Source: Pirellula staleyi DSM 6068 (GTDB lineage: Bacteria > Planctomycetota > Planctomycetia > Pirellulales > Pirellulaceae). Taken from it: a DNA stretch of 64,000 nucleotides. The notes below the pieces were generated by a model that did not search any database, was not told the DNA's origin, and saw only the letters and a list, made by a program, of their open reading frames with translations. A program made the position numbers and the translations under genes. This document shows, piece by piece, positions 1-64,000 of the stretch. Within the stretch, counting starts at the first letter, position 1, and each line of letters begins with the position of its first letter. The stretch covers positions 1 to 64,000 of the forward strand of contig CAMCMB010000038.1 of NCBI GenBank assembly GCA_945875845.1, given 5' to 3'.

Positions 1-11
1 TAACCGTGAAT

Positions 12-73
12 GGTACGACGGACTTCCTAGTCCGTCGAATTCCCCATCGACGGACTTGGAAGTCCGTCGTACC
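12..73. repeat. Twin-hairpin dispersed repeat, copy 1
   Basis: Two tandem perfect hairpins: stem CGACGGACT with loop TCCT, then a short AATTCCCCAT spacer, then stem CGACGGACT with loop TGGA. The whole unit is also an imperfect palindrome bounded by GGTACGAC and GTCGTACC. A second full copy lies at 57809-57870 and a single hairpin at 49680-49700. The form resembles a bacterial interspersed mosaic (REP pair) element. It lies outside any gene. Confidence 0.85.
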
Positions 74-616
74 GCCCTTACCCAATAAGCACTTTAGGTT
101 TAGCAGGCCAAACTCGCTGTCCAACGACTCAAGGTCGTAGGGGCAGCAACGCTCGCTACGCTTGCGTTGAATGCAAACAGGATCGCTGAGTATGCCGCGA
201 AGCAGGCTGGTATTGCCCCTCATGACCTTGTGTCATGAGGGGCCAAGTTTGGTCGGCTAAACACTCTCGCCGTCAGGCGGTTCGAGCCCCCTCACGGGCC
301 TTGTGTCGTGGGTCGCGTAAGTTTCTAACGTCGCGAACGTCAAGTACGCCCTTTGCCCCATCGGCCTGCCAGTGCATTCCTGGCAATCGATGCGACCACT
401 ACCGTCGTTATAATTCGGCGTGGTTGACTTGGACTTCTAGGTAATTTCTATCGACTAGGTTGCCATTCGCAATTTCGGTGGGAATGCTTGGTCAACAGAT
501 TTCGCGTCAACCGCCATCGAGATAGGGTGGCAACTGGGGAGACCTCGGATGGGTTTCTTGGCCAGGAGTTTACGGCGCGGTTTACGAAACTTTTAGATTT
601 TTTTGGAGTTAGTTCC
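74..616. other. Intergenic region without a recognised gene
   Basis: No convincing coding frame is seen here. The region holds one perfect 11-bp hairpin at 216-242 (arms CCCCTCATGAC and GTCATGAGGGG, loop CTTGT) that has no following T tract, so it is not a typical terminator. The promoter of the following Cys-rich gene should lie at its right end, but no clear -35/-10 pair could be assigned. Confidence 0.5.
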
Positions 617-1153
617 ATGCGTCGATTGATCCTCACTTTAACCGTTGTTGTTTTTGCAGCAATTTCGTCGTCCAACGCTTCGGCTGGTTTGCTCTGCAAG
701 AAAAATGCTGGCTGCGATTCAGCACCCGTTTGTTGCGAAGCTCCAGCTCCAAGTTGCGATGCAGCACCTGCTTGTCGACCTAAGTTGAACCTCGGTCATA
801 AGTTGAAAGGCATGAAGGGCCACTTGCAAGGTAAGTTCCAAAGGAACAGCAGCTGTGATGCAGCTCCAAGTTGCGGATGCGAAGCAGCAGCACCCTGTGC
901 AGCTCCAGCACCCTGTGCAGCTCCAGCTCCAGCTCCAAGCTGCGGTTGCGAAGCAGCTCCATGCGGTGGTTGCGATGCAGCAGCAAGCTGCAGCAAGCCA
1001 GCTCGCAAGCACTGCCTTAAAGGCATGTTTACTAACATGAAGAGCAAGTTCGCTTCGAAGAAGTGCGGTGCAGCTGCTTCCAGCTGTGATGGCTGTGCAT
1101 CGGCTCCAAGCTGCGGTTGCGAAGCTCCAGCTCCAAGCTGCGGATGCAACTAG
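617..1153 (+). CDS. Small secreted cysteine/alanine/proline-rich protein
   Basis: Encodes about 178 residues. The frame is open from 488, but the ATG at 617 has GGAG about 8 bases upstream and begins a clear Sec signal peptide (MRRLILTLTVVVFAA, cleavage probably after SNASA). The mature part is made of short repeats such as APSCGCEA, GCDAA and APAPSC, with roughly 30 cysteines and two basic KGM-containing segments (LKGMKGHL and LKGMFTNMK). The family is not recognised. The regular Cys spacing suggests extensive disulfide bonding or metal binding at the cell surface; this is inference. It is followed directly by a strong intrinsic terminator, so it is probably transcribed alone. Confidence 0.75.
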   Translation: MRRLILTLTVVVFAAISSSNASAGLLCKKNAGCDSAPVCCEAPAPSCDAAPACRPKLNLGHKLKGMKGHLQGKFQRNSSCDAAPSCGCEAAAPCAAPAPCAAPAPAPSCGCEAAPCGGCDAAASCSKPARKHCLKGMFTNMKSKFASKKCGAAASSCDGCASAPSCGCEAPAPSCGCN

Positions 1154-1220
1154 TTGAGGCTGAACGAAGGCCACGTTAAGGAATACTGTCGATTCGACGC
1201 TTGGTGCGGGGAATCGTCCC

Positions 1221-1250
1221 ACGGCCCCAAGGAAACTTGGGGCCGTTTTC
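1221..1250 (+). terminator. Rho-independent terminator
   Basis: A perfect 11-bp stem (ACGGCCCCAAG at 1221-1231, CTTGGGGCCGT at 1236-1246) closes a GAAA tetraloop and runs into TTTT. It lies about 70 bp after the stop of the Cys-rich secreted protein gene and is oriented to terminate it. Confidence 0.85.
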
Positions 1251-1280
1251 GTTTGCATTCGCAAAATTCGCTCTCAGGCT

Positions 1281-1381
1281 CTGAAAAAATGCTTGTGTCA
1301 TCACCGGAGGGCTCGCGCCCTGCCGCTATCAATTTGTTAGCGGAACGGCGCGAGCCGTCCGGTGAGTCAATCAGAATAAAT
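1281..1381. repeat. Dispersed palindromic repeat, copy 1
   Basis: The core 1301-1365 is a near-perfect inverted repeat starting TCACCGGAGGGCTCGCG and ending GCGCGAGCCGTCCGGTGA, with inner arms CCGCTA and TAGCGG. Flanks CTGAAAAAATGCTT and TCAATCAGAATAAAT are shared with the copy at 8821-8965, which shows the mobile or duplicated unit extends beyond the hairpin. Confidence 0.85.
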
Positions 1382-1415
1382 TCACAGCCTATCCCAAAAT
1401 GAGCTCGAACTCACT

Positions 1416-1748
1416 GTGCTAACCGTTCTTAAAATCCTCGCTGCACTGATCGTCTTCATCGCGGTTGCCGAGCTTGCGAGACAGCATCCCAAGTGGGGAG
1501 GGCTTATCAGTGCGTTGCCATGGATCACGTTGTTGGTGATCGTGACGCGATATCAAGTCGAACAGGCAACCGTCTCCGAACTGTCACGCTACCTTTGGGC
1601 AACCTTTTGGTTCATCTTGCCTACATTGCTTTTCGTTGGATTGATGGCTGCGTTGCTGGATCGAGGGTTCGCATTTTATGCGTCGCTGGGGCTTTCGATC
1701 TTGATTGCTGCGATTGCGAATGGAATGGTCGCTTACTGGCTCACTTAG
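1416..1748 (+). CDS. DUF3147-type small integral membrane protein
   Basis: A 110-residue protein made of about four hydrophobic helices (1-20, 28-45, 62-84, 88-108). The pattern of AELARQHPKWGGLISALPW followed by a short charged loop fits the DUF3147 family of bacterial inner-membrane proteins, whose function is not established. Its 3' end overlaps the end of the convergent msrA gene by 8 bp, so the two genes share their terminal bases. The frame begins at an ATG with no obvious strong ribosome-binding site. Confidence 0.75.
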   Translation: MLTVLKILAALIVFIAVAELARQHPKWGGLISALPWITLLVIVTRYQVEQATVSELSRYLWATFWFILPTLLFVGLMAALLDRGFAFYASLGLSILIAAIANGMVAYWLT

Positions 1749-2493
1749 CATTTGGTTTATCGCCCGTGAGGCCTTGGGTATTTCGAGTCTTTTTGGCTTG
1801 CTTGGCTTTTTGTGCTGCGCTCAAGTCCTTGAATATTCTCTCAAATTTCTCGATTTTGGGAACAATCGTGAACTGACAATAGGCTTCGCTTGGGTGCAGC
1901 CTGAAGTAGTTTTGATGGTACGCTTCGGCTGGGTAGAAATCAGGTAATGGACTGATCTCCGTGACGATTTTTTTATTCCCGAAGACTTTCTCCGCTTTGA
2001 ACTCCGCGATGACCTTCTCCGTGGCAACCCGTTGATTCTCGTCATGATAAAAAACTACGGATCGATACTGTGTACCCACGTCGTTACCTTGCTTGTTGAG
2101 AGTCGTTGGGTCATGCGATTTGAGAAAAATCGCCAACATCTGTTCAAACGAAACAATCGATGGGTCGAACGTGATTTGGCAGACTTCCGCATGGCCAGTT
2201 CGGCCGGTACACACCGCTTGGTAGGTTGGGTTTTCGACTTGGCCTCCCGCGTAGCCCGACACCACTCGAGTCACTCCATCGACACGTTGGTAAACGGCCT
2301 CTACGCACCAAAAGCAACCGCCTCCAAAGGTTGCGGTTTCTAAGTTCTTGTCCTTTGCCGATTCCTGGACAGGGATTTGGGCGGCAGCCTTGTCCAGTTT
2401 TTTGGTGGACTGGGCAAGCGTAGAACTAGTCAAGCAAAACGAAAGAAGTGCGGCTAGGCATGGCAAAACAGAGTTGAGACAGAATTTCTTCAT
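1741..2493 (-). CDS. msrA: Peptide methionine sulfoxide reductase MsrA, exported
   Basis: Reduces the S form of methionine sulfoxide in proteins. The motif GGGCFWCVEAVY (residues 57-68) carries the catalytic Cys60 of the MsrA family, followed by GVTRVVSGYAGG, and HPSEAYCQF occurs near the C-terminus. The first 28 residues form a signal peptide (CLTSSTLAQ), so it probably acts in the periplasm. No MsrB domain is fused. The length of 250 residues equals a signal peptide plus the usual core of about 170 residues and a Lys-rich tail. It is convergent with, and overlaps, the DUF3147 gene. Confidence 0.93.
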   Translation of the reverse strand: MKKFCLNSVLPCLAALLSFCLTSSTLAQSTKKLDKAAAQIPVQESAKDKNLETATFGGGCFWCVEAVYQRVDGVTRVVSGYAGGQVENPTYQAVCTGRTGHAEVCQITFDPSIVSFEQMLAIFLKSHDPTTLNKQGNDVGTQYRSVVFYHDENQRVATEKVIAEFKAEKVFGNKKIVTEISPLPDFYPAEAYHQNYFRLHPSEAYCQFTIVPKIEKFERIFKDLSAAQKAKQAKKTRNTQGLTGDKPNAK

Positions 2494-2624
2494 AGTGATT
2501 CTCCTACAAATGTTTCAAGCACAAACAATTCCACTCAAATTTTAGCCAAAAGGCAAGCGAAAGTCAGGAACGGTTACAATGAAGAAAACGTATTGATTTG
2601 GTTGCTTCGTTTTTGGATCGTGTC

Positions 2625-3944
2625 ATGGATTTGTTTACCCACGCCGAAGAGGCCAATCGAGAAAAATCCCTCCCTTTGGCTGCTCGAATGCGGCCAAAAA
2701 CACTCTCGGAGTTCGTTGGACAGTCCCATTTCCTAGCACCTGGTAAACTTCTACCGCGATTGATTAAAGCCAAACGCGTACAGTCGATTATTTTCTATGG
2801 GCCGCCCGGAACCGGTAAAACGACCCTGGCTCATCTCCTGGCCATCGAAACGGGAGGGAAATTTCGGCAGATCAACGCCGTCACCAGCGGTATCAAAGAA
2901 TTGCGAGAAGCACTCCAATGGGCGAAAGATGAAGTTTCTACGGGGAGCTCGCGCCCCATCTTGTTCATCGATGAAATCCATCGCTTCAATCGCGCCCAGC
3001 AAGATGCGTTGCTCCCTGATGTTGAGGATGGTGTGATCGCGCTTGTCGGGGCCACCACCAGCAATCCCTTCTTCTCAGTCAACGGAGCACTGTTAAGCCG
3101 TTCGCAACTCTTCGAATTGAAGCCGCTCACGGAATCGGAAATTACTGGGCTCTTGAAGCGCTCCATTGCGGACAAATCTCGGGGACTCGGGATGTATAAC
3201 ATTCATGCTCAGGACGAAGCCCTTGCGTTTTGCGCAACCATGGCAGAGGGCGATGCACGGAGGGCTTTGGGGGCGCTGGAACTGGCGGTCCTTTCCGCAA
3301 ACACATCGCCCATCGTTCTGGACGTTGACTTGATTCGCGAAAGCATGCAAAAAAAAGTTCTGCAATTCGATGCGAGTGGAGATCAGCACTACGACATGGC
3401 GAGCGCCCTGATCAAGAGCATTCGAGGCTCGGATGTCAATGCTGCCCTTTACTGGCTATCGCGTTGCATCGAAAGCGGCGAAGAGATTCGTTTCCTGACG
3501 CGTCGACTTGTGATCCTGGCCAGCGAAGACATTGGCAACGCGGATCCGCATGCCTTGCCACTTGCGGTCGCTGGCATGCAAGCATGTGAATTTATCGGGC
3601 TTCCAGAGTGCCAGCTCACGCTTTCGCAAGTCGCCATTTATTTGGCACTTGCTCCGAAAAGCAATTCCGCTACAACCGCGATCGCAGCCGCCCGTGAGGA
3701 TGTACGACAAGGGACCGTCATTCCGGTACCGATCCACTTGCGAGACGGACATTACCCAGGCTCGAAACGACTTGGGCATGGGCAAGGATACGAGTACTCA
3801 CACGATTCAACCGAGGGTGTCGCGGCACAGGACTATCTCGGCGTAGAACGTGAGTACTATCACCCGGTCGGTCGAGGATTCGAAGTGGAGCTTGCACAAC
3901 GTTGGGAGGAAATCCAGAATCGTCTCAAAAATCGACAAACTTGA
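2625..3944 (+). CDS. rarA: Replication-associated recombination protein RarA (AAA+ ATPase)
   Basis: AAA+ ATPase of the RarA/MgsA/WRNIP1 family acting at stalled replication forks. Visible motifs are Walker A (GPPGTGKTT, about residues 47-55 from the chosen start), Walker B with sensor context (LFIDEIHRFNRAQQD), ATTSNPFFSVN, and the family-specific C-terminal region (LSRCIESGEEIRFLTRRL and AREDVRQG). The frame is open from a TTG at 2598, but the ATG at 2625 starts MDLFTHAEEAN, which matches the usual N-terminus. About 439 residues, full length for the family. Confidence 0.93.
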   Translation: MDLFTHAEEANREKSLPLAARMRPKTLSEFVGQSHFLAPGKLLPRLIKAKRVQSIIFYGPPGTGKTTLAHLLAIETGGKFRQINAVTSGIKELREALQWAKDEVSTGSSRPILFIDEIHRFNRAQQDALLPDVEDGVIALVGATTSNPFFSVNGALLSRSQLFELKPLTESEITGLLKRSIADKSRGLGMYNIHAQDEALAFCATMAEGDARRALGALELAVLSANTSPIVLDVDLIRESMQKKVLQFDASGDQHYDMASALIKSIRGSDVNAALYWLSRCIESGEEIRFLTRRLVILASEDIGNADPHALPLAVAGMQACEFIGLPECQLTLSQVAIYLALAPKSNSATTAIAAAREDVRQGTVIPVPIHLRDGHYPGSKRLGHGQGYEYSHDSTEGVAAQDYLGVEREYYHPVGRGFEVELAQRWEEIQNRLKNRQT

Positions 3945-4122
3945 TCTTTCCCAGCGGATCGCTGCTGCGAGAATATGGTTCCACTCGCCCCGTACTCATG
4001 TCAATCTCGGCCAGAGTGACCTGCGATAGGTCGTCTTTGTCGAGTGCGGCTCTTTGAGTGTTCACTTGCGTTTCCCCATGATTTCATCAAAGAAAAACCA
4101 GCAAAGGCCTTTGGAGCAACGA

Positions 4123-5460
4123 ATGCGTTCAACACGACGACTGGGGATTTTCTTAGGTGCGCTATTGGCTGTTTTCAGCAAAGGCGGCGAAGCGGAGGAC
4201 TGGTACCAGTTTCGAGGCCCTAGTGGCGACGGGCACATTACGGAAAAAAACGTGCCGACAACCTGGGGTGGGTTCTTTGAAAAACCCGTTTGGAAGACCG
4301 TCGTGCCGGGGCGTGGGTGGTCCTCACCCATCGTGGTTGCAAACCGGATATGGCTTACATCCTCAGAGCAGCTTGCGCTCTCCGACCAGGCCGTCGAGCA
4401 GAAATTGGCGAGCCGTCCTTTTGGCTCTACCGACTTCCAAACACATGCTTCCGTGGTTTTATTTGCCGTCGAGCTCGATGCCGATACAGGCGAGATACTA
4501 CGCCGCATCGATCTGTTTTCCATTGAAAATCCGCCGCCGATCCACTCGATGAACAGCTACGCTTCTCCGACCCCGATTACCGATGGATTGAGGGTTTATT
4601 GCCATTTCGGTTCCTTGGGTACAGCCTGCATCGATATTGAATCGGGAAAGGTGCTTTGGCGTCGCGAATTTAAGATTGAGGAGATCACCGGAGGTGGTGC
4701 ATCGCCCGTGCTTTGGGACAACCATTTGTTCGTTCCGTTCGATGGGTCCGATGAGCAATACCTAGTTGCACTCGACAAGATGACAGGTCAAACAAAATGG
4801 AAATCAGCTCGCCCTCCTATTGATACCACAAGTGATTCGCATCGACGCGCGTTTAGCACACCCCTCCTCGTTGATTTCGATGGACGAATACAGTTGATAT
4901 CAGCGGCCGCTCAATGGCTGGTGTCTTACAACCCGGAAGATGGAAGGGAATGGTGGCGTGCCAAGGTCGGAGACGGGCACGCCTTGGTACCTCGTCCGGT
5001 TTTTCAGAATGGGAGCATTTTCGTTTGCACAGGATACAGCAAGCCGCAAATGGTCGCGATCAAGGTGAATGGATCGGGTGACGTTACCGAAAGCGCAATC
5101 CTTTGGAGGTCGTCGCGTCAAGTCCCCGAAATCGCATCCCCAATCATCGTCGGTCGTGAAATTTACTTTGTGTCGGCGATGGGGGTTGCAACCTGTCTTG
5201 ACACGGAAACCGGAGTTCTGGTTTGGCAACATCGAATGGGGGGAACACACGCCTCCAGCCCTTCCTACTCGGATGGAAGGATTTACTTCACCAGCCAGGA
5301 GGGAATTACCACCGTGATTCGGCCCGGGCTCGTTTATTCGGAAATAGCCAAAAACGAGCTTTTCGGCGAAACACTCGCTTCGCTCGCAGTTTACCAAGGG
5401 ATGTTTTTGCTGCGTACAGATCCCAATCTTTACTGCCTCAAGCGGGTTTCTTTGGAATAG
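4123..5460 (+). CDS. Secreted PQQ/WD40-like beta-propeller protein
   Basis: A planctomycete-type PQQ-like repeat protein related to the BamB fold. The mature part begins DWYQFRGPSGDGH, then blades with signatures such as DADTGEILRR, DIESGKVLWRREF, DKMTGQTKWKS, NPEDGREWWRA and DTETGVLVWQHRMGG. The frame opens at 4054, but the ATG at 4123 has GGAG 7 bases upstream and gives a signal peptide (MRSTRRLGIFLGALLAVF). About 445 residues. Such proteins occur widely in planctomycetes; the exact role here is unknown. Catalytic PQQ-dehydrogenase residues were not identified, so it is more likely structural or binding. Confidence 0.85.
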   Translation: MRSTRRLGIFLGALLAVFSKGGEAEDWYQFRGPSGDGHITEKNVPTTWGGFFEKPVWKTVVPGRGWSSPIVVANRIWLTSSEQLALSDQAVEQKLASRPFGSTDFQTHASVVLFAVELDADTGEILRRIDLFSIENPPPIHSMNSYASPTPITDGLRVYCHFGSLGTACIDIESGKVLWRREFKIEEITGGGASPVLWDNHLFVPFDGSDEQYLVALDKMTGQTKWKSARPPIDTTSDSHRRAFSTPLLVDFDGRIQLISAAAQWLVSYNPEDGREWWRAKVGDGHALVPRPVFQNGSIFVCTGYSKPQMVAIKVNGSGDVTESAILWRSSRQVPEIASPIIVGREIYFVSAMGVATCLDTETGVLVWQHRMGGTHASSPSYSDGRIYFTSQEGITTVIRPGLVYSEIAKNELFGETLASLAVYQGMFLLRTDPNLYCLKRVSLE

Positions 5461-5506
5461 CACATCCCTATATGCAACTTGGTCTGGACTCTGGTAATAT
5501 AGCCCC

Positions 5507-6370
5507 ATGACGTCACCATCCAATGAAGTTAAATATTTGCTTTTTGACGTGGAAAGCGTTGCGGACGGAAATGCGATTGCCAAAACGCGTTATCCGCAAC
5601 GGAATTTGTCCGCACAGCAAGCCATCAACGCCTTTCGACAGGACTTGCTCATCGAGAGCGGTCGCGATTTCATTCCCTATACCTACCACACCCCCATCGC
5701 TGTGGTGGCGGCCAAAATCCGAGAGGACTTCAGTCTCATCGAGATCGTGTCGTTGGACGAACCGCACTTTCGACCACCCGTCATTACTCGCTTCTTTTGG
5801 ACCGGTTGGGAACGTTATGCACGACCGACATTCGTCACGTTCAACGGACGTTCGTTTGATATTCCCTTGATGGAGCTCTCCGCTTTTCGATACGGTGTCA
5901 GCGTCCCAGCTTGGTTCAACATCTATGACAAGACTTATGAGCAGTTTCGCAATCGATACAATCTGCAATCTCATCTTGATCTACATGAGATCTTGACGAA
6001 CTTCGGCAGCAGTTGGTTTCGTGGGGGATTGAACCTTGCCGCGCGTTTGCTGAACAAGCCTGGGAAACTCGATGTGCAAGGGAGCATGGTTCAAGATCTT
6101 TACGCGGCCGGCAAATCTGCTGAGATTAGCGAGTATTGTCGCTGCGACGTGCTCGATACGTATTTCGTGTTCTTGCGAGTTCAAGTGGTCATGGGCAGGC
6201 TGACTCTGGAGCAAGAAGGTCATTTAGTAGAAACCACTAAGAAAATGCTTGAAAGCCAAGCCGAGAAACATCCCGCCTATCGCGCCTATCTCGACCAATG
6301 GGGTGATTGGAGCGATCCATTTAACGGCGTGGCACCATCGAGCTTGAGCAAACCTGTGAATGCGAAATGA
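5507..6370 (+). CDS. PolB-like 3'-5' exonuclease family protein
   Basis: A 287-residue DnaQ-like protein resembling the family of predicted 3'-5' exonucleases related to the DNA polymerase B proofreading domain. Exo I is LLFDVESVADG (Asp14, Glu16), Exo II is VTFNGRSFDIPLME, and Exo III-like is YCRCDVLDTYFVF. All metal-binding acidic residues expected of the fold are visible. No polymerase domain is present. It stands 46 bp after the PQQ gene on the same strand. The substrate is unknown. Confidence 0.82.
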   Translation: MTSPSNEVKYLLFDVESVADGNAIAKTRYPQRNLSAQQAINAFRQDLLIESGRDFIPYTYHTPIAVVAAKIREDFSLIEIVSLDEPHFRPPVITRFFWTGWERYARPTFVTFNGRSFDIPLMELSAFRYGVSVPAWFNIYDKTYEQFRNRYNLQSHLDLHEILTNFGSSWFRGGLNLAARLLNKPGKLDVQGSMVQDLYAAGKSAEISEYCRCDVLDTYFVFLRVQVVMGRLTLEQEGHLVETTKKMLESQAEKHPAYRAYLDQWGDWSDPFNGVAPSSLSKPVNAK

Positions 6371-6465
6371 GCAACGGGCCTGCGTCTTGACATTTGAGTT
6401 TGCGGCACTATTCTTCGAACTCCAATAAACAATCCGATCCTATCTCTTAGATTAGAGTACCAATC

Positions 6466-6831
6466 ATGCCAAGTCTGACCGTTGAAGGAATTGGAACGTT
6501 CGAGGTTCCCAGTGGAAAGCGACTTGTCGCTGCCCTTCGTGAGGATGCGGGTACCGATCAACTGCATGCTTGCGGCGGAAAAGCCCGATGCACAACGTGC
6601 CGGGTTGAGTTTGTGGCTGGAGAACCTGAAAAGATGACGAAAGCCGAAAAAGATATTCTGACCGCTCGCGGTTTGACGGGCATTAGACTTAGCTGCCAGA
6701 TCGCTTGCGAATCGGACATGACGGTCAAAGTGATTAGCCGGCTCGAGGGGAGCGGTCGAAAGGACTGCGGTTCGCCTGTTGCAGAAAGCATTGAACCAGC
6801 ACCAGTTGAGTGGACGACCAAGCATGCTTGA
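6466..6831 (+). CDS. 2Fe-2S ferredoxin
   Basis: A plant-type ferredoxin fold of 121 residues. The cluster ligands are Cys36, Cys42 and Cys45 (HACGGKARCTTC, the C-x5-C-x2-C pattern) and Cys77 (RLSCQI). The N-terminal PSLTVEGIGTFEVPSGKRL is a typical ubiquitin-like beta-grasp start. An acidic and Pro-rich tail of about 25 residues follows the core. It is a soluble electron carrier; its partner is not evident from the neighbours. It precedes asnB by 31 bp and may be cotranscribed. Confidence 0.9.
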   Translation: MPSLTVEGIGTFEVPSGKRLVAALREDAGTDQLHACGGKARCTTCRVEFVAGEPEKMTKAEKDILTARGLTGIRLSCQIACESDMTVKVISRLEGSGRKDCGSPVAESIEPAPVEWTTKHA

Positions 6832-6862
6832 GCCGCCCATTCACTCCTCTGGGAATTGATGT

Positions 6863-8785
6863 ATGTGCGGGATCGCAGGCGGAATTTGGTTGCACAACGC
6901 TCCAGGGCTTTCGCGGGATGTGCTAAGAACCATGACCGACGCGATCGCACATCGAGGCCCAGACGATCAAGGACACTTGATCATCCCACCCAAAAACAAC
7001 CCCTCCATTCTCGATGCGAACCCGTCCCCTGGCGTCGCTCTTGGTTTTCGCCGTCTGTCGATCATCGATCTGGCTGCTGGCAATCAACCGCTCGGTAACG
7101 AGGACGGTTCGGTTCAGATTGTATTTAATGGCGAGATATACAACTATCAAGAACTGAGGCATCGTCTGGAAGGATCCGGACATACCTTTCGAACGCATAC
7201 CGATACCGAAACGATCGTTCATCTGTACGAAGACCTCGGCCTCGATTGTTTTGAGCATTTGAATGGCATGTTCGCCATGGCGATTTGGGACCAACGACGG
7301 GAACGCTTGGTGCTCGCTCGGGATCGTTTGGGCAAAAAGCCGCTCTACTATTCGATGCACAACGGGAGACTCGTCTTTGCCAGCGAACTGAAAAGCCTCA
7401 TGCAATTGCCTGGGATCAGCAAGGAGATCGATCCAGGCGCAATCGATTTGTATTTAACTTACCAATACATACCGCACCCGCATTCCATTTACAAAGGGAT
7501 TCGCAAGCTGCCGCCAGGCCATTTTGCTGTTTTCGAAAATGGGGAGTTAAGCGTTCAGCGGTACTGGGACGTCGATTGGTCTCGCGAAACTCCAATGGAT
7601 CAGCCCACCGCATCGCGAGAGCTTACGACGATGCTTGCGGATGCCGTACGCATACGTTTGCGCAGCGATGTACCGCTTGGGGCGTTTCTCTCGGGGGGAA
7701 TCGACTCCTCGTTGATTGTGGCAATCGCACAACAGCAGTTGGAGATGCCCATCCGCACGTTTTCTATCGGTTTCTCAGAGGCTGATTTTGATGAAACTCA
7801 CTATGCCAAGATGGTTGCGGATCATGTGGGCACCAAGCATGAACGCTTTGAGGTCACACCCGACGCCTTAAATATCATCGATCGACTTGTGGACCAATAT
7901 GATGAGCCTTTCGGCGATTCATCCGCTGTGCCCACGTGGTACTTGTGCGAGCTGACTCGACAGCATGTCACGGTTGCCCTGAGCGGGGATGGAGGCGACG
8001 AACTGTTTGGAGGTTATGAACGCTACAGAGCCCTGAAACTGAGCGGCCAACTGCAATCTTGGCTACCGGTCGACTGGCTCATGCAATCGGGGCTCATCCA
8101 GCGTTTGCCTGACTCGAGTGCTCGACGATCCTTTTTGCGTCGTGTTCGGCGGTTTTGCGAAGCTCTCGGACAACCCCCAATCGATCGCTACATGAATTGG
8201 ATCCAAATCTTCGGTGAGGCCAGCCGGCTGGATCTCTATCGAGACTCTTTTATCGAACAATTACCCGATCGCAATCCGGTATTGTTTTTGGCGGACGCTT
8301 GGCGACGAGCGGGTAAGCGGGATCTCGTTAGTTGCGCTTCCACGGCAGACCTGCAAACGTATCTGCCATGCGATTTGATGACCAAAGTGGATATTGCGTC
8401 CATGGCGCATTCGCTCGAAGCTCGCCAACCGATGCTGGACTATCGTCTGGTCGAATGGGCGGCCGCATTGCCATCCCACTTGAAGCTGAGAGACAGGCGT
8501 GGCAAATGCCTATTGATGGACACCTACCACGACCTTTTGCCAAAAGCGATATGGAATCGTTCCAAGATGGGTTTTGGCGTGCCGATCGCCAAGTGGTTTA
8601 AGACGTCGTTGCGAGATCGAACCTACGATGCCCTCTTGGGGCCAGATGCAAAGTGCCATTCTTTTTTTCGCCGCGAAGCGATTGAAACTTTGGTTGAGGA
8701 GCACATGAGCGGTCGATCGAACCAAGCCTATCGACTTTGGAACTTGCTGTTCCTGGAGCTTTGGTTGCGAAAAAACGGGGGCTAA
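6863..8785 (+). CDS. asnB: Asparagine synthase (glutamine-hydrolysing)
   Basis: A 640-residue class II glutamine amidotransferase plus ATP-dependent amide ligase that makes asparagine from aspartate, ATP and glutamine. Cys2 of MCGIAGG is the glutaminase nucleophile; RLSIIDLAAGNQP, NGEIYNY and DTETIVH follow. The synthetase domain has the pyrophosphatase loop FLSGGIDSSLIVA and LSGDGGDELFGGYERY. The N-terminus must be at the ATG at 6863 because Cys2 must become the amino terminus. Asn synthases of this class are also used in surface polysaccharide modification, but nothing nearby indicates that role. Confidence 0.93.
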   Translation: MCGIAGGIWLHNAPGLSRDVLRTMTDAIAHRGPDDQGHLIIPPKNNPSILDANPSPGVALGFRRLSIIDLAAGNQPLGNEDGSVQIVFNGEIYNYQELRHRLEGSGHTFRTHTDTETIVHLYEDLGLDCFEHLNGMFAMAIWDQRRERLVLARDRLGKKPLYYSMHNGRLVFASELKSLMQLPGISKEIDPGAIDLYLTYQYIPHPHSIYKGIRKLPPGHFAVFENGELSVQRYWDVDWSRETPMDQPTASRELTTMLADAVRIRLRSDVPLGAFLSGGIDSSLIVAIAQQQLEMPIRTFSIGFSEADFDETHYAKMVADHVGTKHERFEVTPDALNIIDRLVDQYDEPFGDSSAVPTWYLCELTRQHVTVALSGDGGDELFGGYERYRALKLSGQLQSWLPVDWLMQSGLIQRLPDSSARRSFLRRVRRFCEALGQPPIDRYMNWIQIFGEASRLDLYRDSFIEQLPDRNPVLFLADAWRRAGKRDLVSCASTADLQTYLPCDLMTKVDIASMAHSLEARQPMLDYRLVEWAAALPSHLKLRDRRGKCLLMDTYHDLLPKAIWNRSKMGFGVPIAKWFKTSLRDRTYDALLGPDAKCHSFFRREAIETLVEEHMSGRSNQAYRLWNLLFLELWLRKNGG

Positions 8786-8820
8786 GAGTGGCGTAAGCTT
8801 CCAGCTTGCGATTAGGCTTT

Positions 8821-8965
8821 GAAAAAATGCTTGGGTCATCACCGGAGGGCTCGCGCCCTGCCGCTAACATTTGCTAGCGGAACGGCGCGAGCCGTCCGGT
8901 GAGTCTGCCGCTAACATTTGGTAGCGGAACGGCGCGAGCCGTCCGGTGAGTCAATCAGAATAAAT
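8821..8965. repeat. Dispersed palindromic repeat, copy 2, with duplicated right arm
   Basis: The same element as 1281-1381: inverted repeat 8839-8902 plus common flanks (GAAAAAATGCTT and TCAATCAGAATAAAT). Here a 47-bp right-arm segment (CCGCTA...GTCCGGTGA) is tandemly repeated at 8903-8949, giving three arms instead of two. It lies just after asnB. Confidence 0.85.
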
Positions 8966-9140
8966 GAAGAGCCGAGACGTAAAAACGCAAGCGGGAAGTT
9001 TATACCACCTTTCGACTTGGCTATTTAATAATTAAACATTCCTAGTCGAGTGAATGGTATCTCCACAGAGGGTTGTTTTCTGATACCATTCTCGCCCGGC
9101 GGTTTTTAGGATTTCGTTCAATACGAAGAGGGATACAAAG

Positions 9141-9869
9141 ATGAATTTGGGAAAACGTTGTATTGCTGAGTGTTTTGGAACATTTTGGCTCGTTTTTGGT
9201 GGGTGCGGGAGCGCCGTTTTAGCGGCGGTTTTTGCCGGACAAGTCGATCAGACACCTATAAGTCTGGGAATTGGTTTTGTCGGGGTTTCGCTCGCGTTCG
9301 GACTTACGGTTCTAACCATGGCGTACACCATCGGTCACATTTCGGGTTGCCATTTGAATCCGGCTGTGACGCTTGGCCTAACCGCAGGCGGACGCTTTAA
9401 AAGCGCGGATGTCGGGCCGTACATTGTGTCGCAAGTCATTGGCGGGATATTGGGAGCGGGCGTTCTTTATTTGATTGCGTCAGGAAACTCCAGTTTCAGC
9501 CTTGCCGGTGGATTTGCTTCGAATGGTTATGCAGAGCACTCGCCAGGAAAGTACACGCTTTTAAGCTGTTTTGTGGCTGAGTTTGTTTTGACCTTTTTCT
9601 TTCTGTTCATCATCCATGGTGCAACGGACAAGCGCGCACCGGCAGGCTTCGCACCGATTGCGATCGGACTTGGTTTGACGCTTATCCATTTGATTGGAAT
9701 TCCCGTAACGAATCTATCGGTCAACCCAGCTCGATCCACGGGCCCTGCACTTTTCGTTGGAGGCTGGGCGATTATGCAGCTTTGGTTGTTTTGGGTAGCA
9801 CCCATTCTTGGAGCGATCGCCGCTGGCGTCTTTTACAAGACCGTCTTTGAATCGGACACGGATAGATAA
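9141..9869 (+). CDS. aqpZ: Aquaporin Z-type water channel
   Basis: A six-helix channel of 242 residues. The two half-helix motifs are [10 protein letters not shown] (NPA at 73-75) and [15 protein letters not shown] (NPA at 195-197, with selectivity-filter Arg198). The sequence [10 protein letters not shown] gives the His expected in the filter of AqpZ-type water channels. The residue equivalent to the filter Thr of E. coli AqpZ appears to be Leu192 by my counting, which would alter pore polarity; this needs an alignment. AAGAGGG precedes the ATG. A single gene flanked by intergenic repeats. Confidence 0.92.
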
Positions 9870-10079
9870 TCCGTATATCGAGGCAGCGATCACTAGAATG
9901 AGGGATTTCGCCGCATCGTGCGCCGAAGGTTTATCGCATAAGCCAAAATCGGAATGGAAGGGAGCGATCCCTCGAAAAGGGCCGCTCCCCAGTCCGACTT
10001 GGGGCTACACGACGCTCGGGTTGCACTAAGGTTATATAAACCTATTCAACGGAAATTCCACTTCCTACTGGAGCAAGGC

Positions 10080-11729
10080 CTACTTCGGGGAATAACTGTA
10101 AAACAATTGAAGGCCACCATCGAATTGGCGGTCAGATCCACCACCAACCGGGCCAACATACGATGCCGTCAAGTTGGATCTCTTTCCGAACTCGAACGTA
10201 GTGCCCGCTACTATGTTGGTTAGGCTTGTCGTTCCGGTGAAATTGCCGACTTGGAATGGTCCTGCGGTCACAACGTCGCCGGGTTGGAGTGCGCTGTTCT
10301 GGTGAAGTTCGACCATCGGGATGATCCCGGTTAGCCCACCCTTCTCATTGCTTCGGTAGAGCCAGTAGCCAGCTCCGACGTCGAGAAAGAGATTGCTTGG
10401 GTCCGTGATTCGACCTGCGCTCGTTAGACCTGAACCAGTCGAGTTTATTGCAACTCGATTGCCTGAGGCCGCTCCATCCCACTGAAGGAACGATTGGACG
10501 AAGAAGCGATCATTGGGTGTGTACAGTCCACCAAGGAACGGTTGAAGCCGAACAGACTCATTCTGAATGCTTAGGAGCGGTGTGCCATTGGCATACGAAA
10601 CTCGCGTATCGGAAGCGGTGGGCGTGACGACTCCTAGGCCGCCGGATAGAGCGAATCTCCCAGTATCCAGCAGCATTGATTTTAAGTAGACGGTCAGATT
10701 TCCAAATCTTGTGTCGGATCCGCTGCTGAACGAATCGCCATTGAGCGTTGACGAGGTGACTGTGTTGGCAGCAAAGGGAGCACGAACTTCGACGGAAAAC
10801 ATTCCATCTCCAAACGACTTTTCAAATCCAGGTACGTAGCGATTGAGATGTTGACCTCCGTTGCTGTACCGGACATTATCCAGGTAGCTATATCGGAAGA
10901 AGAAGCGATCCTGAGGAAGAATCGTCCCCCCCTCGGCGATTTTCATTCGCCCAACGCCACCGCTAGATGCATCGGCTAGGGCAGTATTAAACCGGACGAG
11001 GTAGTCATAAAAATAGTAGGCATCGAAGTCCTCGCCACCCGTAAGCGTATCGACGCCACCTTGGAGGAATGCTCCAGAAGCGCCCGCATTCAGTGTTGTC
11101 GTTCCTGGCAGCGTGTTGCGAGTTAGGAACAGGGCATCAATGGCTGAGTTGTATGCACCAGGAGGGGGCTGGATGGCAATGATGTCAAACGCTTGGCCGG
11201 TGGAGGCAAGCTGAGATTGAATCTGAGCAATGGTTTGCGATGTCGTAAGCGTCGCATCGCTGTTTACGATACCTATAAGCGTTGCGCTAGGAATTGGTGA
11301 TCCGGAACGCAGGAGAACTTGAAGTTGTTGGCTTGACTGCAGTGAAGTGCTAAAAATCCCAACTGGCCCCGGTTCGGAAATGGCAAGAACGCTTGAGTTG
11401 GGTGGTAGAACAAGAGGAGCATCCAAGTCATCGGCCAAGACGACAAGTCGATCGAGGACCGAATCGCTACGGAACCCCATCGAACCGGCATAAAAATCGC
11501 CCATCATGGCAGGCGTACGAAAACGCCAATCGCAGGCTGACTTCGAGTTCCGAAAGAGAGACTTCGCAATCCCCAGATCATTGATGCGAAGGTCATCACA
11601 GGACGTTGCAACGGATTGATCGCACGCACCTTCATCATTAGGCAATGCTCGGGTAGGCTCGCCAGCGGAAAGGCTTCCACTAAAACTTAGTAATCCTAAA
11701 ACGGTTCCGAACCAAAATTTCGAATGCAT
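10080..11729 (-). CDS. Secreted outer-membrane beta-barrel candidate
   Basis: 549 residues with a signal peptide (MHSKFWFGTVLGLLSFSGSLSA). The first half has a small alpha/beta-like region (SSVLAISEPGPVGIF, ATLIGIVNSDA). The second half, from about residue 230, alternates amphipathic strands typical of an outer-membrane barrel (RFFFRYSYLDNV, GMFSVEVRAPF, RFALSGGLGVV, RFFVQSFLQWDG, LTASYVGPVGGG) and ends LQLFYSYSPK. Comparable barrels are common and uncharacterised in planctomycetes. No enzymatic motif is visible. Transcribed alone. Confidence 0.65.
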   Translation of the reverse strand: MHSKFWFGTVLGLLSFSGSLSAGEPTRALPNDEGACDQSVATSCDDLRINDLGIAKSLFRNSKSACDWRFRTPAMMGDFYAGSMGFRSDSVLDRLVVLADDLDAPLVLPPNSSVLAISEPGPVGIFSTSLQSSQQLQVLLRSGSPIPSATLIGIVNSDATLTTSQTIAQIQSQLASTGQAFDIIAIQPPPGAYNSAIDALFLTRNTLPGTTTLNAGASGAFLQGGVDTLTGGEDFDAYYFYDYLVRFNTALADASSGGVGRMKIAEGGTILPQDRFFFRYSYLDNVRYSNGGQHLNRYVPGFEKSFGDGMFSVEVRAPFAANTVTSSTLNGDSFSSGSDTRFGNLTVYLKSMLLDTGRFALSGGLGVVTPTASDTRVSYANGTPLLSIQNESVRLQPFLGGLYTPNDRFFVQSFLQWDGAASGNRVAINSTGSGLTSAGRITDPSNLFLDVGAGYWLYRSNEKGGLTGIIPMVELHQNSALQPGDVVTAGPFQVGNFTGTTSLTNIVAGTTFEFGKRSNLTASYVGPVGGGSDRQFDGGLQLFYSYSPK

Positions 11730-12109
11730 GGCGTGTACCCAAACTGTTCCGTCAGAATATAGTAAGACAGCTTAATTATCGGTAAACCGGGGGGTGGGTT
11801 GTTTTGTTTTCAGGGATTCTTCTAAAGACACCTGCGAAAGCACTGGAACAATCGACACAAACTGCCTGGCTTGAAACAAACTAGAGAATGCTATCAATGC
11901 CTGTCGAGATTGCAGCTCCCTCGACTGCAGGGCAGCTGACTTCAAATGCTTATCAACCCGGATTACGCATACTGACATTCCACTAAGTCAGCCGAAGCCG
12001 GAAAAGAGTTCTGGCACCTCTTTCAAACCATGGCGTTTATTGACGTCATTTGCCATTCATTTTGAAATGCTGCATCGTTCCAGCAATCCATTAACACGGA
12101 AACAAGAAA
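11730..12109. other. Intergenic region, nothing recognised
   Basis: Divergent upstream regions of the barrel-protein gene and the ParD-like gene. No convincing gene, repeat or terminator was seen. It must contain both promoters. ParD/ParE complexes usually bind just upstream of parD, so an operator is expected near 12050-12105, but no palindrome stood out. Confidence 0.4.
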
Positions 12110-12355
12110 ATGAGTTCATCGATCAACCTGTCGTTAACGGATGAGTTGAGGGCATTCGTTGACGCGAATTCTGGGGATGGAACGCTGTACGCGACTCCCA
12201 GCGAATTTATGCGAGATCTTTTACGGCAACAGAAAAGTAGACAGGAAGCGGCCGCTGCACGTGACGCAATCCTGGAAGGATATCAGGATGCCATCCATGG
12301 TCGAATGCATGCCTTCAAGGGCGATCTTCGCAGCCTGTTAAAGAAAGTCCCGTAG
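12110..12355 (+). CDS. parD: ParD-like antitoxin (ribbon-helix-helix)
   Basis: An 81-residue protein. The N-terminal strand SSSINLSLTDELRAFVDA and the segment YATPSEFMRDLLRQQ match the ribbon-helix-helix DNA-binding part of ParD/CC2985-family antitoxins. The charged C-terminal half would wrap the toxin. The TAG stop overlaps the GTG start of the next gene by 1 base (TAGTG), the usual translational coupling of type II toxin-antitoxin pairs. Confidence 0.85.
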   Translation: MSSSINLSLTDELRAFVDANSGDGTLYATPSEFMRDLLRQQKSRQEAAAARDAILEGYQDAIHGRMHAFKGDLRSLLKKVP

Positions 12356-12743
12356 TGGCCAAGCAAGCCGGCAAAAAGCGGACGGTTCATCTAACCGAGC
12401 GTGCGCTGCGCGACATTGCAGGCATTGAATCCTATTCATTGGAACAATTCGGAAAGGAAGTCGCCGCACAGTACATCGGTAAGCTCGAAGCAGGAATCGG
12501 TCGGGTCTCGGACAACGCTGAACTGCTTCGCGAAGAATCGCACTTTCACGAGTCGCTTAAGTTTTACCGAATCGAGCAGCATCTGCTGGTTTGCGAAACG
12601 GGATCGAGGGCAAGATCATTATCCTGACGCTACTGCACGCCTCGCTGGACATACCATCGCGGCTCGCCGAGTTAGAACCGAAGTTGTCGATAGAAGCCGA
12701 AATGCTGTTGACGCAATCCCTGAATCCGATGAAAGGTACCTGA
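12355..12743 (+). pseudogene. parE: ParE/RelE-type toxin gene broken by a 1-base frameshift
   Basis: The first frame gives HLTERALRDIAGIESYSLEQFG..., a typical ParE start with GTG initiation at 12355, but it ends early at RARSLS (stop at 12625-12627). From 12606 the adjacent frame continues with EGKIIILTLLHASLDIPSRL and a tail ending KGT at 12741-12743, which is the expected ParE C-terminus. Inserting one base near 12603-12604 (GGA-TCGAG to GGA-ATCGAG) restores a toxin of about 130 residues. The loss of the last strand and helix should inactivate the toxin. A sequencing error would look the same. Confidence 0.8.
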
Positions 12744-12759
12744 CACTTTTTCTGCTTTC

Positions 12760-12975
12760 TTAAGCAACTGTCGACAATTGCTCAACTTTGGTCATACAAA
12801 CCAGAGCCAACCAAATTGCAAGATAACGACCATCTGTCCCACGTTTCATCAGGTAGCAAGTGGTGCTGTCAACCGCCACATCGCGTAGACTTTCAATATC
12901 GTAGCTCGATCCATCCTTCATCGTGACACGAACCGGGCCGTGTTCAATTGCTTGCAAAAGCGTTTCGCGGTCCAT
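12760..12975 (-). CDS. Small conserved hypothetical protein
   Basis: 71 residues starting MDRETLLQAIEHGPVRVTM. The frame extends to 12987, but the ATG at 12975 has GAGG about 7 bases upstream. No signal peptide; a predicted beta-rich fold with a hydrophobic segment AIWLALVCM near the C-terminus. I recall similar short proteins in planctomycete genomes, but no function is known. It is convergent with the broken toxin gene. Confidence 0.55.
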   Translation of the reverse strand: MDRETLLQAIEHGPVRVTMKDGSSYDIESLRDVAVDSTTCYLMKRGTDGRYLAIWLALVCMTKVEQLSTVA

Positions 12976-13092
12976 TATCAACCTCACAAGCTATCGGAAA
13001 CCCTTACGTTTTTTCAACGAAGGCTCACAACAGCAGTGCAGAATTCAAGAATATTGCAATACAACGCAATCGTCAACATTCCCAAAAAAAGC

Positions 13093-13210
13093 CACAGCCG
13101 ACAAAAGTCAAAGTAGTAGGCACATTCCATGTGCCGTCCACCTGGAATCCTGGAAAAAGCTCGACTGCGAACGGCACGGCGGAGCGTGCCTGCTACTTTT
13201 GTCGGCTGTG
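13093..13210. repeat. 118-bp imperfect palindrome, MITE-like
   Basis: The left arm begins CACAGCCGACAAAAG and the right arm ends CTTTTGTCGGCTGTG, perfect inverted termini of 15 bp. The arms stay complementary inward (TAGTAGGCAC... against GTGCCTGCTA..., then GTGCCGT against ACGGCAC) apart from a 6-base insertion in the left arm. No coding capacity. It may be a miniature mobile element or a large cruciform-forming repeat. Confidence 0.8.
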
Positions 13211-13327
13211 TCACGGCAAGCATCGATGGTGACCCCATGAACGGTCCCCTTGTACGCGCCTTCGGTTGCCTCATCGCCGATCTTGCCGAAACCCCATGTC
13301 CAGGTCCTGCCTCCACTACTTGGGGCA

Positions 13328-13975
13328 TTACGTTATTGAATCAATACATTCGCACGCTCCTTCATCAACAAAATGTTCCTCACCAACCACTACGATTGCT
13401 TCCAGTCGGGAATTGCTTGGAGGTAGATATCGTAGAAGTCCCAACGCTGTATTTTGCTGGATTGACGAGGCAATCGCATCGTAGTCAAACGCCAGAACGT
13501 CAGCAGTATCTTTCGACGCCCATTGTTCCACAAGTTGTTTTAGGTCACTCAACGAATCGTTCGAGAGTACGATCAAGCCTCGCCCCCAGTTCAGTATGGC
13601 ACTTGCGCTGGAATCGAAGCTAAAATCCGAAAGATCGACGATAGCTCCCAACCGGGTGTCACCATGCCCGCATTCAATCTCAAATGCGATGTGCGGAAGC
13701 TGCCTAAGCACTTTGTGCTCCCATAAAACGCCCTTTTTGCTGCGCATTGCAGAGGGACTTCCGACGTCACTGAAGAGAATCAGAATTGGCGGTTTTCCAA
13801 GACACTTCGCAAAGCTCCTTACCAAAGTCATAGCCATAAATTCGGGCTTTGGCTCAGCGTCGTATTCTCGTTCCGACCGAAAATGCCAAATCTTTGCGAC
13901 AACTGGCTGTTCTAGTTTCCCGCAGAAGTAGAAAGCTCGATCTTTCCATGCCGTAGTAGAGTCGAATTCAACCAT
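13328..13975 (-). CDS. Probable immunity protein for the giant RHS toxin
   Basis: 215 residues, no signal peptide, so cytoplasmic. It starts MVEFDSTTAWKDRAFYFCGK. The gene begins 2 bp after the stop of the giant YD-repeat toxin gene on the same strand, the position normally held by the cognate immunity gene in polymorphic toxin systems. The sequence is mixed alpha/beta with no recognised motif (PPILILFSDVG, GRGLIVLSND, LEAIVVVGEEHF). The immunity role is inferred from position and absence of an export signal, not from a recognised family. Confidence 0.6.
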   Translation of the reverse strand: MVEFDSTTAWKDRAFYFCGKLEQPVVAKIWHFRSEREYDAEPKPEFMAMTLVRSFAKCLGKPPILILFSDVGSPSAMRSKKGVLWEHKVLRQLPHIAFEIECGHGDTRLGAIVDLSDFSFDSSASAILNWGRGLIVLSNDSLSDLKQLVEQWASKDTADVLAFDYDAIASSIQQNTALGLLRYLPPSNSRLEAIVVVGEEHFVDEGACECIDSIT

Positions 13976-13977
13976 AT

Positions 13978-16900
13978 TTAATTCCCAAAGAAGTGGTGCT
14001 GCTTCAGTTTTTCAAAAGCCGGACCAGCATTGAAATGCCAACCTTGATCCCCTACGCCGCCAGGTCCGCCGAACGAAGCAGGCTTGTCAAGCCGAATGTG
14101 AATCTTCTGTCCGGCGCTGTTGAGATACTCGTATAGAACTACGTTTCGATCATCGAGCCCAAGCTTGATCCCTTCTGGGGTGTTCGGCTTGATCGTACGC
14201 AAAGGTTGGGCACTGCGCGGAATACCGTTTGCTTCCTTCGCAGCGCGTAACGCTGCATTGCGAGTACCAGAAATCGTGTCTGCGATTCCCTTAACTGGGG
14301 CAGGGAATCCAGGCTCACCACAATTGTTATGAACAAGTACTCCCAAGTGCGAGACCAAATACACATGGTCGAATTGGACTTCAAGGTTCATCACCTGCTC
14401 GCGACTAGCGGATTCTTTGACAGAAAGTACATCAAGTTGCGATTTCAAGCCTTGCAAAAATTCCCCTTTTGACAGTTGATCTGCCCTAACGAATTCCTGT
14501 TTCGTCGCAGACCAGAAAGGGTGATTTGCAGTACATCTGATTGGTTCCTCCAATCCCGCAACCTGAATTTCGACCAAGTCATTCGAATGGTGAACGAACT
14601 TACCCGTGACAATCTGGCCGTTGCCACTAGAGATTTCTGGACACGCGTCAATGCTGATCAATTGTGCGACTCCAGAGACTCCCAGTTCCTGAAGGTCGAG
14701 AGTCACTTGCCGTTTGACTTCTAGTTGGTGCTCTTCAATCCAGCTCTCTGGTCTGAGCAGTTGGATATCGACATATTCGTTGTTGCTCTTTTGCAACCGA
14801 AGGTGAATGTGACGCCACTCTTGATTATCGACTTCGGATTGAAACTCATCCTTGCCGAGAGGATTGGTCACTAACACGCGATCCCCGATCGCTACGTCTC
14901 GAATAGGGCGCAACACAGGTTCGTCGGAGCGGCCGACAACGGTACTGGCGGACGAATTGGGGGCAACAGAATGTCCGTACCAATCTGAATTCGTCCCGAT
15001 GAGACCGGCTGCAACAAAACAAATCGCCATCCAAATCCGTGCGAGATGCAACCGGAAAGATCCATTGGTTGAATCGATTGGTTGAGCTTCAACTTGTGGA
15101 GCAGTCATTCGTTGTCTGGTTTGACTTTCGGGAGTAATTGCATCTTCGACGTAGATCGTGGTCACGGAAGCTTCATTTCTCTCGGCTTGCGAGGCATCGA
15201 TGCTTGTTTTCATCGATGAGCAATTTTCGGATGGATGATTGAGTTTGAATTCTGTTTCTGTCTTGAGCTTATCGTGCATATCCCCCTGAGTTTCGTCGTA
15301 AAGATCGTCGCTAAGCAACGCTAGATCATGTAGTCCTATGTCGCAAGCAAGAGTCGACCCCTTCTTTCGACGTTTTCCGCGTATTACCTGAGCACCAGCG
15401 ATTCCTACCAAGGCAATGGCAGAAGCGACGAGAACTTCGCTAACCTCCCATTCATCTGCATAAACGCCTGGGTTGACACCGGCCAAAAACATCTGAGTAG
15501 GAGGTGATTCTTGGTTTTCGTCCGGCGCTAGCCAAACCAAGGTATCTCCGACGAAGCACGCCCCGTTATTTGGATTGTTGGGTCCGTTGGGTCCGTTGGG
15601 TCCGTTGGGTCCATTGGGTCCATTGGGTCCATTCGGTCCATTGGGTCCATTCGGTCCATTCGGTCCATTCGGTCCGTTGGGTCCGTTCGGTCCGTTGGGT
15701 CCGTTGGGTCCATTCGGTCCATTCGGTCCGTTTGGTCCGTTCGGTCCGTTCGGTCCATTCGGTCCGTTTGGTCCGTTTGGTCCGTTCGGTCCGTTCGGTC
15801 CGTTCGGTCCGTTCGGTCCATTCGGTCCGTTCGGTCCATTCGGTCCATTTGGTCCATTAGAGCCATTCGGTCCACCAGAGCCATTAGGTCCACCAGAGCC
15901 ATTAGGTCCACCAGAGCCGTTGGGGCCACCAGAGCCTCCAGGACCGCCAGAGCCTCCAGGACCGCCAGAACCACCAGAGCCTCCTGGACCACCGTTGGGA
16001 CCTCGAGGAGTGACTCGCACAAATCCAACGGCGCAACCAGCTCGAACGGTGAACTGTGCCGCGTTTTGCGATGTCGCGATATCGTAAGCGTCAAGAACAA
16101 GTCCTACGAACAAGAATAGCCCAGCAATTCCGCCAGTAGATGTGACGGAAACTACGCCGAAAGCGCCTCCAAACGCAGCGCCATATAACGCACCCTGAGC
16201 TGCACCTGCTCCAGGATCGCCACCGCCAGCAGCAGCGTCAAGGTAACCGCACACAAGTCCTTCGATTGCCCCAATTGTTGCCCCGATAATAAACGCGGAA
16301 AGAGCTGCATATGAAAGCAAAGAGACCTCGCCGCTGGGATCAACTCCGTTTAGAGGTGTATTGAATACGTACCGATAAAGATTGGTATCCCCTCCCCCGA
16401 ATTGCAACGGATCTTGACCGAGAAATCTACCTTGGACCGGATCATAAAAGCGTGCTCGATAATAGTAGAGTCCTGTTGACGACTCGTACTCTCGCCCGGT
16501 GAATCTATATCGACCGGCCTCACTCGGATTTGTTTCACGAATAACTTCGCCAAAACTGTTATAATCGATATGGTTGATCAGTACTCCGTTTGCATCGAGA
16601 ACATCGCGAACACTGCCAAGCCGGTCTGTTAGCTGCCAAGTGACTCCTTCACTTTGCTGATACTTCGCAAGAATTTGATCAATCGCGTTTCCGTAAAGAT
16701 ATCGGGAAACAATCTTACCTGAACTATCTAAATCGGCCCAAACGTGTTCTCCGTTGTAAACGAAGTGCACTGAAGTGGCGGTGCCCGCCCCTTCGCCGTC
16801 GCTATCCTCGATGCGTCCGATGCGTCGATCAAAAATGTCGTAAACATAGGTTATAGTGTAAATGGTTCGCTGGCTGGCGTCTTTAATGACTACCGACGTC

Positions 16901-19900
16901 ATTCGATTGCGATGGTCGTACTCATAGTGCGAAACATTTCCCGTGCTACGCTCCGTCTTTGTTATGAGATTGCCTTCGAGGTCGTAGACGTAGTCGTATT
17001 TGCCATCGGCCAATATCTGATTGCTCGCACCGACGGTGATACCTCCGCCAATGCGGTTGCCGTTTGCATCATAGGTATAATTCTCGTCTCCGAAGACCGA
17101 ATGATCCGCACCAACCAACTGAGCGTTTGCGTCGTAGGTATATACTGATCGATTCGCGTTATTCGACTCCGCGATCAATCGATCTAGCGAATCGTAGTCA
17201 TACTCGTACGAAGCGACGATCGTATCAAGGGCGTTTAAGTGCGCGATATCGGACAATCGTCCAAATGCATCGTATGAGTATCTTGATTGAGAAGCGACGC
17301 CGGTGCCTGCTGGAGAAGAGAACCGTTTTATTGCATTGATCGCACCATTGTCACCATATGAATACTCAACTCGTGCCCCCAAAGTGCCATCCGTTCGCCA
17401 CGTTTGCATTGCGAGCTGATCACGCACGTTGTAACTCTGTGTAAGGCTTCCGCCCGCAGTATCGCTAATCGTAGCAATGTTGCCGACGGCATCGTACTGA
17501 TAAGTCAACTTCAACGGATTCGGAAGCGAGCGACTCCCCCCTTCCACTGCCACGATTCGATCCGTTGCGTCTCGATTAAACCGGTACTGACTAAAGGCAT
17601 CCTCTCCGCCGATCGTATTGCCTTCGACATCATACTCGAACGATATAGAATGTATGACCCTATCAACGTCCAACCAACGTTCGTTTTCCAATTGATCAAG
17701 TTGGGTGTAGGCAAACCTTCTCGTTCGACCGTTTCGATCTATTGATTCGACAACGTTGCCAACGGCGTCATAGCGGTATTGACGGTTACTATTGATCGGA
17801 TCAGCGTGATTTACGAGTCGATCCAAAGAGTCATATTGAAACTGGTTCTTGTTTCCAAGTGGGTCCAGGATTTCAGTTATGTTGCTAACGGCGTCGTACG
17901 AATATCGAGTAATCTCACCTTTAGGGTCAACGGATGTAACAAGCCGGTTTAGCTTGTCATGAGACCTGAGTACTTTCGAACCGATCGGGTCCGTTGTTTC
18001 AACCAAGTTACCTACGGAGTCGTACTTAAACGTTGCTGTACCACCGCTCGCGATCTGAGTTTGGATAAGTCGATTCAATCCATCGAATTGATTTGTCGAG
18101 TTGCCTGTCAGTGGATCCGTTAGGCCAACTAGATTTCCGTTAGCGTCGTAAGAATTTCGTGTCGTAAGACCAGACGGATCTGTCGATGAGCTAAGTCGGT
18201 TCAAACTATCATAGGCATACGCAGTTGCACGCCCAAGCGAGTCGATTTCGCGTGTGACGTTTCCGACCGGGTCGTATTCGAAGGAGCTTTGATTGCCAAG
18301 TGCGTCAATCGCAACCACCAAGCGAGAAAGTTCATCGAAACGATACTGGTTCTTGTTACCCAGCGGATCAATGTATTCCGTCAAGTTGCCGATCGCGTCG
18401 TAGTCGTAGTGCGTTGTGCCTCCAACGGGATTCGTCGCCGATATCAATCGGTTCAAGCCATCGTAGGCATAGGTTGTGATTCTACCGAGCGGGTCCGTGT
18501 GCTGGACGACATTGCCTTCAGCGTCACGAACATATACGTTTATCCCTCCTAAAGCGTCTCTAGTTGAGATCAAACGTCCGACCGAATCGTAGTCGTAGGA
18601 AGTTACGCGTCCAAGTTGGTCAGTAACCGACTGCTGATAGCCTGCTGGGTCATACAAAAACCTAGACTCTCCACCAAGTGCGTCGATTTGTTTTGTTACG
18701 CGTCCAGCATAGTCATAGTCAAATTTTGTTTCACGAGCTAGCGAATCCACGATGGACGTAACATTGCCGACCGAGTCATACCCGTATTGAGTTAGGCCTC
18801 CGAGAGGGTCGGTTATTGCTGTTATTTGACCACTTCTGCGATAGGTGTAGCGAGTCGCAAATCCTCGTGGATCCGAGAGACTTGTTAACTGGCCAGAAGC
18901 GTCATAATCGTAAATAGTTTGACCGCCAAGGGCATCGATCGTCTTCGTTCGGTAATTTCTCGCGTCATACTCATAACGAGTTGTGTTGCCATTTGCGTCG
19001 GTATTTGAAACGATATTGCCATTCCGATCGTACGCGTATGAGACTGTCATTCCTTGTTGTGTCGTCGATACGAGCTTGCCTTTGGGGTCGTACGCAAACG
19101 TCGATCTGCTTCCATTCGGATCAATTCGAGCTGTCATACGGCCGACGGCATCGTATTCATATCTTGTAACGCCCCCCTCTGCATCGATTGCTTTGGTGCG
19201 TCTTCCGGCAGCATCGTATTCGAACGTAGTTGATCGCCCCAGTCGATCGACAATTTTATTTACTCGCGGCCCCTCATACTCATACGAGACTGTTTTGCCA
19301 GCATGATCCGTCGTAGAAAGTAAGCGACCAATGTTGTCGTAGAAGTACTTGGTAACTTTTCCTCGCTCGTCTGAAAATTGAGTCGTATTGCCTCTCGCAT
19401 CGTAGCGAAACGAGACACTACTTCCGTCAGGATTGATCACTCGCGTTGGTAAACCACGAGAATCTGCGTATTCAAAGCGAGTAGTCTGTTCATTGGGATC
19501 AGTACGGCTTTGCAGCCTTCCTGAATTGTCATACGTGAATCGCAAAACACTGCCCGCTTCATCTGTCTGGCGAATCAGGTTTCCCTTTGAATCGTAATCG
19601 TAGGTGATTTTCCGACCAAGTTGATCCGTAACGGTTTGTACAAGACTATTACGGTATGTGTAGGAAATGGTCTGACCGAGAGCATCGGTCGACTTGACGA
19701 CATTTCCCGAGGTATCGTAAGAAAAGGTCGTTATATTCCCCTTAGCATCTGTCACTTGGATTGGATTGTTGTTGGCGTCATAGGAAGCGAGAATGACATT
19801 GCCAAGCGCGTCCGTTTCACTTAAGACATTCCCCTTCGCATCGTAGGACATGCGAGTAGCGTTACCGAGAGCGTCGCGAACAACTGCTTCGTTTCGATCA

Positions 19901-22900
19901 GAATCGAAGCTCCGACTGTCAACTCGATTACCCAGGGCATCGAGAACGCCAATGAACCTATTCTGCGAATCGAACTCGGCTTTGAGAAACCGCACGTTTT
20001 GAGAATCGAAAAGCTCACTTAGGAAGTGCTTCGGAGTTGCTAGATATGTTAGCGTTGACTTAAGCCCAATTTCATTCGTGATACCTATCAAGTCCCCTGC
20101 TGCATCGTATTCATAGACGATCTTGTTGCCATCGGGATCGACCACCTCTTTGATCCGGCCGCGATGATCGCGCACAAACTGGACCTCGGTACCCGACGAG
20201 TGTTTGATGCCACTCTCGGTAAACGTAACCATCTGCCCGTTTCGATCTGTGATTTTCTCGAGGCCGCTGGATTCGTCGTAACGATACTTGGTTCCCTCTT
20301 TGGTTGTCAGTGTGTACTTGGCTGGGTTGATACCCCCGACCAGTGCACCCAGGATGCCGCCTCTCGAAACGGAAGTCTCGTCAATGGTCAATGTGTCATA
20401 GACACCCGGATCGGGAACGAACGACGGAGTGTAGAAGCAGCCAAAGGAACAGCCGATTAGGAAAGCAGCACCGCTGGCATAGGTTTCTTTGTAAGTGAAG
20501 CCGACGCGTTGCCCTGATGGATTGGTGAGATACACCTTGGTCTTATCCGGAACGAAGGTCCCCTCGCCGTTTCCAAATGCTCCGCTAGCACCGACCGCAG
20601 CGACCTCGAGAATCCGAGCGTCCTGAACTCCCAGCGACCAACCGTAGCCAAAGTCCCCTTCGCGGCCAGCGTGACGCGTGTCGTACGTGCGCGTTACCTG
20701 AATAGGAATACCGGCCAATGGAATAGAAAGATCAGTGAAGTCCAAATGGAACTGACCGAGTTTTACATTGCCCTCCACGTTGACAATCGTGGCTGCAACA
20801 TAGCCTGAGCCATTCACATCGAAGGCAGCTACAAGAATGACGTAGGAATCATTGTCCAGCTTGGTGGGGTCGAACTTGGCGATCTCGGCATTGATAACTT
20901 CGTTCGTGCCCTGTGCAATCTGCACCAGATCGGGATCGGAAAGATCAATCGAATTCACGTCGATCAGGTCAAGCCGAGCATAGTAAGTTCGCCAGTACCA
21001 CAAATGGTTTTCGGGATCGTCGATCGTCCCAATGATTGGAACGATGTTGGTTACGGATGCACCGATTTCTGGGCTGGTGATCGAAACCAACGGAGCCTTG
21101 GTATCGCCGGGAGTTGGACCTGGGTTCGGCGGCAAAGTCGGATCGTTGGTGGGCGGCTGTTGCTCCGATCCGCTGCTCACGACTTTGATCGAGCCAAGTT
21201 TCTCACCAAGGTTGCCGGATCGGTCGGTCGCTCGCCCACGCAAGACAAAGGTGCCAAGAACTGTCGTGGGGACTGTCGCTTCGCCAGCAGTATTCAGCGG
21301 AACGGAAACTCCGTCGACTTCGAGCGTTAGTCCGTCGATACCGACATTGTCGGTGGCCAAGACTCGAACAACGACACTAGAACCAATATCGACATTGGCG
21401 TCGTTGGTAGAAATGGAGTTTCCAGCTCGAATCTGTAGTAGGACTTGGGGAGCTTCGGTGTCGGCAGTAACGGTTAACGTGTAATCCTGTTTGACTTCGG
21501 CACCGCGAGAATCGCGAACCAATACAGACATTGGAACTTGAACAGGTCCATTCTTGGCGAAATCGCTTGGCACATTCCAAGTGATTCTACCTTGGCCGTC
21601 CATCAGGCTTCCTGGACCACCATCTAGGTAGATATATGTCAATGCATCGCCATCGGGATCGACGGCATAGATTGCATATCGATAGGTTTCGCCTGCTTCG
21701 ATTAGTGTCGGAGGGTTCGAGCCGATGACGGGTGGTCGATTGTCGCGAACGCTGACCGCAAAGCCTTGCGTCGCGATAGCGCCACGAGCGTCTCGGGCCT
21801 CAACGACAACGTTTTCGACCGTAGCAGATGTCGGCGTCCAAGTCACAACGCCGGTGGTCGCATTGATTGTCATGCCGACCGGTTTTGTTAGCAGGCTAAA
21901 CGTGACAACATCCTTGTCTGAATCGGTTGCCGTGGCCGTATAGCTGTAAGTAGCTCCTGTCGTGACAGAAAAGCCTGGGAACGATGTCATGACCGGTGGG
22001 CGATTTCGGTTCGTGGATCCTTGTACAACGATATCATACGTTTGAAGAACCTTTGCACCGTCGATATCGGAAACTTCTACAACCACTCGCCGTGTTTGCC
22101 CTTCGTCAGCCGCGGCTGGTGTCCATCGAATGAGTCCTGTATCCGAGATGGTCATTCCAGTTGGAGAAGCGATTGTTTTAAACTGAACCAACTCACCGTC
22201 TGGATCGATCCCGCGAACCCCGTAGAGATAAAGCTCCCCCAAATAGGCTTGCGTAATCGGATTCGAAACGATCAATGGGGGCGTATTAACACATGCAACC
22301 TCAATAGCAAAGCTCTGTTCAGAAAAAGCACCTAACGTGTCTGTTGCTCGGATGGTGACGGTGTTGCTGCCCATTTGGTCATTGCGAGGAGTCCAGCGCA
22401 TGCGTCCGTCATTGGTGCCGATCGACATTCCGATTGGCCCTCGAACGAGAGACCAAACCACTTCGTCACCTTGAGCGTCGTCTGCTACAGCATCATACGA
22501 GTAGAGTCGATCTTCGCGGCCAGCCAATTTCGGATTCGAGATAATGGTAGGTCGAGTGTTTTCCAATTGAGACGCAACTCTAATTTGGAATTCTTGGGTT
22601 GCGGTACCACCTTGGCCATCGGCGACCACAACTTCAACATCCTGTGGATCGGTGAGGAGCGTATCCGTTGACCACTGGATCAATCCTTGTGCGGAGATCG
22701 TCATACCGGTTGGCTTTTTGGCCAGCGAATACTGGAGCGGATTTCCATCCCTATCCTCAGCAATCACTTGATGCGCGTACGGAACTCCTGGATACGTGAT
22801 CGTGCGAGGTTTTGAGAGAATCGAGGGGCTACGATTCGGTGCAGTCGCAAGTACTGTAACGTCCCGTGATTGAATTGCGACACCACCGCGACCGTCGTTT

Positions 22901-25900
22901 GCCTCGAAGCTAATAGTTCGCTTACCTGCTGCAACATCAGCTGCATTTGGGGTCCATTCAAAGCGATATTGCTTCGGCCCTGGCTGTCCATTGGGAAGCG
23001 TAGTCGACGATTCGGTCAGTGAACCGACCGATCCAGAGCTGAGTTGAATGTTGACAAAATCGCCATCAGCATCTTGAAGTATCAGGTCGAAACCTACGGA
23101 ACGGCCTATAACAGCTTGCGTTGGTATCATAGAAATGAACGCGGGGGATGAGTTCGGTTTCTGGACGCGAATCGTGATCACTTGGCTGTCGAACCTGCCA
23201 TTCCCGTCTGTAACTCCTACTGCTAGATAATGTTCGCCGATTTGATCGAGACTCGGTTGCCATGACAGAATCCCACTTGTCGCATGGACTCCAACGCCTT
23301 CGAACGGTGCCAAAAGTGAATAGATTGACGCTCCAGGCCTAGCGTTAAGCGACTCTAGTTGGTAACTGAATTTCCGCCCCGCTTGGATCTCCAATAATGG
23401 AATATCCAACAATTGCAGCGGCAGATCTGATGTTGAGATTGGTTGGAGAAGAAAATCCAAATCGGATTTAGTTTCATTTATAACTAGCTCCGTCTGATAG
23501 CCTTGAAACGGAAGAAGCGGGAAAGATTGTGCATAGCCGAGCTTACCATTGGAACGGACGGAATACGTTCCAGGGCTTAGTCCGACGATCTGGTACGCAC
23601 CGGTGGGATTCGTCGTTGTGAATGTTTCCCCTGTGTCGAGCCGAGCATTGTTGTTTCCATCCAGATAGACAACGATTCCTCCTAAAGGAACAGTTGACGG
23701 AGGCGTTTCTCGTACGACCCCTTTGAGTACTCCTGTTCCCTGTCGAATATTGAGCTCAAGCAGCTGAATGTCACTCCCACCTCGGCCATCGGATGCTCTA
23801 ACTTCGACTGTAGTTGTGCCTGGAACTGGGGAATTCCATGAGACTATTCCAGAGTTTGGATCAATCGATATTCCCTGAATTGGGTTTACAAGACTGTAAG
23901 AAATATCGTCATTGTCTGGGTCAACAGCCTGGACTTGGTAAAGATAGTTGTTGTTCAAAATGACTGGAATGGTCGCAATCACGGTTTGATCGTTTGCATT
24001 GATGAACTGCAAGTCAAATCGAAGCGGTCGATTGGAATCAAATGAGACGTCAAAGCTAACTGTTTGCCCGGGTAAAGCACCTGCCTTAATGCCAGCGAGA
24101 TTCTGGAAGCCGACGCCTGGAATCGAAGCCCGTACGTCAATGGGTATGTCGCGAACAATAGAGTCACTTAATACGTCTACGAAAACCTCCGTGAAAACCG
24201 TGGCTGCCGCTGCCGAATCTCGTAAGAAGTTCAGATCCCAGGTAATGCCGTCGGCCTGCCACGCAAGATCGACATACTCGGTCTTTATGTTTGCGATATC
24301 TCCACCACCCACCGACTCCGAGCCAACGAACCGTCCTCCAGACGTTGATGTCGATCCTCCACTCCCATTGCTGGAATAAGCCGTTCCGTCGGCAGCAACG
24401 CCGAATACGGCAGAGTCTGAAGTATCTTTGAGATTGGCATTAGCGATAAGACTGAAGTTGATGTTTTGAGACAACAACAATTGACGTGTAGAGGCGAAGG
24501 TAAGACTCGATGATACAGTTGTACGCTCTTCATCTGTAACCAAGACAACGCAGCGAACAGTACCGGGACGGAACTGGAAACTCCTCAAGGCGAAATCGAT
24601 TCCGAGATATCCGTCTTCCGCGCCACCTCGCCCAGTCGAGAGCAAACCAGTTGCCGTTCTGAAACTTGCGGCTGTCATAAGAGCGTCGGCCCCCGATCGA
24701 AGCACTCGACCACTCGACGTGAAGCCTACTAAACCAAATCGATTGTTCGTCAACCCTGCTACGGAAAGGGAAGAGTCCATAGACTGAATGATGTTGCCAA
24801 GCCACGCTTGCTCACCAGCCATAGAGCCTGACTCGTCAACAATGAAAATAATATCTGCCGAGCCCAAATCAGTTCCGGAATCGGGCACAACCATGGAAAC
24901 CGTCTGTGTGGTTCTAGCTTCCGTCGTGTTCAAAATGATCTCGGACGGGGTAACATTACCCCGTGCAACATTCGAAGTTCCCGCAACGTCGAACTGTGAA
25001 CTTGGACTTGAAACGATGAGAGGAGGATGATTATTCGGATCCGGGTGGACGCAAATAATGAATTCTTGAAAAGCGAGACCACCACGTCCATCGGACACCT
25101 CGACTTTCACCTGATGATCGCCGATTTGTTCGTGCGTTGGCGACCAACGAATTAATCCCGAAACGGGATTGATAGACATTCCCGAAGGATTGGTCGTTAG
25201 AGAGTAGTTCAGAACATCGTCGTCAGGATCTACGGCATCGACGTCGTACAAATAGTCTCGAGGATCTCCGATGCTGTTCGGGAAAACTTCGACGCTTACC
25301 AAATCAAATCCTGGGCTGGAGCCGCGATTGTCCAATCCAACAACCCGAACAGCTTTCACAGGCTCTTTTAGACCGAGGGGAGCTAAGTCCAGCCCCACAT
25401 TGCCTCCCTGAGGAGTTCGTCCGAGAAGCACAAAATCGATTAAATTGGTGCTAACGTAAATGTCAGCGCTTTCACCGGCCGAATCAGCAGGATCGAGACT
25501 TCTAATAAATATATCGTCGCCTGGCCCGTCTACGATTACTTCATCAGAGAAGCCTAAAGAGAGATAAGAACCTTGAGGAATCGAGAGCCAGCGAGTGGTG
25601 GGTACCCAGCTAACACGAGGCGCTGGCGGGGGAGCGCCTAGAACGATGTTTGTCGAGACCGGCTCTGGGGATTGCCCGTTTGGATTCCGACCATACGGCT
25701 CGATTCTTCCACTGCTTCCGGACGCAAAATAGTCTAGTACAACGTCAGGAAATCCGTCCCCGCGAACGCTGGTCGACACAATCGCGGATACAACCGGCAC
25801 GCTTGTAATCACCGGCGGGCGATTCGGCGGTGCCGCAATCAACGAGACCGTGTATGTCTGAATTGCTATGCCACCCCGTCCATCGTCAACTTGGACGACG

Positions 25901-28900
25901 ACTTGATGATTGCCGATCTGAGCAACGGTCGGCGTCCAAGTAATCTTGCCAGTTGCTTCGACAATGGCCATTCCAGCTGGCGATTCGGTCAGTCGATACT
26001 TGAGCGCGTCGTTGTCCGCATCGATCGCGGTGACTGGATATATGTATTGCTTACCTGTTAGTGCCTCGATGTCTGGTAGTGATTTGATCTCAGGTGGTGT
26101 GTTCTGTTTTCCGTAAAATACAAGCTCGTAGTCGAATCGAATGCTATTGGGATTGTGAAATGCTATCGCAGGCGACCCGGTTACGGCTCCCGGCGCTAGC
26201 GTACCGCCAGGAACATGCTGCGAATAGTCAAAGAATGGAATTTTATCTGGGGTCAGGCCGTCAAAGCCAATGACAGATACAGTTGGGTTGCTAACGTTCT
26301 TTACACCTACAAGTAATGGCACGTCACTCACAAACGAACCGTCGTTTCTTGTCGCCAAGTTGACTAGCAGTTCCTTCGATCCATCATTGAACGATGTTCT
26401 TGAATACAGTCCGGTATAGGCCGATGTTAGGTCAACGTAGTTGCGGAAATCAATGTCGCCAGGTTCCTTGACTAGCCCCTCTATGGTTAGTTCTGAAGTG
26501 ACGGTTTGCCCGATATCATCCGTCGCTTCAAAGACAAATCGATTTAGGCCGGGGCCAACAACAGCCTGCTGGAAAAAGCTTGCACTATTGTCGAACACAT
26601 CAACCGGTTTGCCGTTCACGGTTACGTACGAAACGCGATTTTTTACGTTGGGAGCAGATAGGCCAAACGCTTCGGCAATTCCGGAAAGCAAGACTCTTTC
26701 CCCTATATTTGCGGAATGCAGGGGTGCCGAAACAAAGATCGTAGGTGGTTGTGGAACTTCGTCTAGTTCGGAAATTCCTGACGGCGAGAAAGTTACGTGT
26801 TCCCACTGTCCTACTGCGGCCGTATCGCTTGCTAAACCCAACTGCTCGGTTTTGAGAGCACTACCATCCCAGAATAAGCGATACAGTCCGGAACCTCCGT
26901 GGAACTCTTGCGTCAAAAGTATGTCTCCAACCATGGTCTTGAATGAAGATGCTGGAGCACCGAGTATCCTACCGGTTCCGAAGTTGACTCCAAAAAAGTT
27001 CTCCCCTGGAGGTACAAGTTCGATATCCTCGACGTTCACGCCCAATGAATAGGATGATACCGCTCCAAAGGCATCGATTGCATACAGCAGTCCCTGACCT
27101 TCGGCGCCTGCGATAATTTTTCCAGCTAGTGGCCCATAGCGATCCGGACGATTCGGGACCGTTATGACTCCCTCAAGGTGCGTTCCGATCCTCGCGAGAA
27201 GCGTCGGCACAGCCGATGAATTGATCCGCCATACTTCGCCAAAAGTAGTAACGGCAATTAGGTCTCCACCGAACTCCCCCGTCCTGTCCACGTACAGCGA
27301 GCCTCGCATCAAACCGTTACCGTTACCAGGTAGACTTACCCAGGGGTTATCCACGACTGTTCCGTTCTCACTGATCCGCAGTATCTCGCCATCGATGCCA
27401 TTACCTGAGAACATGTCGCCTGCGGTAAATCCGCCTAAGTTGCCTGGTCTGACCGTCGCAATCTTGACTTCATCACCGAGACCGCGGACGTTTGAAAATT
27501 GAGTGTGATTTCCGTCTTTGTCAATTCGTTCAAACGAAATAGGAGTGCCAGACGAGTAATTGACCGATATCACCACCGAGTTAGTTGGCGCATGGTGGTC
27601 GATGCCGATCGGAGAATTGAAAGGTGTGGAAATAGGGATAAACTTAATGGATTGAGGAGTTGAGTTTGCGGTTCCATTGCCATTCTCAATTCCAATCCCA
27701 CTACTGTTCGTGCCCGTCGTTTTCCCAATATTTGGGATCAAATTGGCACCTAACGTGGTTTGCGACCCTATCGTTGTGGTCGATATTCCGGTTGGCGAAC
27801 GTCGTTGCGATTGGGAAGAAGCTCCATCGGCAGGTACTGCCGCAAGATTACTGTCAGCAATGCGAAAATCAGTAAGCACAACTTGCGATGTGGTGTCCTT
27901 GTCCTCATTTATCAGTCGAGCAACCAGTTTTGCTTTCGTCCCAGGAGCAATTCCGCCCAACCCGACAGTGATCGTTCCGTTCTCGCTTCTTATGCCTGAT
28001 GCGATTGCGTTTGGCAGCCCTTCTGTCGCGTTAAAAATGGAAGTACGTTCGCTTTCAATACTCTGTACGAGCGAATTGCCAAACTCGTCCAAAAGCGATA
28101 TCTCAAACGCATCGCGAATAAATCCACTAGCGGTCTGGTCGAACACTAAACCGCTATAGGAAAGACTGACTGCAGAGGAGTTGGCCGGAACCACAAATTC
28201 TTTCGACAATCCGACCTCGAACGAGTTGCCCTCTTTTAGTACCGCCGAACAGGACTGAGAGCTTACGCTTCCTTTCGAATCGCTTGTACCGCCGTTCTCG
28301 ATTACTGTCCAACCGGTTAGGTTGGCGTCAAAGGCGCATGACGCACTAACGCTGATGGTAAAGTTCTTGGTATCCGAAAGTGTTGGGCTACCATTGTCGG
28401 TCGCGCGGATTGAAATTGGGAAGTCACCGCTAATTGCGTTAGCAGCTACAACCCATGAGAATGCACCTGTTGCAGAGTTGATCGTGGCCCCGCTCGGCGC
28501 TCCGGCGAGCAAGCTATATGTCAACGAATTGGAAGGAAGATCTGGATCGCTCGCAGATGCTGTAAACGAAACGGTTTGCCCAACAAGCACTTGCCGATTT
28601 GCGATGTTCTGCAGCACGGGCGGTCGATTGACCTCCAGTACTGTTACAGTGAAGACTTCGGTGTCAAAAGCGCCTTCGAGATCGGTCGCTCGAATGATGA
28701 CTTCAAAGTTACCCGGGCCTTGGGCTTCGGTTGGTATCCAACGGAACCGGCCGGTTGTTGGATCAATAGTCGCTCCATTCGGTGCGACGTCCAACGAATA
28801 CCTAAGCGCGTCACTAGGAAGATCCGCATCCATCGCCAGCGTTTGAATCGTAAGCTCGGCTTCTTCGTTCATGGATTGATTCGGTATCGCCGAGATGACA

Positions 28901-29757
28901 GGCTCTGCATTGCCGTCATAGGGTTGACCTATTGTCATATCGATCATGACGTCGTCGTAGCCACGGTCTCCTACTCCAATCCAAAGTGATGGAGAAAAAT
29001 GTTCTTCCCAACCAATGCGCACCTTGGAGGTTCCCGTCTCACGAACTCGAAGGTGTTTGTCTCCATCACCATTGTCGCTGGTTTCCTGGAGCACATAGAC
29101 ACCTAGGGTGGTACCTGCTGGGAAGGTTGCCTCTCGGGCGGTACGAAAAATAGATTGCTTCGAATAGAGGACCTGTCGATTTGCTGCTGCAAAAACTTCG
29201 GTTGGGTAATTTGGCGAGCTAGGCAGAACACCATTGACTGCGCCGTTGGGACCATCGACAACAAACAACCCCATTTCATTGAACTCTTCGCGACCGATCG
29301 TTAGCTGCGACGAGAGTGCGACGATTTGATCGCGGGTCCCTGGCAATCCTCCCATTACGATACTTACGAAGCCAGCTGGAGCAGTTTCGGCTTCGCCATC
29401 GATTCGTCGGCTGGCGTTGTCGGACGCTCGATCGCTTCGATTCAGCTCATTAATAACGACGATAGCGTCCAGCGGACTCAGGTTGCGGTCGCCATTGGTG
29501 TCCAGGTAGGAGGCAAGCCGATTTTGTCTTGCACCAAGATCACTAGACGCACCTCGAGAATTGAGGGCATTGATGACAACAAGTGCATCGAGTGGCGACA
29601 CGACCATGTCGTTGTTGACATCTAATGGGCGAGCAGGATTTCGCCAGTCCGAGTTCATCATCAACCGCTGCTCTAGTTGTTCAAACATCCGCTGTCGAAA
29701 TAAATTTCGAGCTTGAGTACGTGGACGACTGGTATTCGAACTGGGATGGTGCGACAT
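13978..29757 (-). CDS. Giant dockerin/cadherin-like/VWA/RHS-YD/Hint polymorphic toxin
   Basis: 5,259 residues. Order seen (approximate): LEPR-XLL-like motif [10 protein letters not shown] (25-34); two dockerin repeats ([32 protein letters not shown], 46-105); a DUF4114-like segment (130-285); many cadherin/He_PIG-type Ig repeats ending in RWTP-like strands; a VWA domain with MIDAS motif DESGS near 1640; an SdrD-B-like domain ([14 protein letters not shown], about 2010-2090); RHS/YD shell from [18 protein letters not shown] (about 3000) to the core end [20 protein letters not shown] (about 4445); hydrophobic Gly/Ala region; Gly-Pro-Asn linker (about 4620-4730); split Hint domain (CFVGDTLVW near 4733 to VLVHNN near 5143); and a C-terminal toxin of about 110 residues ([11 protein letters not shown], ending KQHHFFGN). 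No classical N-terminal signal peptide is obvious. A surface-displayed contact toxin is inferred. Confidence 0.88.
15571..15900 (-). repeat. Gly-Pro-Asn coding tandem repeat
   Basis: A 9-bp tandem array (GGTCCGTTC / GGTCCATTG variants on the + strand) encoding about 33 copies of NGP/GPN inside the giant protein. Adjacent 5' units encode [11 protein letters not shown]. Synonymous third-base variation between units (GTTC, GTTG, ATTC, GTTT) shows mixing by slippage. The array also keeps both other strands open, producing spurious frames. The peptide is collagen-like in Gly periodicity and probably a flexible spacer between the RHS shell and the Hint domain. Confidence 0.9.
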
Positions 29758-30393
29758 GATGGATTGTTGTAGTCGGGAGAGGGGCTAAAAGTCGGTCGGG
29801 CTGAAAATCGCAAAAAATAGTTTAGCCCAAATCAGGGGCAACTGCTCAGACATCGCAGTAGTCGTTATTTTAGCGAATAATGGGAGTTACGATTCATCGC
29901 CTCTGAACTGACTTGCTTGCAGCGAGCAAACCTAATTTCTCGAGTTCGTGACCTAGTACGAACAAAGACAGAATGGGTCTCGAACCGTCAGACTTTTAAG
30001 CAGAGTATCCGTAACGCGGCACGGTCAGAACGACCGAACGATCTGGTCTCGAACTCCATAAGTCCTTGACTCTATTGCACTTGCGGGAGGAAATCAAAGG
30101 GGTCAGCGACGGTCTTAATAGTTGGCAAGTGCAGAATCGCAAAAATTGTAAATTTGCGATTCCATTTTTCGAATCGTGATGATTCAGTGCTCCTTGGGGC
30201 CAGCCCCAAACCCCTGGATTCTCTAAGGCATAGCTCGGCAAATCCTACTTGCTTCTTGACCGATTTGTGGTCCACTTTTCGCGCAGGGTGGACCGGACTA
30301 AGGCTCTGTGGGGACACAACCTTGGAAGAAATAACTTTGTCGATGGGATGCCATCGCGAGGGTTGCGGTCACTCGATCGCAACCCTCATTCGC
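29758..30393. other. Intergenic region upstream of the giant gene
   Basis: No believable gene. The giant gene's promoter must lie here, close to 29760-29900, an AT-rich stretch. A short hairpin-forming TTGGGGCCAGCCCCAA occurs near 30195-30210. The long frames near 30154-30900 arise mostly from the following 93-bp array and are not counted as genes. Confidence 0.5.
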
Positions 30394-30897
30394 CCTAGCG
30401 TGAAGGTAATAATCCCCTGGGATAAACCCAGGGGCATTTCCGATGCATGCCATCTGGCTTTATGCCAGTGGTCGGCTGACCTTCGACCTAGCGTGAAGGC
30501 AACAATCCCCAGGGATAAACCCAGGGGCATTTCCGATTCATGCCATCTGGCTTTATGCCAGTGGTCGGTTGACCTTCGACCTAGCGTGAAGGTAACAATC
30601 CCCTGGGATAAACCCAGGGGCATTTCCGATGCATGCCATCTGGCTTTATGCCAGTGGACGGTTGACCTTCGACCTAGCGTGAAGGCAACAATCCCCTGGG
30701 ATAAACCCAGGGGCATTTCCGATGCATACCATCTGGCTTTATGCCAGTGGTCGGTTGACCTTCGCCCTAGCGTGAAGGCAACAATCCCCTGGGATAAACC
30801 CAGGGGCATTTCCGATTCATGCCATCTGGCTTTATGCCAGTGGTCGGCTGACCTTCGACCTAGCGTGAAGGCAACAATCCCCTGGGATAAACCCCTT
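30394..30897. repeat. 93-bp tandem repeat array, 5.4 copies
   Basis: Units begin CCTAGCGTGAAGG at 30394, 30487, 30580, 30673, 30766 and 30859 (last one truncated at about 38 bp). The period is exactly 93 bp. Each unit holds two hairpins: CCCCTGGG-ATAAA-CCCAGGGG and TGGC-TTTA-TGCCA. Copies differ at only a few positions. Because 93 is a multiple of 3, long frames stay open on both strands. The array ends only 7 bp from the sulfatase stop codon. Confidence 0.93.
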
Positions 30898-30903
30898 TGA
30901 TTT

Positions 30904-32691
30904 TCAGTTCCCTGGAACTCCGATCGATTCGATCTCTTGCAAACGCTTCAATGCGGCAGCGGCCTTCAGCGTCTGGTAGTTGATCCCACCAGCACTCAAG
31001 CTACCGCCCTCTTGGAACGGGAACTCGGGGATCGTCATCAGGAACTTTTTCACCTGAGCCTGGATTGGCACGAAGATCCAAATGTTGTCGCCGTACCAAC
31101 GCATGTACATGCTCGACTCAAGGGCCATCTTCTCATACGGATCAGCCTTGAGATTGGTGATCGTCGGCCATCCCGTGACCTTGCGGAAGCCGGTCGCGAT
31201 GTTGCCCTCAACGACTGCAAAGCTCACCTTCCAGTCCTTCCAGCGAACCGCGTTCAATTCGCCTCCCTGTCCGAAGTAAAGAATTTGCTCGCGTGGGCCC
31301 TTCTTCTCCTCGCCCATGAGGTAGGGGAGGAAGTTGTAACCGTCCGCATGGATCTTGAAGGTTTTTCCGTTGGCCTTGTAGCCTTGCTTGAGCTTCTCGA
31401 CAACATCGGTTACTCCGGCTGCGGCCAACAGGGTCGGCATCCAGTCCTCCTGGGAAAAGATTTCGTTGATCTTCGTGCCTGGCTTGATCACGCCTGGCCA
31501 GCGGACCAGCATGGGAACGCGGAGTCCGCCCTCATAGGTGGTGCCCTTTTCTCCGTGGAACGGGGTGATCCCGCCGTCCGGCCACGAGGCGGTTTCGGCA
31601 CCGTTGTCGGTGCCATAAACCAGAATCGTGTCGTTGGCGATGCCGAGATCGTCAAGTTTCTTAAGCACTTGACCGACGAAGCCGTCGTGTTCGACCATGC
31701 CGTCCGGATAGAGGCCGATGCCAGTCTTCCCTTCGGACGACTTCTTTAGGCGGGTCCAAACGTGCATGCGAGTGCTATTATACCATAGAAAGAAAGGCTT
31801 CTTTTCCTTCACGTTGCGGTCCACGAATTCCATTGCGTGCTCATGGACTTCCTCGTCGATCGTCTCCATGCGTTTGGAGGTGAGAGGGCCGGTGTCCTTG
31901 ATGGTCTGGCCACCTTTGCCATCCGACTTGCAGTGAAGCACGCCACGAGGTCCGTACTTCTTTTTGAACTCGGGATCTTTAGGATAATAGTAGGTTTCGG
32001 GTTCTTCTTCGGCGTTGAGGTGGTAAAGATTTCCAAAGAATTCGTCAAACCCATGCAGGGTCGGCAGGTGCTTGTCCTGGTCGCCGAGGTGGTTCTTGCC
32101 GAATTGGCCAGTGGCGTAGCTTTGTTCCTTCAAGAGGTCAGCGATCGTCGGCGTCCAGTCCGGGATACCCTGCGAGCTACCCGGCATGCCGATGGTCAAG
32201 AGGCCCGTGCGGAACGGATGCTGGCCGAGGATGAAGGACGCCCGACCGGCAGTGCAACTCTGTTGGGAGTAGGCGTCGGTGAACAGGGCGCCTTCCTTTG
32301 CGATGCGGTCGATGTTTGGGGTTTGGTATCCCATGATCCCGTGGTTGTAGGCCGAGATATTGTGGATGCCGATGTCGTCGCCCCAGAGGACGATAATGTT
32401 GGGCTTCTTACCGGTCTGTGCGGCTGTGGTCGACACAAGTCGATTGTGATTGGCCAGCACGACTCTATCCGCCTTGCTCAAGCCATCCAAGCAACATGCT
32501 TCTGTCGTGCCAACTGCTTCTGTCGAGCCAGCCACCGAAGTCGATGGAACGGCAGTCGCAGTTGGAGTCTCGGAAATAATCGCTGCCTGGGTAGTAGGTG
32601 GTTCGACGCGGCTAACGGCAGCGGCGTACCCCAAGACGGAGCCGAAAGCCACCGAAATTAGGGATTTTGAAAACCATCTTGACGATCTCAC
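30904..32691 (-). CDS. Exported arylsulfatase-family sulfatase
   Basis: A type I sulfatase: PNIIVLWGDDIGIHNISAY (metal-binding Asp pair), TPNIDRIAKEGALFTDAYS, and the formylglycine site SCTAGRASFILG, where the Cys of C-T-A-G-R would be oxidised to formylglycine. FGKNHLGD, GTDNGAE and a C-terminal subdomain follow. The frame runs from a TTG at 32793; an ATG lies at 32721, but the GTG at 32691 is preferred because AGGAG lies 6 bases upstream; it yields a signal-anchor/peptide (SLISVAFGSVLGYAAAV). A Thr/Ala/Ser-rich segment of about 60 residues separates it from the catalytic domain. The natural substrate is unknown, probably a sulfated polysaccharide. Confidence 0.88.
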   Translation of the reverse strand: MRSSRWFSKSLISVAFGSVLGYAAAVSRVEPPTTQAAIISETPTATAVPSTSVAGSTEAVGTTEACCLDGLSKADRVVLANHNRLVSTTAAQTGKKPNIIVLWGDDIGIHNISAYNHGIMGYQTPNIDRIAKEGALFTDAYSQQSCTAGRASFILGQHPFRTGLLTIGMPGSSQGIPDWTPTIADLLKEQSYATGQFGKNHLGDQDKHLPTLHGFDEFFGNLYHLNAEEEPETYYYPKDPEFKKKYGPRGVLHCKSDGKGGQTIKDTGPLTSKRMETIDEEVHEHAMEFVDRNVKEKKPFFLWYNSTRMHVWTRLKKSSEGKTGIGLYPDGMVEHDGFVGQVLKKLDDLGIANDTILVYGTDNGAETASWPDGGITPFHGEKGTTYEGGLRVPMLVRWPGVIKPGTKINEIFSQEDWMPTLLAAAGVTDVVEKLKQGYKANGKTFKIHADGYNFLPYLMGEEKKGPREQILYFGQGGELNAVRWKDWKVSFAVVEGNIATGFRKVTGWPTITNLKADPYEKMALESSMYMRWYGDNIWIFVPIQAQVKKFLMTIPEFPFQEGGSLSAGGINYQTLKAAAALKRLQEIESIGVPGN

Positions 32692-32996
32692 GTAACTCTC
32701 CTGAAAAGCGTTAAATCTCATCCGGTACGGCGAATGATTCCCGGCCACATCAAGGAATTTTGAGGGGACTTTTTTCGTTAATCTATGGGACAATGATATC
32801 CGAGCTTAGTCGCTCTCGTTTCACTTGAATAGCGTCCGAAGGGTAACGTGACAAAATATTATCCCTCCTCCGGCCCTCCGGGCCTTAGTGTACGTCGCGG
32901 GTTGCTATACTCTGGATGGGACTAAAAGTTCTTTGGGATGCGTTGGAACATCACTGCCAGGAACTGTCATAAAAATCTTCTACAAGTGCTCACCGT

Positions 32997-34406
32997 TTAT
33001 GCAATCAGTTCATGGACAACCTGTCCGTGCACATCGGTCAGTCGGAAATCTCGGCCACTGTAGCGGAAGGTGAGTTTTTCGTGATCGAGCCCCATCAAAT
33101 GTAGCACCGTGGCATGCAAATCGTGCACGTGGACTTTCTTCTCGACTGCGGCGAAACCAAATTCGTCGGTCGCTCCATAGGTCATGCCACCCTTCACACC
33201 GCCTCCTGCCAACCACATCGAGAATCCGTGATGATTGTGATCGCGGCCGTTTCCGTTTTCGGCCACCGGGGTTCGCCCAAACTCCCCCCCCCAAATGATC
33301 AACGTATCCTTTAGCAAACCTCGGGCTTTCAAATCGTTGATCAGCGCTGCGATGCTTTGGTCCACATCTTTGGCTTTGCTCGCATGGGCCTTAATGTCTT
33401 CGTGATCGTCCCAAGGTTGTCCATCACCGTAGTAGACCTGCACCATTCGCACCCCGCTCTCGACCAACCGCCTCGCTGCAAGACAGGCTTGAGCGAATTT
33501 TCCTGGACCGTAATCCTCCAGCGTTTTTTTGCTTTCTTGTTTCAAGTCGAAGACCTGCTGCGCTTCGGTTTGCATTCGAAACGCCATCTCCAGCGATTGA
33601 ATGCGTGCCTCCAACGGATTATCCCGCCCGCCTCGCTTCGCCAAGTGAATCTCATTCATCTGTTTCAGCAGGTCGAGTTGTTCGCGCTGCGAGCTTCTTG
33701 TAAGCATCGTGTTGTTGATGTGGCGAATGACTTTCGCGGGGTCCATTTCGGAGTTGTTGATGTGTGTCCCTTGATAGATGCCCGGTAAAAAGCTGTTGCT
33801 CCAGAGCTGCGGACCAACGACAGGCTTACCGGGACACAACACGACAAAACCTGGCAAGTTTTGGTTTTCCGTACCAAGACCATACAGTAACCAAGACCCT
33901 AGGGCTGGTCGCGTCGGCTGTGTCTCGCCACTGTTCATCATCAACAGCGAGGGCTCATGATTCGGGATGTTGGTATGCATCGAGCGAATTACACAGATCT
34001 CATCGATGCAGGATCCGACGTGGGGAAAGAGGTCGCTGACCTCGATCCCCGATTCGCCGTACTTCCGGAACTTAAACGGCGACATCAGCAACCCGCCCGT
34101 TTTGCGTTCGGTCTTGAGTTCGGCGTTGGGTGGACGCTGCCCATTGTACTTTTCGAGTGCAGGCTTTGGGTCGAACGTGTCCACTTGGGACGGACCACCG
34201 TTCATAAACAAATGAATGATATGCTTGGCTCGTGGAGCGAAATGCGCCACTTTGGATGCCATTGGGTTGTTTGATTCCGTATCCGAGGCAAGAGCCAACG
34301 AGCCGTCCTGGGCAAGGATGCCTGCAAGCCCGAGAACGCCAAGCCCCGTCCCCATTCGGTGCAAGGACTCACGGCGAGAAATGCGGAAATGTTGTGATGG
34401 ATCCAT
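32997..34406 (-). CDS. DUF1501 family protein with Tat-type leader
   Basis: About 469 residues of the DUF1501 family, related to the sulfatase/alkaline-phosphatase-like fold. It starts MDPSQHFRISRRESLHRMG, with a twin-arginine motif followed by the hydrophobic GLGVLGLAGILA. Family motifs include KHIIHLFMNGGPSQVDTFDPKP, GSWLLYGLG, LIIWGGEFGRTP and NGRDHNHHGFSMWLAGGG. The longest frame begins at 34478 but would overlap the upstream gene; the ATG at 34406 is 14 bp after its stop. DUF1501 and PSD1 genes form a common planctomycete pair. Function unproven. Confidence 0.9.
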   Translation of the reverse strand: MDPSQHFRISRRESLHRMGTGLGVLGLAGILAQDGSLALASDTESNNPMASKVAHFAPRAKHIIHLFMNGGPSQVDTFDPKPALEKYNGQRPPNAELKTERKTGGLLMSPFKFRKYGESGIEVSDLFPHVGSCIDEICVIRSMHTNIPNHEPSLLMMNSGETQPTRPALGSWLLYGLGTENQNLPGFVVLCPGKPVVGPQLWSNSFLPGIYQGTHINNSEMDPAKVIRHINNTMLTRSSQREQLDLLKQMNEIHLAKRGGRDNPLEARIQSLEMAFRMQTEAQQVFDLKQESKKTLEDYGPGKFAQACLAARRLVESGVRMVQVYYGDGQPWDDHEDIKAHASKAKDVDQSIAALINDLKARGLLKDTLIIWGGEFGRTPVAENGNGRDHNHHGFSMWLAGGGVKGGMTYGATDEFGFAAVEKKVHVHDLHATVLHLMGLDHEKLTFRYSGRDFRLTDVHGQVVHELIA

Positions 34407-34420
34407 TCTTCTATCAATTC

Positions 34421-37400
34421 CTAGTCCAGATACATGAATTCGTTGCCGCTCAGCAACACTTGCGCATACAACTCCCAACGAGTGAGCGCGGTTTTTTCAT
34501 CTGCTTCGCTACCAAGATACGCCAAGCCGAGCCCCAATTCGACATCGCTGGCCGACCGGCTGTAGGCGAGTTGAAAAGCGCGTTGGATACGTGCTTCCTC
34601 GTTGTCACCCGCTTCTTGATGCACTCTCGCGGAGAACGCTTTGGCCTGGGCCAACATGAACGGGCTGTTCAAAACGAACAGTTGTTGCTGCGGGACGGTC
34701 GTCTCACTTCGTTTTTCACTGGTGATGTTCGCGTCAGGAAAGTCAAACAGTCGCAATAGGCTATCGAGCTCATGCCTGCTGACCATGGCATAAATCGTTC
34801 GTCGATGGTTGTTGGGGTCTGCGAGCTTCGTGGATGGACCACCGAAAGTGGGATCCAGGCTGCCGGACACGGTGAGCAACGCATCTCGCCAAGCTTCGAC
34901 ATCTAATCTTTGTCGGCTCATTCTCCACAAGTACCTGTTATCTCCGTCGATGTTGGCATTGGATTCATCGAATGCAGTGCTCAGTCGATAGGTCGAGGAC
35001 AGCATGATTTCCCGATGCAACGCTTTGATGGACCATCCCGACTTGATAAATCGTGACGTTAGGTAGTCAAGCAATTCGGGATGCGTGGGAGCTTCGCCTT
35101 GTTTGCCGAAGTTGCTCGGCGTCCCTACGATTCCGCGACCGAAATGGTGTTGCCATATGCGATTCACCATGACGCGAGCGGTCAAAGGATTGTTGTCGTT
35201 TGCGATGGCCTCAGCCAGTTCGCGGCGCCCGCTGCCGTCTTTAAAGAGCGGAGAATCGTCGCCAGATAGAATGGTTAGGAAGCGCCGGGGCGCGAGTTCG
35301 CGCTGATTGGCAGGATTGCCTCGAACAAACACTTTCATGTCGGCTACGCTGGCTTCCGTGTAGGCATGAGCGATTGGGTACATGGCAGGAGCCGTCTTCT
35401 TTGCATCGTCCACCTGGGATCGCAACTGCGAGTACTCAGCCTTCTTCTCCGAAGTTAGGAAATTCTCTAGGTTATCGTCCTGCACTTCCAGCGGTCCCTG
35501 TTTGCCGAACACCTTGGTGAGTAAATCTTCACCGACACCAACGGACCCTTCGTCTTTTGTTTGGCCGGGTATTTGGCTGGGCCCTTCGATGGGCATTTCG
35601 GTGTACACGCTGAATTGCACACTCGCTTGCTCGCCACAGCCGCCTTGGTCGGAGCCACTATTGTCCAAACCACCCATCGCTTTGAATCGATCGTACCCGG
35701 CCGGTAAATCGTAGACGATCACCGAGGGTGCATGAGTACCAATCGCATAGGAATATTTTTTGCCGCCAACTCGGATCTGTTTACCTTCGTAATTCCGATT
35801 GATTTTAGCTCCACCAAAGCCGTCGAGCGACTTCCATTTGAGGTCGGTTAGTTTTAACTCACCTGAGGGCCCGACCAATCGAGGTTCAAGCCAATCGGAG
35901 TGATCGCAACTATTGCCATTGTCTGCTTCCGACACGACCAGATAAAGTTGGGTCGCATTGCTGATATCGACATCGATTCCTGCGGTGGGTCGACTCTTGG
36001 TAACACGCGGTGTCACGAATCGAGGACTACCCGGTTTACGACTTTCGTTGGGTTGGACCTCGACAAGATTCAATGTGGCCATTTCATCGCGGACTTTGAG
36101 CAATGCTTGTAAGCTCTGCTGAAATTCTTGGGCAACCTTAGCAACTTCGTCCTGCACTACGCTGGGCTTTCGCTCCAAAGCAAACCATGCTTCTAACGCT
36201 GCAACTTTCCCTTTCTCCTTGGTATCGAGAAAGCGGATCCAGCGTTGGAGCAGGAACTCACTCAAATCCGTCCGTTTTGCAAGGTCGGCAACGTTGACCG
36301 GTTGGTCGCTTTTGGAAGCAACTTGAAAGTCCCACACAGCCAACATCGTTTTGGAAATTTCGCTTACATGCGACTCTGCAGCAGTCGATTTTTCCTTTGC
36401 GAGGAACGACTTAACAGCTTCCTCGGATGTCTTGATCTTTTTTTGGCCAGAGTTGTACTGGGCAATGTCGTCGGGATTGCATAACGGCGCGTTGTGGAGT
36501 TTGGAACTATTGAATACCCCAGCCAACGAATAGTAGTCCTGCGTTGGTATCGGATCGAATTTGTGATCGTGGCAGCGAGCGCAGGAGACTGTCAGTCCGA
36601 GGAAGCCTCGCGTCAGTGTATCGACCCGGTCATCTAGCTCATCGGCGGCAGCCTTAGCGGCATCGCTATTCTTGTAGTATTGAGCTCCGAGTCCAAAGTA
36701 GCCCAGGGCGACTAGATGGTCATAGGGACGATTCAAATCGACGTCTAAAAAATCGCCAGCGATTTGCATCTTCACAAACTGCTTGTAGGACATGTCCGAG
36801 TTGAAGGCAGAGACGACCCAGTCTCGATATCGATACCCGTTGCTATTAGGGGTGACCGAAAATGTGTGCGCTTGATCTTCCGCATAGCGAGCTACGTCCA
36901 GCCAGTATCGCCCCCACCGTTCACCGTAGTGCTTCGAAGACAACAACCGATCGACGACTTTATCAACTGCATTTTCGGATTCGTCTTGTACAAACGCGTT
37001 GACTTCTTCTGGAGTTGGGGGGAGTCCTATGAGGTCGAATGTGGCGCGCCGAATCCATTCCCCCTTGCCCGCCGGTGCTACCGGATGCAATCCAAGTTGT
37101 TCCATTTTTGCTAACGTAAAATGGTCGATGTCGTTCCGAGACCAGTCGGACCGTTTTACCTTTGGGAGCACGGGTTCAACGATGGGTTGGAAGGACCAGA
37201 ACTTGCGAGCCTCCTCGAAGTTGATTTTGTTCGTCGTGACGGATGCAGCGTTACGGGGATCGGGTGCCCCCATTTCGACCCAGGCAACAAAGTCGGCAAT
37301 CACGGCATCAGGCAGTTTCCCTTTAGGGGGCATTTCTAACGATTCATGCTTGAGCGCGCTGACAAGTAAACTGTCCCCAACATTTTTAGCGACGACGGCG

Positions 37401-37633
37401 GGTCCTGTGTCTCCACCCTTTAGGGTTGCAGCACGTGTGTCGAGCAGCAATCCTCCTTTGACGCTCTTGGAGTCTGCGGAGTGGCATTCGTAGCAATGCT
37501 GTACAAGCATCGGACGGATTTTGGCCTCAAAGAATTCCAGTTGTTGAGGCGATTCCGTGAGTTCCTGAGCAACGGTCCGTTGCGTGGCAAGTAACGAGGC
37601 CAACACGAGGCCAACCAATAAAAACAAAGGCAT
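34421..37633 (-). CDS. PSD1 cytochrome / DUF1549 / DUF1553 protein
   Basis: About 1,070 residues with signal peptide (MPLFLLVGLVLASLLA). A PSD1-type cytochrome c domain carries CYECH (Cys47, Cys50, His51) and PMLVQHC. A DUF1549 domain follows (WIRRATFDLIGLPPTPEEV, and SCARCHDHKFDPI). A central NPCBM-like/galactose-binding-like segment lies around residues 570-690 (GGKKYSYAIGTHAPSVIVYDL, FKAMGGLDNSG). The C-terminal DUF1553 domain contains VNRIWQHHFGRGIVGTPSNFG and STYRLS. The first possible start is at 37699; the ATG at 37633 has GGAAA upstream and gives a clean signal peptide. Likely periplasmic and partnered with the DUF1501 product. Confidence 0.92.
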   Translation of the reverse strand: MPLFLLVGLVLASLLATQRTVAQELTESPQQLEFFEAKIRPMLVQHCYECHSADSKSVKGGLLLDTRAATLKGGDTGPAVVAKNVGDSLLVSALKHESLEMPPKGKLPDAVIADFVAWVEMGAPDPRNAASVTTNKINFEEARKFWSFQPIVEPVLPKVKRSDWSRNDIDHFTLAKMEQLGLHPVAPAGKGEWIRRATFDLIGLPPTPEEVNAFVQDESENAVDKVVDRLLSSKHYGERWGRYWLDVARYAEDQAHTFSVTPNSNGYRYRDWVVSAFNSDMSYKQFVKMQIAGDFLDVDLNRPYDHLVALGYFGLGAQYYKNSDAAKAAADELDDRVDTLTRGFLGLTVSCARCHDHKFDPIPTQDYYSLAGVFNSSKLHNAPLCNPDDIAQYNSGQKKIKTSEEAVKSFLAKEKSTAAESHVSEISKTMLAVWDFQVASKSDQPVNVADLAKRTDLSEFLLQRWIRFLDTKEKGKVAALEAWFALERKPSVVQDEVAKVAQEFQQSLQALLKVRDEMATLNLVEVQPNESRKPGSPRFVTPRVTKSRPTAGIDVDISNATQLYLVVSEADNGNSCDHSDWLEPRLVGPSGELKLTDLKWKSLDGFGGAKINRNYEGKQIRVGGKKYSYAIGTHAPSVIVYDLPAGYDRFKAMGGLDNSGSDQGGCGEQASVQFSVYTEMPIEGPSQIPGQTKDEGSVGVGEDLLTKVFGKQGPLEVQDDNLENFLTSEKKAEYSQLRSQVDDAKKTAPAMYPIAHAYTEASVADMKVFVRGNPANQRELAPRRFLTILSGDDSPLFKDGSGRRELAEAIANDNNPLTARVMVNRIWQHHFGRGIVGTPSNFGKQGEAPTHPELLDYLTSRFIKSGWSIKALHREIMLSSTYRLSTAFDESNANIDGDNRYLWRMSRQRLDVEAWRDALLTVSGSLDPTFGGPSTKLADPNNHRRTIYAMVSRHELDSLLRLFDFPDANITSEKRSETTVPQQQLFVLNSPFMLAQAKAFSARVHQEAGDNEEARIQRAFQLAYSRSASDVELGLGLAYLGSEADEKTALTRWELYAQVLLSGNEFMYLD

Positions 37634-38197
37634 GATATTTCCACGCTCTTCAGCGGAACAGTTTTGTAGGTAGGGAAGGTGACAAGGACGCTTGTGCAAG
37701 CACCAAAATCAGCGGGGAGGAGGGAGCCAGCTTGTGAACTGGCGCTGCATTAACTTACCCTCTCCCACGACGAAATTCAATTTCAAACCGTGCGGTTCGA
37801 TGGAATCGCGCGCGAATTCATCGGCAGGAGCCTCGCTCCATCCCTCTAAACATATTTTCCTCGACTTTGCCCAATCCATTCATTGCTTGGGAGGGTGAGG
37901 CTCCTGCCGAACCATTGCGTCATAAGCTCGGCAGGAGCCTCGCCCTCCCATTGATTTCCGATTGATTCTAAATTGCAAAGATGTTTAGAGGGGTGGTCTC
38001 GCTCTCCCCATTTCTTCCCAAGGATTTTTTGGGTCCAACAGCGAGACGGCCTCCTTGTGTCGGCTGGGCAGAAACACAATGGGTAAGCCGAAAGAGTGGC
38101 CTTTTGATGTAGCCAGATCAGTGAACACTCAACTAGAATTCCAAGTAATGTAGGGATTGGATACACACCGCATCATCCGAACAAACTGCCGTCTAAC
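37634..38197. other. Intergenic region with inverted repeat arms
   Basis: Divergent upstream region of the PSD1 and DCC genes. No gene seen. It contains the TCGGCAGGAGCCTCG repeat cluster (37821-37950) and a further related inverted segment (ATGTTTAGAGGGG at 37981 against CCCTCTAAACAT at 37841-37852), so the palindromic structure may span 37821-38008. Confidence 0.55.
37821..37950. repeat. Inverted/direct repeat cluster TCGGCAGGAGCCTCG
   Basis: Three arms: forward TCGGCAGGAGCCTCGCTCC at 37821, reverse GGGTGAGGCTCCTGCCGA ending 37910, forward CTCGGCAGGAGCCTCGCCC at 37927. Adjacent opposite arms can form hairpins of about 16 bp. Non-coding, in the PSD1 upstream region. Confidence 0.75.
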
Positions 38198-38632
38198 ATG
38201 AATGAATCCGCGAAAGATATCGTCCTGTTCGATGGTCAATGCAATTTCTGCCGGTCTCAGGTCGATTTATTGCGGCGGTTGGATGGTCGCGAACGATTGA
38301 TTTTCATGTCGCTCCATTCTCCCGAAGTTGGGGAAAGATTCCCAGGCCTAACCTTCGAGCAATTGATGGATCAAATGTGGATTGTCACCCCTCAAGGAAA
38401 GCAACACGGAGGCGCATACGCCGTTCGCTATCTCAGCCGGTTGCTGCCCATTCTATGGCCCCTCGCGCCGATTTTGCACATTCCTGGCTCAATGCCTCTG
38501 TGGCAGTTCCTTTACCGCCAAGTTGCCAATCGTCGTTATCAACTTGCAGGTCGCAATTGCGATGAAGCGGGTACATGCTCACTGCATCATCATCCTAAGG
38601 CTGCTTCCACCAAACCACCTTCGGTTTCGTAG
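38198..38632 (+). CDS. DCC-family thiol-disulfide oxidoreductase (DUF393)
   Basis: 144 residues with IVLFDGQCNFCRSQVDLL at the N-terminus, the D-x-x-C-x-x-C signature that names the DCC family, and GGAYAVRYLSRLLPILWPLA plus YRQVANRRYQL further on. A thioredoxin-like redox role is predicted from the CxxC; no substrate is known. It lies 6 bp upstream of queG on the same strand and is probably cotranscribed. Confidence 0.87.
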   Translation: MNESAKDIVLFDGQCNFCRSQVDLLRRLDGRERLIFMSLHSPEVGERFPGLTFEQLMDQMWIVTPQGKQHGGAYAVRYLSRLLPILWPLAPILHIPGSMPLWQFLYRQVANRRYQLAGRNCDEAGTCSLHHHPKAASTKPPSVS

Positions 38633-38638
38633 ATCACC

Positions 38639-39763
38639 ATGATCGCTTCCAAACTAGCACGCGACCAGTTGCAATTTAACGCGTCTCAATTGGGTTTCAG
38701 TCTGTTTGGAATCGCCCAAGCTCAGCCATCGCCGGGTTTCGATCGGCTCATCGAGTGGCTCAGACGAGGCTATGCAGGCACGATGTCTTATCTCCAAAAA
38801 CGCTCGAGCGCTTATGAGAATCCAGACTCGGTGCTCGCCGGTTGCAAAAGCGTCGTAATGCTTGCGATGCCTTATGCACCCAATCCCAACACGATGCCGA
38901 GCAAAGCTGTCCGACACGACGATTTTGAGTTCGGTATCGCGAAGAGAGAAACGATCGCTGCCGAAAGCAAAATGGGTCATTATGCGAGCGGCCAAGTGGA
39001 CTATCACGATCTTTTGCACGACCGGCTCGATCAACTTCGTTCGGTTTTGGAGAGCATGTATCCAGGCTCTAGGAACCGAGGGGTCGTCGATACCGCCCCC
39101 TTGATGGAACGCGACTTTGCTCAGATGGCAGGGCTAGGTTGGATCGGCAAGAATACCTTGTTGCTCAACCGTGAACACGGAAGCTACTTCTTTCTGGCTG
39201 CCTTGTTGACGGATGTTGAGCTAGCGGCCGATGACCCGTTTGCTGCCGACCATTGCGGGACTTGTACGGCGTGCTTGGATGCATGCCCAACGTCTGCCTT
39301 TGTTGCCCCTCGCGTTTTGAATGCGTCGCGTTGCATCAGCTATTTGACGATCGAATATCGAGGTGAAATAGCCCCCGAGCTAAGCGATCAAATGGCCGAT
39401 TGGATCTTCGGATGCGATGAATGCCAAATCGTTTGCCCTTGGAACCGGAAACGCCAACCGGAAATCGAACCTGAGTTCAAGCCGATCGACATGGATACGA
39501 AGACTTCGTTAGAGCATTGGTTGAGCATCGACGAGCAGACCTTTCGAGAACTCTATCGAAAAACACCGTTTTGGAGGACAAGACTTTCGGGCATGCAACG
39601 CAATGCAATGATAGCGGTCGGAAATACAAATCGACAAGATTTGCGATCGCATGTGGAACGCTTCTCGACGTCCGAGGATCAAGTCTTGGTCCGCACTAGC
39701 ATATGGTGTCTGAGAAAACTGGACGGGAATAAGAATCCTGGCTCCCCTAGGCTAGCTAGCTAG
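38639..39763 (+). CDS. queG: Epoxyqueuosine reductase QueG
   Basis: Catalyses the last step of queuosine tRNA modification, reducing epoxyqueuosine using cobalamin and two 4Fe-4S clusters. Seen: ASQLGFSLFGIAQ start, DTAPLMERDFAQMAGLGWIGKNTLL, the first cluster motif CGTCTACLDACPTSAF, and the second set CDECQIVCPWNRK. About 374 residues, usual length. The final codons lie in a CTAG-rich stretch (CCTAGGCTAGCTAGCTAGC) that ends the gene with TAG. Confidence 0.93.
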   Translation: MIASKLARDQLQFNASQLGFSLFGIAQAQPSPGFDRLIEWLRRGYAGTMSYLQKRSSAYENPDSVLAGCKSVVMLAMPYAPNPNTMPSKAVRHDDFEFGIAKRETIAAESKMGHYASGQVDYHDLLHDRLDQLRSVLESMYPGSRNRGVVDTAPLMERDFAQMAGLGWIGKNTLLLNREHGSYFFLAALLTDVELAADDPFAADHCGTCTACLDACPTSAFVAPRVLNASRCISYLTIEYRGEIAPELSDQMADWIFGCDECQIVCPWNRKRQPEIEPEFKPIDMDTKTSLEHWLSIDEQTFRELYRKTPFWRTRLSGMQRNAMIAVGNTNRQDLRSHVERFSTSEDQVLVRTSIWCLRKLDGNKNPGSPRLAS

Positions 39764-40125
39764 CTAGTGCTTTGTGACAGCTGCGAAGAGACAGTTAAGT
39801 TTCGGAAAACCTAAACTTCCAAAGGGTAAACCTGTGGGATACTTTTGGCATGGCGACAGTTCCAGTGGTGAACAGCGAGGAGGGGAGGAAAAATCAAAAG
39901 TTAAAACCACTGGCTGATTAATCTCGCGATTTTCTTTTCCTACTGGGAATATTTGGCTGAGCCACTGCGTTATCCGATTGTCGGCGGAAAAGTGTACCAT
40001 TTCACGCGGCGCGAAACATAGAAAGCAGGGCAATAGAGGCAATTCGTGTCCTGCTCGAATGGATGCTTCGCTCATACTACAATGTCGCCACGGAATTTTG
40101 ATTCAATCTTGGTATTGGGGGATTT
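39764..40125. other. Intergenic region, nothing recognised
   Basis: No gene or clear repeat beyond the end of the CTAG run at 39747-39768. The promoter of the downstream cytochrome-type gene is expected here. Confidence 0.45.
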
Positions 40126-42006
40126 ATGCAATCGAATTTTACAGACGCCTGCTTCACAACCAGGCATTCGGCAATGTTTCATTTCGCAGTGTTCGTCGGC
40201 TTGGTCACGTTGCTTGCAAGTCTTGGACGTGCAGACGACGCGACGGCTTTGGAAGCGGGCCGTATCCTGAAACGCTATTGCTTCCGATGCCACTCAGGCG
40301 ATGGTGCTGATTCGGGGTACGCCTTCGATGTCACCAAAGCCCAAAGTCTGATCGATCAAGATGTTGTCAAGACGGACGAATCGGTCGAGACCAATGCCAA
40401 AGGCGAGAAGAAAAGCAAAGCCGATCGCTCCTCTCTTTTTGCTCTACTGTCCAACGGCCGAATGCCACCAAAAAATCAGCCACACCTGCCTAGACCCTCA
40501 CCATACTAAGCCAAAATCGTCGAGCGGTGGATCAACGAAGGTGCCGCCGAAATCCCCAAACCACAGAGACGGGAGTTCATTTCGATTGAAAAGACCCTCG
40601 AATCCATGCGCGACCACTACAAGACGCTTCCAATAGAAGACCGTCGCAACGTTCGCTACTTCACCCTAGTCAATCTGTGGAACGATTCCGATGTCGATTT
40701 GGACCATCTACGGACCACGCGTGCCGCCCTGTCCAAAGTCTTGAACAGCCTATCTTGGTCCAATGCCATCGAACTTCCCAAAGCTATTGACCCCAATAAG
40801 CTGATCTTTGCTGTCGACACCTCACGGCTTGGTTGGACTCGCGATCATTGGATCGCGTTGATCGAGAGCTACCCGTACGGTCTTGCATATGGCTCTCACT
40901 CTAATCCTGCACTCAAGAAATTGTCTGACGAATTGACCTTCCTGGCGAACCGCGATAGCCAACTATTGCATTTGCGTGCAGATTGGTTCATAAGCACCGC
41001 GACCAAGCCGCAGCTCTATCACAAACTCCTCTATGAGTTAGTCATTCCCGATCTGATCCAGCGCAAAGCGGATCTAAAAACGCCGAACAACCCCAAGCAC
41101 ATGACCGACTTGGACTTGGAAACGTTCCTGAAGGTAAACGTCGCAGGCAACTTGTTTTCCAACCCGCCGAGTGTTCTTCGAGCTGGCTTTGTGAAAAGCG
41201 GGATCTCCGGCCAAAATCGCATGATTGAAATGCATCGCCTCACCAGCGGTCGCGTCTATTGGAAGAGCTACGATTTTCTAGCGAGTAACCGAGAAGCGAT
41301 CCTGGCCCAGTTCCCGCTTGAACCTCCTAATGCGAATAACAAGCATAACAGCTTGGCATTCAAACACGACGGCGGCGAAATCATCTTCACTCTCCCGAAT
41401 GGGCTCCAAGGTTACCTTTTGGCGACCGGGGCTGGCGTTCGGTTGGACGCGGGTCCGATCGAGATCGTGGGAGATTCGCTTCGAACGTCTGGCAATCAAA
41501 CGATCGTCAACGGTTTGTCGTGTATTGCCTGCCATCGCAATGGGATGGTGGAACCGCCGCAAGACGAGATTCGCAAGTTCGCATCGACGTTTGGCGACGC
41601 ACGACGACGTGTTGAAGAGCTTTATGTTGAAAGCGAAAAGATGAACTCCGAGATTAGTCGCATCAATCAAGACTTCGTTGCGGCCGCCAAGCAAGCGACA
41701 GAAAGTTTCCTCACAGACGGGGTGTCGGTCAAGCTAGACTTTGAACGAATGCCCGAGCCAGTGGCGGAGGTATCGCGAAGGTTTCTCCTAGAGGCCATAA
41801 ATCTAGAAACGGTTGCTTGCGAATTGGACGAAGCGGAACCGAAGGATCTTGAAGTTTTGATTCGCCGATCCTCGGAGCTGCAATCGCTAGGAATCTCGAT
41901 CTTGACGAAAGAGGCAGGAGCGATCAAACGAGATGCCTGGGAAAGCAAGGCCGCGTATTCACTGATGCAAGAGACAGCCCGTGAGCTAGGCTTCACCCCC
42001 CGATAG
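40126..42006 (+). pseudogene. Secreted cytochrome c-like protein interrupted by one in-frame stop
   Basis: One continuous frame of 627 codons except for TAA at 40507-40509. Part 1 has a signal peptide (VFVGLVTLLASLGRADD) and the haem motif CFRCHSGDG, then LSNGRMPPKNQ. After the stop the frame continues at once with AKIVERWINEGAAEIPKP, the normal continuation of a PSD1-like cytochrome domain, and later has a second haem site SCIACHRNGM. GAA to TAA is the simplest explanation. GGGGG lies about 6 bases before the ATG. Possible causes are a recent nonsense mutation, sequencing error or readthrough. The family is otherwise uncharacterised. Confidence 0.8.
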
Positions 42007-42128
42007 CACGACGCGCAAGCTAGTGGTCCCAGCACGACGCGCAAGCTAGTGGTCCGCCTGCCGCGATGCGGGAGAAAACGAAAATATGCAGAAATACACA
42101 AACAACCACTAGCTGGCGCGTCGTGCTA
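42004..42128. repeat. REP-like arms, cluster start (two forward, one reverse)
   Basis: Forward arms (TAGCACGACGCG...GCTAGTGGT, 24 bp) at 42004-42027 and 42031-42053, and a reverse arm at 42105-42128. The first arm shares bases with the TAG stop codon of the preceding gene. This is the leftmost occurrence of the family in the window. Confidence 0.88.
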
Positions 42129-42165
42129 CAAACCCCTTTCATACTCAATCAATAGAAACACAATC

Positions 42166-43323
42166 ATGTACAACTCCAAAACAATGATCCTCAGCCTTCT
42201 ACTCATTGCTCAGTATTGGTGGCAAGCTATGGCCGCTGATCCCATTCCTATGCCGTTTACCGGTCAACTTATCAAGATCGTCGACGAGCTCAAAGAAAAG
42301 GTCGCTCGCGATCCCAAGCTTAAAGGTCAGAAGCTCAAGTTTACTCAGATAAACAGCGCTATCGACGACCGCGATGCCGCCAACTCAGTACTCAAAATTG
42401 AATCGTTTCTCAAGTCCGAACTGAAGTCCATTCTGGACTCCAAGGCCGAAAACACCCTTGAGGGTAAAGTTGCCTACATCAAGCCGGATTCAGGGGACAA
42501 CCGTGGTTTTCATGTCTTACAGATTAAGCTCGTCGCCTCCGGACCGAACGGAAAGGAGCTCTTCGAAACCATCGAACGCGAAGTCAACGACACCGACGAT
42601 ATCAACGCCTTCCTCCAAAACACCATTGCACCATCTAGTACCAAATCATACCCCGAGCGAAACGCGGACATGCACAAAGCACGCGTATCGCCGAAATTTG
42701 CTCTGATTCCTGGCAGCGAGTCCCGAGTGTGTGCTATCGGCGAAACCCGTTATTCGCTCGAAGTGCGTCGCAAGGTCCAGGGCAAGGGGGAATCTCTCCC
42801 GGTTCCAGTGACGGACGTTGACGGGTTAGCTTTTGCTTCGGTCGATATCGGCGATACCTACGAAGTCTTTTTGTACAACCGTAATCCGGAAACAGACTCC
42901 GTTGCCAAACTCGAGATCGATGGCGTCGACGTTGTCAATCAATTTAACAAAGACATCACCAATGGTCAGAAGTTTCCGGGGTACTTCGTTCCTCGCGGCA
43001 CGAAGGAGCAACCTGGCGTCCATCCTGTTCCTGGCTGGTACCACACTGCATCAAAAGCCCCAGGAGTGCCAAATGCCTTCAAATTCAAGGTCAATAAACT
43101 TGGCGAAGGGGTGGCATCTGAGGTCGGGCTGCGTTCCAATGTTGGAGGAATTACGGTCCAGTTTTTTGACGCTTGCGAACCGAATGGCAAGCTTCGCAAC
43201 AGAACGGCCGGAGAAACGGCAAAAGGTGAAGGGATGCAAGTGGATTACGACTTAAAGCCCGTCGTTGTGGCCACGAAACCCACGTCGATCATCTCCATTC
43301 GATACACAAGAACCCCAGAATAA
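42166..43323 (+). CDS. Secreted protein of unknown function
   Basis: About 385 residues. The frame is open from 42049 through a REP arm, but the ATG at 42166 gives a signal peptide (MILSLLLIAQYWWQAMA). The N-terminal half (residues 30-190) is Lys/Asp-rich and helical (LIKIVDELKEKVARDPKLKG); the C-terminal half looks beta-rich (AIGETRYSLEVRRK, DVDGLAFASVDIGDTYEVF, GGITVQFFDACEPNGK). No known motif recognised. It lies between REP arms, upstream of the first DGR target on the same strand; a functional link is possible but not shown. Confidence 0.65.
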   Translation: MYNSKTMILSLLLIAQYWWQAMAADPIPMPFTGQLIKIVDELKEKVARDPKLKGQKLKFTQINSAIDDRDAANSVLKIESFLKSELKSILDSKAENTLEGKVAYIKPDSGDNRGFHVLQIKLVASGPNGKELFETIEREVNDTDDINAFLQNTIAPSSTKSYPERNADMHKARVSPKFALIPGSESRVCAIGETRYSLEVRRKVQGKGESLPVPVTDVDGLAFASVDIGDTYEVFLYNRNPETDSVAKLEIDGVDVVNQFNKDITNGQKFPGYFVPRGTKEQPGVHPVPGWYHTASKAPGVPNAFKFKVNKLGEGVASEVGLRSNVGGITVQFFDACEPNGKLRNRTAGETAKGEGMQVDYDLKPVVVATKPTSIISIRYTRTPE

Positions 43324-43327
43324 ACCC

Positions 43328-43384
43328 TAGCACGACGCGCAAGCTAGTGGTTGCGTTCAATAGCACGACGCGCAAGCTAGTGAT
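43328..43384 (+). repeat. REP-like arms (two forward)
   Basis: Two forward arms at 43328-43351 and 43361-43384 (the second ends TAGTGAT). The first begins 5 bp after the stop of the preceding gene. Confidence 0.85.
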
Positions 43385-43528
43385 TTGTCCGTATGAATAC
43401 TCGCGTAGTGGACGAGGTCACGAGTCCCTTTGCAAAACCAGGGCCCGCAAGGACTCGTAACCTCGGCCACTACCATAAAACCAAACAGAAACTCCGCACC
43501 AGTGTTCATTCACCTCCGAGACTAAACT

Positions 43529-44356
43529 ATGAATACATCCACAAAACGGTCAGCATCGATTCTGATTGCGTTCGTGTGTCTATTCAGCCGAGCCATCGGG
43601 CAATCCGAACCAGAACCAGAACGCTACGCCCTGCTGGCCGGTGTGACCAATTACGAACATCCTTCGCTCAACGGACTCAAATTTCCCGAGGACGACGTCA
43701 CCGCGTTGGCAAAACTACTCCGCGAACAGGGCTATACTGTCGATCTCTTGCTAGGTAAAGCAGCGACCAAAGCAGCTATCGAAGCCAAACTCAGGGCCTT
43801 CAAACGCAGAGGTATGAACAGCGGAGTCCTGTTTGTTGGCCTATCAGGCCACGGCATGGAGACCACCGACCCGACGACGAAATCGGAGAAGTCATACTTT
43901 TGTCCTTTCGATACGGTCATGCAAGCAGTTCGAGACGCCAAGGGGCGAATCGTCCCCGGCAACGACGGCCAGCAGTTATTGAGATATGGCAACGTGAAAG
44001 ACGCAGAATACGCGAAGAAATTCACCAATCCGTATGGCGATCCGATAACGGGGAATGACGGCTACGTTTTTACATCACCCGTTGGTAGCTTTGAGTCGAA
44101 CGGTTTTGGGCTTTTTGACATGCATGGCAATGTATGGGAATGGTGTCAAGATGTTTACGATGCGAAAGCGTACCAGGGGCGCAGCGGTGTGAGCCGAGAT
44201 CCGTTATCGTCGTTGGAGGGCTCGAGCCGGGTGTACCGGGGCGGCTGTTGGGGCGGCACGCCGGTGCTTTGCCGGTCGGCGTACCGTGACGGGTACTCGC
44301 CAGGCATCCGGAACTACAACCTCGGCTTCCGTGTGTCCCTCCAGTCAGTTCGCTGA
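43529..44356 (+). CDS. DGR target 1: truncated caspase-like / FGE-sulfatase domain protein
   Basis: 275 residues with signal peptide (SILIAFVCLFSRAIGQ). Residues 33-150 match the first half of a caspase-like domain (YALLAGVTNYE, catalytic His in LSGHG at 108). At about residue 150 it jumps straight into the last third of a formylglycine-generating-enzyme-like (C-type-lectin fold) domain: DGYVFTSPVGSF, FGLFDMHGNVWEWCQDVYD, SSRVYRGG. Compared with the homologue at 47386-49140 about 300 residues are missing, including the catalytic Cys region. The last 46 codons are VR1 plus SVR. The caspase part cannot be active as a protease, but the diversified lectin-like face is intact. Confidence 0.85.
   Translation: MNTSTKRSASILIAFVCLFSRAIGQSEPEPERYALLAGVTNYEHPSLNGLKFPEDDVTALAKLLREQGYTVDLLLGKAATKAAIEAKLRAFKRRGMNSGVLFVGLSGHGMETTDPTTKSEKSYFCPFDTVMQAVRDAKGRIVPGNDGQQLLRYGNVKDAEYAKKFTNPYGDPITGNDGYVFTSPVGSFESNGFGLFDMHGNVWEWCQDVYDAKAYQGRSGVSRDPLSSLEGSSRVYRGGCWGGTPVLCRSAYRDGYSPGIRNYNLGFRVSLQSVR
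44217..44344 (+). other. DGR variable repeat VR1
   Basis: 128 bp aligned without gaps to the template repeat at 46892-47019. Eighteen differences were counted, all at template adenines (A to G, T or C); every template C, G and T is unchanged. The 3' end (CTCGGCTTCCGTGTGTCC...) is identical, as expected for the initiation-of-mutagenic-homology side. Encoded: RVYRGGCWGGTPVLCR and AYRDGYSPGIRNYN. Confidence 0.95.
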
Positions 44357-44378
44357 GCCAAGCAACGCGGAGCGTGGA

Positions 44379-44437
44379 TAGCACGACGCGCCAGCTAGTG
44401 GTTCCGAACAGCAACCACTAGCTGGCGCGTCGTGCTA
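44379..44437. repeat. Hairpin downstream of VR1 (REP-like pair)
   Basis: A perfect 24-bp inverted repeat (TAGCACGACGCGCCAG... at 44379-44402, complement at 44414-44437) with an 11-nt loop. It begins exactly 34 bp after VR1; the same 34-bp spacer and loop length occur after VR2. DGR retrohoming is known to need a hairpin/cruciform just downstream of the VR in the Bordetella phage system. Confidence 0.92.
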
Positions 44438-44475
44438 CTAGCAGGGGGGCTCCCCCTGCCGAAGGCGCACGCGAT
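44438..44475. repeat. Secondary G-rich hairpin conserved after VR hairpins
   Basis: GCAGGGGGGCTCCCCCTGC followed by CGAAGGCGC. The inverse form occurs at 47264-47304, beyond the VR2 hairpin, and at 49274-49306. A run of seven T follows near 44475-44481, so it may also act as a terminator for the target 1 gene. Confidence 0.7.
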
Positions 44476-44490
44476 TTTTTTGGAGCCCAA

Positions 44491-44946
44491 ATGCCTTTCG
44501 CAATATTTCAGATGTCGATTCACGACGATGGCTCACAAGCCAGTGAGCTGAACTCATTTCTAGCTTCGCACAGGGTGCTAACGGTCGAGAAGCGATTTGT
44601 CGATGTTGGGTCCAACTCCTTTTGGTCTTTTTGCGTTGACTATTGGGCTGTTGGCACAGGGTCTACAAAAACACCACGGAGCAATGTGGGAAGAATCCGT
44701 GTCGATTACAAGGAGCAACTTTCGCCGGAGGATTTTGCGATCTTTGCGAAACTGCGGGATTGGCGAAAGGCGATCTCTCAGACCGAGGCAGTACCCGTCT
44801 ATGCTGTTTTTTCGAATGAGCAGTTGGCTCAAATCGCCCGAACTCGCGTGGCCACGAAATCGGACCTTGCCGCGATTGAAGGTGTGGGGGACGCAAAAGT
44901 GAGCAAGTATGGCGAGCAAGTCTTAAACCTGCTTCGCACCTCGTGA
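44491..44946 (+). CDS. HRDC-domain protein, probable DGR accessory factor
   Basis: 151 residues. The C-terminal half (about 78-151) is an HRDC domain: FAIFAKLRDWRKAIS, VPVYAVFSNEQLAQIA, DLAAIEGVGDAKVSKYGEQVL. The N-terminal half (NSFWSFCVDYWAVG) is unassigned. HRDC domains bind nucleic acid at the C-terminus of RecQ helicases and RNase D; free-standing HRDC proteins are a known accessory type in some DGRs, where they appear instead of the usual Avd protein. No Avd-like helical-bundle gene was found here, which fits that class. Confidence 0.85.
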   Translation: MPFAIFQMSIHDDGSQASELNSFLASHRVLTVEKRFVDVGSNSFWSFCVDYWAVGTGSTKTPRSNVGRIRVDYKEQLSPEDFAIFAKLRDWRKAISQTEAVPVYAVFSNEQLAQIARTRVATKSDLAAIEGVGDAKVSKYGEQVLNLLRTS

Positions 44947-44961
44947 ATGGGGAACCTAACC

Positions 44962-45150
44962 TAGCACGACGCGCCAGCTAGTGGTAAAAAGGAACATAGC
45001 ACGACGCGCCAGCTAGTGGTTAGGGGGAACATATCACGACGCGCCAGCTAGTGGTTTTCCTGTTTTTTGATTCGTAATCTACGGGATCGTGCAGAGAGCC
45101 ACTCGCTTGCGCGTCGTGCTATAAAAATCACTAGCTTGCGCGTCGTGCTA
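44962..45150. repeat. REP-like cluster of five arms
   Basis: Forward arms at 44962-44985, 44997-45020 and 45032-45055 (the last begins TATCACGACG), reverse arms at about 45098-45121 and 45127-45150. They fill the gap between the HRDC and RAYT genes. Confidence 0.88.
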
Positions 45151-45193
45151 GGGGTGCTGTTTGGCTGATGTGCTATGAAATGGGGGATAAACT

Positions 45194-45649
45194 ATGAGTG
45201 ATGTGATTGCATACTTCATCACGTGGACAACCTATGGAACTTGGCTGCCAGGCGACGAGCGAGGTTGGACGCAATGGCATCAAGGGTGGAAGGCACCCGA
45301 CAAGAGTTTGGCAGACTACTCTCGATCCATCATGACTGAAGATGCCGTCACGCTGCAAACAGTTCAGCGGCAGTTGGTTGAAGGAACAATCGTGAAACAC
45401 ACAGACATTCGCAACTGGAAGTTATGGGCCAAAAATTGCCGTACCAACCATGTGCATGTGGTTGTCACGGCATATGGATATGATGGGGAAACCGTGCGCG
45501 ATCAGTTCAAGGCATGGTGTACTCGTCTCCTCAAATCGGAGTTCGACCCCAAAAAGACGAACTGGTGGACCGAAGGTGGATATGTCAAGCCGATCGACAA
45601 CGAAGACGACCTATCCGCGGCTATTCGGTATACACTCGAAGCTCAATAG
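45194..45649 (+). CDS. RAYT-like REP-associated tyrosine transposase (Y1/IS200-like)
   Basis: 151 residues resembling the Y1_Tnp fold. Motifs: YFITWTTYGTWLPGDERGW at the N-terminus, the HUH pair in TNHVHVVV (His86, His88), and a candidate catalytic Tyr146 in AIRYTLEAQ. RAYTs are single-copy relatives of IS200/IS605 transposases that mobilise REP palindromes. Here the gene sits inside the densest part of the REP-like cluster, with arms on both sides, which supports this pairing. No IS-type flanking ends or target duplication were seen, so it looks domesticated. Confidence 0.83.
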   Translation: MSDVIAYFITWTTYGTWLPGDERGWTQWHQGWKAPDKSLADYSRSIMTEDAVTLQTVQRQLVEGTIVKHTDIRNWKLWAKNCRTNHVHVVVTAYGYDGETVRDQFKAWCTRLLKSEFDPKKTNWWTEGGYVKPIDNEDDLSAAIRYTLEAQ

Positions 45650-45673
45650 TATTCAATTGCCAAATCGCAAATG

Positions 45674-45823
45674 TAGCACGACGCGCCAGCTAATGGTTGC
45701 CTTATAAATAGTAAGACCTTAGCACGACGCGCCAGCTAGTGGTTACTTTGGTTTCGGTTCAAAAAATGTACGTGGAGAGCGTGGAAGGTTGTTTCCTTAA
45801 CCACTAGCTTGCGCGTCGTGCTA
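45674..45823. repeat. REP-like arms between RAYT and RT genes
   Basis: Forward arms at 45674-45697 (variant TAATGGT) and 45720-45743, reverse arm at 45800-45823. The last two flank 56 bp and could form a large hairpin ahead of the reverse transcriptase gene. Confidence 0.85.
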
Positions 45824-45878
45824 TGCGAAAGAAAAGCACTAATTCGTCGACCAAAAACAACATCGAAAGCCAGCTTCC

Positions 45879-46964
45879 ATGAAACCGGTACGAGGACTTT
45901 GGCCACGGATTCTGGACCGCGAGAACCTGCGGCTCGCAACGCTCAAAGCGCTTCGAACCAAACGGGATCGCACGGAAGTTCGTAGCTACGTGGCCGACCT
46001 GGACAACAATCTTCAGAGAATGCTCGTTCAACTGTCGGAAGATTCCTTTCCGCTTGGCAGATATCATCAGTTTGTGATTTTCGACCCAAAGGAACGAATC
46101 ATTACCGCTCCCTGTTTCGAAGAGCGAGTACTGCATCATGCGCTGATGAACCATTGCGAACCAATTTTTGAAAAATGGTTTATCCACGACACGTACGCAT
46201 GTCGACTCGGGAAAGGACGAAACCAGGCTGTAAAGCGAGCTCGCGAGTTTGCAGGACGGAATTCGTTCTTCCTCAAAATGGACATACGGAAGTATTTCGA
46301 CAGCATCTCGCACGACCGGTTGCTCAGCCGGTTGACTCGACTTTTCAAAGAAGCCCCGCTGTTGCGGCTGTTTGACAGAATTGTCCGCGTTTATCGAGGA
46401 CAACTCGAAATCGGTCTGCCGATCGGTTCGCTTACATCGCAACACTTTGCCAACTTCTATCTGGGCCATTTCGATCGATTTGTTAAGGAGTCGCTTCGCG
46501 TCAAAAACTATGTTCGGTATATGGATGACATGGTGCTTTGGGGAGATTCGGCCTCAGATTTAATTGGCAAAAGGGACGAATGCATCGCATACCTGGACGA
46601 ACAGCTTGGATTGGAGTGCAAGGGAGAACCCTACATCAATCGCACACGGCATGGTATGGATTTTCTTGGTTGCCGCATTTGGCCTACCCATATCACCCTT
46701 AATCGTCGTAGCCGTATTCGATTTCGGCGGCAATTGCAAAAAATAGAAAGGCAATATGCCGAAGGCTCAATCAACGCGATCGAACTACAACGGAGGACGA
46801 CCGCAATGGTCTCGTTCGTCCAGGCTGCGGAGGTTTCAAGTTGGCGCTTCCGCACTCGCATGTTAGAACAGGGGTTGGGAGGATGGTCACAAGGGCTCGA
46901 ACCGGGTGAACCGAGGCGGCAGTTGGAACAACACGCCGGTGAATTGCCGGTCGGCGAACCGTAA
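45879..46964 (+). CDS. Diversity-generating retroelement reverse transcriptase
   Basis: 361 residues. RT motifs: [12 protein letters not shown] (132-143, first catalytic Asp), [20 protein letters not shown] (180-199), and [12 protein letters not shown] (211-222, catalytic YMDD). The motif IGSLTSQ in place of the retroviral/group II Q-G-x-x-x-S-P form is the signature of DGR-type RTs. No maturase or endonuclease domain follows. The last 24 codons run through the first 73 bp of the template repeat, so the RT C-terminal tail ([16 protein letters not shown]) is read from TR in another frame. No strong ribosome-binding site precedes the ATG. The RT copies TR RNA with adenine errors into the VRs. 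Confidence 0.95.
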
Positions 46965-47019
46965 CAGGAACACGCCAGACAACCGGAACAACAACCTCGG
47001 CTTCCGTGTGTCCCTCCAG
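46892..47019 (+). other. DGR template repeat (TR)
   Basis: 128 bp rich in AAC/AAT codons when read in the VR frame ([30 protein letters not shown]), with 33 adenines. It begins AGGGCTCGAACC and ends GTCCCTCCAG. Gap-free match to VR1 (44217-44344) and VR2 (47398-47525) except at adenines. It overlaps the RT gene 3' end by 73 bp and is probably on the same transcript. AAC codons are typical of DGR templates because adenine substitution gives many amino acids and no stop. Confidence 0.95.
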
Positions 47020-47110
47020 CTCAGCACGGCGATAGATTTCGCAAGAACTGAACCGACTATCATCCCGTCCCTGGTAGCGTCCTTCGCGATTCTACCAGGG
47101 CAAACCTAAA

Positions 47111-47167
47111 AACCGCCAATTGCTCGGTGCTAGTAGTCTTTTCGAAAGCTCCGAGCAATCGGTTTTT
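47111..47167 (+). terminator. Terminator-like hairpin after the RT-TR unit
   Basis: AACCG-CCA-ATTGCTCGG pairs with CCGAGCAATCGGTT across a loop of about 25 nt (3-nt bulge), followed by TTTTT within GGTTTTTCCC. A smaller hairpin CCCTGGTAG/CTACCAGGG lies just before it, at about 47068-47099. It would end the RT-TR RNA about 150 nt beyond TR. Confidence 0.6.
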
Positions 47168-47173
47168 CCCGCT

Positions 47174-47304
47174 TAACACGACGCGCCAGCTAGTCGTTGT
47201 CTTGGTTTCGGATCGAAAATTTGCGTCGTGCAGAGCTGCTGAACCACTAGCTTGCGCGTCGTGCTATCGCGCGCCTTCGGCAGGGGGGCCCCCCCTGCAC
47301 CCCG
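47174..47304. repeat. REP-like arms and conserved G/C-rich hairpin
   Basis: Forward variant arm at 47174-47197 (TAACACGACG..., TAGTCGT), reverse arm at 47243-47266, then CGCGCGCCTTCGGCAGGGGG with the complementary CCCCCCCTGC to about 47298. The last part is the inverse of the element at 44438-44475. Confidence 0.8.
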
Positions 47305-47363
47305 TAGCACGACGCGCAAGCTAGTGGTTGCAGTGAAGGACCACTAGCTTGCGCGTCGTGCTA
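47305..47363. repeat. Hairpin downstream of VR2 (REP-like pair)
   Basis: A perfect 24-bp inverted repeat (47305-47328 and 47340-47363) with an 11-nt loop (TGCAGTGAAGG). In the direction of the minus-strand target gene it begins exactly 34 bp after VR2. Stem bases differ from the VR1 hairpin (CAAG instead of CCAG) but both arms changed together, so pairing is kept. Confidence 0.92.
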
Positions 47364-47385
47364 TCCACGCTCCGCGTTGCTCGGC

Positions 47386-49140
47386 TCAGCGAACTGACTG
47401 GAGGGACACACGGAAGCCGAGGGAGTCGTACCGGGAGTCAGGCGTGCTCCCGTTACGGCCCGCCGACCGGCAACCCACCGGCGCGTAGTCCCAACTGCCG
47501 CCCCGGTACACCCGGCTCGAGCCCTCAACTGGGCCTTGAGGATCGCGTGCCGCAGCCGTATCGTAGTTTGCATAGTAATCCCAACACCATTCCCATACAT
47601 TACCATGCATGTTGTGAAGGCCAAAATCATTTGCCTTGAACGACTTGGCTGGCATCGTCGACTTGCCGTCAATCTTTGCTTGGCCTGCCGTGAGAGTCGC
47701 TCCGGTGTTAAAAGGCGTCGTTTTTCCAGCGCGGCATGCATACTCCCATTCCGCCTCTGTCGGCAACCGATAACCGTTTGCGCTAGAAACCAAACGGACT
47801 GTCGCTGACTTGATGTTCTTTTTCCCATCCTCTAACTGAATGTCTGTGATTGAATAGGCTGCGGTACGTCCGTCTTTTTGGCTCAGATTGTTGCAAAACA
47901 TCACCGCATCGAACCATGTCACTGACTCAACAGGCAATCCTCCCGAGGGAGTGATCACGTCGGTCCCAAACCGACTTGGATTGAAGCCCATGACCATTTC
48001 AAATTCGGATTGAGTTACTTCGTACTTGCCGAGATAGTAAGGATTGGAAATAGTAACCTGATGTTGGACTTCATCGCTTTCGTGCTTGCCAGAATACCCA
48101 AGCTCGCTTTCCGGCGAGCCCATCGTAAACGTACCGGCTGGAATGAGAACAAACTCCATGCCTGTCGATTTGCTGATGTAGCTCAATGAGCTCTCTGAGC
48201 CTGGAAGGTTAGCCGCGTCTTTGTCCGCCATCGGCTGTTTCTTTTTGACATCGGCTAGCGGCGCTAGCGCTCGATTCTTAAGGACCATCTCGACTCGACC
48301 GATGCTTAGCAAACGTGGGCTTTGTTCTTCCTGACCTCGCGATTTGTCGCTAACAAGCATTTCTACAGCCGGTAGCAAGTCTTCGCCAATTCCGCCCATT
48401 GTTTTCGGACGTACGGACTGACCAATTCCTCGCAGTTCGTCTAAAAGACATTTAGTTAGCGCGCCATGTCCCCAGTCGTCATGTTCAACCGACGTTTGGC
48501 CAGGCGAGCAGCTCAATAACATTACTGTTTGATTTGGAAGATTCTCGGTCTTGAGGCTGGTACCGAACGATTTCGTCCGCATCTGTTTGCTGCGAGTCGC
48601 ATCATCGCGGCAGCAATCGGTGATCAAGATACGATGTGCAGCCTTGCTCTCCTTGAGTGCCAGCAAAATATCATCCATCGCAACCATCGATTCCTTGGTC
48701 GGAGCCAGCGTGGAGGTGGCTCGGTTTTTCGCATCTCGCAACGCCTTCATCTCGGTGTCGTAGGGACTAAAAAACGATGTGCCCACTCCGTTGATTTCCA
48801 TTTCCGTTCCGTGCCCGGACAGAAAAACGAAGACGATCCCTTTATTGCTGCCTCGCTTGCTGAACTGCGAGAGCTTTTCTGTGATGGCAGCTTTGGTGGC
48901 GTTGGAGCCGGTCAGCGAATCGACGGTGGTATACCCTAAGGCTTTGAGCTCTGTAGCAACAGCTTGCGCATCCTTCTCGGGAAATCGCAGACCGTTCAAT
49001 TCGGCTTTGTCATACTTCGTCACGCCGACGACCAAGGCGTAGAGTTCCGGTTGAGGTGCGGTCTGAGCAAATAGTGGGATACCTAGTAAACAGACCACAA
49101 CGACGGCTAAATGGCTTGCTATTTCCCGAGTCGAGTTCAT
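47386..49140 (-). CDS. DGR target 2: secreted caspase-like / FGE-sulfatase domain protein
   Basis: 584 residues, signal peptide ending LFAQ. Caspase-like domain (about 33-290): YALVVGVTKYD, catalytic His110 in VFLSGHG, catalytic Cys177 in ILITDCCRDD. A FGE-sulfatase (C-type-lectin fold) domain runs from about residue 330: MEFVLIPAGTFTMGSPESE, YEVTQSEFEMVMG, RLPTEAEWEYACRAG, FGLHNMHGNVWEWCWDYY, and ends with VR2 and SVR. Active-site Cys residues typical of true FGE enzymes are not evident, so the domain is probably a ligand-binding fold diversified by the DGR. Exported protease plus variable binding face is inferred. Confidence 0.93.
   Translation of the reverse strand: MNSTREIASHLAVVVVCLLGIPLFAQTAPQPELYALVVGVTKYDKAELNGLRFPEKDAQAVATELKALGYTTVDSLTGSNATKAAITEKLSQFSKRGSNKGIVFVFLSGHGTEMEINGVGTSFFSPYDTEMKALRDAKNRATSTLAPTKESMVAMDDILLALKESKAAHRILITDCCRDDATRSKQMRTKSFGTSLKTENLPNQTVMLLSCSPGQTSVEHDDWGHGALTKCLLDELRGIGQSVRPKTMGGIGEDLLPAVEMLVSDKSRGQEEQSPRLLSIGRVEMVLKNRALAPLADVKKKQPMADKDAANLPGSESSLSYISKSTGMEFVLIPAGTFTMGSPESELGYSGKHESDEVQHQVTISNPYYLGKYEVTQSEFEMVMGFNPSRFGTDVITPSGGLPVESVTWFDAVMFCNNLSQKDGRTAAYSITDIQLEDGKKNIKSATVRLVSSANGYRLPTEAEWEYACRAGKTTPFNTGATLTAGQAKIDGKSTMPAKSFKANDFGLHNMHGNVWEWCWDYYANYDTAAARDPQGPVEGSSRVYRGGSWDYAPVGCRSAGRNGSTPDSRYDSLGFRVSLQSVR
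47398..47525 (-). other. DGR variable repeat VR2
   Basis: 128 bp, gap-free with TR. Nineteen differences were counted, all at template adenines. It encodes RVYRGGSWDYAPVGCR and GRNGSTPDSRYDS. The first three changed adenines carry the same base in VR1 and VR2, whereas the later ones mostly differ, so the actively diversified part probably begins after the RGG codons. Confidence 0.95.
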
Positions 49141-49181
49141 GGAATTCTCAATTTTGTTTTGAAGACAGTTTACTGGTTTGT

Positions 49182-49306
49182 GTAGTACGACGCGATAGGT
49201 AGTGATTGGTGAATGGAACCACTAGCTTGCGCGTCGTGCTATGCTGTTACGGACCACTAGCTTGCGCGTCGTGCTATCGCGCGCCTTCGGCAGGGGGGCC
49301 CCCCTT
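49182..49306. repeat. REP-like arms upstream of target 2
   Basis: A degenerate forward arm near 49182-49206 (TAGTACGACGCGATAGG), reverse arms at 49219-49242 and 49253-49276, then the conserved CGCGCGCCTTCGGCAGGGGG element to about 49306. This lies 5' of the target 2 gene and so resembles the 3' end of the other copies without a VR. Confidence 0.8.
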
Positions 49307-49802
49307 TGGCTGATTGAGCTTGGAGTCTTGGTATTTGTGAACCGCTACGAGCAATGCTGCAGCTAAGGCGAACACTGTCCCGTGGCAAATGGGAATTCGA
49401 TGTCGGAAGACTGGCATGATTTGCTATCGTGTAGTGAAGTTAACAAGACCAGCGAAAATGAGAACAGTCGTTTGGGACTTGAGTAGTGTAGCGAATCGTG
49501 TTGCGGAAATCACCTTTTTAGTAGTAACGTTTCTTGCATGATTGCCATGACGTTTTTCCGCTAGCACATGCCAACGGAGATCTCGAATTGACAAGAATGT
49601 CGGGGTAACTGCCAATTGACGCCACCGCCCGATCAACGGCTTGTTGATTTAGTGAAGTCGTTATTGGGCAAGGGAGGCACGACGGACTGGAAGTCCGTCG
49701 AACCATGAAAGCAACAGCCCGTCAAGCCACGGTCAAGCCAGATGGAGGGCACTTTGAACTCGATTTCGTGGGATCGCTTGTTCCAGCATCTGCCCTACCA
49801 AA
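49307..49802. other. Intergenic region with single-hairpin repeat
   Basis: No gene recognised. It contains CGACGGACT-GGA-AGTCCGTCG at 49680-49700, a one-hairpin relative of the elements at 12-73 and 57809-57870, and GCTTGTTGATTTAG near 49640, which resembles the terminal inverted repeat of the element at 62937-63049. Confidence 0.55.
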
Positions 49803-50534
49803 CTATTTAATTTCGGCCGCTAGGACAGCATCGACCTCGACCAAAACTTGCTCGGTTGATTCGGATGGTGCTGTCTTGGCCGTCGCAAGCATCTTCTCGA
49901 CTGTATTCGCAAGTCGTGTTGCAATCTCGCTTTCCTTCGCAGCATCTTTCGTCAATTTCGAGTCAACATCGTTCGCATGCTGCTCTTGCAGTTGTGAAAC
50001 CTCAGCCAACAGAACCTTCTCAGCTTCAACCCAACGTGCCACTCGGGCCGCAATCTCCTCGGCAACTCGCTTTTGATCGACAAGAGCGGACGAGATTGTC
50101 TTTGCGTTGGCAGCTAGGGCTTTGTATTTTTCGAACTGGACCGACATCGCTTTGGCAACTGACTCACGTCGGTACGTTTGACCGCCAATGCAAATGGTAC
50201 AAGACTTATCTGCCAAGACGGCTTTGAACGCAACCAAAGTTCGCATCCCCTTCGTCTGGGCTGTCTCTGCTTGCGAAAGCTCCGATTCCAGTTCCTGGAC
50301 ACGAGCATCTGCAGCTTCGAACTCTTCGTTGCAATCGTGAACTTTTGCCGCGACTGGCACGACCAGTTTCTCCAGGCGATCGATGATCGCTTTGGATTCG
50401 TCGCAATTGGCGACTTCGTATTGCTGGCTTATGGTTACTGTCGTTTTCGTCGGCTTGTCACAAGCCGAAACGAGCCCGTTACCACATGCAAACCCGAGGG
50501 ACATAAAGACTGCACGAGACAACAACTTTTTCAT
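49803..50534 (-). CDS. Secreted coiled-coil protein of unknown function
   Basis: 243 residues with a signal peptide (MKKLLSRAVFMSLGFACG), possibly a lipoprotein given a Cys near the cleavage site (VSACDKP). The rest is mostly long helices with heptads (residues 45-110 and 130-215: ARVQELESELSQAETAQ, VAEEIAARVARWVEAEKVLLAEVSQLQ) and a CTICIGGQTYRRES insertion with two Cys. Similar in plan to the protein at 50829-51596. No function recognised. Confidence 0.68.
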   Translation of the reverse strand: MKKLLSRAVFMSLGFACGNGLVSACDKPTKTTVTISQQYEVANCDESKAIIDRLEKLVVPVAAKVHDCNEEFEAADARVQELESELSQAETAQTKGMRTLVAFKAVLADKSCTICIGGQTYRRESVAKAMSVQFEKYKALAANAKTISSALVDQKRVAEEIAARVARWVEAEKVLLAEVSQLQEQHANDVDSKLTKDAAKESEIATRLANTVEKMLATAKTAPSESTEQVLVEVDAVLAAEIK

Positions 50535-50682
50535 GATTCTGCTCCGTTAGGAATTAACCCATGCGATTTGTAATTGGGCAATAAATGGCCGTTTGCTTTG
50601 CCCGGTTATCATGGAAACGAAGATGGGTGGGAGTTTCTTCCCGAGTTGTGAAAGAATTATTTGATGGAACTGGCTGAATCCG

Positions 50683-50751
50683 TAGCACGACGCGCAAGCT
50701 AGTGATTGCATTACCGATCAATACCGAACCACTAGCTTGCGCGTCGTGCTA
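50683..50751. repeat. REP-like hairpin pair
   Basis: Forward arm 50683-50706 and reverse arm 50728-50751 separated by 21 nt. It lies between the two coiled-coil protein genes. Confidence 0.87.
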
Positions 50752-50828
50752 TGCCAAAACGAAAAACCGCACTCGCCATTTGGCCGAGTACGGTTTGAAG
50801 AAAAGCCCGCGTTTAACCAGCCCAGACA

Positions 50829-51596
50829 CTATCGCGACGCGACTTTGGCATTTCTGCCGATGATCGCATCCACTTCTGCCAAGTCCAGCGAAGGCGAAAC
50901 ATGGTTGCTGTCGCTGATTTCGCTGTCGAAGCTCTCCGATCGTTGGAGTCCCAAGCGACGTTGGATTTCCAATCGGTCTGCGATCTCGATGGTCAAATCC
51001 ATCGCCTTGCGAGAAGCCGAATTGGCAAGAGCCGATTGTTCAAGCTCTCCGCGCATCTTCATCGATGCATAGTCGGCTCGGAACGAATCAAGCTTATCTC
51101 GTAGGAGATCGCGATCAAGCTTTTGCTTTTCGTAGGCGACGAGCATCTTTTCGTAGCTTTCTCGCTTGCGATCCAGCGTGGACTTCATACTGGTCAACGT
51201 TTCCGACTGTGACTTAAAGCGAGCAACTCGCTTTATCATCGCCGACTCAAGGCCGGTCTTGGTTGCGTCGCAGGTCGTGCTAACGAACTTGGTCTTGAGT
51301 CCGCCCAAATCGGATTGGATTTGAGCAAGTCCCTTTTCCTTGTCGGCAACTTGAGCGGCGTAGCGATCCAACGCTACTGATTCTTCAACGACCACGCGGC
51401 CGTTGCTTGCTAGCTCGGAATCGAGTTGTTTGATCGACAGATCGAGCCGCTCGATATCGACCGCGACGGGAATGGACGTCTTGAACCAATTGGTAACGTA
51501 TTTAACGGCAATCGTTCCATAATCCTTGACGGTGCCGCCCACTCCGCTCATGCCAAGAACCAAAACGACTGCGGCAACTGCAACTGCTTTTTTCAT
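50829..51596 (-). CDS. Exported coiled-coil protein of unknown function
   Basis: 255 residues. N-terminal signal peptide or anchor (MKKAVAVAAVVLVLGMSGVGG), then nearly continuous coiled coil (about 50-200: VDIERLDLSIKQLDSELASNG, TLTSMKSTLDRKRESYEKML, LDRDLLRDKLDSFRADYASM). The tail is Ser/Asp-rich. The plan resembles phage-shock/PspA-like helical proteins, but the export signal argues against that. Same strand as the sigma factor/partner pair upstream and the other coiled-coil gene downstream; possibly one regulon. Confidence 0.7.
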   Translation of the reverse strand: MKKAVAVAAVVLVLGMSGVGGTVKDYGTIAVKYVTNWFKTSIPVAVDIERLDLSIKQLDSELASNGRVVVEESVALDRYAAQVADKEKGLAQIQSDLGGLKTKFVSTTCDATKTGLESAMIKRVARFKSQSETLTSMKSTLDRKRESYEKMLVAYEKQKLDRDLLRDKLDSFRADYASMKMRGELEQSALANSASRKAMDLTIEIADRLEIQRRLGLQRSESFDSEISDSNHVSPSLDLAEVDAIIGRNAKVASR

Positions 51597-51959
51597 AACC
51601 TATTCTCCCCAAAACAAACGACCGTGAATCACGGCGACCAACATCGGTGCCTTGTACACTGAGGAAACGTTGGGAGATTGGAAAATATTCCCGAGGTCGT
51701 AAAGATTTTTGGGTTTCCGGAGGGCTCGAAATTAGCACGACGAGTAAGCTGGTGATTGCTTTACCTAACCGGGAACTCCTTTGACCGATCTGGGGATTAA
51801 ATAACCTGGGTAGCGGATTGATTTGCGTGTTTAACGACAAGCACTTCTAAAACCAAGTAATCTACTCTTCTCCCCTTTACTGCCCTGGCCCTCTGGGGAG
51901 AGGGCTGGCCGAAGCGGGGCGTGGGGGAGAAAAACACAACCGCAGACTAAGGTCTTGAC
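51597..51959. other. Intergenic region with degenerate REP arm
   Basis: Holds the rightmost, degenerate REP-like arm (51733-51756, TAGCACGACGAGTAAGCTGG) and an unrelated GGCCCTCTGGGGAGAGGGC hairpin-like motif near 51890. No gene seen. Confidence 0.5.
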
Positions 51960-52856
51960 TCACGATAGCTCCAAAGCCCGCTTCTTCAGAGCGTCCTTAA
52001 GGCGATTGATCGTTTTGTCCGCTTTCAAATTCACATCGCTAAACGAGTCGGCATTCCGTCTCAACTCTGCTAAATAGGAATCAATTTCTTTGGCCCAATC
52101 CGAGCATTTGCCGACCAACCATTTCCGGTCAACATCGTCGAGTGGTTTATGCGCTGCAGCGATCAAGGTATCGCAACCGTGACGAAACTCGGTCAGCCTC
52201 TTCTCTAGCTCTTGAGCATTCAAGGGACGCTTGTCCGCCCACTGGCGAGCTGCGTCGGACAGATTGCTCAAATACTTGCGTGCGCTTACATCCTGAGCCA
52301 GCAACCCTGGTTGGTCGAATCCCCAGCCCGATGGTTTACCGCCAGTTTGCGACCATAAACCAAGCACGACAAGCACCGTCGCGGCTAACGCAGCAAGTGT
52401 TGCAACGGCTTTTCCAGACAACCGAGTGGTTTCTGGAGCATTCTTGGAGTTTGCGAGTTGTACATTAGGAAACCGATTTGATTCCTTACTAATGGCCTGG
52501 CTGACACGAGTAGTAGATTGATTGACGGCTTCGCGGTCTGCTGCGGACAAGGGGACTTGGTCCCAGTACGAGCCTCCACTTGAAAGCACCTGCTCCTGTA
52601 ATTCCAAAATGGCTGCCGGATTTTGAAACAGCGCAGAGATTTGCTGGGTGCTCAGTGATCCCAGGCCTCGTTGCAAAAGCTCCGGCAGTTGACGGCCGCA
52701 AATCTCGTCGAGCGTCTGCTGTTGGCGAGGTTGGCTTTTGTAAAGGGTCTCCAGTTGAACCACTAGCCCAGCGAACTCCAGGCCGACTAATTGCTGCTCA
52801 AGCCATCTTGGCCAATCGGCATTGTTCTCAGGCACTTCGAAGATAGTTAGTTTCAC
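51960..52856 (-). CDS. Single-pass membrane protein, probable partner of the ECF sigma factor
   Basis: 298 residues beginning with GTG inside GTGA, which overlaps the sigma factor stop by 4 bases (translational coupling). N-terminal cytoplasmic part of about 145 residues (LDEICGRQLPELLQRGLGSL), one membrane segment (AVATLAALAATVLVVLGLW, about 150-168), then a C-terminal extracytoplasmic helical part. It lacks the zinc-binding HxxxCxxC of classical ZAS anti-sigma factors. The role as anti-sigma or sensor is inferred from coupling and topology. Confidence 0.65.
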   Translation of the reverse strand: MKLTIFEVPENNADWPRWLEQQLVGLEFAGLVVQLETLYKSQPRQQQTLDEICGRQLPELLQRGLGSLSTQQISALFQNPAAILELQEQVLSSGGSYWDQVPLSAADREAVNQSTTRVSQAISKESNRFPNVQLANSKNAPETTRLSGKAVATLAALAATVLVVLGLWSQTGGKPSGWGFDQPGLLAQDVSARKYLSNLSDAARQWADKRPLNAQELEKRLTEFRHGCDTLIAAAHKPLDDVDRKWLVGKCSDWAKEIDSYLAELRRNADSFSDVNLKADKTINRLKDALKKRALELS

Positions 52857-53422
52857 GATAGCTTCCCTTCTATGCAGAGTTTCATGTCCTTGGTTCCACG
52901 AAGGATTCTCGTACCGACGGTTCCGCTTGGGATACCCAAGGATTCGCCCATCTCTCGGTAGGAGGCACCATTCAATCGGAGGACGATCACCTGTCGAAAA
53001 ACTGCCTCAATCTCCTTCAAGCAGTCTTCAAACGCCGATGCCCGTTCCGATTCCATTAACCGCTGAAGGACATCCTGTCCCTCACTTCTTTTTGCTTTCT
53101 CGTGTTCGATGGCCTCGTCGCTTTTGTTCGTGTATTTCTTCGCACGCCGCCCTTCGTTATTGGACTCGTTGCCTGCTACACGCATCAGCCAATGCCGTAG
53201 GTCGTCACCTGACTTTTCGCGAAACGACTCTATATGCATGAAGGCTTTAATCCAGGCCTCCTGCACCGCATCTTCTGCAGCGGCAGTTCCCCAGCATTTG
53301 GCTGAGCAGTAAGCTAAAAGTCGGGGTGTCCACATCTCAATGATCTCATTCCACGCTTGGTTATCGCCGTTGCAAGCACGGCCAATGAGGTGCTTTATTC
53401 TATCATCATCACCAGTTTCCAT
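52853..53422 (-). CDS. ECF-type RNA polymerase sigma factor
   Basis: About 189 residues. Region 2: NQAWNEIIEMWTPRLLAYCS and AAAEDAVQEAWIKAFMHIESF. Region 4: EAVFRQVIVLRLNGASYREM and GIPSGTVGTRILRGTKDMK (helix-turn-helix). The frame extends to 53629, but the ATG at 53422 has GGAAAG upstream and starts METGDDDRIKHLI, close to region 2 as usual. It directs transcription in response to a signal, probably through the overlapping membrane protein. Confidence 0.9.
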   Translation of the reverse strand: METGDDDRIKHLIGRACNGDNQAWNEIIEMWTPRLLAYCSAKCWGTAAAEDAVQEAWIKAFMHIESFREKSGDDLRHWLMRVAGNESNNEGRRAKKYTNKSDEAIEHEKAKRSEGQDVLQRLMESERASAFEDCLKEIEAVFRQVIVLRLNGASYREMGESLGIPSGTVGTRILRGTKDMKLCIEGKLS

Positions 53423-53722
53423 GTGTGCTTTCCATGAGCGTGCCGAACCGAATTCTTCGCAGGACCAGTGTAACCATTGTTGGTTGTGAGAATAAGCTGC
53501 CTGATTCAAGACGGAAGTAAATGTCAATCGACTTATCGCGGTACTGGCGATGCTGCGAAAAACAGCCTCGCAACCAAAGGAAACGATCGTCGAGGAATAA
53601 TTCTTCCCGTCGAATTGAAAAGTTTTCAAAATCGCGGATCGCAGCGACAGTACGGTTGCTAAATCAGGGTTCTCGACGAGAACTCGCGCGCCTGCGCGAG
53701 GTGCGATGTTCCATTGCTATTA

Positions 53723-56140
53723 TCACTTTTTCTTGCGACTGTTTTTTTTGAGGCGACTTGCGAGCTTTTCGCTTTTGGGTGCGGATTCACGCGATTTGCG
53801 TTTCTTGCCTTTGCCATCCGATTCTTTTTTCGCGGCTTTGTTTTTTCGCGGCTCAAGCGACAGAGGTGTGGCTCGTCGTCCGACTTGCTCTAGACCGAAA
53901 TGCAACTCCCGTTTCGCTGTATCGATGCGCTGTATGCGAACGATGACTTCGTCTCCGAGCCGAAATCGATTTCCGTCTTTGTAGCCTTCCAACGTATGAG
54001 TATCTTTGTCGAACCGATAGCGATCGTTGGGTAGATCGCGAACTCCGATCACGCCGTCCACCGGAACCTCAATCGCTCGAACCGTTAAACCGATAGGACG
54101 TACGCCAGACACGACCCCGGTAAGCAATTCTCCTTGCTTCTTGGACAAGAAGTGCAGAAGCTTAACACGGATCAGTTCGCGTTCAGCGCTTTCTGCATTC
54201 TGTTCGGCATCGCTGCATTGCTGCCCAAGCTGTTCGAGGACTTTTTCGTCCTCGCGGGCTGGCTTGCCATCAAGAAGCTTCTGCACAATTCGGTGTACCA
54301 CCAAATCTGGGTACCGTCGGATGGGACTTGTAAAGTGGCAATAGTGAGTCATGTCGAGGGCGTAGTGGCGTTCGAATTCCGCTTGGTAGACGGCCTTGGA
54401 CATACTTTTGAGAATTGCATAATTGACTGCGTACTCGGTTGGCTGCCCTCGCACTGCGTCGACGACACGTTGGATCTCAAAGCGGTCTTCCATGTTCTCG
54501 GCGGGAATGCCCAGGGCTCTCACGAATTCATTGAGTCTTCGTAGCTTGAGTCGATTCGGTGGTGCGTGCGCACGTCGTAAGAACGGGAGATTCAGCGAAT
54601 CGAGCCAAGCTGCAACCGCTTGGTTTGCAGCCAACATGCACTCCTCGATCATCTGATGGCTGACGGTATGTTGCACGAGGTGGGCACCTCGAACTTTGCC
54701 CATCTTGTCCAGATCGATTTTGACTTCGGGGAGCGTTAACTCGAGTGCACCTTGTTTGTTGCGAATGCCCCTGAGTACCATCGCCAATTCATGCATGTCC
54801 GAGACGAGTTGGAAGATCTCCGGTGTGAGTTTCGGACGCCAGACTTCGCGATCTTCAAGGTATTGATCGATTTGCTCGTAGTTGAAACGTTGTTGGTTGC
54901 GAATGACGCTGTTGAAGACGTGATTATGGATGAGAGTACCATCGGGCGTGTACTCCATGAATACGGTCTTGGAAAGACGGTTGCGATCAGGTTGAAGCGA
55001 TGCCAGATGATTGCTGATCGTTTCCGGGATCATCGGAATGACGCGATCCGGCAAGTAAACGCTGGTACCGCGTTTGCGAGCCTCTTCATCTAAAGCCGAT
55101 CCGATTGGGACGAAATGAGAAACGTCTGCAATGTGCACTTGCAGTTCCCAGTTTCCCTTTTCATTCTTGCAGAGTGAAATCGCGTCATCGAAATCGCGAG
55201 CATCGACCGGATCAATGGTCAACGTTGGGACGGCCCGCAAATCGAGGCGTCCTTCCGGAATGATATCTTCCTCGAACAGGTCGGCCTGTTTTCTAGCGAC
55301 TTCGAGGGCGGCGGCTGGATACTCTTCGGGCAACCCAAACTGATGCATTACGGCGAGTGTGTCTACGGCCGGGTTTTTGCTGCTGCCAAGGACCTTGAGG
55401 ATAACTCCTTCGCCTGGGTGGAACGCATCGGGAAATCGAACGATCTCGACAATCACTTTGTCGCTATCGTTCACTGGCAGCCCCCGAATGTCCCCGATTT
55501 GGATTGGATGTTCCAGTTTGGCTCCGTCCAACCAAACGATCGACTTACCATCCAGCATTTGATAAGTACCGGAGAACTCGCGGCGCGATCGGACGACGAT
55601 CTCTTCCACGGTGCCTTCGGTCCGACCATCCTTTCCACTTCGAACCACCCGAATTCGAACCGTGTCTCCTTCCATGGCGCCGAGCGTGGCGGGGGGAGGA
55701 ATGAAGACATCATCCATGCGTGCTTCGTCGGATGCAGGCGCAACTCGCACGAAGCCAAAACCACCGGAAGAAGCGGTTCGGAAAACGCCAGTTAGCTCGT
55801 TTTTTTCGCGTCGAGCTCTCTTGCCCGACCTGGGACTTGGCTCTGGACTTGGCTCTGGACTTGGCTCTGGACTTGACTCTGGACGTTTGTCTGGACGTTT
55901 GTCTGGACTTAGTTGCTTGGATGAACCCTTAGGAGGATTCTCATGAGGCTTGAACACCAAATGATTCGCTCCAAATGCAATCTGTTCGGTGCGTATCAAT
56001 TGCTTGATGGCTCGTCTCAGACGCGGAAAGTCTTCCTCGGGCAGTTTCAGCAGTTTAAGGATGACGCTGGGTTTAGACGGCTTGTAGTCAGCCGAAAAGA
56101 CAAGTTTCAAAACTTGCTGGGTGAGTAGCTCTGGATTCAT
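53723..56140 (-). CDS. rnr: Ribonuclease R (RNB family 3'-5' exoribonuclease)
   Basis: About 805 residues: a winged-helix-like N-terminus (LLKLPEEDFPRLRRAIKQLI), cold-shock domains (GGFGFVRVAP), the RNB catalytic domain with IDPVDARDFDDAISL (metal-binding Asp cluster) and HYCHFTSPIRRYPDLVVHR, an S1 domain (TGVVSGVRPIGLTVRAI), and a Lys-rich tail. An insertion of PEPS repeats (SPEPSPEPSPEPSP) lies between the N-terminal and cold-shock parts. The frame opens with TTG at 56203; the ATG at 56140 (MNPELLTQQVLK) is preferred. Degrades structured RNA. Confidence 0.92.
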   Translation of the reverse strand: MNPELLTQQVLKLVFSADYKPSKPSVILKLLKLPEEDFPRLRRAIKQLIRTEQIAFGANHLVFKPHENPPKGSSKQLSPDKRPDKRPESSPEPSPEPSPEPSPRSGKRARREKNELTGVFRTASSGGFGFVRVAPASDEARMDDVFIPPPATLGAMEGDTVRIRVVRSGKDGRTEGTVEEIVVRSRREFSGTYQMLDGKSIVWLDGAKLEHPIQIGDIRGLPVNDSDKVIVEIVRFPDAFHPGEGVILKVLGSSKNPAVDTLAVMHQFGLPEEYPAAALEVARKQADLFEEDIIPEGRLDLRAVPTLTIDPVDARDFDDAISLCKNEKGNWELQVHIADVSHFVPIGSALDEEARKRGTSVYLPDRVIPMIPETISNHLASLQPDRNRLSKTVFMEYTPDGTLIHNHVFNSVIRNQQRFNYEQIDQYLEDREVWRPKLTPEIFQLVSDMHELAMVLRGIRNKQGALELTLPEVKIDLDKMGKVRGAHLVQHTVSHQMIEECMLAANQAVAAWLDSLNLPFLRRAHAPPNRLKLRRLNEFVRALGIPAENMEDRFEIQRVVDAVRGQPTEYAVNYAILKSMSKAVYQAEFERHYALDMTHYCHFTSPIRRYPDLVVHRIVQKLLDGKPAREDEKVLEQLGQQCSDAEQNAESAERELIRVKLLHFLSKKQGELLTGVVSGVRPIGLTVRAIEVPVDGVIGVRDLPNDRYRFDKDTHTLEGYKDGNRFRLGDEVIVRIQRIDTAKRELHFGLEQVGRRATPLSLEPRKNKAAKKESDGKGKKRKSRESAPKSEKLASRLKKNSRKKK

Positions 56141-56287
56141 ATCTTCATAAGTATAACTGTTTATACAGATTTTGCTATATGATGCTGAGCGATTCTCACT
56201 CAAACCCGCATTGAATTCATGCCGAGGGCGTTACTTGTGTCCAAGCAGGAGTAATCGCCAAATGCAGTTTACGGTACACTGCTGCTG

Positions 56288-57334
56288 ATGAGGCCACGAC
56301 TGAGACTTTGGGGAAAAAAACGCGGCGGGCGAATGTCCGGGTGGTGGTTCGTAGGCTCACTTGGCGAAGCGTTGTTTTTTGCCTCTTTTTTCTTGGTTGG
56401 AATACTGTGCTTTACCACGATTGTGGTTTGGCAATTTCTGTCACCAAGCACGCAGGTTGTTCGAATCGGCTATGGATTTTGGTTGCTCACGACCGTCTCA
56501 GCAGCTGGAATCGTGCTTGGGGCGGTTGGTTTTTGGTATCGGGTTCTGAAGGTTGCCACGAGCGACGAGCACCGGGAAGTGATTGCCAAACATGGCATTG
56601 TATCCCGCCCGAATCAACCGCATGTCAAGACAGTGCTACCTCCGACGGTCCCGCGCTTGAGTGCATTTACCGATAGCCCGGGCGCGAAACTTGCCTATCG
56701 ATTGCCTTGTGAATGGCCTGGAACCGGGTCGCTCATTGCCATTGGTTTGTTCTCCATGTGTTGGAACGCCATGGTGGCGGTGTTCACCGTGTTTGCTGTC
56801 AAGGGCCTTCTGAGCGGGGACATCCAATATCGTTTGCTGATCTTGCTTTTTCCAGGGATTTACATTGGGCTTCGGTCCGGTCAGATGTTTTTCAAATCCT
56901 ACGTTCAAGCCATCGGGATCGGCTCGACCACGGTTGAAATAGAGGACTTACCGCTCGTGCCCGGTGAAAATTACAAGTTATTGTTGGTGCAATATGGACG
57001 ACTCGTGATCAAGAAACTCACGATTCGACTAGTATGCGAGGAGGAAAGCACGTATCATTTTGGAACGGATATTCGTACCGAGCAGCAAGTGGTTCGCCAG
57101 ATTCCCATTCTCGATCAAGGGCGATCGCGAATCGATTGGGGCAGACCGCTTGAACTCGAATGTGAAATATCGATTCCGACTGACGCCATGCACTCGTTTC
57201 AGAGTTTACACAACGCCATCCACTGGAAAATCATTGTCGAAGGAGAGGCAAATCGATGGCCATCGTACTGCCGAAGTTTCCCCGTAGTGGTGTACCCTCA
57301 CGGTCGCACCAAACCGGTCAGTCAGTCATCATGA
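56288..57334 (+). CDS. Membrane protein of unknown function with beta-rich C-terminal domain
   Basis: 348 residues. Four hydrophobic helices (about 24-50, 60-83, 150-172, 180-200), then a soluble beta-sandwich-like part (VEIEDLPLVPGENYKLLLVQ, LVIKKLTIRLVCEEES, PLELECEISIPTD). A second possible start is the ATG at 56333. The TGA stop overlaps the ATG of the next gene in ATGA. I do not recognise the family. Confidence 0.72.
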   Translation: MRPRLRLWGKKRGGRMSGWWFVGSLGEALFFASFFLVGILCFTTIVVWQFLSPSTQVVRIGYGFWLLTTVSAAGIVLGAVGFWYRVLKVATSDEHREVIAKHGIVSRPNQPHVKTVLPPTVPRLSAFTDSPGAKLAYRLPCEWPGTGSLIAIGLFSMCWNAMVAVFTVFAVKGLLSGDIQYRLLILLFPGIYIGLRSGQMFFKSYVQAIGIGSTTVEIEDLPLVPGENYKLLLVQYGRLVIKKLTIRLVCEEESTYHFGTDIRTEQQVVRQIPILDQGRSRIDWGRPLELECEISIPTDAMHSFQSLHNAIHWKIIVEGEANRWPSYCRSFPVVVYPHGRTKPVSQSS

Positions 57335-57702
57335 TTCGATTGCTTGGTTTGCAGCCAATGTATATGCCGCATGACCTTCTCGAGTTTGAATATCGAGTAT
57401 CCAACGTGGACCAAAACTCCATTTCAGCGGTCGAGGCTTCGGTCGTTTGGTTGACCGAAGGCAAAGGCACAGAGGATCTCGGAGTCCATTCGTTTCAACG
57501 CCTTACCGGTAATGCGTTGGTAGTCACAGACTGGTCGATACCACAAAAAGTTCAAGTCCCATTGCCGGATTCGCCGCTTTCTTACGAAGGGCGACTGGTG
57601 AAAATATCTTGGTGCGTTCGAGTTCGATTTTACTTGAACGACGGAACAGAACTCGTCGCACAGCAACCTTTCTACTTGGGCACGATCACCCGCGAAGTTT
57701 GA
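57331..57702 (+). CDS. Small beta-sandwich protein, operon partner of the membrane protein
   Basis: About 123 residues starting MIRLLGLQPMYMPHDLLEFEYRV. The frame opens at 57256, but the ATG at 57331 forms a 4-base ATGA overlap with the preceding stop, the normal coupled arrangement. All-beta character (AVEASVVWLTEGKG, GRLVKISWCVRVRFYL) resembles the C-terminal half of its neighbour; an arrestin- or Ig-like fold is plausible. Function unknown. Confidence 0.7.
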   Translation: MIRLLGLQPMYMPHDLLEFEYRVSNVDQNSISAVEASVVWLTEGKGTEDLGVHSFQRLTGNALVVTDWSIPQKVQVPLPDSPLSYEGRLVKISWCVRVRFYLNDGTELVAQQPFYLGTITREV

Positions 57703-57808
57703 CGAGCCCATTTGCAGGCAAAACATCGTCGCCATTTGCTCCGTGAAAGTTGCGTTCTCGGTCGGATAGGCGATGGTAACCCGACGCGTGACGGCGTGTT
57801 GATTTAAT

Positions 57809-57870
57809 GGTACGACGGACTTCCTAGTCCGTCGAATTCCCCATCGATGGACTTGGAAGTCCATCGTACC
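57809..57870. repeat. Twin-hairpin dispersed repeat, copy 2
   Basis: Matches 12-73 at all but two positions. Both changes lie in the second hairpin and are complementary (CGACGG to CGATGG on one arm, CCGTCG to CCATCG on the other), so the stem stays perfect. The common downstream flank CGCCCTTACCCAATAA is also shared with copy 1. Confidence 0.88.
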
Positions 57871-57981
57871 GCCCTTACCCAATAATAATTCACTGCCGAA
57901 ACGCGAATCCCCTAACCCCGCCGTCGGCACCTCTCTCCCCGGAGTACCGGCGCGAGGGGGATAGGGATGTAGGGAATGGAC

Positions 57982-58926
57982 CTACTTTCGATCGAATCGG
58001 CGATCGCTCAACACGACCCCGATTGCAATTCCTGCCAGCAATCCGCCCACGTGCGCTAAATTTGCAAGGTTCATCCCTTGGGTAAAGCCCAAGACCAAAA
58101 TCAGGGCGGTCATAATGTAGGCTTGCGGCGGAAGTACAAACCCCAGATCCGGCCGCAACTTGGTCTTGGCCGCGAGGTATCCAAGCAACCCCATAATCAC
58201 GCCGGAAATTCCGACAAAGTTCGGAGAACCAAACCATCGTGGAGGCGTGAGACCTTGAAGCAAGTGGGAACAAATGGCCACGAAGAGAACGATCAAGGCA
58301 TACTTGCCAGTCCCCTCCAGACGCTCCGTAACTCGCCCCAAGCTTGCCAGCGCGAGCATGTTCAGCAGCAAGTGGAGGGGATCTCCGTGCAAAAAGCCGG
58401 GCGTCAAGACTCGCCAGATCTCTCCCTGCTTGAGCGAAGCTGCCGGATCGCCGGACATCAGATAAAGCTTTAGGTCGACGAAACCCAACTTTTGCATTGC
58501 AAGATTGCCCAGGCTACCGCTTTGTGTTCCATCCGACAATAGAAACTTGACGACACCGAAAAAGACACAAATGAGAATCAAAGTGATCGTTAACGGTGGT
58601 AGGCGACCACTGGTTAGGTTTGGGCTCACGCGAGTCACGGGATTTTGAATGTACTTCCGCCTCTCGATCGATTTCTGCTTTTGCTCCTTCAGTATGGTTC
58701 TTGCTTGATCGACTGCTTGCTTAAATTTGGGATCGTTCGGTGATTGCAAGAAATCTTGATGCGCTTCGCGAGCCATTTCGGTTTTGTCTTCATCCCGAAT
58801 CCAAATGTCCCATTTGTCTGATTCCGTGGTGGCCGGCTCGACGTGAGTCGAAATATCTTGGGTTACCAGATATGCTACGAAAGCCTCGGCCGCTGATTTC
58901 CCCGAGATAGAAGTCAATTGTCTCAT
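57982..58926 (-). CDS. Rhomboid family intramembrane serine protease
   Basis: 314 residues. The N-terminal 60 residues form a small alpha/beta domain seen in many bacterial rhomboids (ISTHVEPATTESDKWDIWI). Six membrane helices follow. Catalytic Ser is in VGISGVIMG (GxSG), His in NLAHVGG; FLHGDPLHLLLNM is the usual loop/helix 2 His-Asn region. It cleaves transmembrane substrates within the bilayer. It ends 9 bp before the stop of the upstream SprT-like gene, on the same strand. Confidence 0.92.
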   Translation of the reverse strand: MRQLTSISGKSAAEAFVAYLVTQDISTHVEPATTESDKWDIWIRDEDKTEMAREAHQDFLQSPNDPKFKQAVDQARTILKEQKQKSIERRKYIQNPVTRVSPNLTSGRLPPLTITLILICVFFGVVKFLLSDGTQSGSLGNLAMQKLGFVDLKLYLMSGDPAASLKQGEIWRVLTPGFLHGDPLHLLLNMLALASLGRVTERLEGTGKYALIVLFVAICSHLLQGLTPPRWFGSPNFVGISGVIMGLLGYLAAKTKLRPDLGFVLPPQAYIMTALILVLGFTQGMNLANLAHVGGLLAGIAIGVVLSDRRFDRK

Positions 58927-58935
58927 GGATGTTGC

Positions 58936-59949
58936 TTAGGTAATGGGTCGGAGTTGTTGGATTGGGACATAGTATTTCAAGTACCTCTTTCCATTGCTAT
59001 AACGTTCGCCGCGTGGGTCTTCCACCAAAATGGTTGCGCGGCGTGTGATTCTGTTAACAACCCCGTGAAGGAGTCTACCTTCGAACGGAAACGCAACATG
59101 GGCTCCAGCCCGAATATTGAATTCCTTGGCTGCCCGTTCTTGCTGCGTAATCAATTCGTGCTTGTGTTCGGTATGACCGAACATGTTGCGAGCGATCGAC
59201 TGAAATCGGCTAGCCGAGCAATCGCTTTGAATCCAGGCCAGCATTTCGCACAGGTGAATCATCTCATGTTCTACAATCCGCTGCATGGCCGTCAATCGAT
59301 CCATGCACTCGTACCCGCACACTCGAATCGAATCGTTTGGCTTCCGAAAAGATTGAAACAACAAGGATGTCGAGATCGCTATCTCGTAGTGAGTTCGACT
59401 GGGTTTGGATCGGGTGCCGCGATAAATGGTCCGCGTTGTCTTTCCGCCCGCGCGTGTCATCCTGGCACTTAATCGAAATGATAGTCCATAGGATCTTGCG
59501 AGTGGCAAACAGAGTCCTTGGAAAAAAAAATCATCATAGGCCTCGGCCATGCTCTCAAGATCTTGCTTGCAGACGCGTTGGAAATTGCGAGTCTCCATCG
59601 ACTTGGAAACACGAAGAACGCTTGTCCCGATCCGCTGTTGAATATTTTCACGATCTGCCCAAGTTTCAGGAGTTCGAAACAAAAGTTCAGCCAAACTGCG
59701 TTGGAGCACAGTGCGACTGGTCGCGGCAGGCGGAGCCAAGAGGTGGGGTTGGGGAACCATTGGTTTGGAAGCGGCTGAAGCTGGTTTGGAAGCGGCCGAA
59801 GCCGGTGGCTCTATCCGAGCCTTGTTTGAGGCGAAACTGCCGGTCGGGGCCCGGCCCGATTGGCCCTTTTGGTTCCCTGAAGCATACGAAGGGGCGAGGT
59901 CGGACACGCGTCGTGGGTTCGGATTCTCTTTTCCTTGCGAATCGTTCAC
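58936..59949 (-). CDS. SprT-like zinc metalloprotease domain protein
   Basis: About 337 residues. The frame is open from 60081, but the GTG at 59949 has GGAGG 5-6 bases upstream. N-terminal 80 residues are low-complexity, with a short repeat GLEAAEAG-like on the opposite strand that encodes SAASKPASAASKP. The SprT-like domain has LCLPLARSYGLSF, IVEHEMIHLCEML (HExxH-type, here HEMIH) and a third ligand candidate in FGHTEHKHE. The C-terminal part (YSNGKRYLKYYVP) is unassigned. Related to DNA-protein crosslink repair proteases, but the bacterial role is unclear. Confidence 0.8.
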   Translation of the reverse strand: MNDSQGKENPNPRRVSDLAPSYASGNQKGQSGRAPTGSFASNKARIEPPASAASKPASAASKPMVPQPHLLAPPAATSRTVLQRSLAELLFRTPETWADRENIQQRIGTSVLRVSKSMETRNFQRVCKQDLESMAEAYDDFFFQGLCLPLARSYGLSFRLSARMTRAGGKTTRTIYRGTRSKPSRTHYEIAISTSLLFQSFRKPNDSIRVCGYECMDRLTAMQRIVEHEMIHLCEMLAWIQSDCSASRFQSIARNMFGHTEHKHELITQQERAAKEFNIRAGAHVAFPFEGRLLHGVVNRITRRATILVEDPRGERYSNGKRYLKYYVPIQQLRPIT

Positions 59950-60185
59950 AGTTTCCTCCGTTTCATTTATCAGCGAAATCCGCGTTTTCGCTCTTACGAA
60001 CCGGATAATATAACATGGATCGGGAGTCGAACGCACCTGCAACAATCCGTGATCAGGCGATATACTGCAGGGATTAAACAACTAAATTGTTCTGAAAAAT
60101 GCAGCTGACATTTCGGCGTTTTTGTGTGTCGCAAGACTTCGATTCACCGATCGCCTAACTCCAACCCATTTATTGTTGCGATTAC

Positions 60186-60740
60186 ATGCATCCGCTCCTG
60201 GCCATTCGCGCTTTCTTTGCTGTTCTCTTCGGTCGTATTTCCGACACCCGAATTCGAGAATGCCTCGACAACAAACCCGCCCAAATTGCGGCTCCAACCA
60301 CCAATGAAAAAACAGTTGAGTCCGCCAAATTGCCTAAACCATCGATCGTTTCCAAGGCCAAGCCCGCGATGCGAAACGAAGCCTTGACTTTGCTGAGCGC
60401 TTTGCAACGCGAAGCAAGATTGCTAGATCTCATTTGCGAATCGCTCGACCAATACAACGATGCACAAATCGGTTCCGCAGCAAGGGACGTTCTGCGCGAT
60501 TCCAAAAAAACACTCGAACGCATGTTCGGTCTTAAACCATTGGTCGAAGCCACGGAGGGCTCGTCGGTATCGATTCCCAATGACCCATCCCCTCTCAGAT
60601 GGCGAATCATCGGAAAAGACTCTGCCCAGCAGGGAACGCTCAGCCATCCTGGCTGGCAAGCGACCCGACTTGATATGCCGCATTGGTCTGGCAGTGCTGA
60701 CGATGCAATGATCATCGCGGCCGCTGAAGTGGAATCCTAG
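60186..60740 (+). CDS. DUF2760 family protein
   Basis: 184 residues: MHPLLAIRAFFAVLFGRISD, a variable Ala/Lys-rich linker, then ALTLLSALQREARLLDLICE and SIPNDPSPLRWRIIGK, GTLSHPGWQATRLDMPHW, which match the DUF2760 family. These proteins often sit near chaperone-like genes in other genomes; no such gene is next to it here. Function unknown. It is 29 bp before the beta-RFAP synthase gene, on the same strand. Confidence 0.8.
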   Translation: MHPLLAIRAFFAVLFGRISDTRIRECLDNKPAQIAAPTTNEKTVESAKLPKPSIVSKAKPAMRNEALTLLSALQREARLLDLICESLDQYNDAQIGSAARDVLRDSKKTLERMFGLKPLVEATEGSSVSIPNDPSPLRWRIIGKDSAQQGTLSHPGWQATRLDMPHWSGSADDAMIIAAAEVES

Positions 60741-60769
60741 TCGACTTGCAACCTGAGCCAATCGACGCC

Positions 60770-61882
60770 ATGCCCGATCCGAACATTCCAACCCAATCGC
60801 AGTATCCAACACGAATCGAAGTCCATTCGTGTGGTCGGCTGCATTTCGGCCTCCTTGAGATCGCGCCAGGGGAATCGAACTGCTTCGGCGGTATCGGTTT
60901 GATGGTCGAGCACTCCAAGGCAACCGTACAGGCGACTTTAACGACCTCTTCAAAAACCCAAAGCCCTCTCGGTCAATGTACGATCGACGCGGACAATTAC
61001 TGGCGCCCCCGCCTCGAATCGATCGTGTCGCATTGGCATGAAACACAGCATTCGATGCCTATCCAATCGCTTTCGGTTGCGCAAGCACCACGTCCGCATT
61101 GCGGTTTGGGATCGGGTACTCAAGTGGCTTGCACCGTTGCAACTCTGCTGATGGCCGCCGAGCAAGTTCACTCCGCCCAAGGCGCATGGGCGAGCTTGAA
61201 CTTGAGTGTTCCTGCGATTCTTAAGAATGGATACGGCAATAACAATAATGAGGCAAGTTTCAACGTCTCGCGGACGAAGCTTGCCCAACTCAGTCGGAGA
61301 GGAAAGCGATCCAGTGTGGGGCTCAGCGGCTTCATCGAGGGGGGATTTGTATTCGATCAAGGGACATCGCATTCCGAAACGACCAGCGTTCAAACCGAGC
61401 GTACGAAGCGAATACCCTTTCCCGAAGCTTGGCCAATTTTGATCATTCAGAACGACCATTCGCTCGGAGACTCGGGACTTGCCGAAGCGGAAATGTTCGA
61501 TCGCTGTTCCAAGACCTCGAACCCGAATCGTGAGAGCATGATCAAGTTGGTGGAGCAAGAACTCTTGCCCTCGATGGCCAGCGGCGATTGGAAGCACTTT
61601 GATGTTGCATTGGGTTGGTATGGCCAACTGGCAGGCGAAATATTTGCGATCGCTCAAGGGGGCATCTATCGTACTCCGCAGATCGCACAAGCCATCGAAG
61701 CTGCCAGGAGTATCGGAATCGATAGTGCAACACAAAGCAGTTGGGGGCCTACGGTCTGCGCCGTTGCTCAAGACTATTCGCACGCAAACTGGTGTGCAGA
61801 ACAGTTGAGAGGTGCATTGCCCAATGCTTCGATTCATGTCGTTCCAGCAGCCAACCGATCAGCTCGGGTAACATTGTCATGA
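60770..61882 (+). CDS. Beta-ribofuranosylaminobenzene 5'-phosphate synthase-like (GHMP fold)
   Basis: About 370 residues. EVHSCGRLHFGLLEI and the glycine-rich RPHCGLGSGTQVACTVATLL match beta-RFAP synthase, which starts methanopterin biosynthesis by joining PRPP with 4-hydroxybenzoate or 4-aminobenzoate. Planctomycetes are among the few bacteria with methanopterin-dependent C1 enzymes, so this is a good lineage marker. The frame opens at a TTG (60746); the ATG at 60770 is preferred. It overlaps gluQRS by 4 bases. Confidence 0.87.
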   Translation: MPDPNIPTQSQYPTRIEVHSCGRLHFGLLEIAPGESNCFGGIGLMVEHSKATVQATLTTSSKTQSPLGQCTIDADNYWRPRLESIVSHWHETQHSMPIQSLSVAQAPRPHCGLGSGTQVACTVATLLMAAEQVHSAQGAWASLNLSVPAILKNGYGNNNNEASFNVSRTKLAQLSRRGKRSSVGLSGFIEGGFVFDQGTSHSETTSVQTERTKRIPFPEAWPILIIQNDHSLGDSGLAEAEMFDRCSKTSNPNRESMIKLVEQELLPSMASGDWKHFDVALGWYGQLAGEIFAIAQGGIYRTPQIAQAIEAARSIGIDSATQSSWGPTVCAVAQDYSHANWCAEQLRGALPNASIHVVPAANRSARVTLS

Positions 61883-62850
61883 ACTACGTTGGGCGTTTGG
61901 CGCCTTCGCCAACAGGCGCTCAGCACGTCGGGAACGCCCGAACGTTTTTGGTGGCGTGGCTGGCCGCTAGGCAGGTTTCCGGGCAATTGCTTTTACGCAT
62001 CGAAGACTTGGATACGCCTCGGACCAAACCTGGGGCTACCGAGCAGGCGCTCGAAGATCTCAACTGGTTGGGACTTGATTGGGACCCCACTGGTCCGGAA
62101 CAATCCTATACGATCCAATCCAACCGAGAGGCTCGTTACGCGTTGGCGATCGAGCAACTCAAGCATCGAAACTTGATCTATCCATGCACATGCACGCGCA
62201 GCGAAATCGAAAGAGCTGCAAGCGCGCCGCATGAGTCGGTTCTCGACGGAGCGATCTATCCAGGAACATGCTCGCATCTTGATGGAAACCACGGCGACGA
62301 TCTCAAACGTCAGGGGATCCCATTCGCTTGGCGATTTCGAATGCCCAATGGAATTCTAAGCTTCGAGGATGAGAGGCTAGGTATCCAATCGCTAGACGCG
62401 GGGAGGTTGCTCGGTGATTTTGTCGTCGCGCGAAGTTATGGAGTCACTGCCTACCAGTTAGCGGTCGTGGTGGATGATCATGATTTCGGGATCAATCATG
62501 TGGTGCGTGGAAACGATTTAGTCTTCAGCACCTATCGGCAAATGGCACTTTACCGAGCATTTGGTTGGGATGTTCCAGCCTGGCTGCATATGCCGTTGGT
62601 GGTGGGTCGAGACGGTAAGCGACTCGCCAAGAGACACGGAGACACTCGACTCAGTTACTATCGCGAACAATGCGTTACGCCGGAGACCATAATCGGTTTC
62701 CTGGCGAAATCCCTTGGTTTAGTCGATAAAACGGAGAGGATCTCGACGATGGAACTTCTAGAAATAGTGGGAGCAACCCCAGATTGGATCCACAGAACGC
62801 CCGCAGAACCACTTGTATTCGCTGGTTTTAGTCCAAGCGGCACGCCCTGA
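61879..62850 (+). CDS. gluQ: Glutamyl-Q tRNA(Asp) synthetase
   Basis: 323 residues, a class I synthetase core without the anticodon-binding domain. YVGRLAPSPTGAQHVGNART is the HIGH-region start, LLRIEDLDTPR follows, a zinc site is formed by YPCTCTRSEI and YPGTCSH, and KRLAKRHGD replaces KMSKS. It transfers Glu to queuosine in tRNA(Asp), which links it with queG at 38.6 kb. The ATG at 61879 overlaps the beta-RFAP synthase stop (ATGA). The stop codon lies in a 12-bp tandem repeat. Confidence 0.92.
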   Translation: MNYVGRLAPSPTGAQHVGNARTFLVAWLAARQVSGQLLLRIEDLDTPRTKPGATEQALEDLNWLGLDWDPTGPEQSYTIQSNREARYALAIEQLKHRNLIYPCTCTRSEIERAASAPHESVLDGAIYPGTCSHLDGNHGDDLKRQGIPFAWRFRMPNGILSFEDERLGIQSLDAGRLLGDFVVARSYGVTAYQLAVVVDDHDFGINHVVRGNDLVFSTYRQMALYRAFGWDVPAWLHMPLVVGRDGKRLAKRHGDTRLSYYREQCVTPETIIGFLAKSLGLVDKTERISTMELLEIVGATPDWIHRTPAEPLVFAGFSPSGTP

Positions 62851-62882
62851 AGCACGCCCTGACGTACGCCATGAGGCACGAG
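62840..62882 (+). repeat. 12-bp tandem repeat over the gluQ stop codon
   Basis: Units GCACGCCCTGAA, GCACGCCCTGAC, GTACGCCATGAG and partial GCACGAG. The first unit contains the TGA stop of gluQ. Slippage here could not extend the protein because each unit carries the stop in the same phase. Confidence 0.8.
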
Positions 62883-62936
62883 GGGCGTGTAATTCGCTAG
62901 AATCATCTACCAAGCTTCCACGCCCATCGCTAGCAG

Positions 62937-63049
62937 GCTTGTTGATTTAATGTACCCCGAAGCGGTAGCGAGGAATTGTTCGTCCCTCACGTGCGTTTCG
63001 GGTCGCGATGTTACCTTTGGCCATGTCGAACCATATTAAATCAACAAGC
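62937..63049. repeat. 113-bp element with 15-bp perfect terminal inverted repeats
   Basis: The ends are GCTTGTTGATTTAAT (62937-62951) and ATTAAATCAACAAGC (63035-63049). The inside is non-coding. It looks like a miniature inverted-repeat element between gluQ and nadD. Partial matches to the end (GTTGATTTAATGG at 57799, GCTTGTTGATTTAG near 49640) occur elsewhere in the window next to other repeats. Confidence 0.78.
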
Positions 63050-63099
63050 GGTAGCGCTCTGGACGTGTTACCCTGCAAGATAAATTTGGAAAGCATTGT

Positions 63100-63726
63100 A
63101 TGGCATTGCGACTAGGCATATTCGGCGGATCGTTTGATCCAATTCACTTCGGTCATTTACTGCTAGCAGAAATTTGTCGCGACTCGCTGAAACTGGATCG
63201 AGTTCGATTCCTCATCGCTAACGTATCGCCTCTCAAGACGGATCGGCAGGTTGCACGCAACCAAGATCGCATCGAGATGGTCAAGCTTGCGATTGGCGGT
63301 AATCCCGATTTCGAGTTGGACACACGGGAAATGGACCGAGGTGGGATCAGCTATACCATTGATTCCGTTCGAGCCATCGCAAGTGAAAATCCGGACGCTG
63401 AATTGTTTTTATTGATGGGTGCCGATGTTCTCGTGGATTTAGCAAAATGGCGAGAACCAGCCGAATTGTTTCGGATGATTACACCTTGTGTGATCGCTCG
63501 AGGAGGAGTTGGAGAACCTCAGTGGGAACTGTTGCGTCCCTACCTGGATTCCCAAACACTTCGCCAAGTTATTGAATCGAAGGTCGTGGCTCCACAAATA
63601 GAAATCAGCTCATCCGAATTGAAAGCAAGAATCCGTAGTGGGCAAACCATTCGTTATCAAGTACCGCCTGCGGTCGAACTGTTTATCCGTGAGAAAAACC
63701 TCTATGGGCTAGACGTTCCCAGCTAA
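63100..63726 (+). CDS. nadD: Nicotinate-nucleotide adenylyltransferase
   Basis: 208 residues. GIFGGSFDPIHFGHLLLAE (residues 6-24) is the nucleotidylyltransferase motif with the HxGH His pair; SPLKTD, LDTREMDRGGISYTIDS and ELFLLMGADVL follow, and ISSSELKARIR lies near the end. It joins nicotinate mononucleotide and ATP in NAD synthesis. Normal length. An isolated gene after the inverted-repeat element. Confidence 0.93.
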   Translation: MALRLGIFGGSFDPIHFGHLLLAEICRDSLKLDRVRFLIANVSPLKTDRQVARNQDRIEMVKLAIGGNPDFELDTREMDRGGISYTIDSVRAIASENPDAELFLLMGADVLVDLAKWREPAELFRMITPCVIARGGVGEPQWELLRPYLDSQTLRQVIESKVVAPQIEISSSELKARIRSGQTIRYQVPPAVELFIREKNLYGLDVPS

Positions 63727-63774
63727 CGCAATTCGAAGATAAATCTGCCGCTCGGCACGATGGTTGACCGAGTG

Positions 63775-64000
63775 CTACGAGCGTTCAGTGGCGACGACAC
63801 TAGCAAAATAGTTTCGACCTTCCACCATTGGAAACGCAGCACCGGATACGAAGACCTCGCCGGGTTCTGCAAAAGTGCGACACTCGAGGATATCGCTGGC
63901 CACGGTCATGTGCTCACTACTTGACGGTATATCGGGAGAGGAGTTCCTCGGGATGCCGAAGAAGCACCGAATCGAATACGATCCTAGATACGTCTTCGAA
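63775..64000 (-). CDS. Partial ORF running off the right edge
   Basis: The minus-strand frame is open from the window edge to a TAG at 63775-63777 (about 75 codons). The C-terminal part reads SDILECRTFAEPGEVFVSG and AAFPMVEGRNYFASVVATE, which has the look of real coding sequence. Start and family are outside the window; no function can be given. Confidence 0.45.
   Translation of the reverse strand, partial: SKTYLGSYSIRCFFGIPRNSSPDIPSSSEHMTVASDILECRTFAEPGEVFVSGAAFPMVEGRNYFASVVATERS

Follow-up and report, generated by a model that had tools for sequence, protein, structure and literature searches.

The 64,000-nucleotide stretch of DNA analysed here, referred to as the window, contains a genuine diversity-generating retroelement (DGR) of the HRDC type with two target genes. 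Target gene 1 (43529 to 44356, plus strand) ends in the first variable repeat, VR1, and is followed on the same strand by the HRDC accessory gene (44491 to 44946; PF00570, E 7.5e-20), a RAYT-like (REP-associated tyrosine transposase) gene (45194 to 45649) and the reverse transcriptase (RT) gene (45879 to 46964), the frame of which ends within the template repeat (TR). Target gene 2 (47386 to 49140, minus strand) ends in VR2. The 3′ ends of the two targets face the RT from opposite strands, as originally predicted, and the assignment of the HRDC gene was also borne out, with an HRDC homologue being found in 88 of 89 DGR loci, the window included.

The RT matched PF00078 and PHROG 1423 (E 3.9e-93) and contains the two motifs previously reported for it, YMDD and the DGR motif IGSLTSQ, which agrees with the pattern [IVL]GSxxSQ. 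In the RT tree it was placed inside the DGR RTs (16 rows, 100/99), and the group II intron RT and the RT-Cas RT of the same genome fell apart from these; the grouping with group II introns that had been named as evidence against a DGR was not seen. The closest solved relative was 8ub7 (E 2.8e-42), which is the RT of the Bordetella phage BPP-1 since it matches BPP-1 brt across all 328 residues. Among other solved RTs, the E value was 3.2e-15 for one labeled "retron-type" and 1.9e-14 for GsI-IIC, a group II RT.

The TR (46892 to 47019, plus strand) is 128 nt long and contains 33 adenines. It was compared without gaps to VR1 (44217 to 44344, plus strand) and to the reverse complement of VR2 (47398 to 47525, minus strand). 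All 18 differences in VR1 and all 19 in VR2 were at TR adenines, for which the hypergeometric probabilities given these counts are 2.7e-13 and 3.7e-14, respectively, while the 95 non-adenine positions were kept in both. This realignment reproduced the originally reported counts exactly, and differences at C, G or T of the TR were looked for and none was found. At least one VR was altered at 26 of the 33 adenines, and both were altered at 11. The pattern, present in two targets, supports past activity of the system, as the original prediction held. The final 24 nt are identical across TR, VR1 and VR2 when the IMH and IMH* ends are compared, and consequently polarity may reside in the flanks. 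Opposite-strand targets appear rare, as 99 of 100 TR/VR rows from 71 of 88 related loci were same-strand, two of these rows being mirror images of others and some being pieces of one pair. The RT motifs and grouping, the adenine TR/VR pair, the HRDC accessory gene and the location of the VR at the C terminus of an FGE-sulfatase domain together identify the element as a previously undescribed HRDC-type DGR. The original prediction had called it complete; the RT, TR, HRDC gene and two VRs are present, but an RNA has to be added and one of the target genes looks truncated.

The product of target gene 2 comprises a caspase (C14) domain (PF00656, E 3.1e-22) and an FGE-sulfatase domain (PF03781, E 3.1e-47) with VR2 at its end. 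Its N terminus looked signal peptide-like by eye. In target gene 1, a caspase N-terminal part is joined to the C-terminal part of FGE-sulfatase, with profile matches covering positions 2 to 109 of 233 (PF00656) and 156 to 253 of 255 (PF03781). The caspase Cys segment and the first half of FGE are absent, and BLASTP against target 2 gave two separate blocks; on sequence grounds, the VR1 gene has undergone an internal deletion. FGE has a C-type-lectin-like fold. We infer that the diversified part is the C-terminal FGE sensor of caspase proteins, which probably serve as immune or conflict sensors. FGE matches were present in 83 of 91 sources and matches to the caspase of the window in 2 of 91.

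The TR is followed directly by what covariation indicates to be a conserved structured RNA (47020 to 47163, plus strand), which the original prediction had overlooked. It begins with the P0 stretch (47020 to 47051), consisting of CTCAGC, a GCGA-TAGATT-TCGC hairpin and GAACTGA. The conserved box GAACCG (47050 to 47055), recognized from box frequencies in 79 loci, is a putative cDNA priming or branch site, judging from where it falls relative to the priming position of the BPP-1 spacer RNA (Sp), which we take to be A56. Two covarying helices follow, namely hairpin P1 (47067 to 47101, pairing 47067 to 47077 with 47092 to 47101), which has a bulged U after the first G and is followed by AAA, and helix P2 (47119 to 47159, pairing 47119 to 47130 with 47148 to 47159), which has a U.U mismatch and an internal loop of AGTAG (47132 to 47136) and CGAA (47143 to 47146). 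The structure is supported by the following data. RNAalifold, unaided, gave 20 pairs for 15 planctomycete rows, 18 of them with changes on both sides. A further 21 rows, chiefly from Bacteroidota and trimmed at the covariance model matches, also gave 20 pairs, 19 of them with such changes. Paired cells in the alignment amounted to 91.9%, compared to 72.0% in shuffles and 35 to 40% when slid. RGUAG was found in 71 of 79 loci and RGUAR..GAA in 74.

Covariance model R1 was run on 76 non-seed sources (1.02 Mb), 54 of which were matched at E ≤ 1, with 55 matches in all. With R1, R2 and the seeds, and thus with the model-building rows counted, the element was assigned to 79 of 89 DGR loci, mostly 12 to 32 nt after the TR, and the other 10 gave no match. 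The window, itself one of the 15 seeds, matched at E 1.4e-18, the next best match being at E 1.4. Its own 7.0-Mb genome has three matches, of which two directly follow DGR TRs and the third is at an orphan TR copy. When 392 genomes of the phylum were searched, nine gave a total of 11 matches: these three, three beside an RT, two after TR-like sequence without an RT and three weak ones without an RT (E 0.001 to 0.008), which were set aside as chance because 3.9 were expected. Among 40 viral-contig loci, the sole HRDC-bearing one, L220, has the element 14 nt after the TR (E 4.6e-13), and some phage DGRs have weaker matches in the interval from TR to RT. No Rfam family exceeded its gathering score on the element in the window and 12 further loci. 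Rfam miRNA matches in the window were below gathering scores and fell on REP palindromes, and they were rejected. An lncRNA match (E 0.99) overlapped the element on the other strand in L086, and in L026 a group II intron was matched at another place in the locus.

The 3′ flank of VR1, TCAGTTCGCTGAGC (44345 to 44358, plus strand), is complementary to the RNA segments that border the P0 hairpin, and the same 14 nt follow VR2 (47384 to 47397, minus strand). In the window this complementarity is weak (7 + 7 nt, with P0 looping out between the two blocks; p 0.031 for VR1 and 0.045 for VR2, 1,000 shuffles). Across loci, complementary pairs reached p ≤ 0.005 in 34 of 87 cases (28 of 63 loci), compared to 9 same-sense and 2 cross-locus pairs; the same-sense figure excludes sequence common to TR and VR and is 31 of 88 with it included. 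Another 48 of the 87 had p > 0.05, many planctomycete loci had no such complementarity, and none was observed for the VR 5′ flank (0 of 88 pairs). The mirrored rows L052 and L061 are outside these significance counts, and L037 enters the complementarity sets twice, as two pieces of one pair. In BPP-1, Sp is complementary to the VR end and flank (0 of 1,000 shuffles; same-sense, 501 of 1,000), which survives correction only narrowly since BPP-1 alone was significant of 13 phage loci. A further 33 viral TR/VR pairs included one significant case, about the number due to chance. The complementarity suggests landing by RNA:DNA pairing.

The same match could instead be a scar rather than a guide, whereby, as a new target was founded, the chromosome acquired a copy of the RNA part of an RNA-cDNA chimera along with the cDNA, leaving the RNA flank as an inverted copy after the VR. 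The copies are locus specific, often near perfect and adjoin the VR, as expected of copied-in RNA, and they are absent in many loci. Of the 21 loci with at least two VR rows, complementarity at p ≤ 0.005 was present at all VRs in six, lacking in 11 and mixed in three (L071, L093 and L097, where it occurs at one VR but is missing at another), with the window marginal. However, the six (L055, L058, L062, L069, L091 and L092) keep both copies, each at 0 of 1,000 shuffles, and the degree to which the match is kept varies along the RNA, with TR-proximal fifths of the RNA flank matching at 97 to 99% in the 29 significant of 66 pairs, which suits maintenance. A scar would still be compatible with both observations, and this explanation is judged rather unlikely.

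The window DGR might also be decaying, its operon split by a REP/RAYT insertion and its VR1 gene a deletion remnant. The RAYT-like gene, absent from the original prediction, had no match in Pfam, NCBIfam, PHROG or PADLOC; its closest homologues, in G023 (70%) and G015 (64%), are both flanked by palindromes with the same core. REP palindromes lie on both sides of the gene in the window, and by this arrangement a REP/RAYT unit sits in the DGR operon, separating HRDC from RT, genes that lie near each other in relatives. All 23 copies (≤3 mismatches) of the REP GCACGACGCGCMAGCTAGTGGT in the 7.0-Mb genome are confined to a zone from 42006 to 50749. This distribution alone suggests a foreign origin; base composition gave no sign of an island, with GC at 52.2% inside and 51.7% and 52.1% outside. 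The gene to the right (51960 to 52856) has homologues of just 26 to 37% identity, in 4 of 26 other genomes of the genus. One inverted REP pair (44379 to 44437, plus strand) lies 34 nt downstream of VR1 and a similar pair (47305 to 47363) 34 nt from VR2. A role as a functional VR hairpin was considered and rejected, as VR1 and VR2 share that flank and this RAYT was absent from all 88 other DGR loci, some of which span only 3 kb. The C6 locus of the same genome has a RAYT with a different palindrome. Decay would fit this insertion, the missing caspase Cys segment and half of FGE in the VR1 product, and a second DGR of the genome (C17), which has no RNA match and a TR overwritten by VR-like sequence. 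On the other hand, the RT, HRDC gene, TR, RNA and both VR frames are intact, making decay unlikely.

It is improbable that P2 is a mere intrinsic terminator of the RT-TR operon. The TR 3′ region of the window folds strongly (z −4.2) with a T run at its end, and at least four T's occur near the element end in 48 of 79 loci, but the other 31 have no such run, neither RGUAG nor RGUAR..GAA is a terminator feature, and in phage DGRs a similar element precedes the RT gene. A double role as terminator and DGR RNA is possible. Similarly, an effect of palindromic P0 or of shared descent of TR and VR flanks is most unlikely to account for the VR-flank match, as the same-sense excess, from which part-palindromic P0 is deduced to add some signal, is exceeded about fourfold by the complementary matches (mean score, 23.6 versus 17.3, mirrored rows included).

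The explanation preferred overall, with a probability of about 0.8, is an HRDC-type DGR with two targets, a 3′ RNA that primes cDNA and landing based on pairing. RT, TR and the 3′ RNA would probably form one operon transcript, in which the RNA (P0 hairpin, GAACMG box, P1, and P2 with its RGUAG/CGAA loop) probably binds an RT-HRDC complex and supplies the 2′-OH that would prime error-prone cDNA synthesis into the TR, like the BPP-1 spacer, the cDNA remaining joined to the RNA. In many related loci, the RNA between box and TR is complementary to the VR 3′ flank. RNA plus cDNA would then be collinear with the target's bottom strand, so the chimera could base-pair with the top strand of the VR in the manner of an Okazaki fragment primed by RNA, and the VR would be left with changes derived from adenines. 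The more specific proposal, that HRDC-type DGRs are RNA guided, with a 3′ domain that binds RT and primes cDNA and a linker that pairs just 3′ of the VR for an Okazaki-like landing, is tentative and falls a little short of even odds. If it is correct, one-way TR-to-VR polarity would be set by pairing, since the TR has no complementary flank, and the target would be marked by linker pairing in place of the phage cruciform. A GRNA-loop cruciform just after the VR has been described for phage DGRs, a DGR subset (PMC3240598), and its absence from the window therefore leaves DGR membership standing. In the window, the span from −10 to +60 nt around each VR end contained no perfect stem of ≥5 bp, and VR-flank cruciforms were not enriched in HRDC-type loci (47 of 100 rows, mirrored rows included, versus 39.6 in shuffles, maximum 51).

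A literature search, covering papers partly as excerpts, found none describing the RNA element or the VR-flank complementarity. The RNA may already be partly in print, because an excerpt citing a 2025 BPP-1 paper states that the DGR ribonucleoprotein is predicted to include sequence on both sides of the TR, upstream and downstream (PMC12691664). In the available portion of a 2026 paper, entry of cDNA into the target is called incompletely understood, and targets whose lagging-strand template is the strand complementary to the cDNA are found to be favored (PMC12875486). An RNA linker complementary to that same strand beside the VR would provide a concrete, testable landing mechanism and a sequence rule for predicting targets. 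The covariance model finds DGR template RNAs, orphan ones included, and the window, with one template and two targets in opposite orientations, offers a natural test of replication-direction bias.

The BPP-1 DGR (mtd, avd, TR, Sp, brt) resembles the window element in RT family, adenine mutagenesis and a structured RNA 3′ of the TR, Sp, which by the accessible text recruits RT and primes cDNA (PMC12875486). It also shares, by eye, a GTCC...GGCAAA stretch, and its Sp is likewise complementary to VR sequence. It differs in using Avd as accessory protein, in placing TR and Sp ahead of the RT and in having a VR cruciform, and its spacer gave no plus-strand match to R1 or R2. HRDC is a named DGR accessory protein in the excerpt of PMC10053308. 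HRDC-type DGRs in most loci share the order target-HRDC-RT-TR and FGE-like sequence, whereas the window has an inverted downstream target, an inserted RAYT/REP unit and caspase-FGE targets. The available text on Thiohalocapsa and other conflict-system DGRs ties diversified sensors to caspase-like, TIR and other effector domains and describes clade-5 systems with MITE-like repeats of IS elements (PMC10907252). Caspase-linked diversified sensors and mobile stem-loop repeats at DGR loci are common to these systems and the window, but the repeats there are MITE-like and IS derived and those in the window are REPs with their own RAYT-like gene. For opposite-strand targets, the passages seen give one published case, the Pseudogulbenkiania DGR (PMC3521204). 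As far as those passages describe them, it and other inverted DGRs resemble the window in having components on both strands, with VRs opposite TR and RT, and the window differs in that its inverted VR2 lies 378 nt from the TR and has a 3′ flank in common with VR1.

The template repeat (TR; 46892-47019, plus strand) and the variable repeats VR1 (44217-44344, plus strand) and VR2 (47398-47525, minus strand) were aligned without gaps at the coordinates of the original prediction. Their divergence is adenine-only, as had been predicted: all 18 differences between TR and VR1 and all 19 between TR and VR2 fell at the 33 adenines of TR (hypergeometric chance, 2.7e-13 and 3.7e-14, respectively), and the 95 non-adenine positions were identical in both VRs. 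Of these adenines, 26 were altered in at least one VR, with 15, 9, and 2 at codon positions 1, 2, and 3, respectively. The reverse transcriptase (RT; 45879-46964, plus strand; motifs IGSLTSQ and YMDD) was placed in a tree of 18 RTs that included one group II RT and one RT-Cas RT of the same genome, both named by eye from their sequences. The RTs of diversity-generating retroelements (DGRs) formed a single group of 16 (support 100/99) separate from these two, which bears out the claim made for the RT, and the window RT lay inside a clade of 10 HRDC-type RTs (99/100). The closest solved structure was 8ub7 (E 2.8e-42), with a "retron-type" RT (E 3.2e-15) and the group II intron RT GsI-IIC (E 1.9e-14) behind it. 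Since the brt product of Bordetella phage BPP-1 matches 8ub7 across all 328 residues, 8ub7 was deduced to be the BPP-1 RT. The window DGR is real and is a new member of the HRDC type.

Relatives were collected by searching one genome per species with the window RT and keeping the best 80 of 167 relatives; nine further stretches were added and one duplicate was dropped, leaving 88 distinct loci. With the window counted, 88 of 89 loci have HRDC next to the RT, and the common gene order is target, HRDC, RT, TR. The window departs from this order in its second target, which lies downstream on the opposite strand, and in a gene resembling a REP-associated tyrosine transposase (RAYT) that sits, with REP palindromes, between HRDC and RT. 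It also departs from related loci in having caspase-FGE fusions as targets; of 91 sources searched, only 2 contain a match to the window caspase. Target 1 (275 aa) aligned to target 2 (584 aa) as two blocks; the part between the blocks is absent from target 1, which is without the segment bearing the caspase Cys (located by eye in target 2). A TR/VR scan of the 88 loci produced 100 rows in 71 loci, two rows being mirror images, and 99 of the rows were same-strand. The sole opposite-strand row was that of the related locus L048, where a 68-nt minus-strand TR-like stretch (15371-15438) and a VR (9346-9413) have 17 differences, 88% at A; this is possibly a real opposite-strand pair. The opposite-strand target in the window is unusual, though precedent exists. 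Upstream of target 2, positions 49803-53629 (minus strand) hold a sigma-factor-like ORF and coiled-coil-like secreted ORFs, and a gene set that looks similar by eye precedes the kinase-FGE target on contig C129 of the same genome.

The REP family is scattered in some related genomes; in this one it occurs only in the DGR zone. All 23 copies of the palindrome GCACGACGCGCMAGCTAGTGGT in the 7.0-Mb genome (up to 3 mismatches) fall within 42006-50749, a zone not set apart by base composition. With one mismatch allowed, GCACGACGCGCMAGCTAGTGGT was present in 7 of 197 genomes, its own counted; four carriers were other genomes of the same genus, in three of which it was spread across several contigs. 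Palindromes sharing the core CGACGCGC[ACT]AG[CT] flank the nearest homologues of the window RAYT, which are in two other genomes, G023 (70%) and G015 (64%). From this distribution and these same-core palindromes, it is deduced that the REP/RAYT unit probably entered the DGR locus or arrived together with it. CGTC-tagged REPs have been described as having no dedicated transposase (PMC3733652). On contig C6 (L150, 8877-14265), another RAYT-like gene lies among a different palindrome, TAGCCG..GGGCGCTAGCCCCGGTT, and three FGE VR-like domains occur across two genes; no RT match was found there.

A conserved RNA lies 3' of TR. A pattern recurring in TR 3' flanks was first seen by side-by-side reading; the RNA comprises a P0 hairpin, a GAACMG box, P1, and P2 with an RGUAG/CGAA loop. 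For an alignment of 15 planctomycete rows, including the window, that were picked and cut with the help of this pattern, RNAalifold without a supplied structure returned 20 pairs, 18 of them changing on both sides. In the written-out structure, 91.9% of 308 cells paired, versus 72.0% when shuffled and 35-40% with slid partners, and the covariation score was 0.511 versus 0.183. A covariance model (R1) built from these rows was run on 76 sources outside the model (1.02 Mb); 54 of them held a total of 55 matches at E<=1. When 21 R1 matches, mostly from Bacteroidota, were aligned with MAFFT and folded unaided, both helices reappeared, and 19 of the 20 pairs showed changes on both sides; that alignment was cut at the model matches and so is not wholly independent. 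With a second model (R2) included, the element was matched in 79 of 89 loci (seeds counted), and no match to either model was found in ten (L044, L045, L056, L059, L060, L087, L094, L100, L161, and L147). The window match, itself a seed, is at 47047-47163 on the plus strand (E 1.4e-18; next best, E 1.4). No Rfam family reached its gathering score on the element from the window and 12 further loci.

Position was scored in the 72 of 89 loci with a located TR; the element shares the strand of TR and in most cases follows the TR end by 12-32 nt, with spacings of 51-86 nt mostly in loci with a short TR row and one value of -5 (L098). It usually starts about 200 nt past the RT match. In the 79 loci, GAACAG (38) and GAACCG (13) were the most frequent boxes, and RGUAG was found in 71, RGUAR..GAA in 74, and a T run in 48. 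The best hairpin had a GGAT or GGAC loop (P0) in 27 of 88 TR-to-box stretches, versus a mean of 0.2 in shuffles. Some matches were out of place: L040 had a second one, L066 had one 4.9 kb upstream of the RT, and L081 had one on the opposite strand (E 0.81). Those at L040 6673-6789 and L066 393-508 lie several kb from the RT of their own locus and may represent a second or displaced template RNA.

Other DGR material was found in the same genome. C129 carries the kinase-FGE target (kinase assigned by eye), HRDC, RT, TR, and the RNA element. Contig C17 carries an RT, HRDC, and two FGE targets, parts of which look NTPase-like by eye; in this second DGR (L147, 2882-14069), VR-type sequence that extends through about 110 nt of VR flank has overwritten the TR, the RT and HRDC frames are open, and no match to the element was found. 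At C1:223620-223886 (L149, 9621-9887), the C129 TR and its 3' RNA recur as an orphan copy that is 95% identical over 267 nt, with an identical TR part, and has no RT in the 19 kb examined; it may work in trans or represent a remnant of retro-copying. Two other genomes also contain a TR-like sequence with the element after it (L198, 8975-9080; L199, 8185-8277). The 18.0 and 14.5 kb searched there, respectively, held no RT match, and these are taken as orphan template RNAs.

In many loci, the RNA between TR and the box has its reverse complement directly 3' of VR; for L081, L080, L085, and L048, the alignment of the two spans about 30 columns and contains few mismatches and short gaps. In a cleaned test, only sequence past the VR end was compared with RNA from the TR end to the box, using 1000 shuffles. 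Complementarity was statistically significant in many relatives, at p<=0.005 in 34 of 87 pairs (28 of 63 loci) and at p<=0.05 in 39 of 87, compared with 9 and 14 of 87 for the same-sense control and 2 and 8 for RNA from another locus (300 shuffles). The VR 5' flanks gave 0 of 88 and 4 of 88 at the same thresholds. For the 29 significant pairs among 66 with standard spacing, the match fraction from the box side to the TR side was 0.66, 0.85, 0.72, 0.97, and 0.99. The signal was strongest in Bacteroidota; in a wider-window test, clear planctomycete cases included L028 and L155 (15/15 nt) and L152 and L159 (12/12), and many planctomycete rows were without it. In the window, TCAGTTCGCTGAGC directly follows both VRs and is complementary to GAACTGA and GCTCAGC, which flank the P0 hairpin (p 0.031 and 0.045, cleaned test). 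It is in the register of the strong cases, with TCAG at the VR end opposite CTGA before the box. Among 21 loci with at least two VR rows, complementarity was found at every VR in 6, was mixed in 3 and absent in 11, and was marginal in the window. Both the RNA element and the flank complementarity extend beyond the window.

We propose that the element would bind RT and HRDC and that cDNA would be primed at the RNA box. As it would be collinear with the target's bottom strand, the RNA-cDNA chimera would then pair with the top strand of VR in the manner of an Okazaki fragment. The main rival explanation of the same complementarity is that it would be a scar of past copying.

When R2 was run without filters on 13 phage and virus DGR loci, a plus-strand match between TR and the start of the RT match was obtained for a Chromohalobacter phage (E 1.5e-8) and weaker ones in the same interval for six other loci (E 0.0008 to 0.85); BPP-1 gave no plus-strand match. 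In a later viral set, of which 38 of 40 loci were run (two near-duplicates omitted), there were 8 R2 matches in total. L220, the sole locus of this set with an HRDC gene, has the element (E 4.6e-13); L222, L228, L249, and L224 have plus-strand matches no more than about 310 nt ahead of the RT match (E 0.003-0.6), and three matches lie elsewhere. Flank complementarity was absent at p<=0.004 among 12 phage loci other than BPP-1 and in 32 of 33 later viral pairs other than L220, which has an 18-nt complementary stretch, partly a T run (0 of 500 shuffles). In BPP-1, the VR end plus flank is complementary to the spacer (0 of 1000 shuffles); the corresponding counts were 7 for the VR end alone, 2 for the flank alone, and 921 for the TR end. 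This complementarity falls near what we take to be the priming adenine of the spacer.

By eye, the BPP-1 spacer contains CAGCCGGTTCTGTCC...GGCAAA, a likeness to the RNA element. This spacer reportedly recruits the RT-Avd complex and supplies the internal adenine from which cDNA is primed (PMC12875486). Because of the phage matches to R2, this likeness, and these reported roles, we infer that the element is the HRDC-lineage counterpart of the BPP-1 spacer. The same study gives the lagging-strand template as the favoured target strand in the BPP-1 system and states that an Okazaki-like intermediate, as suggested here for the chimera, has been proposed (PMC12875486).
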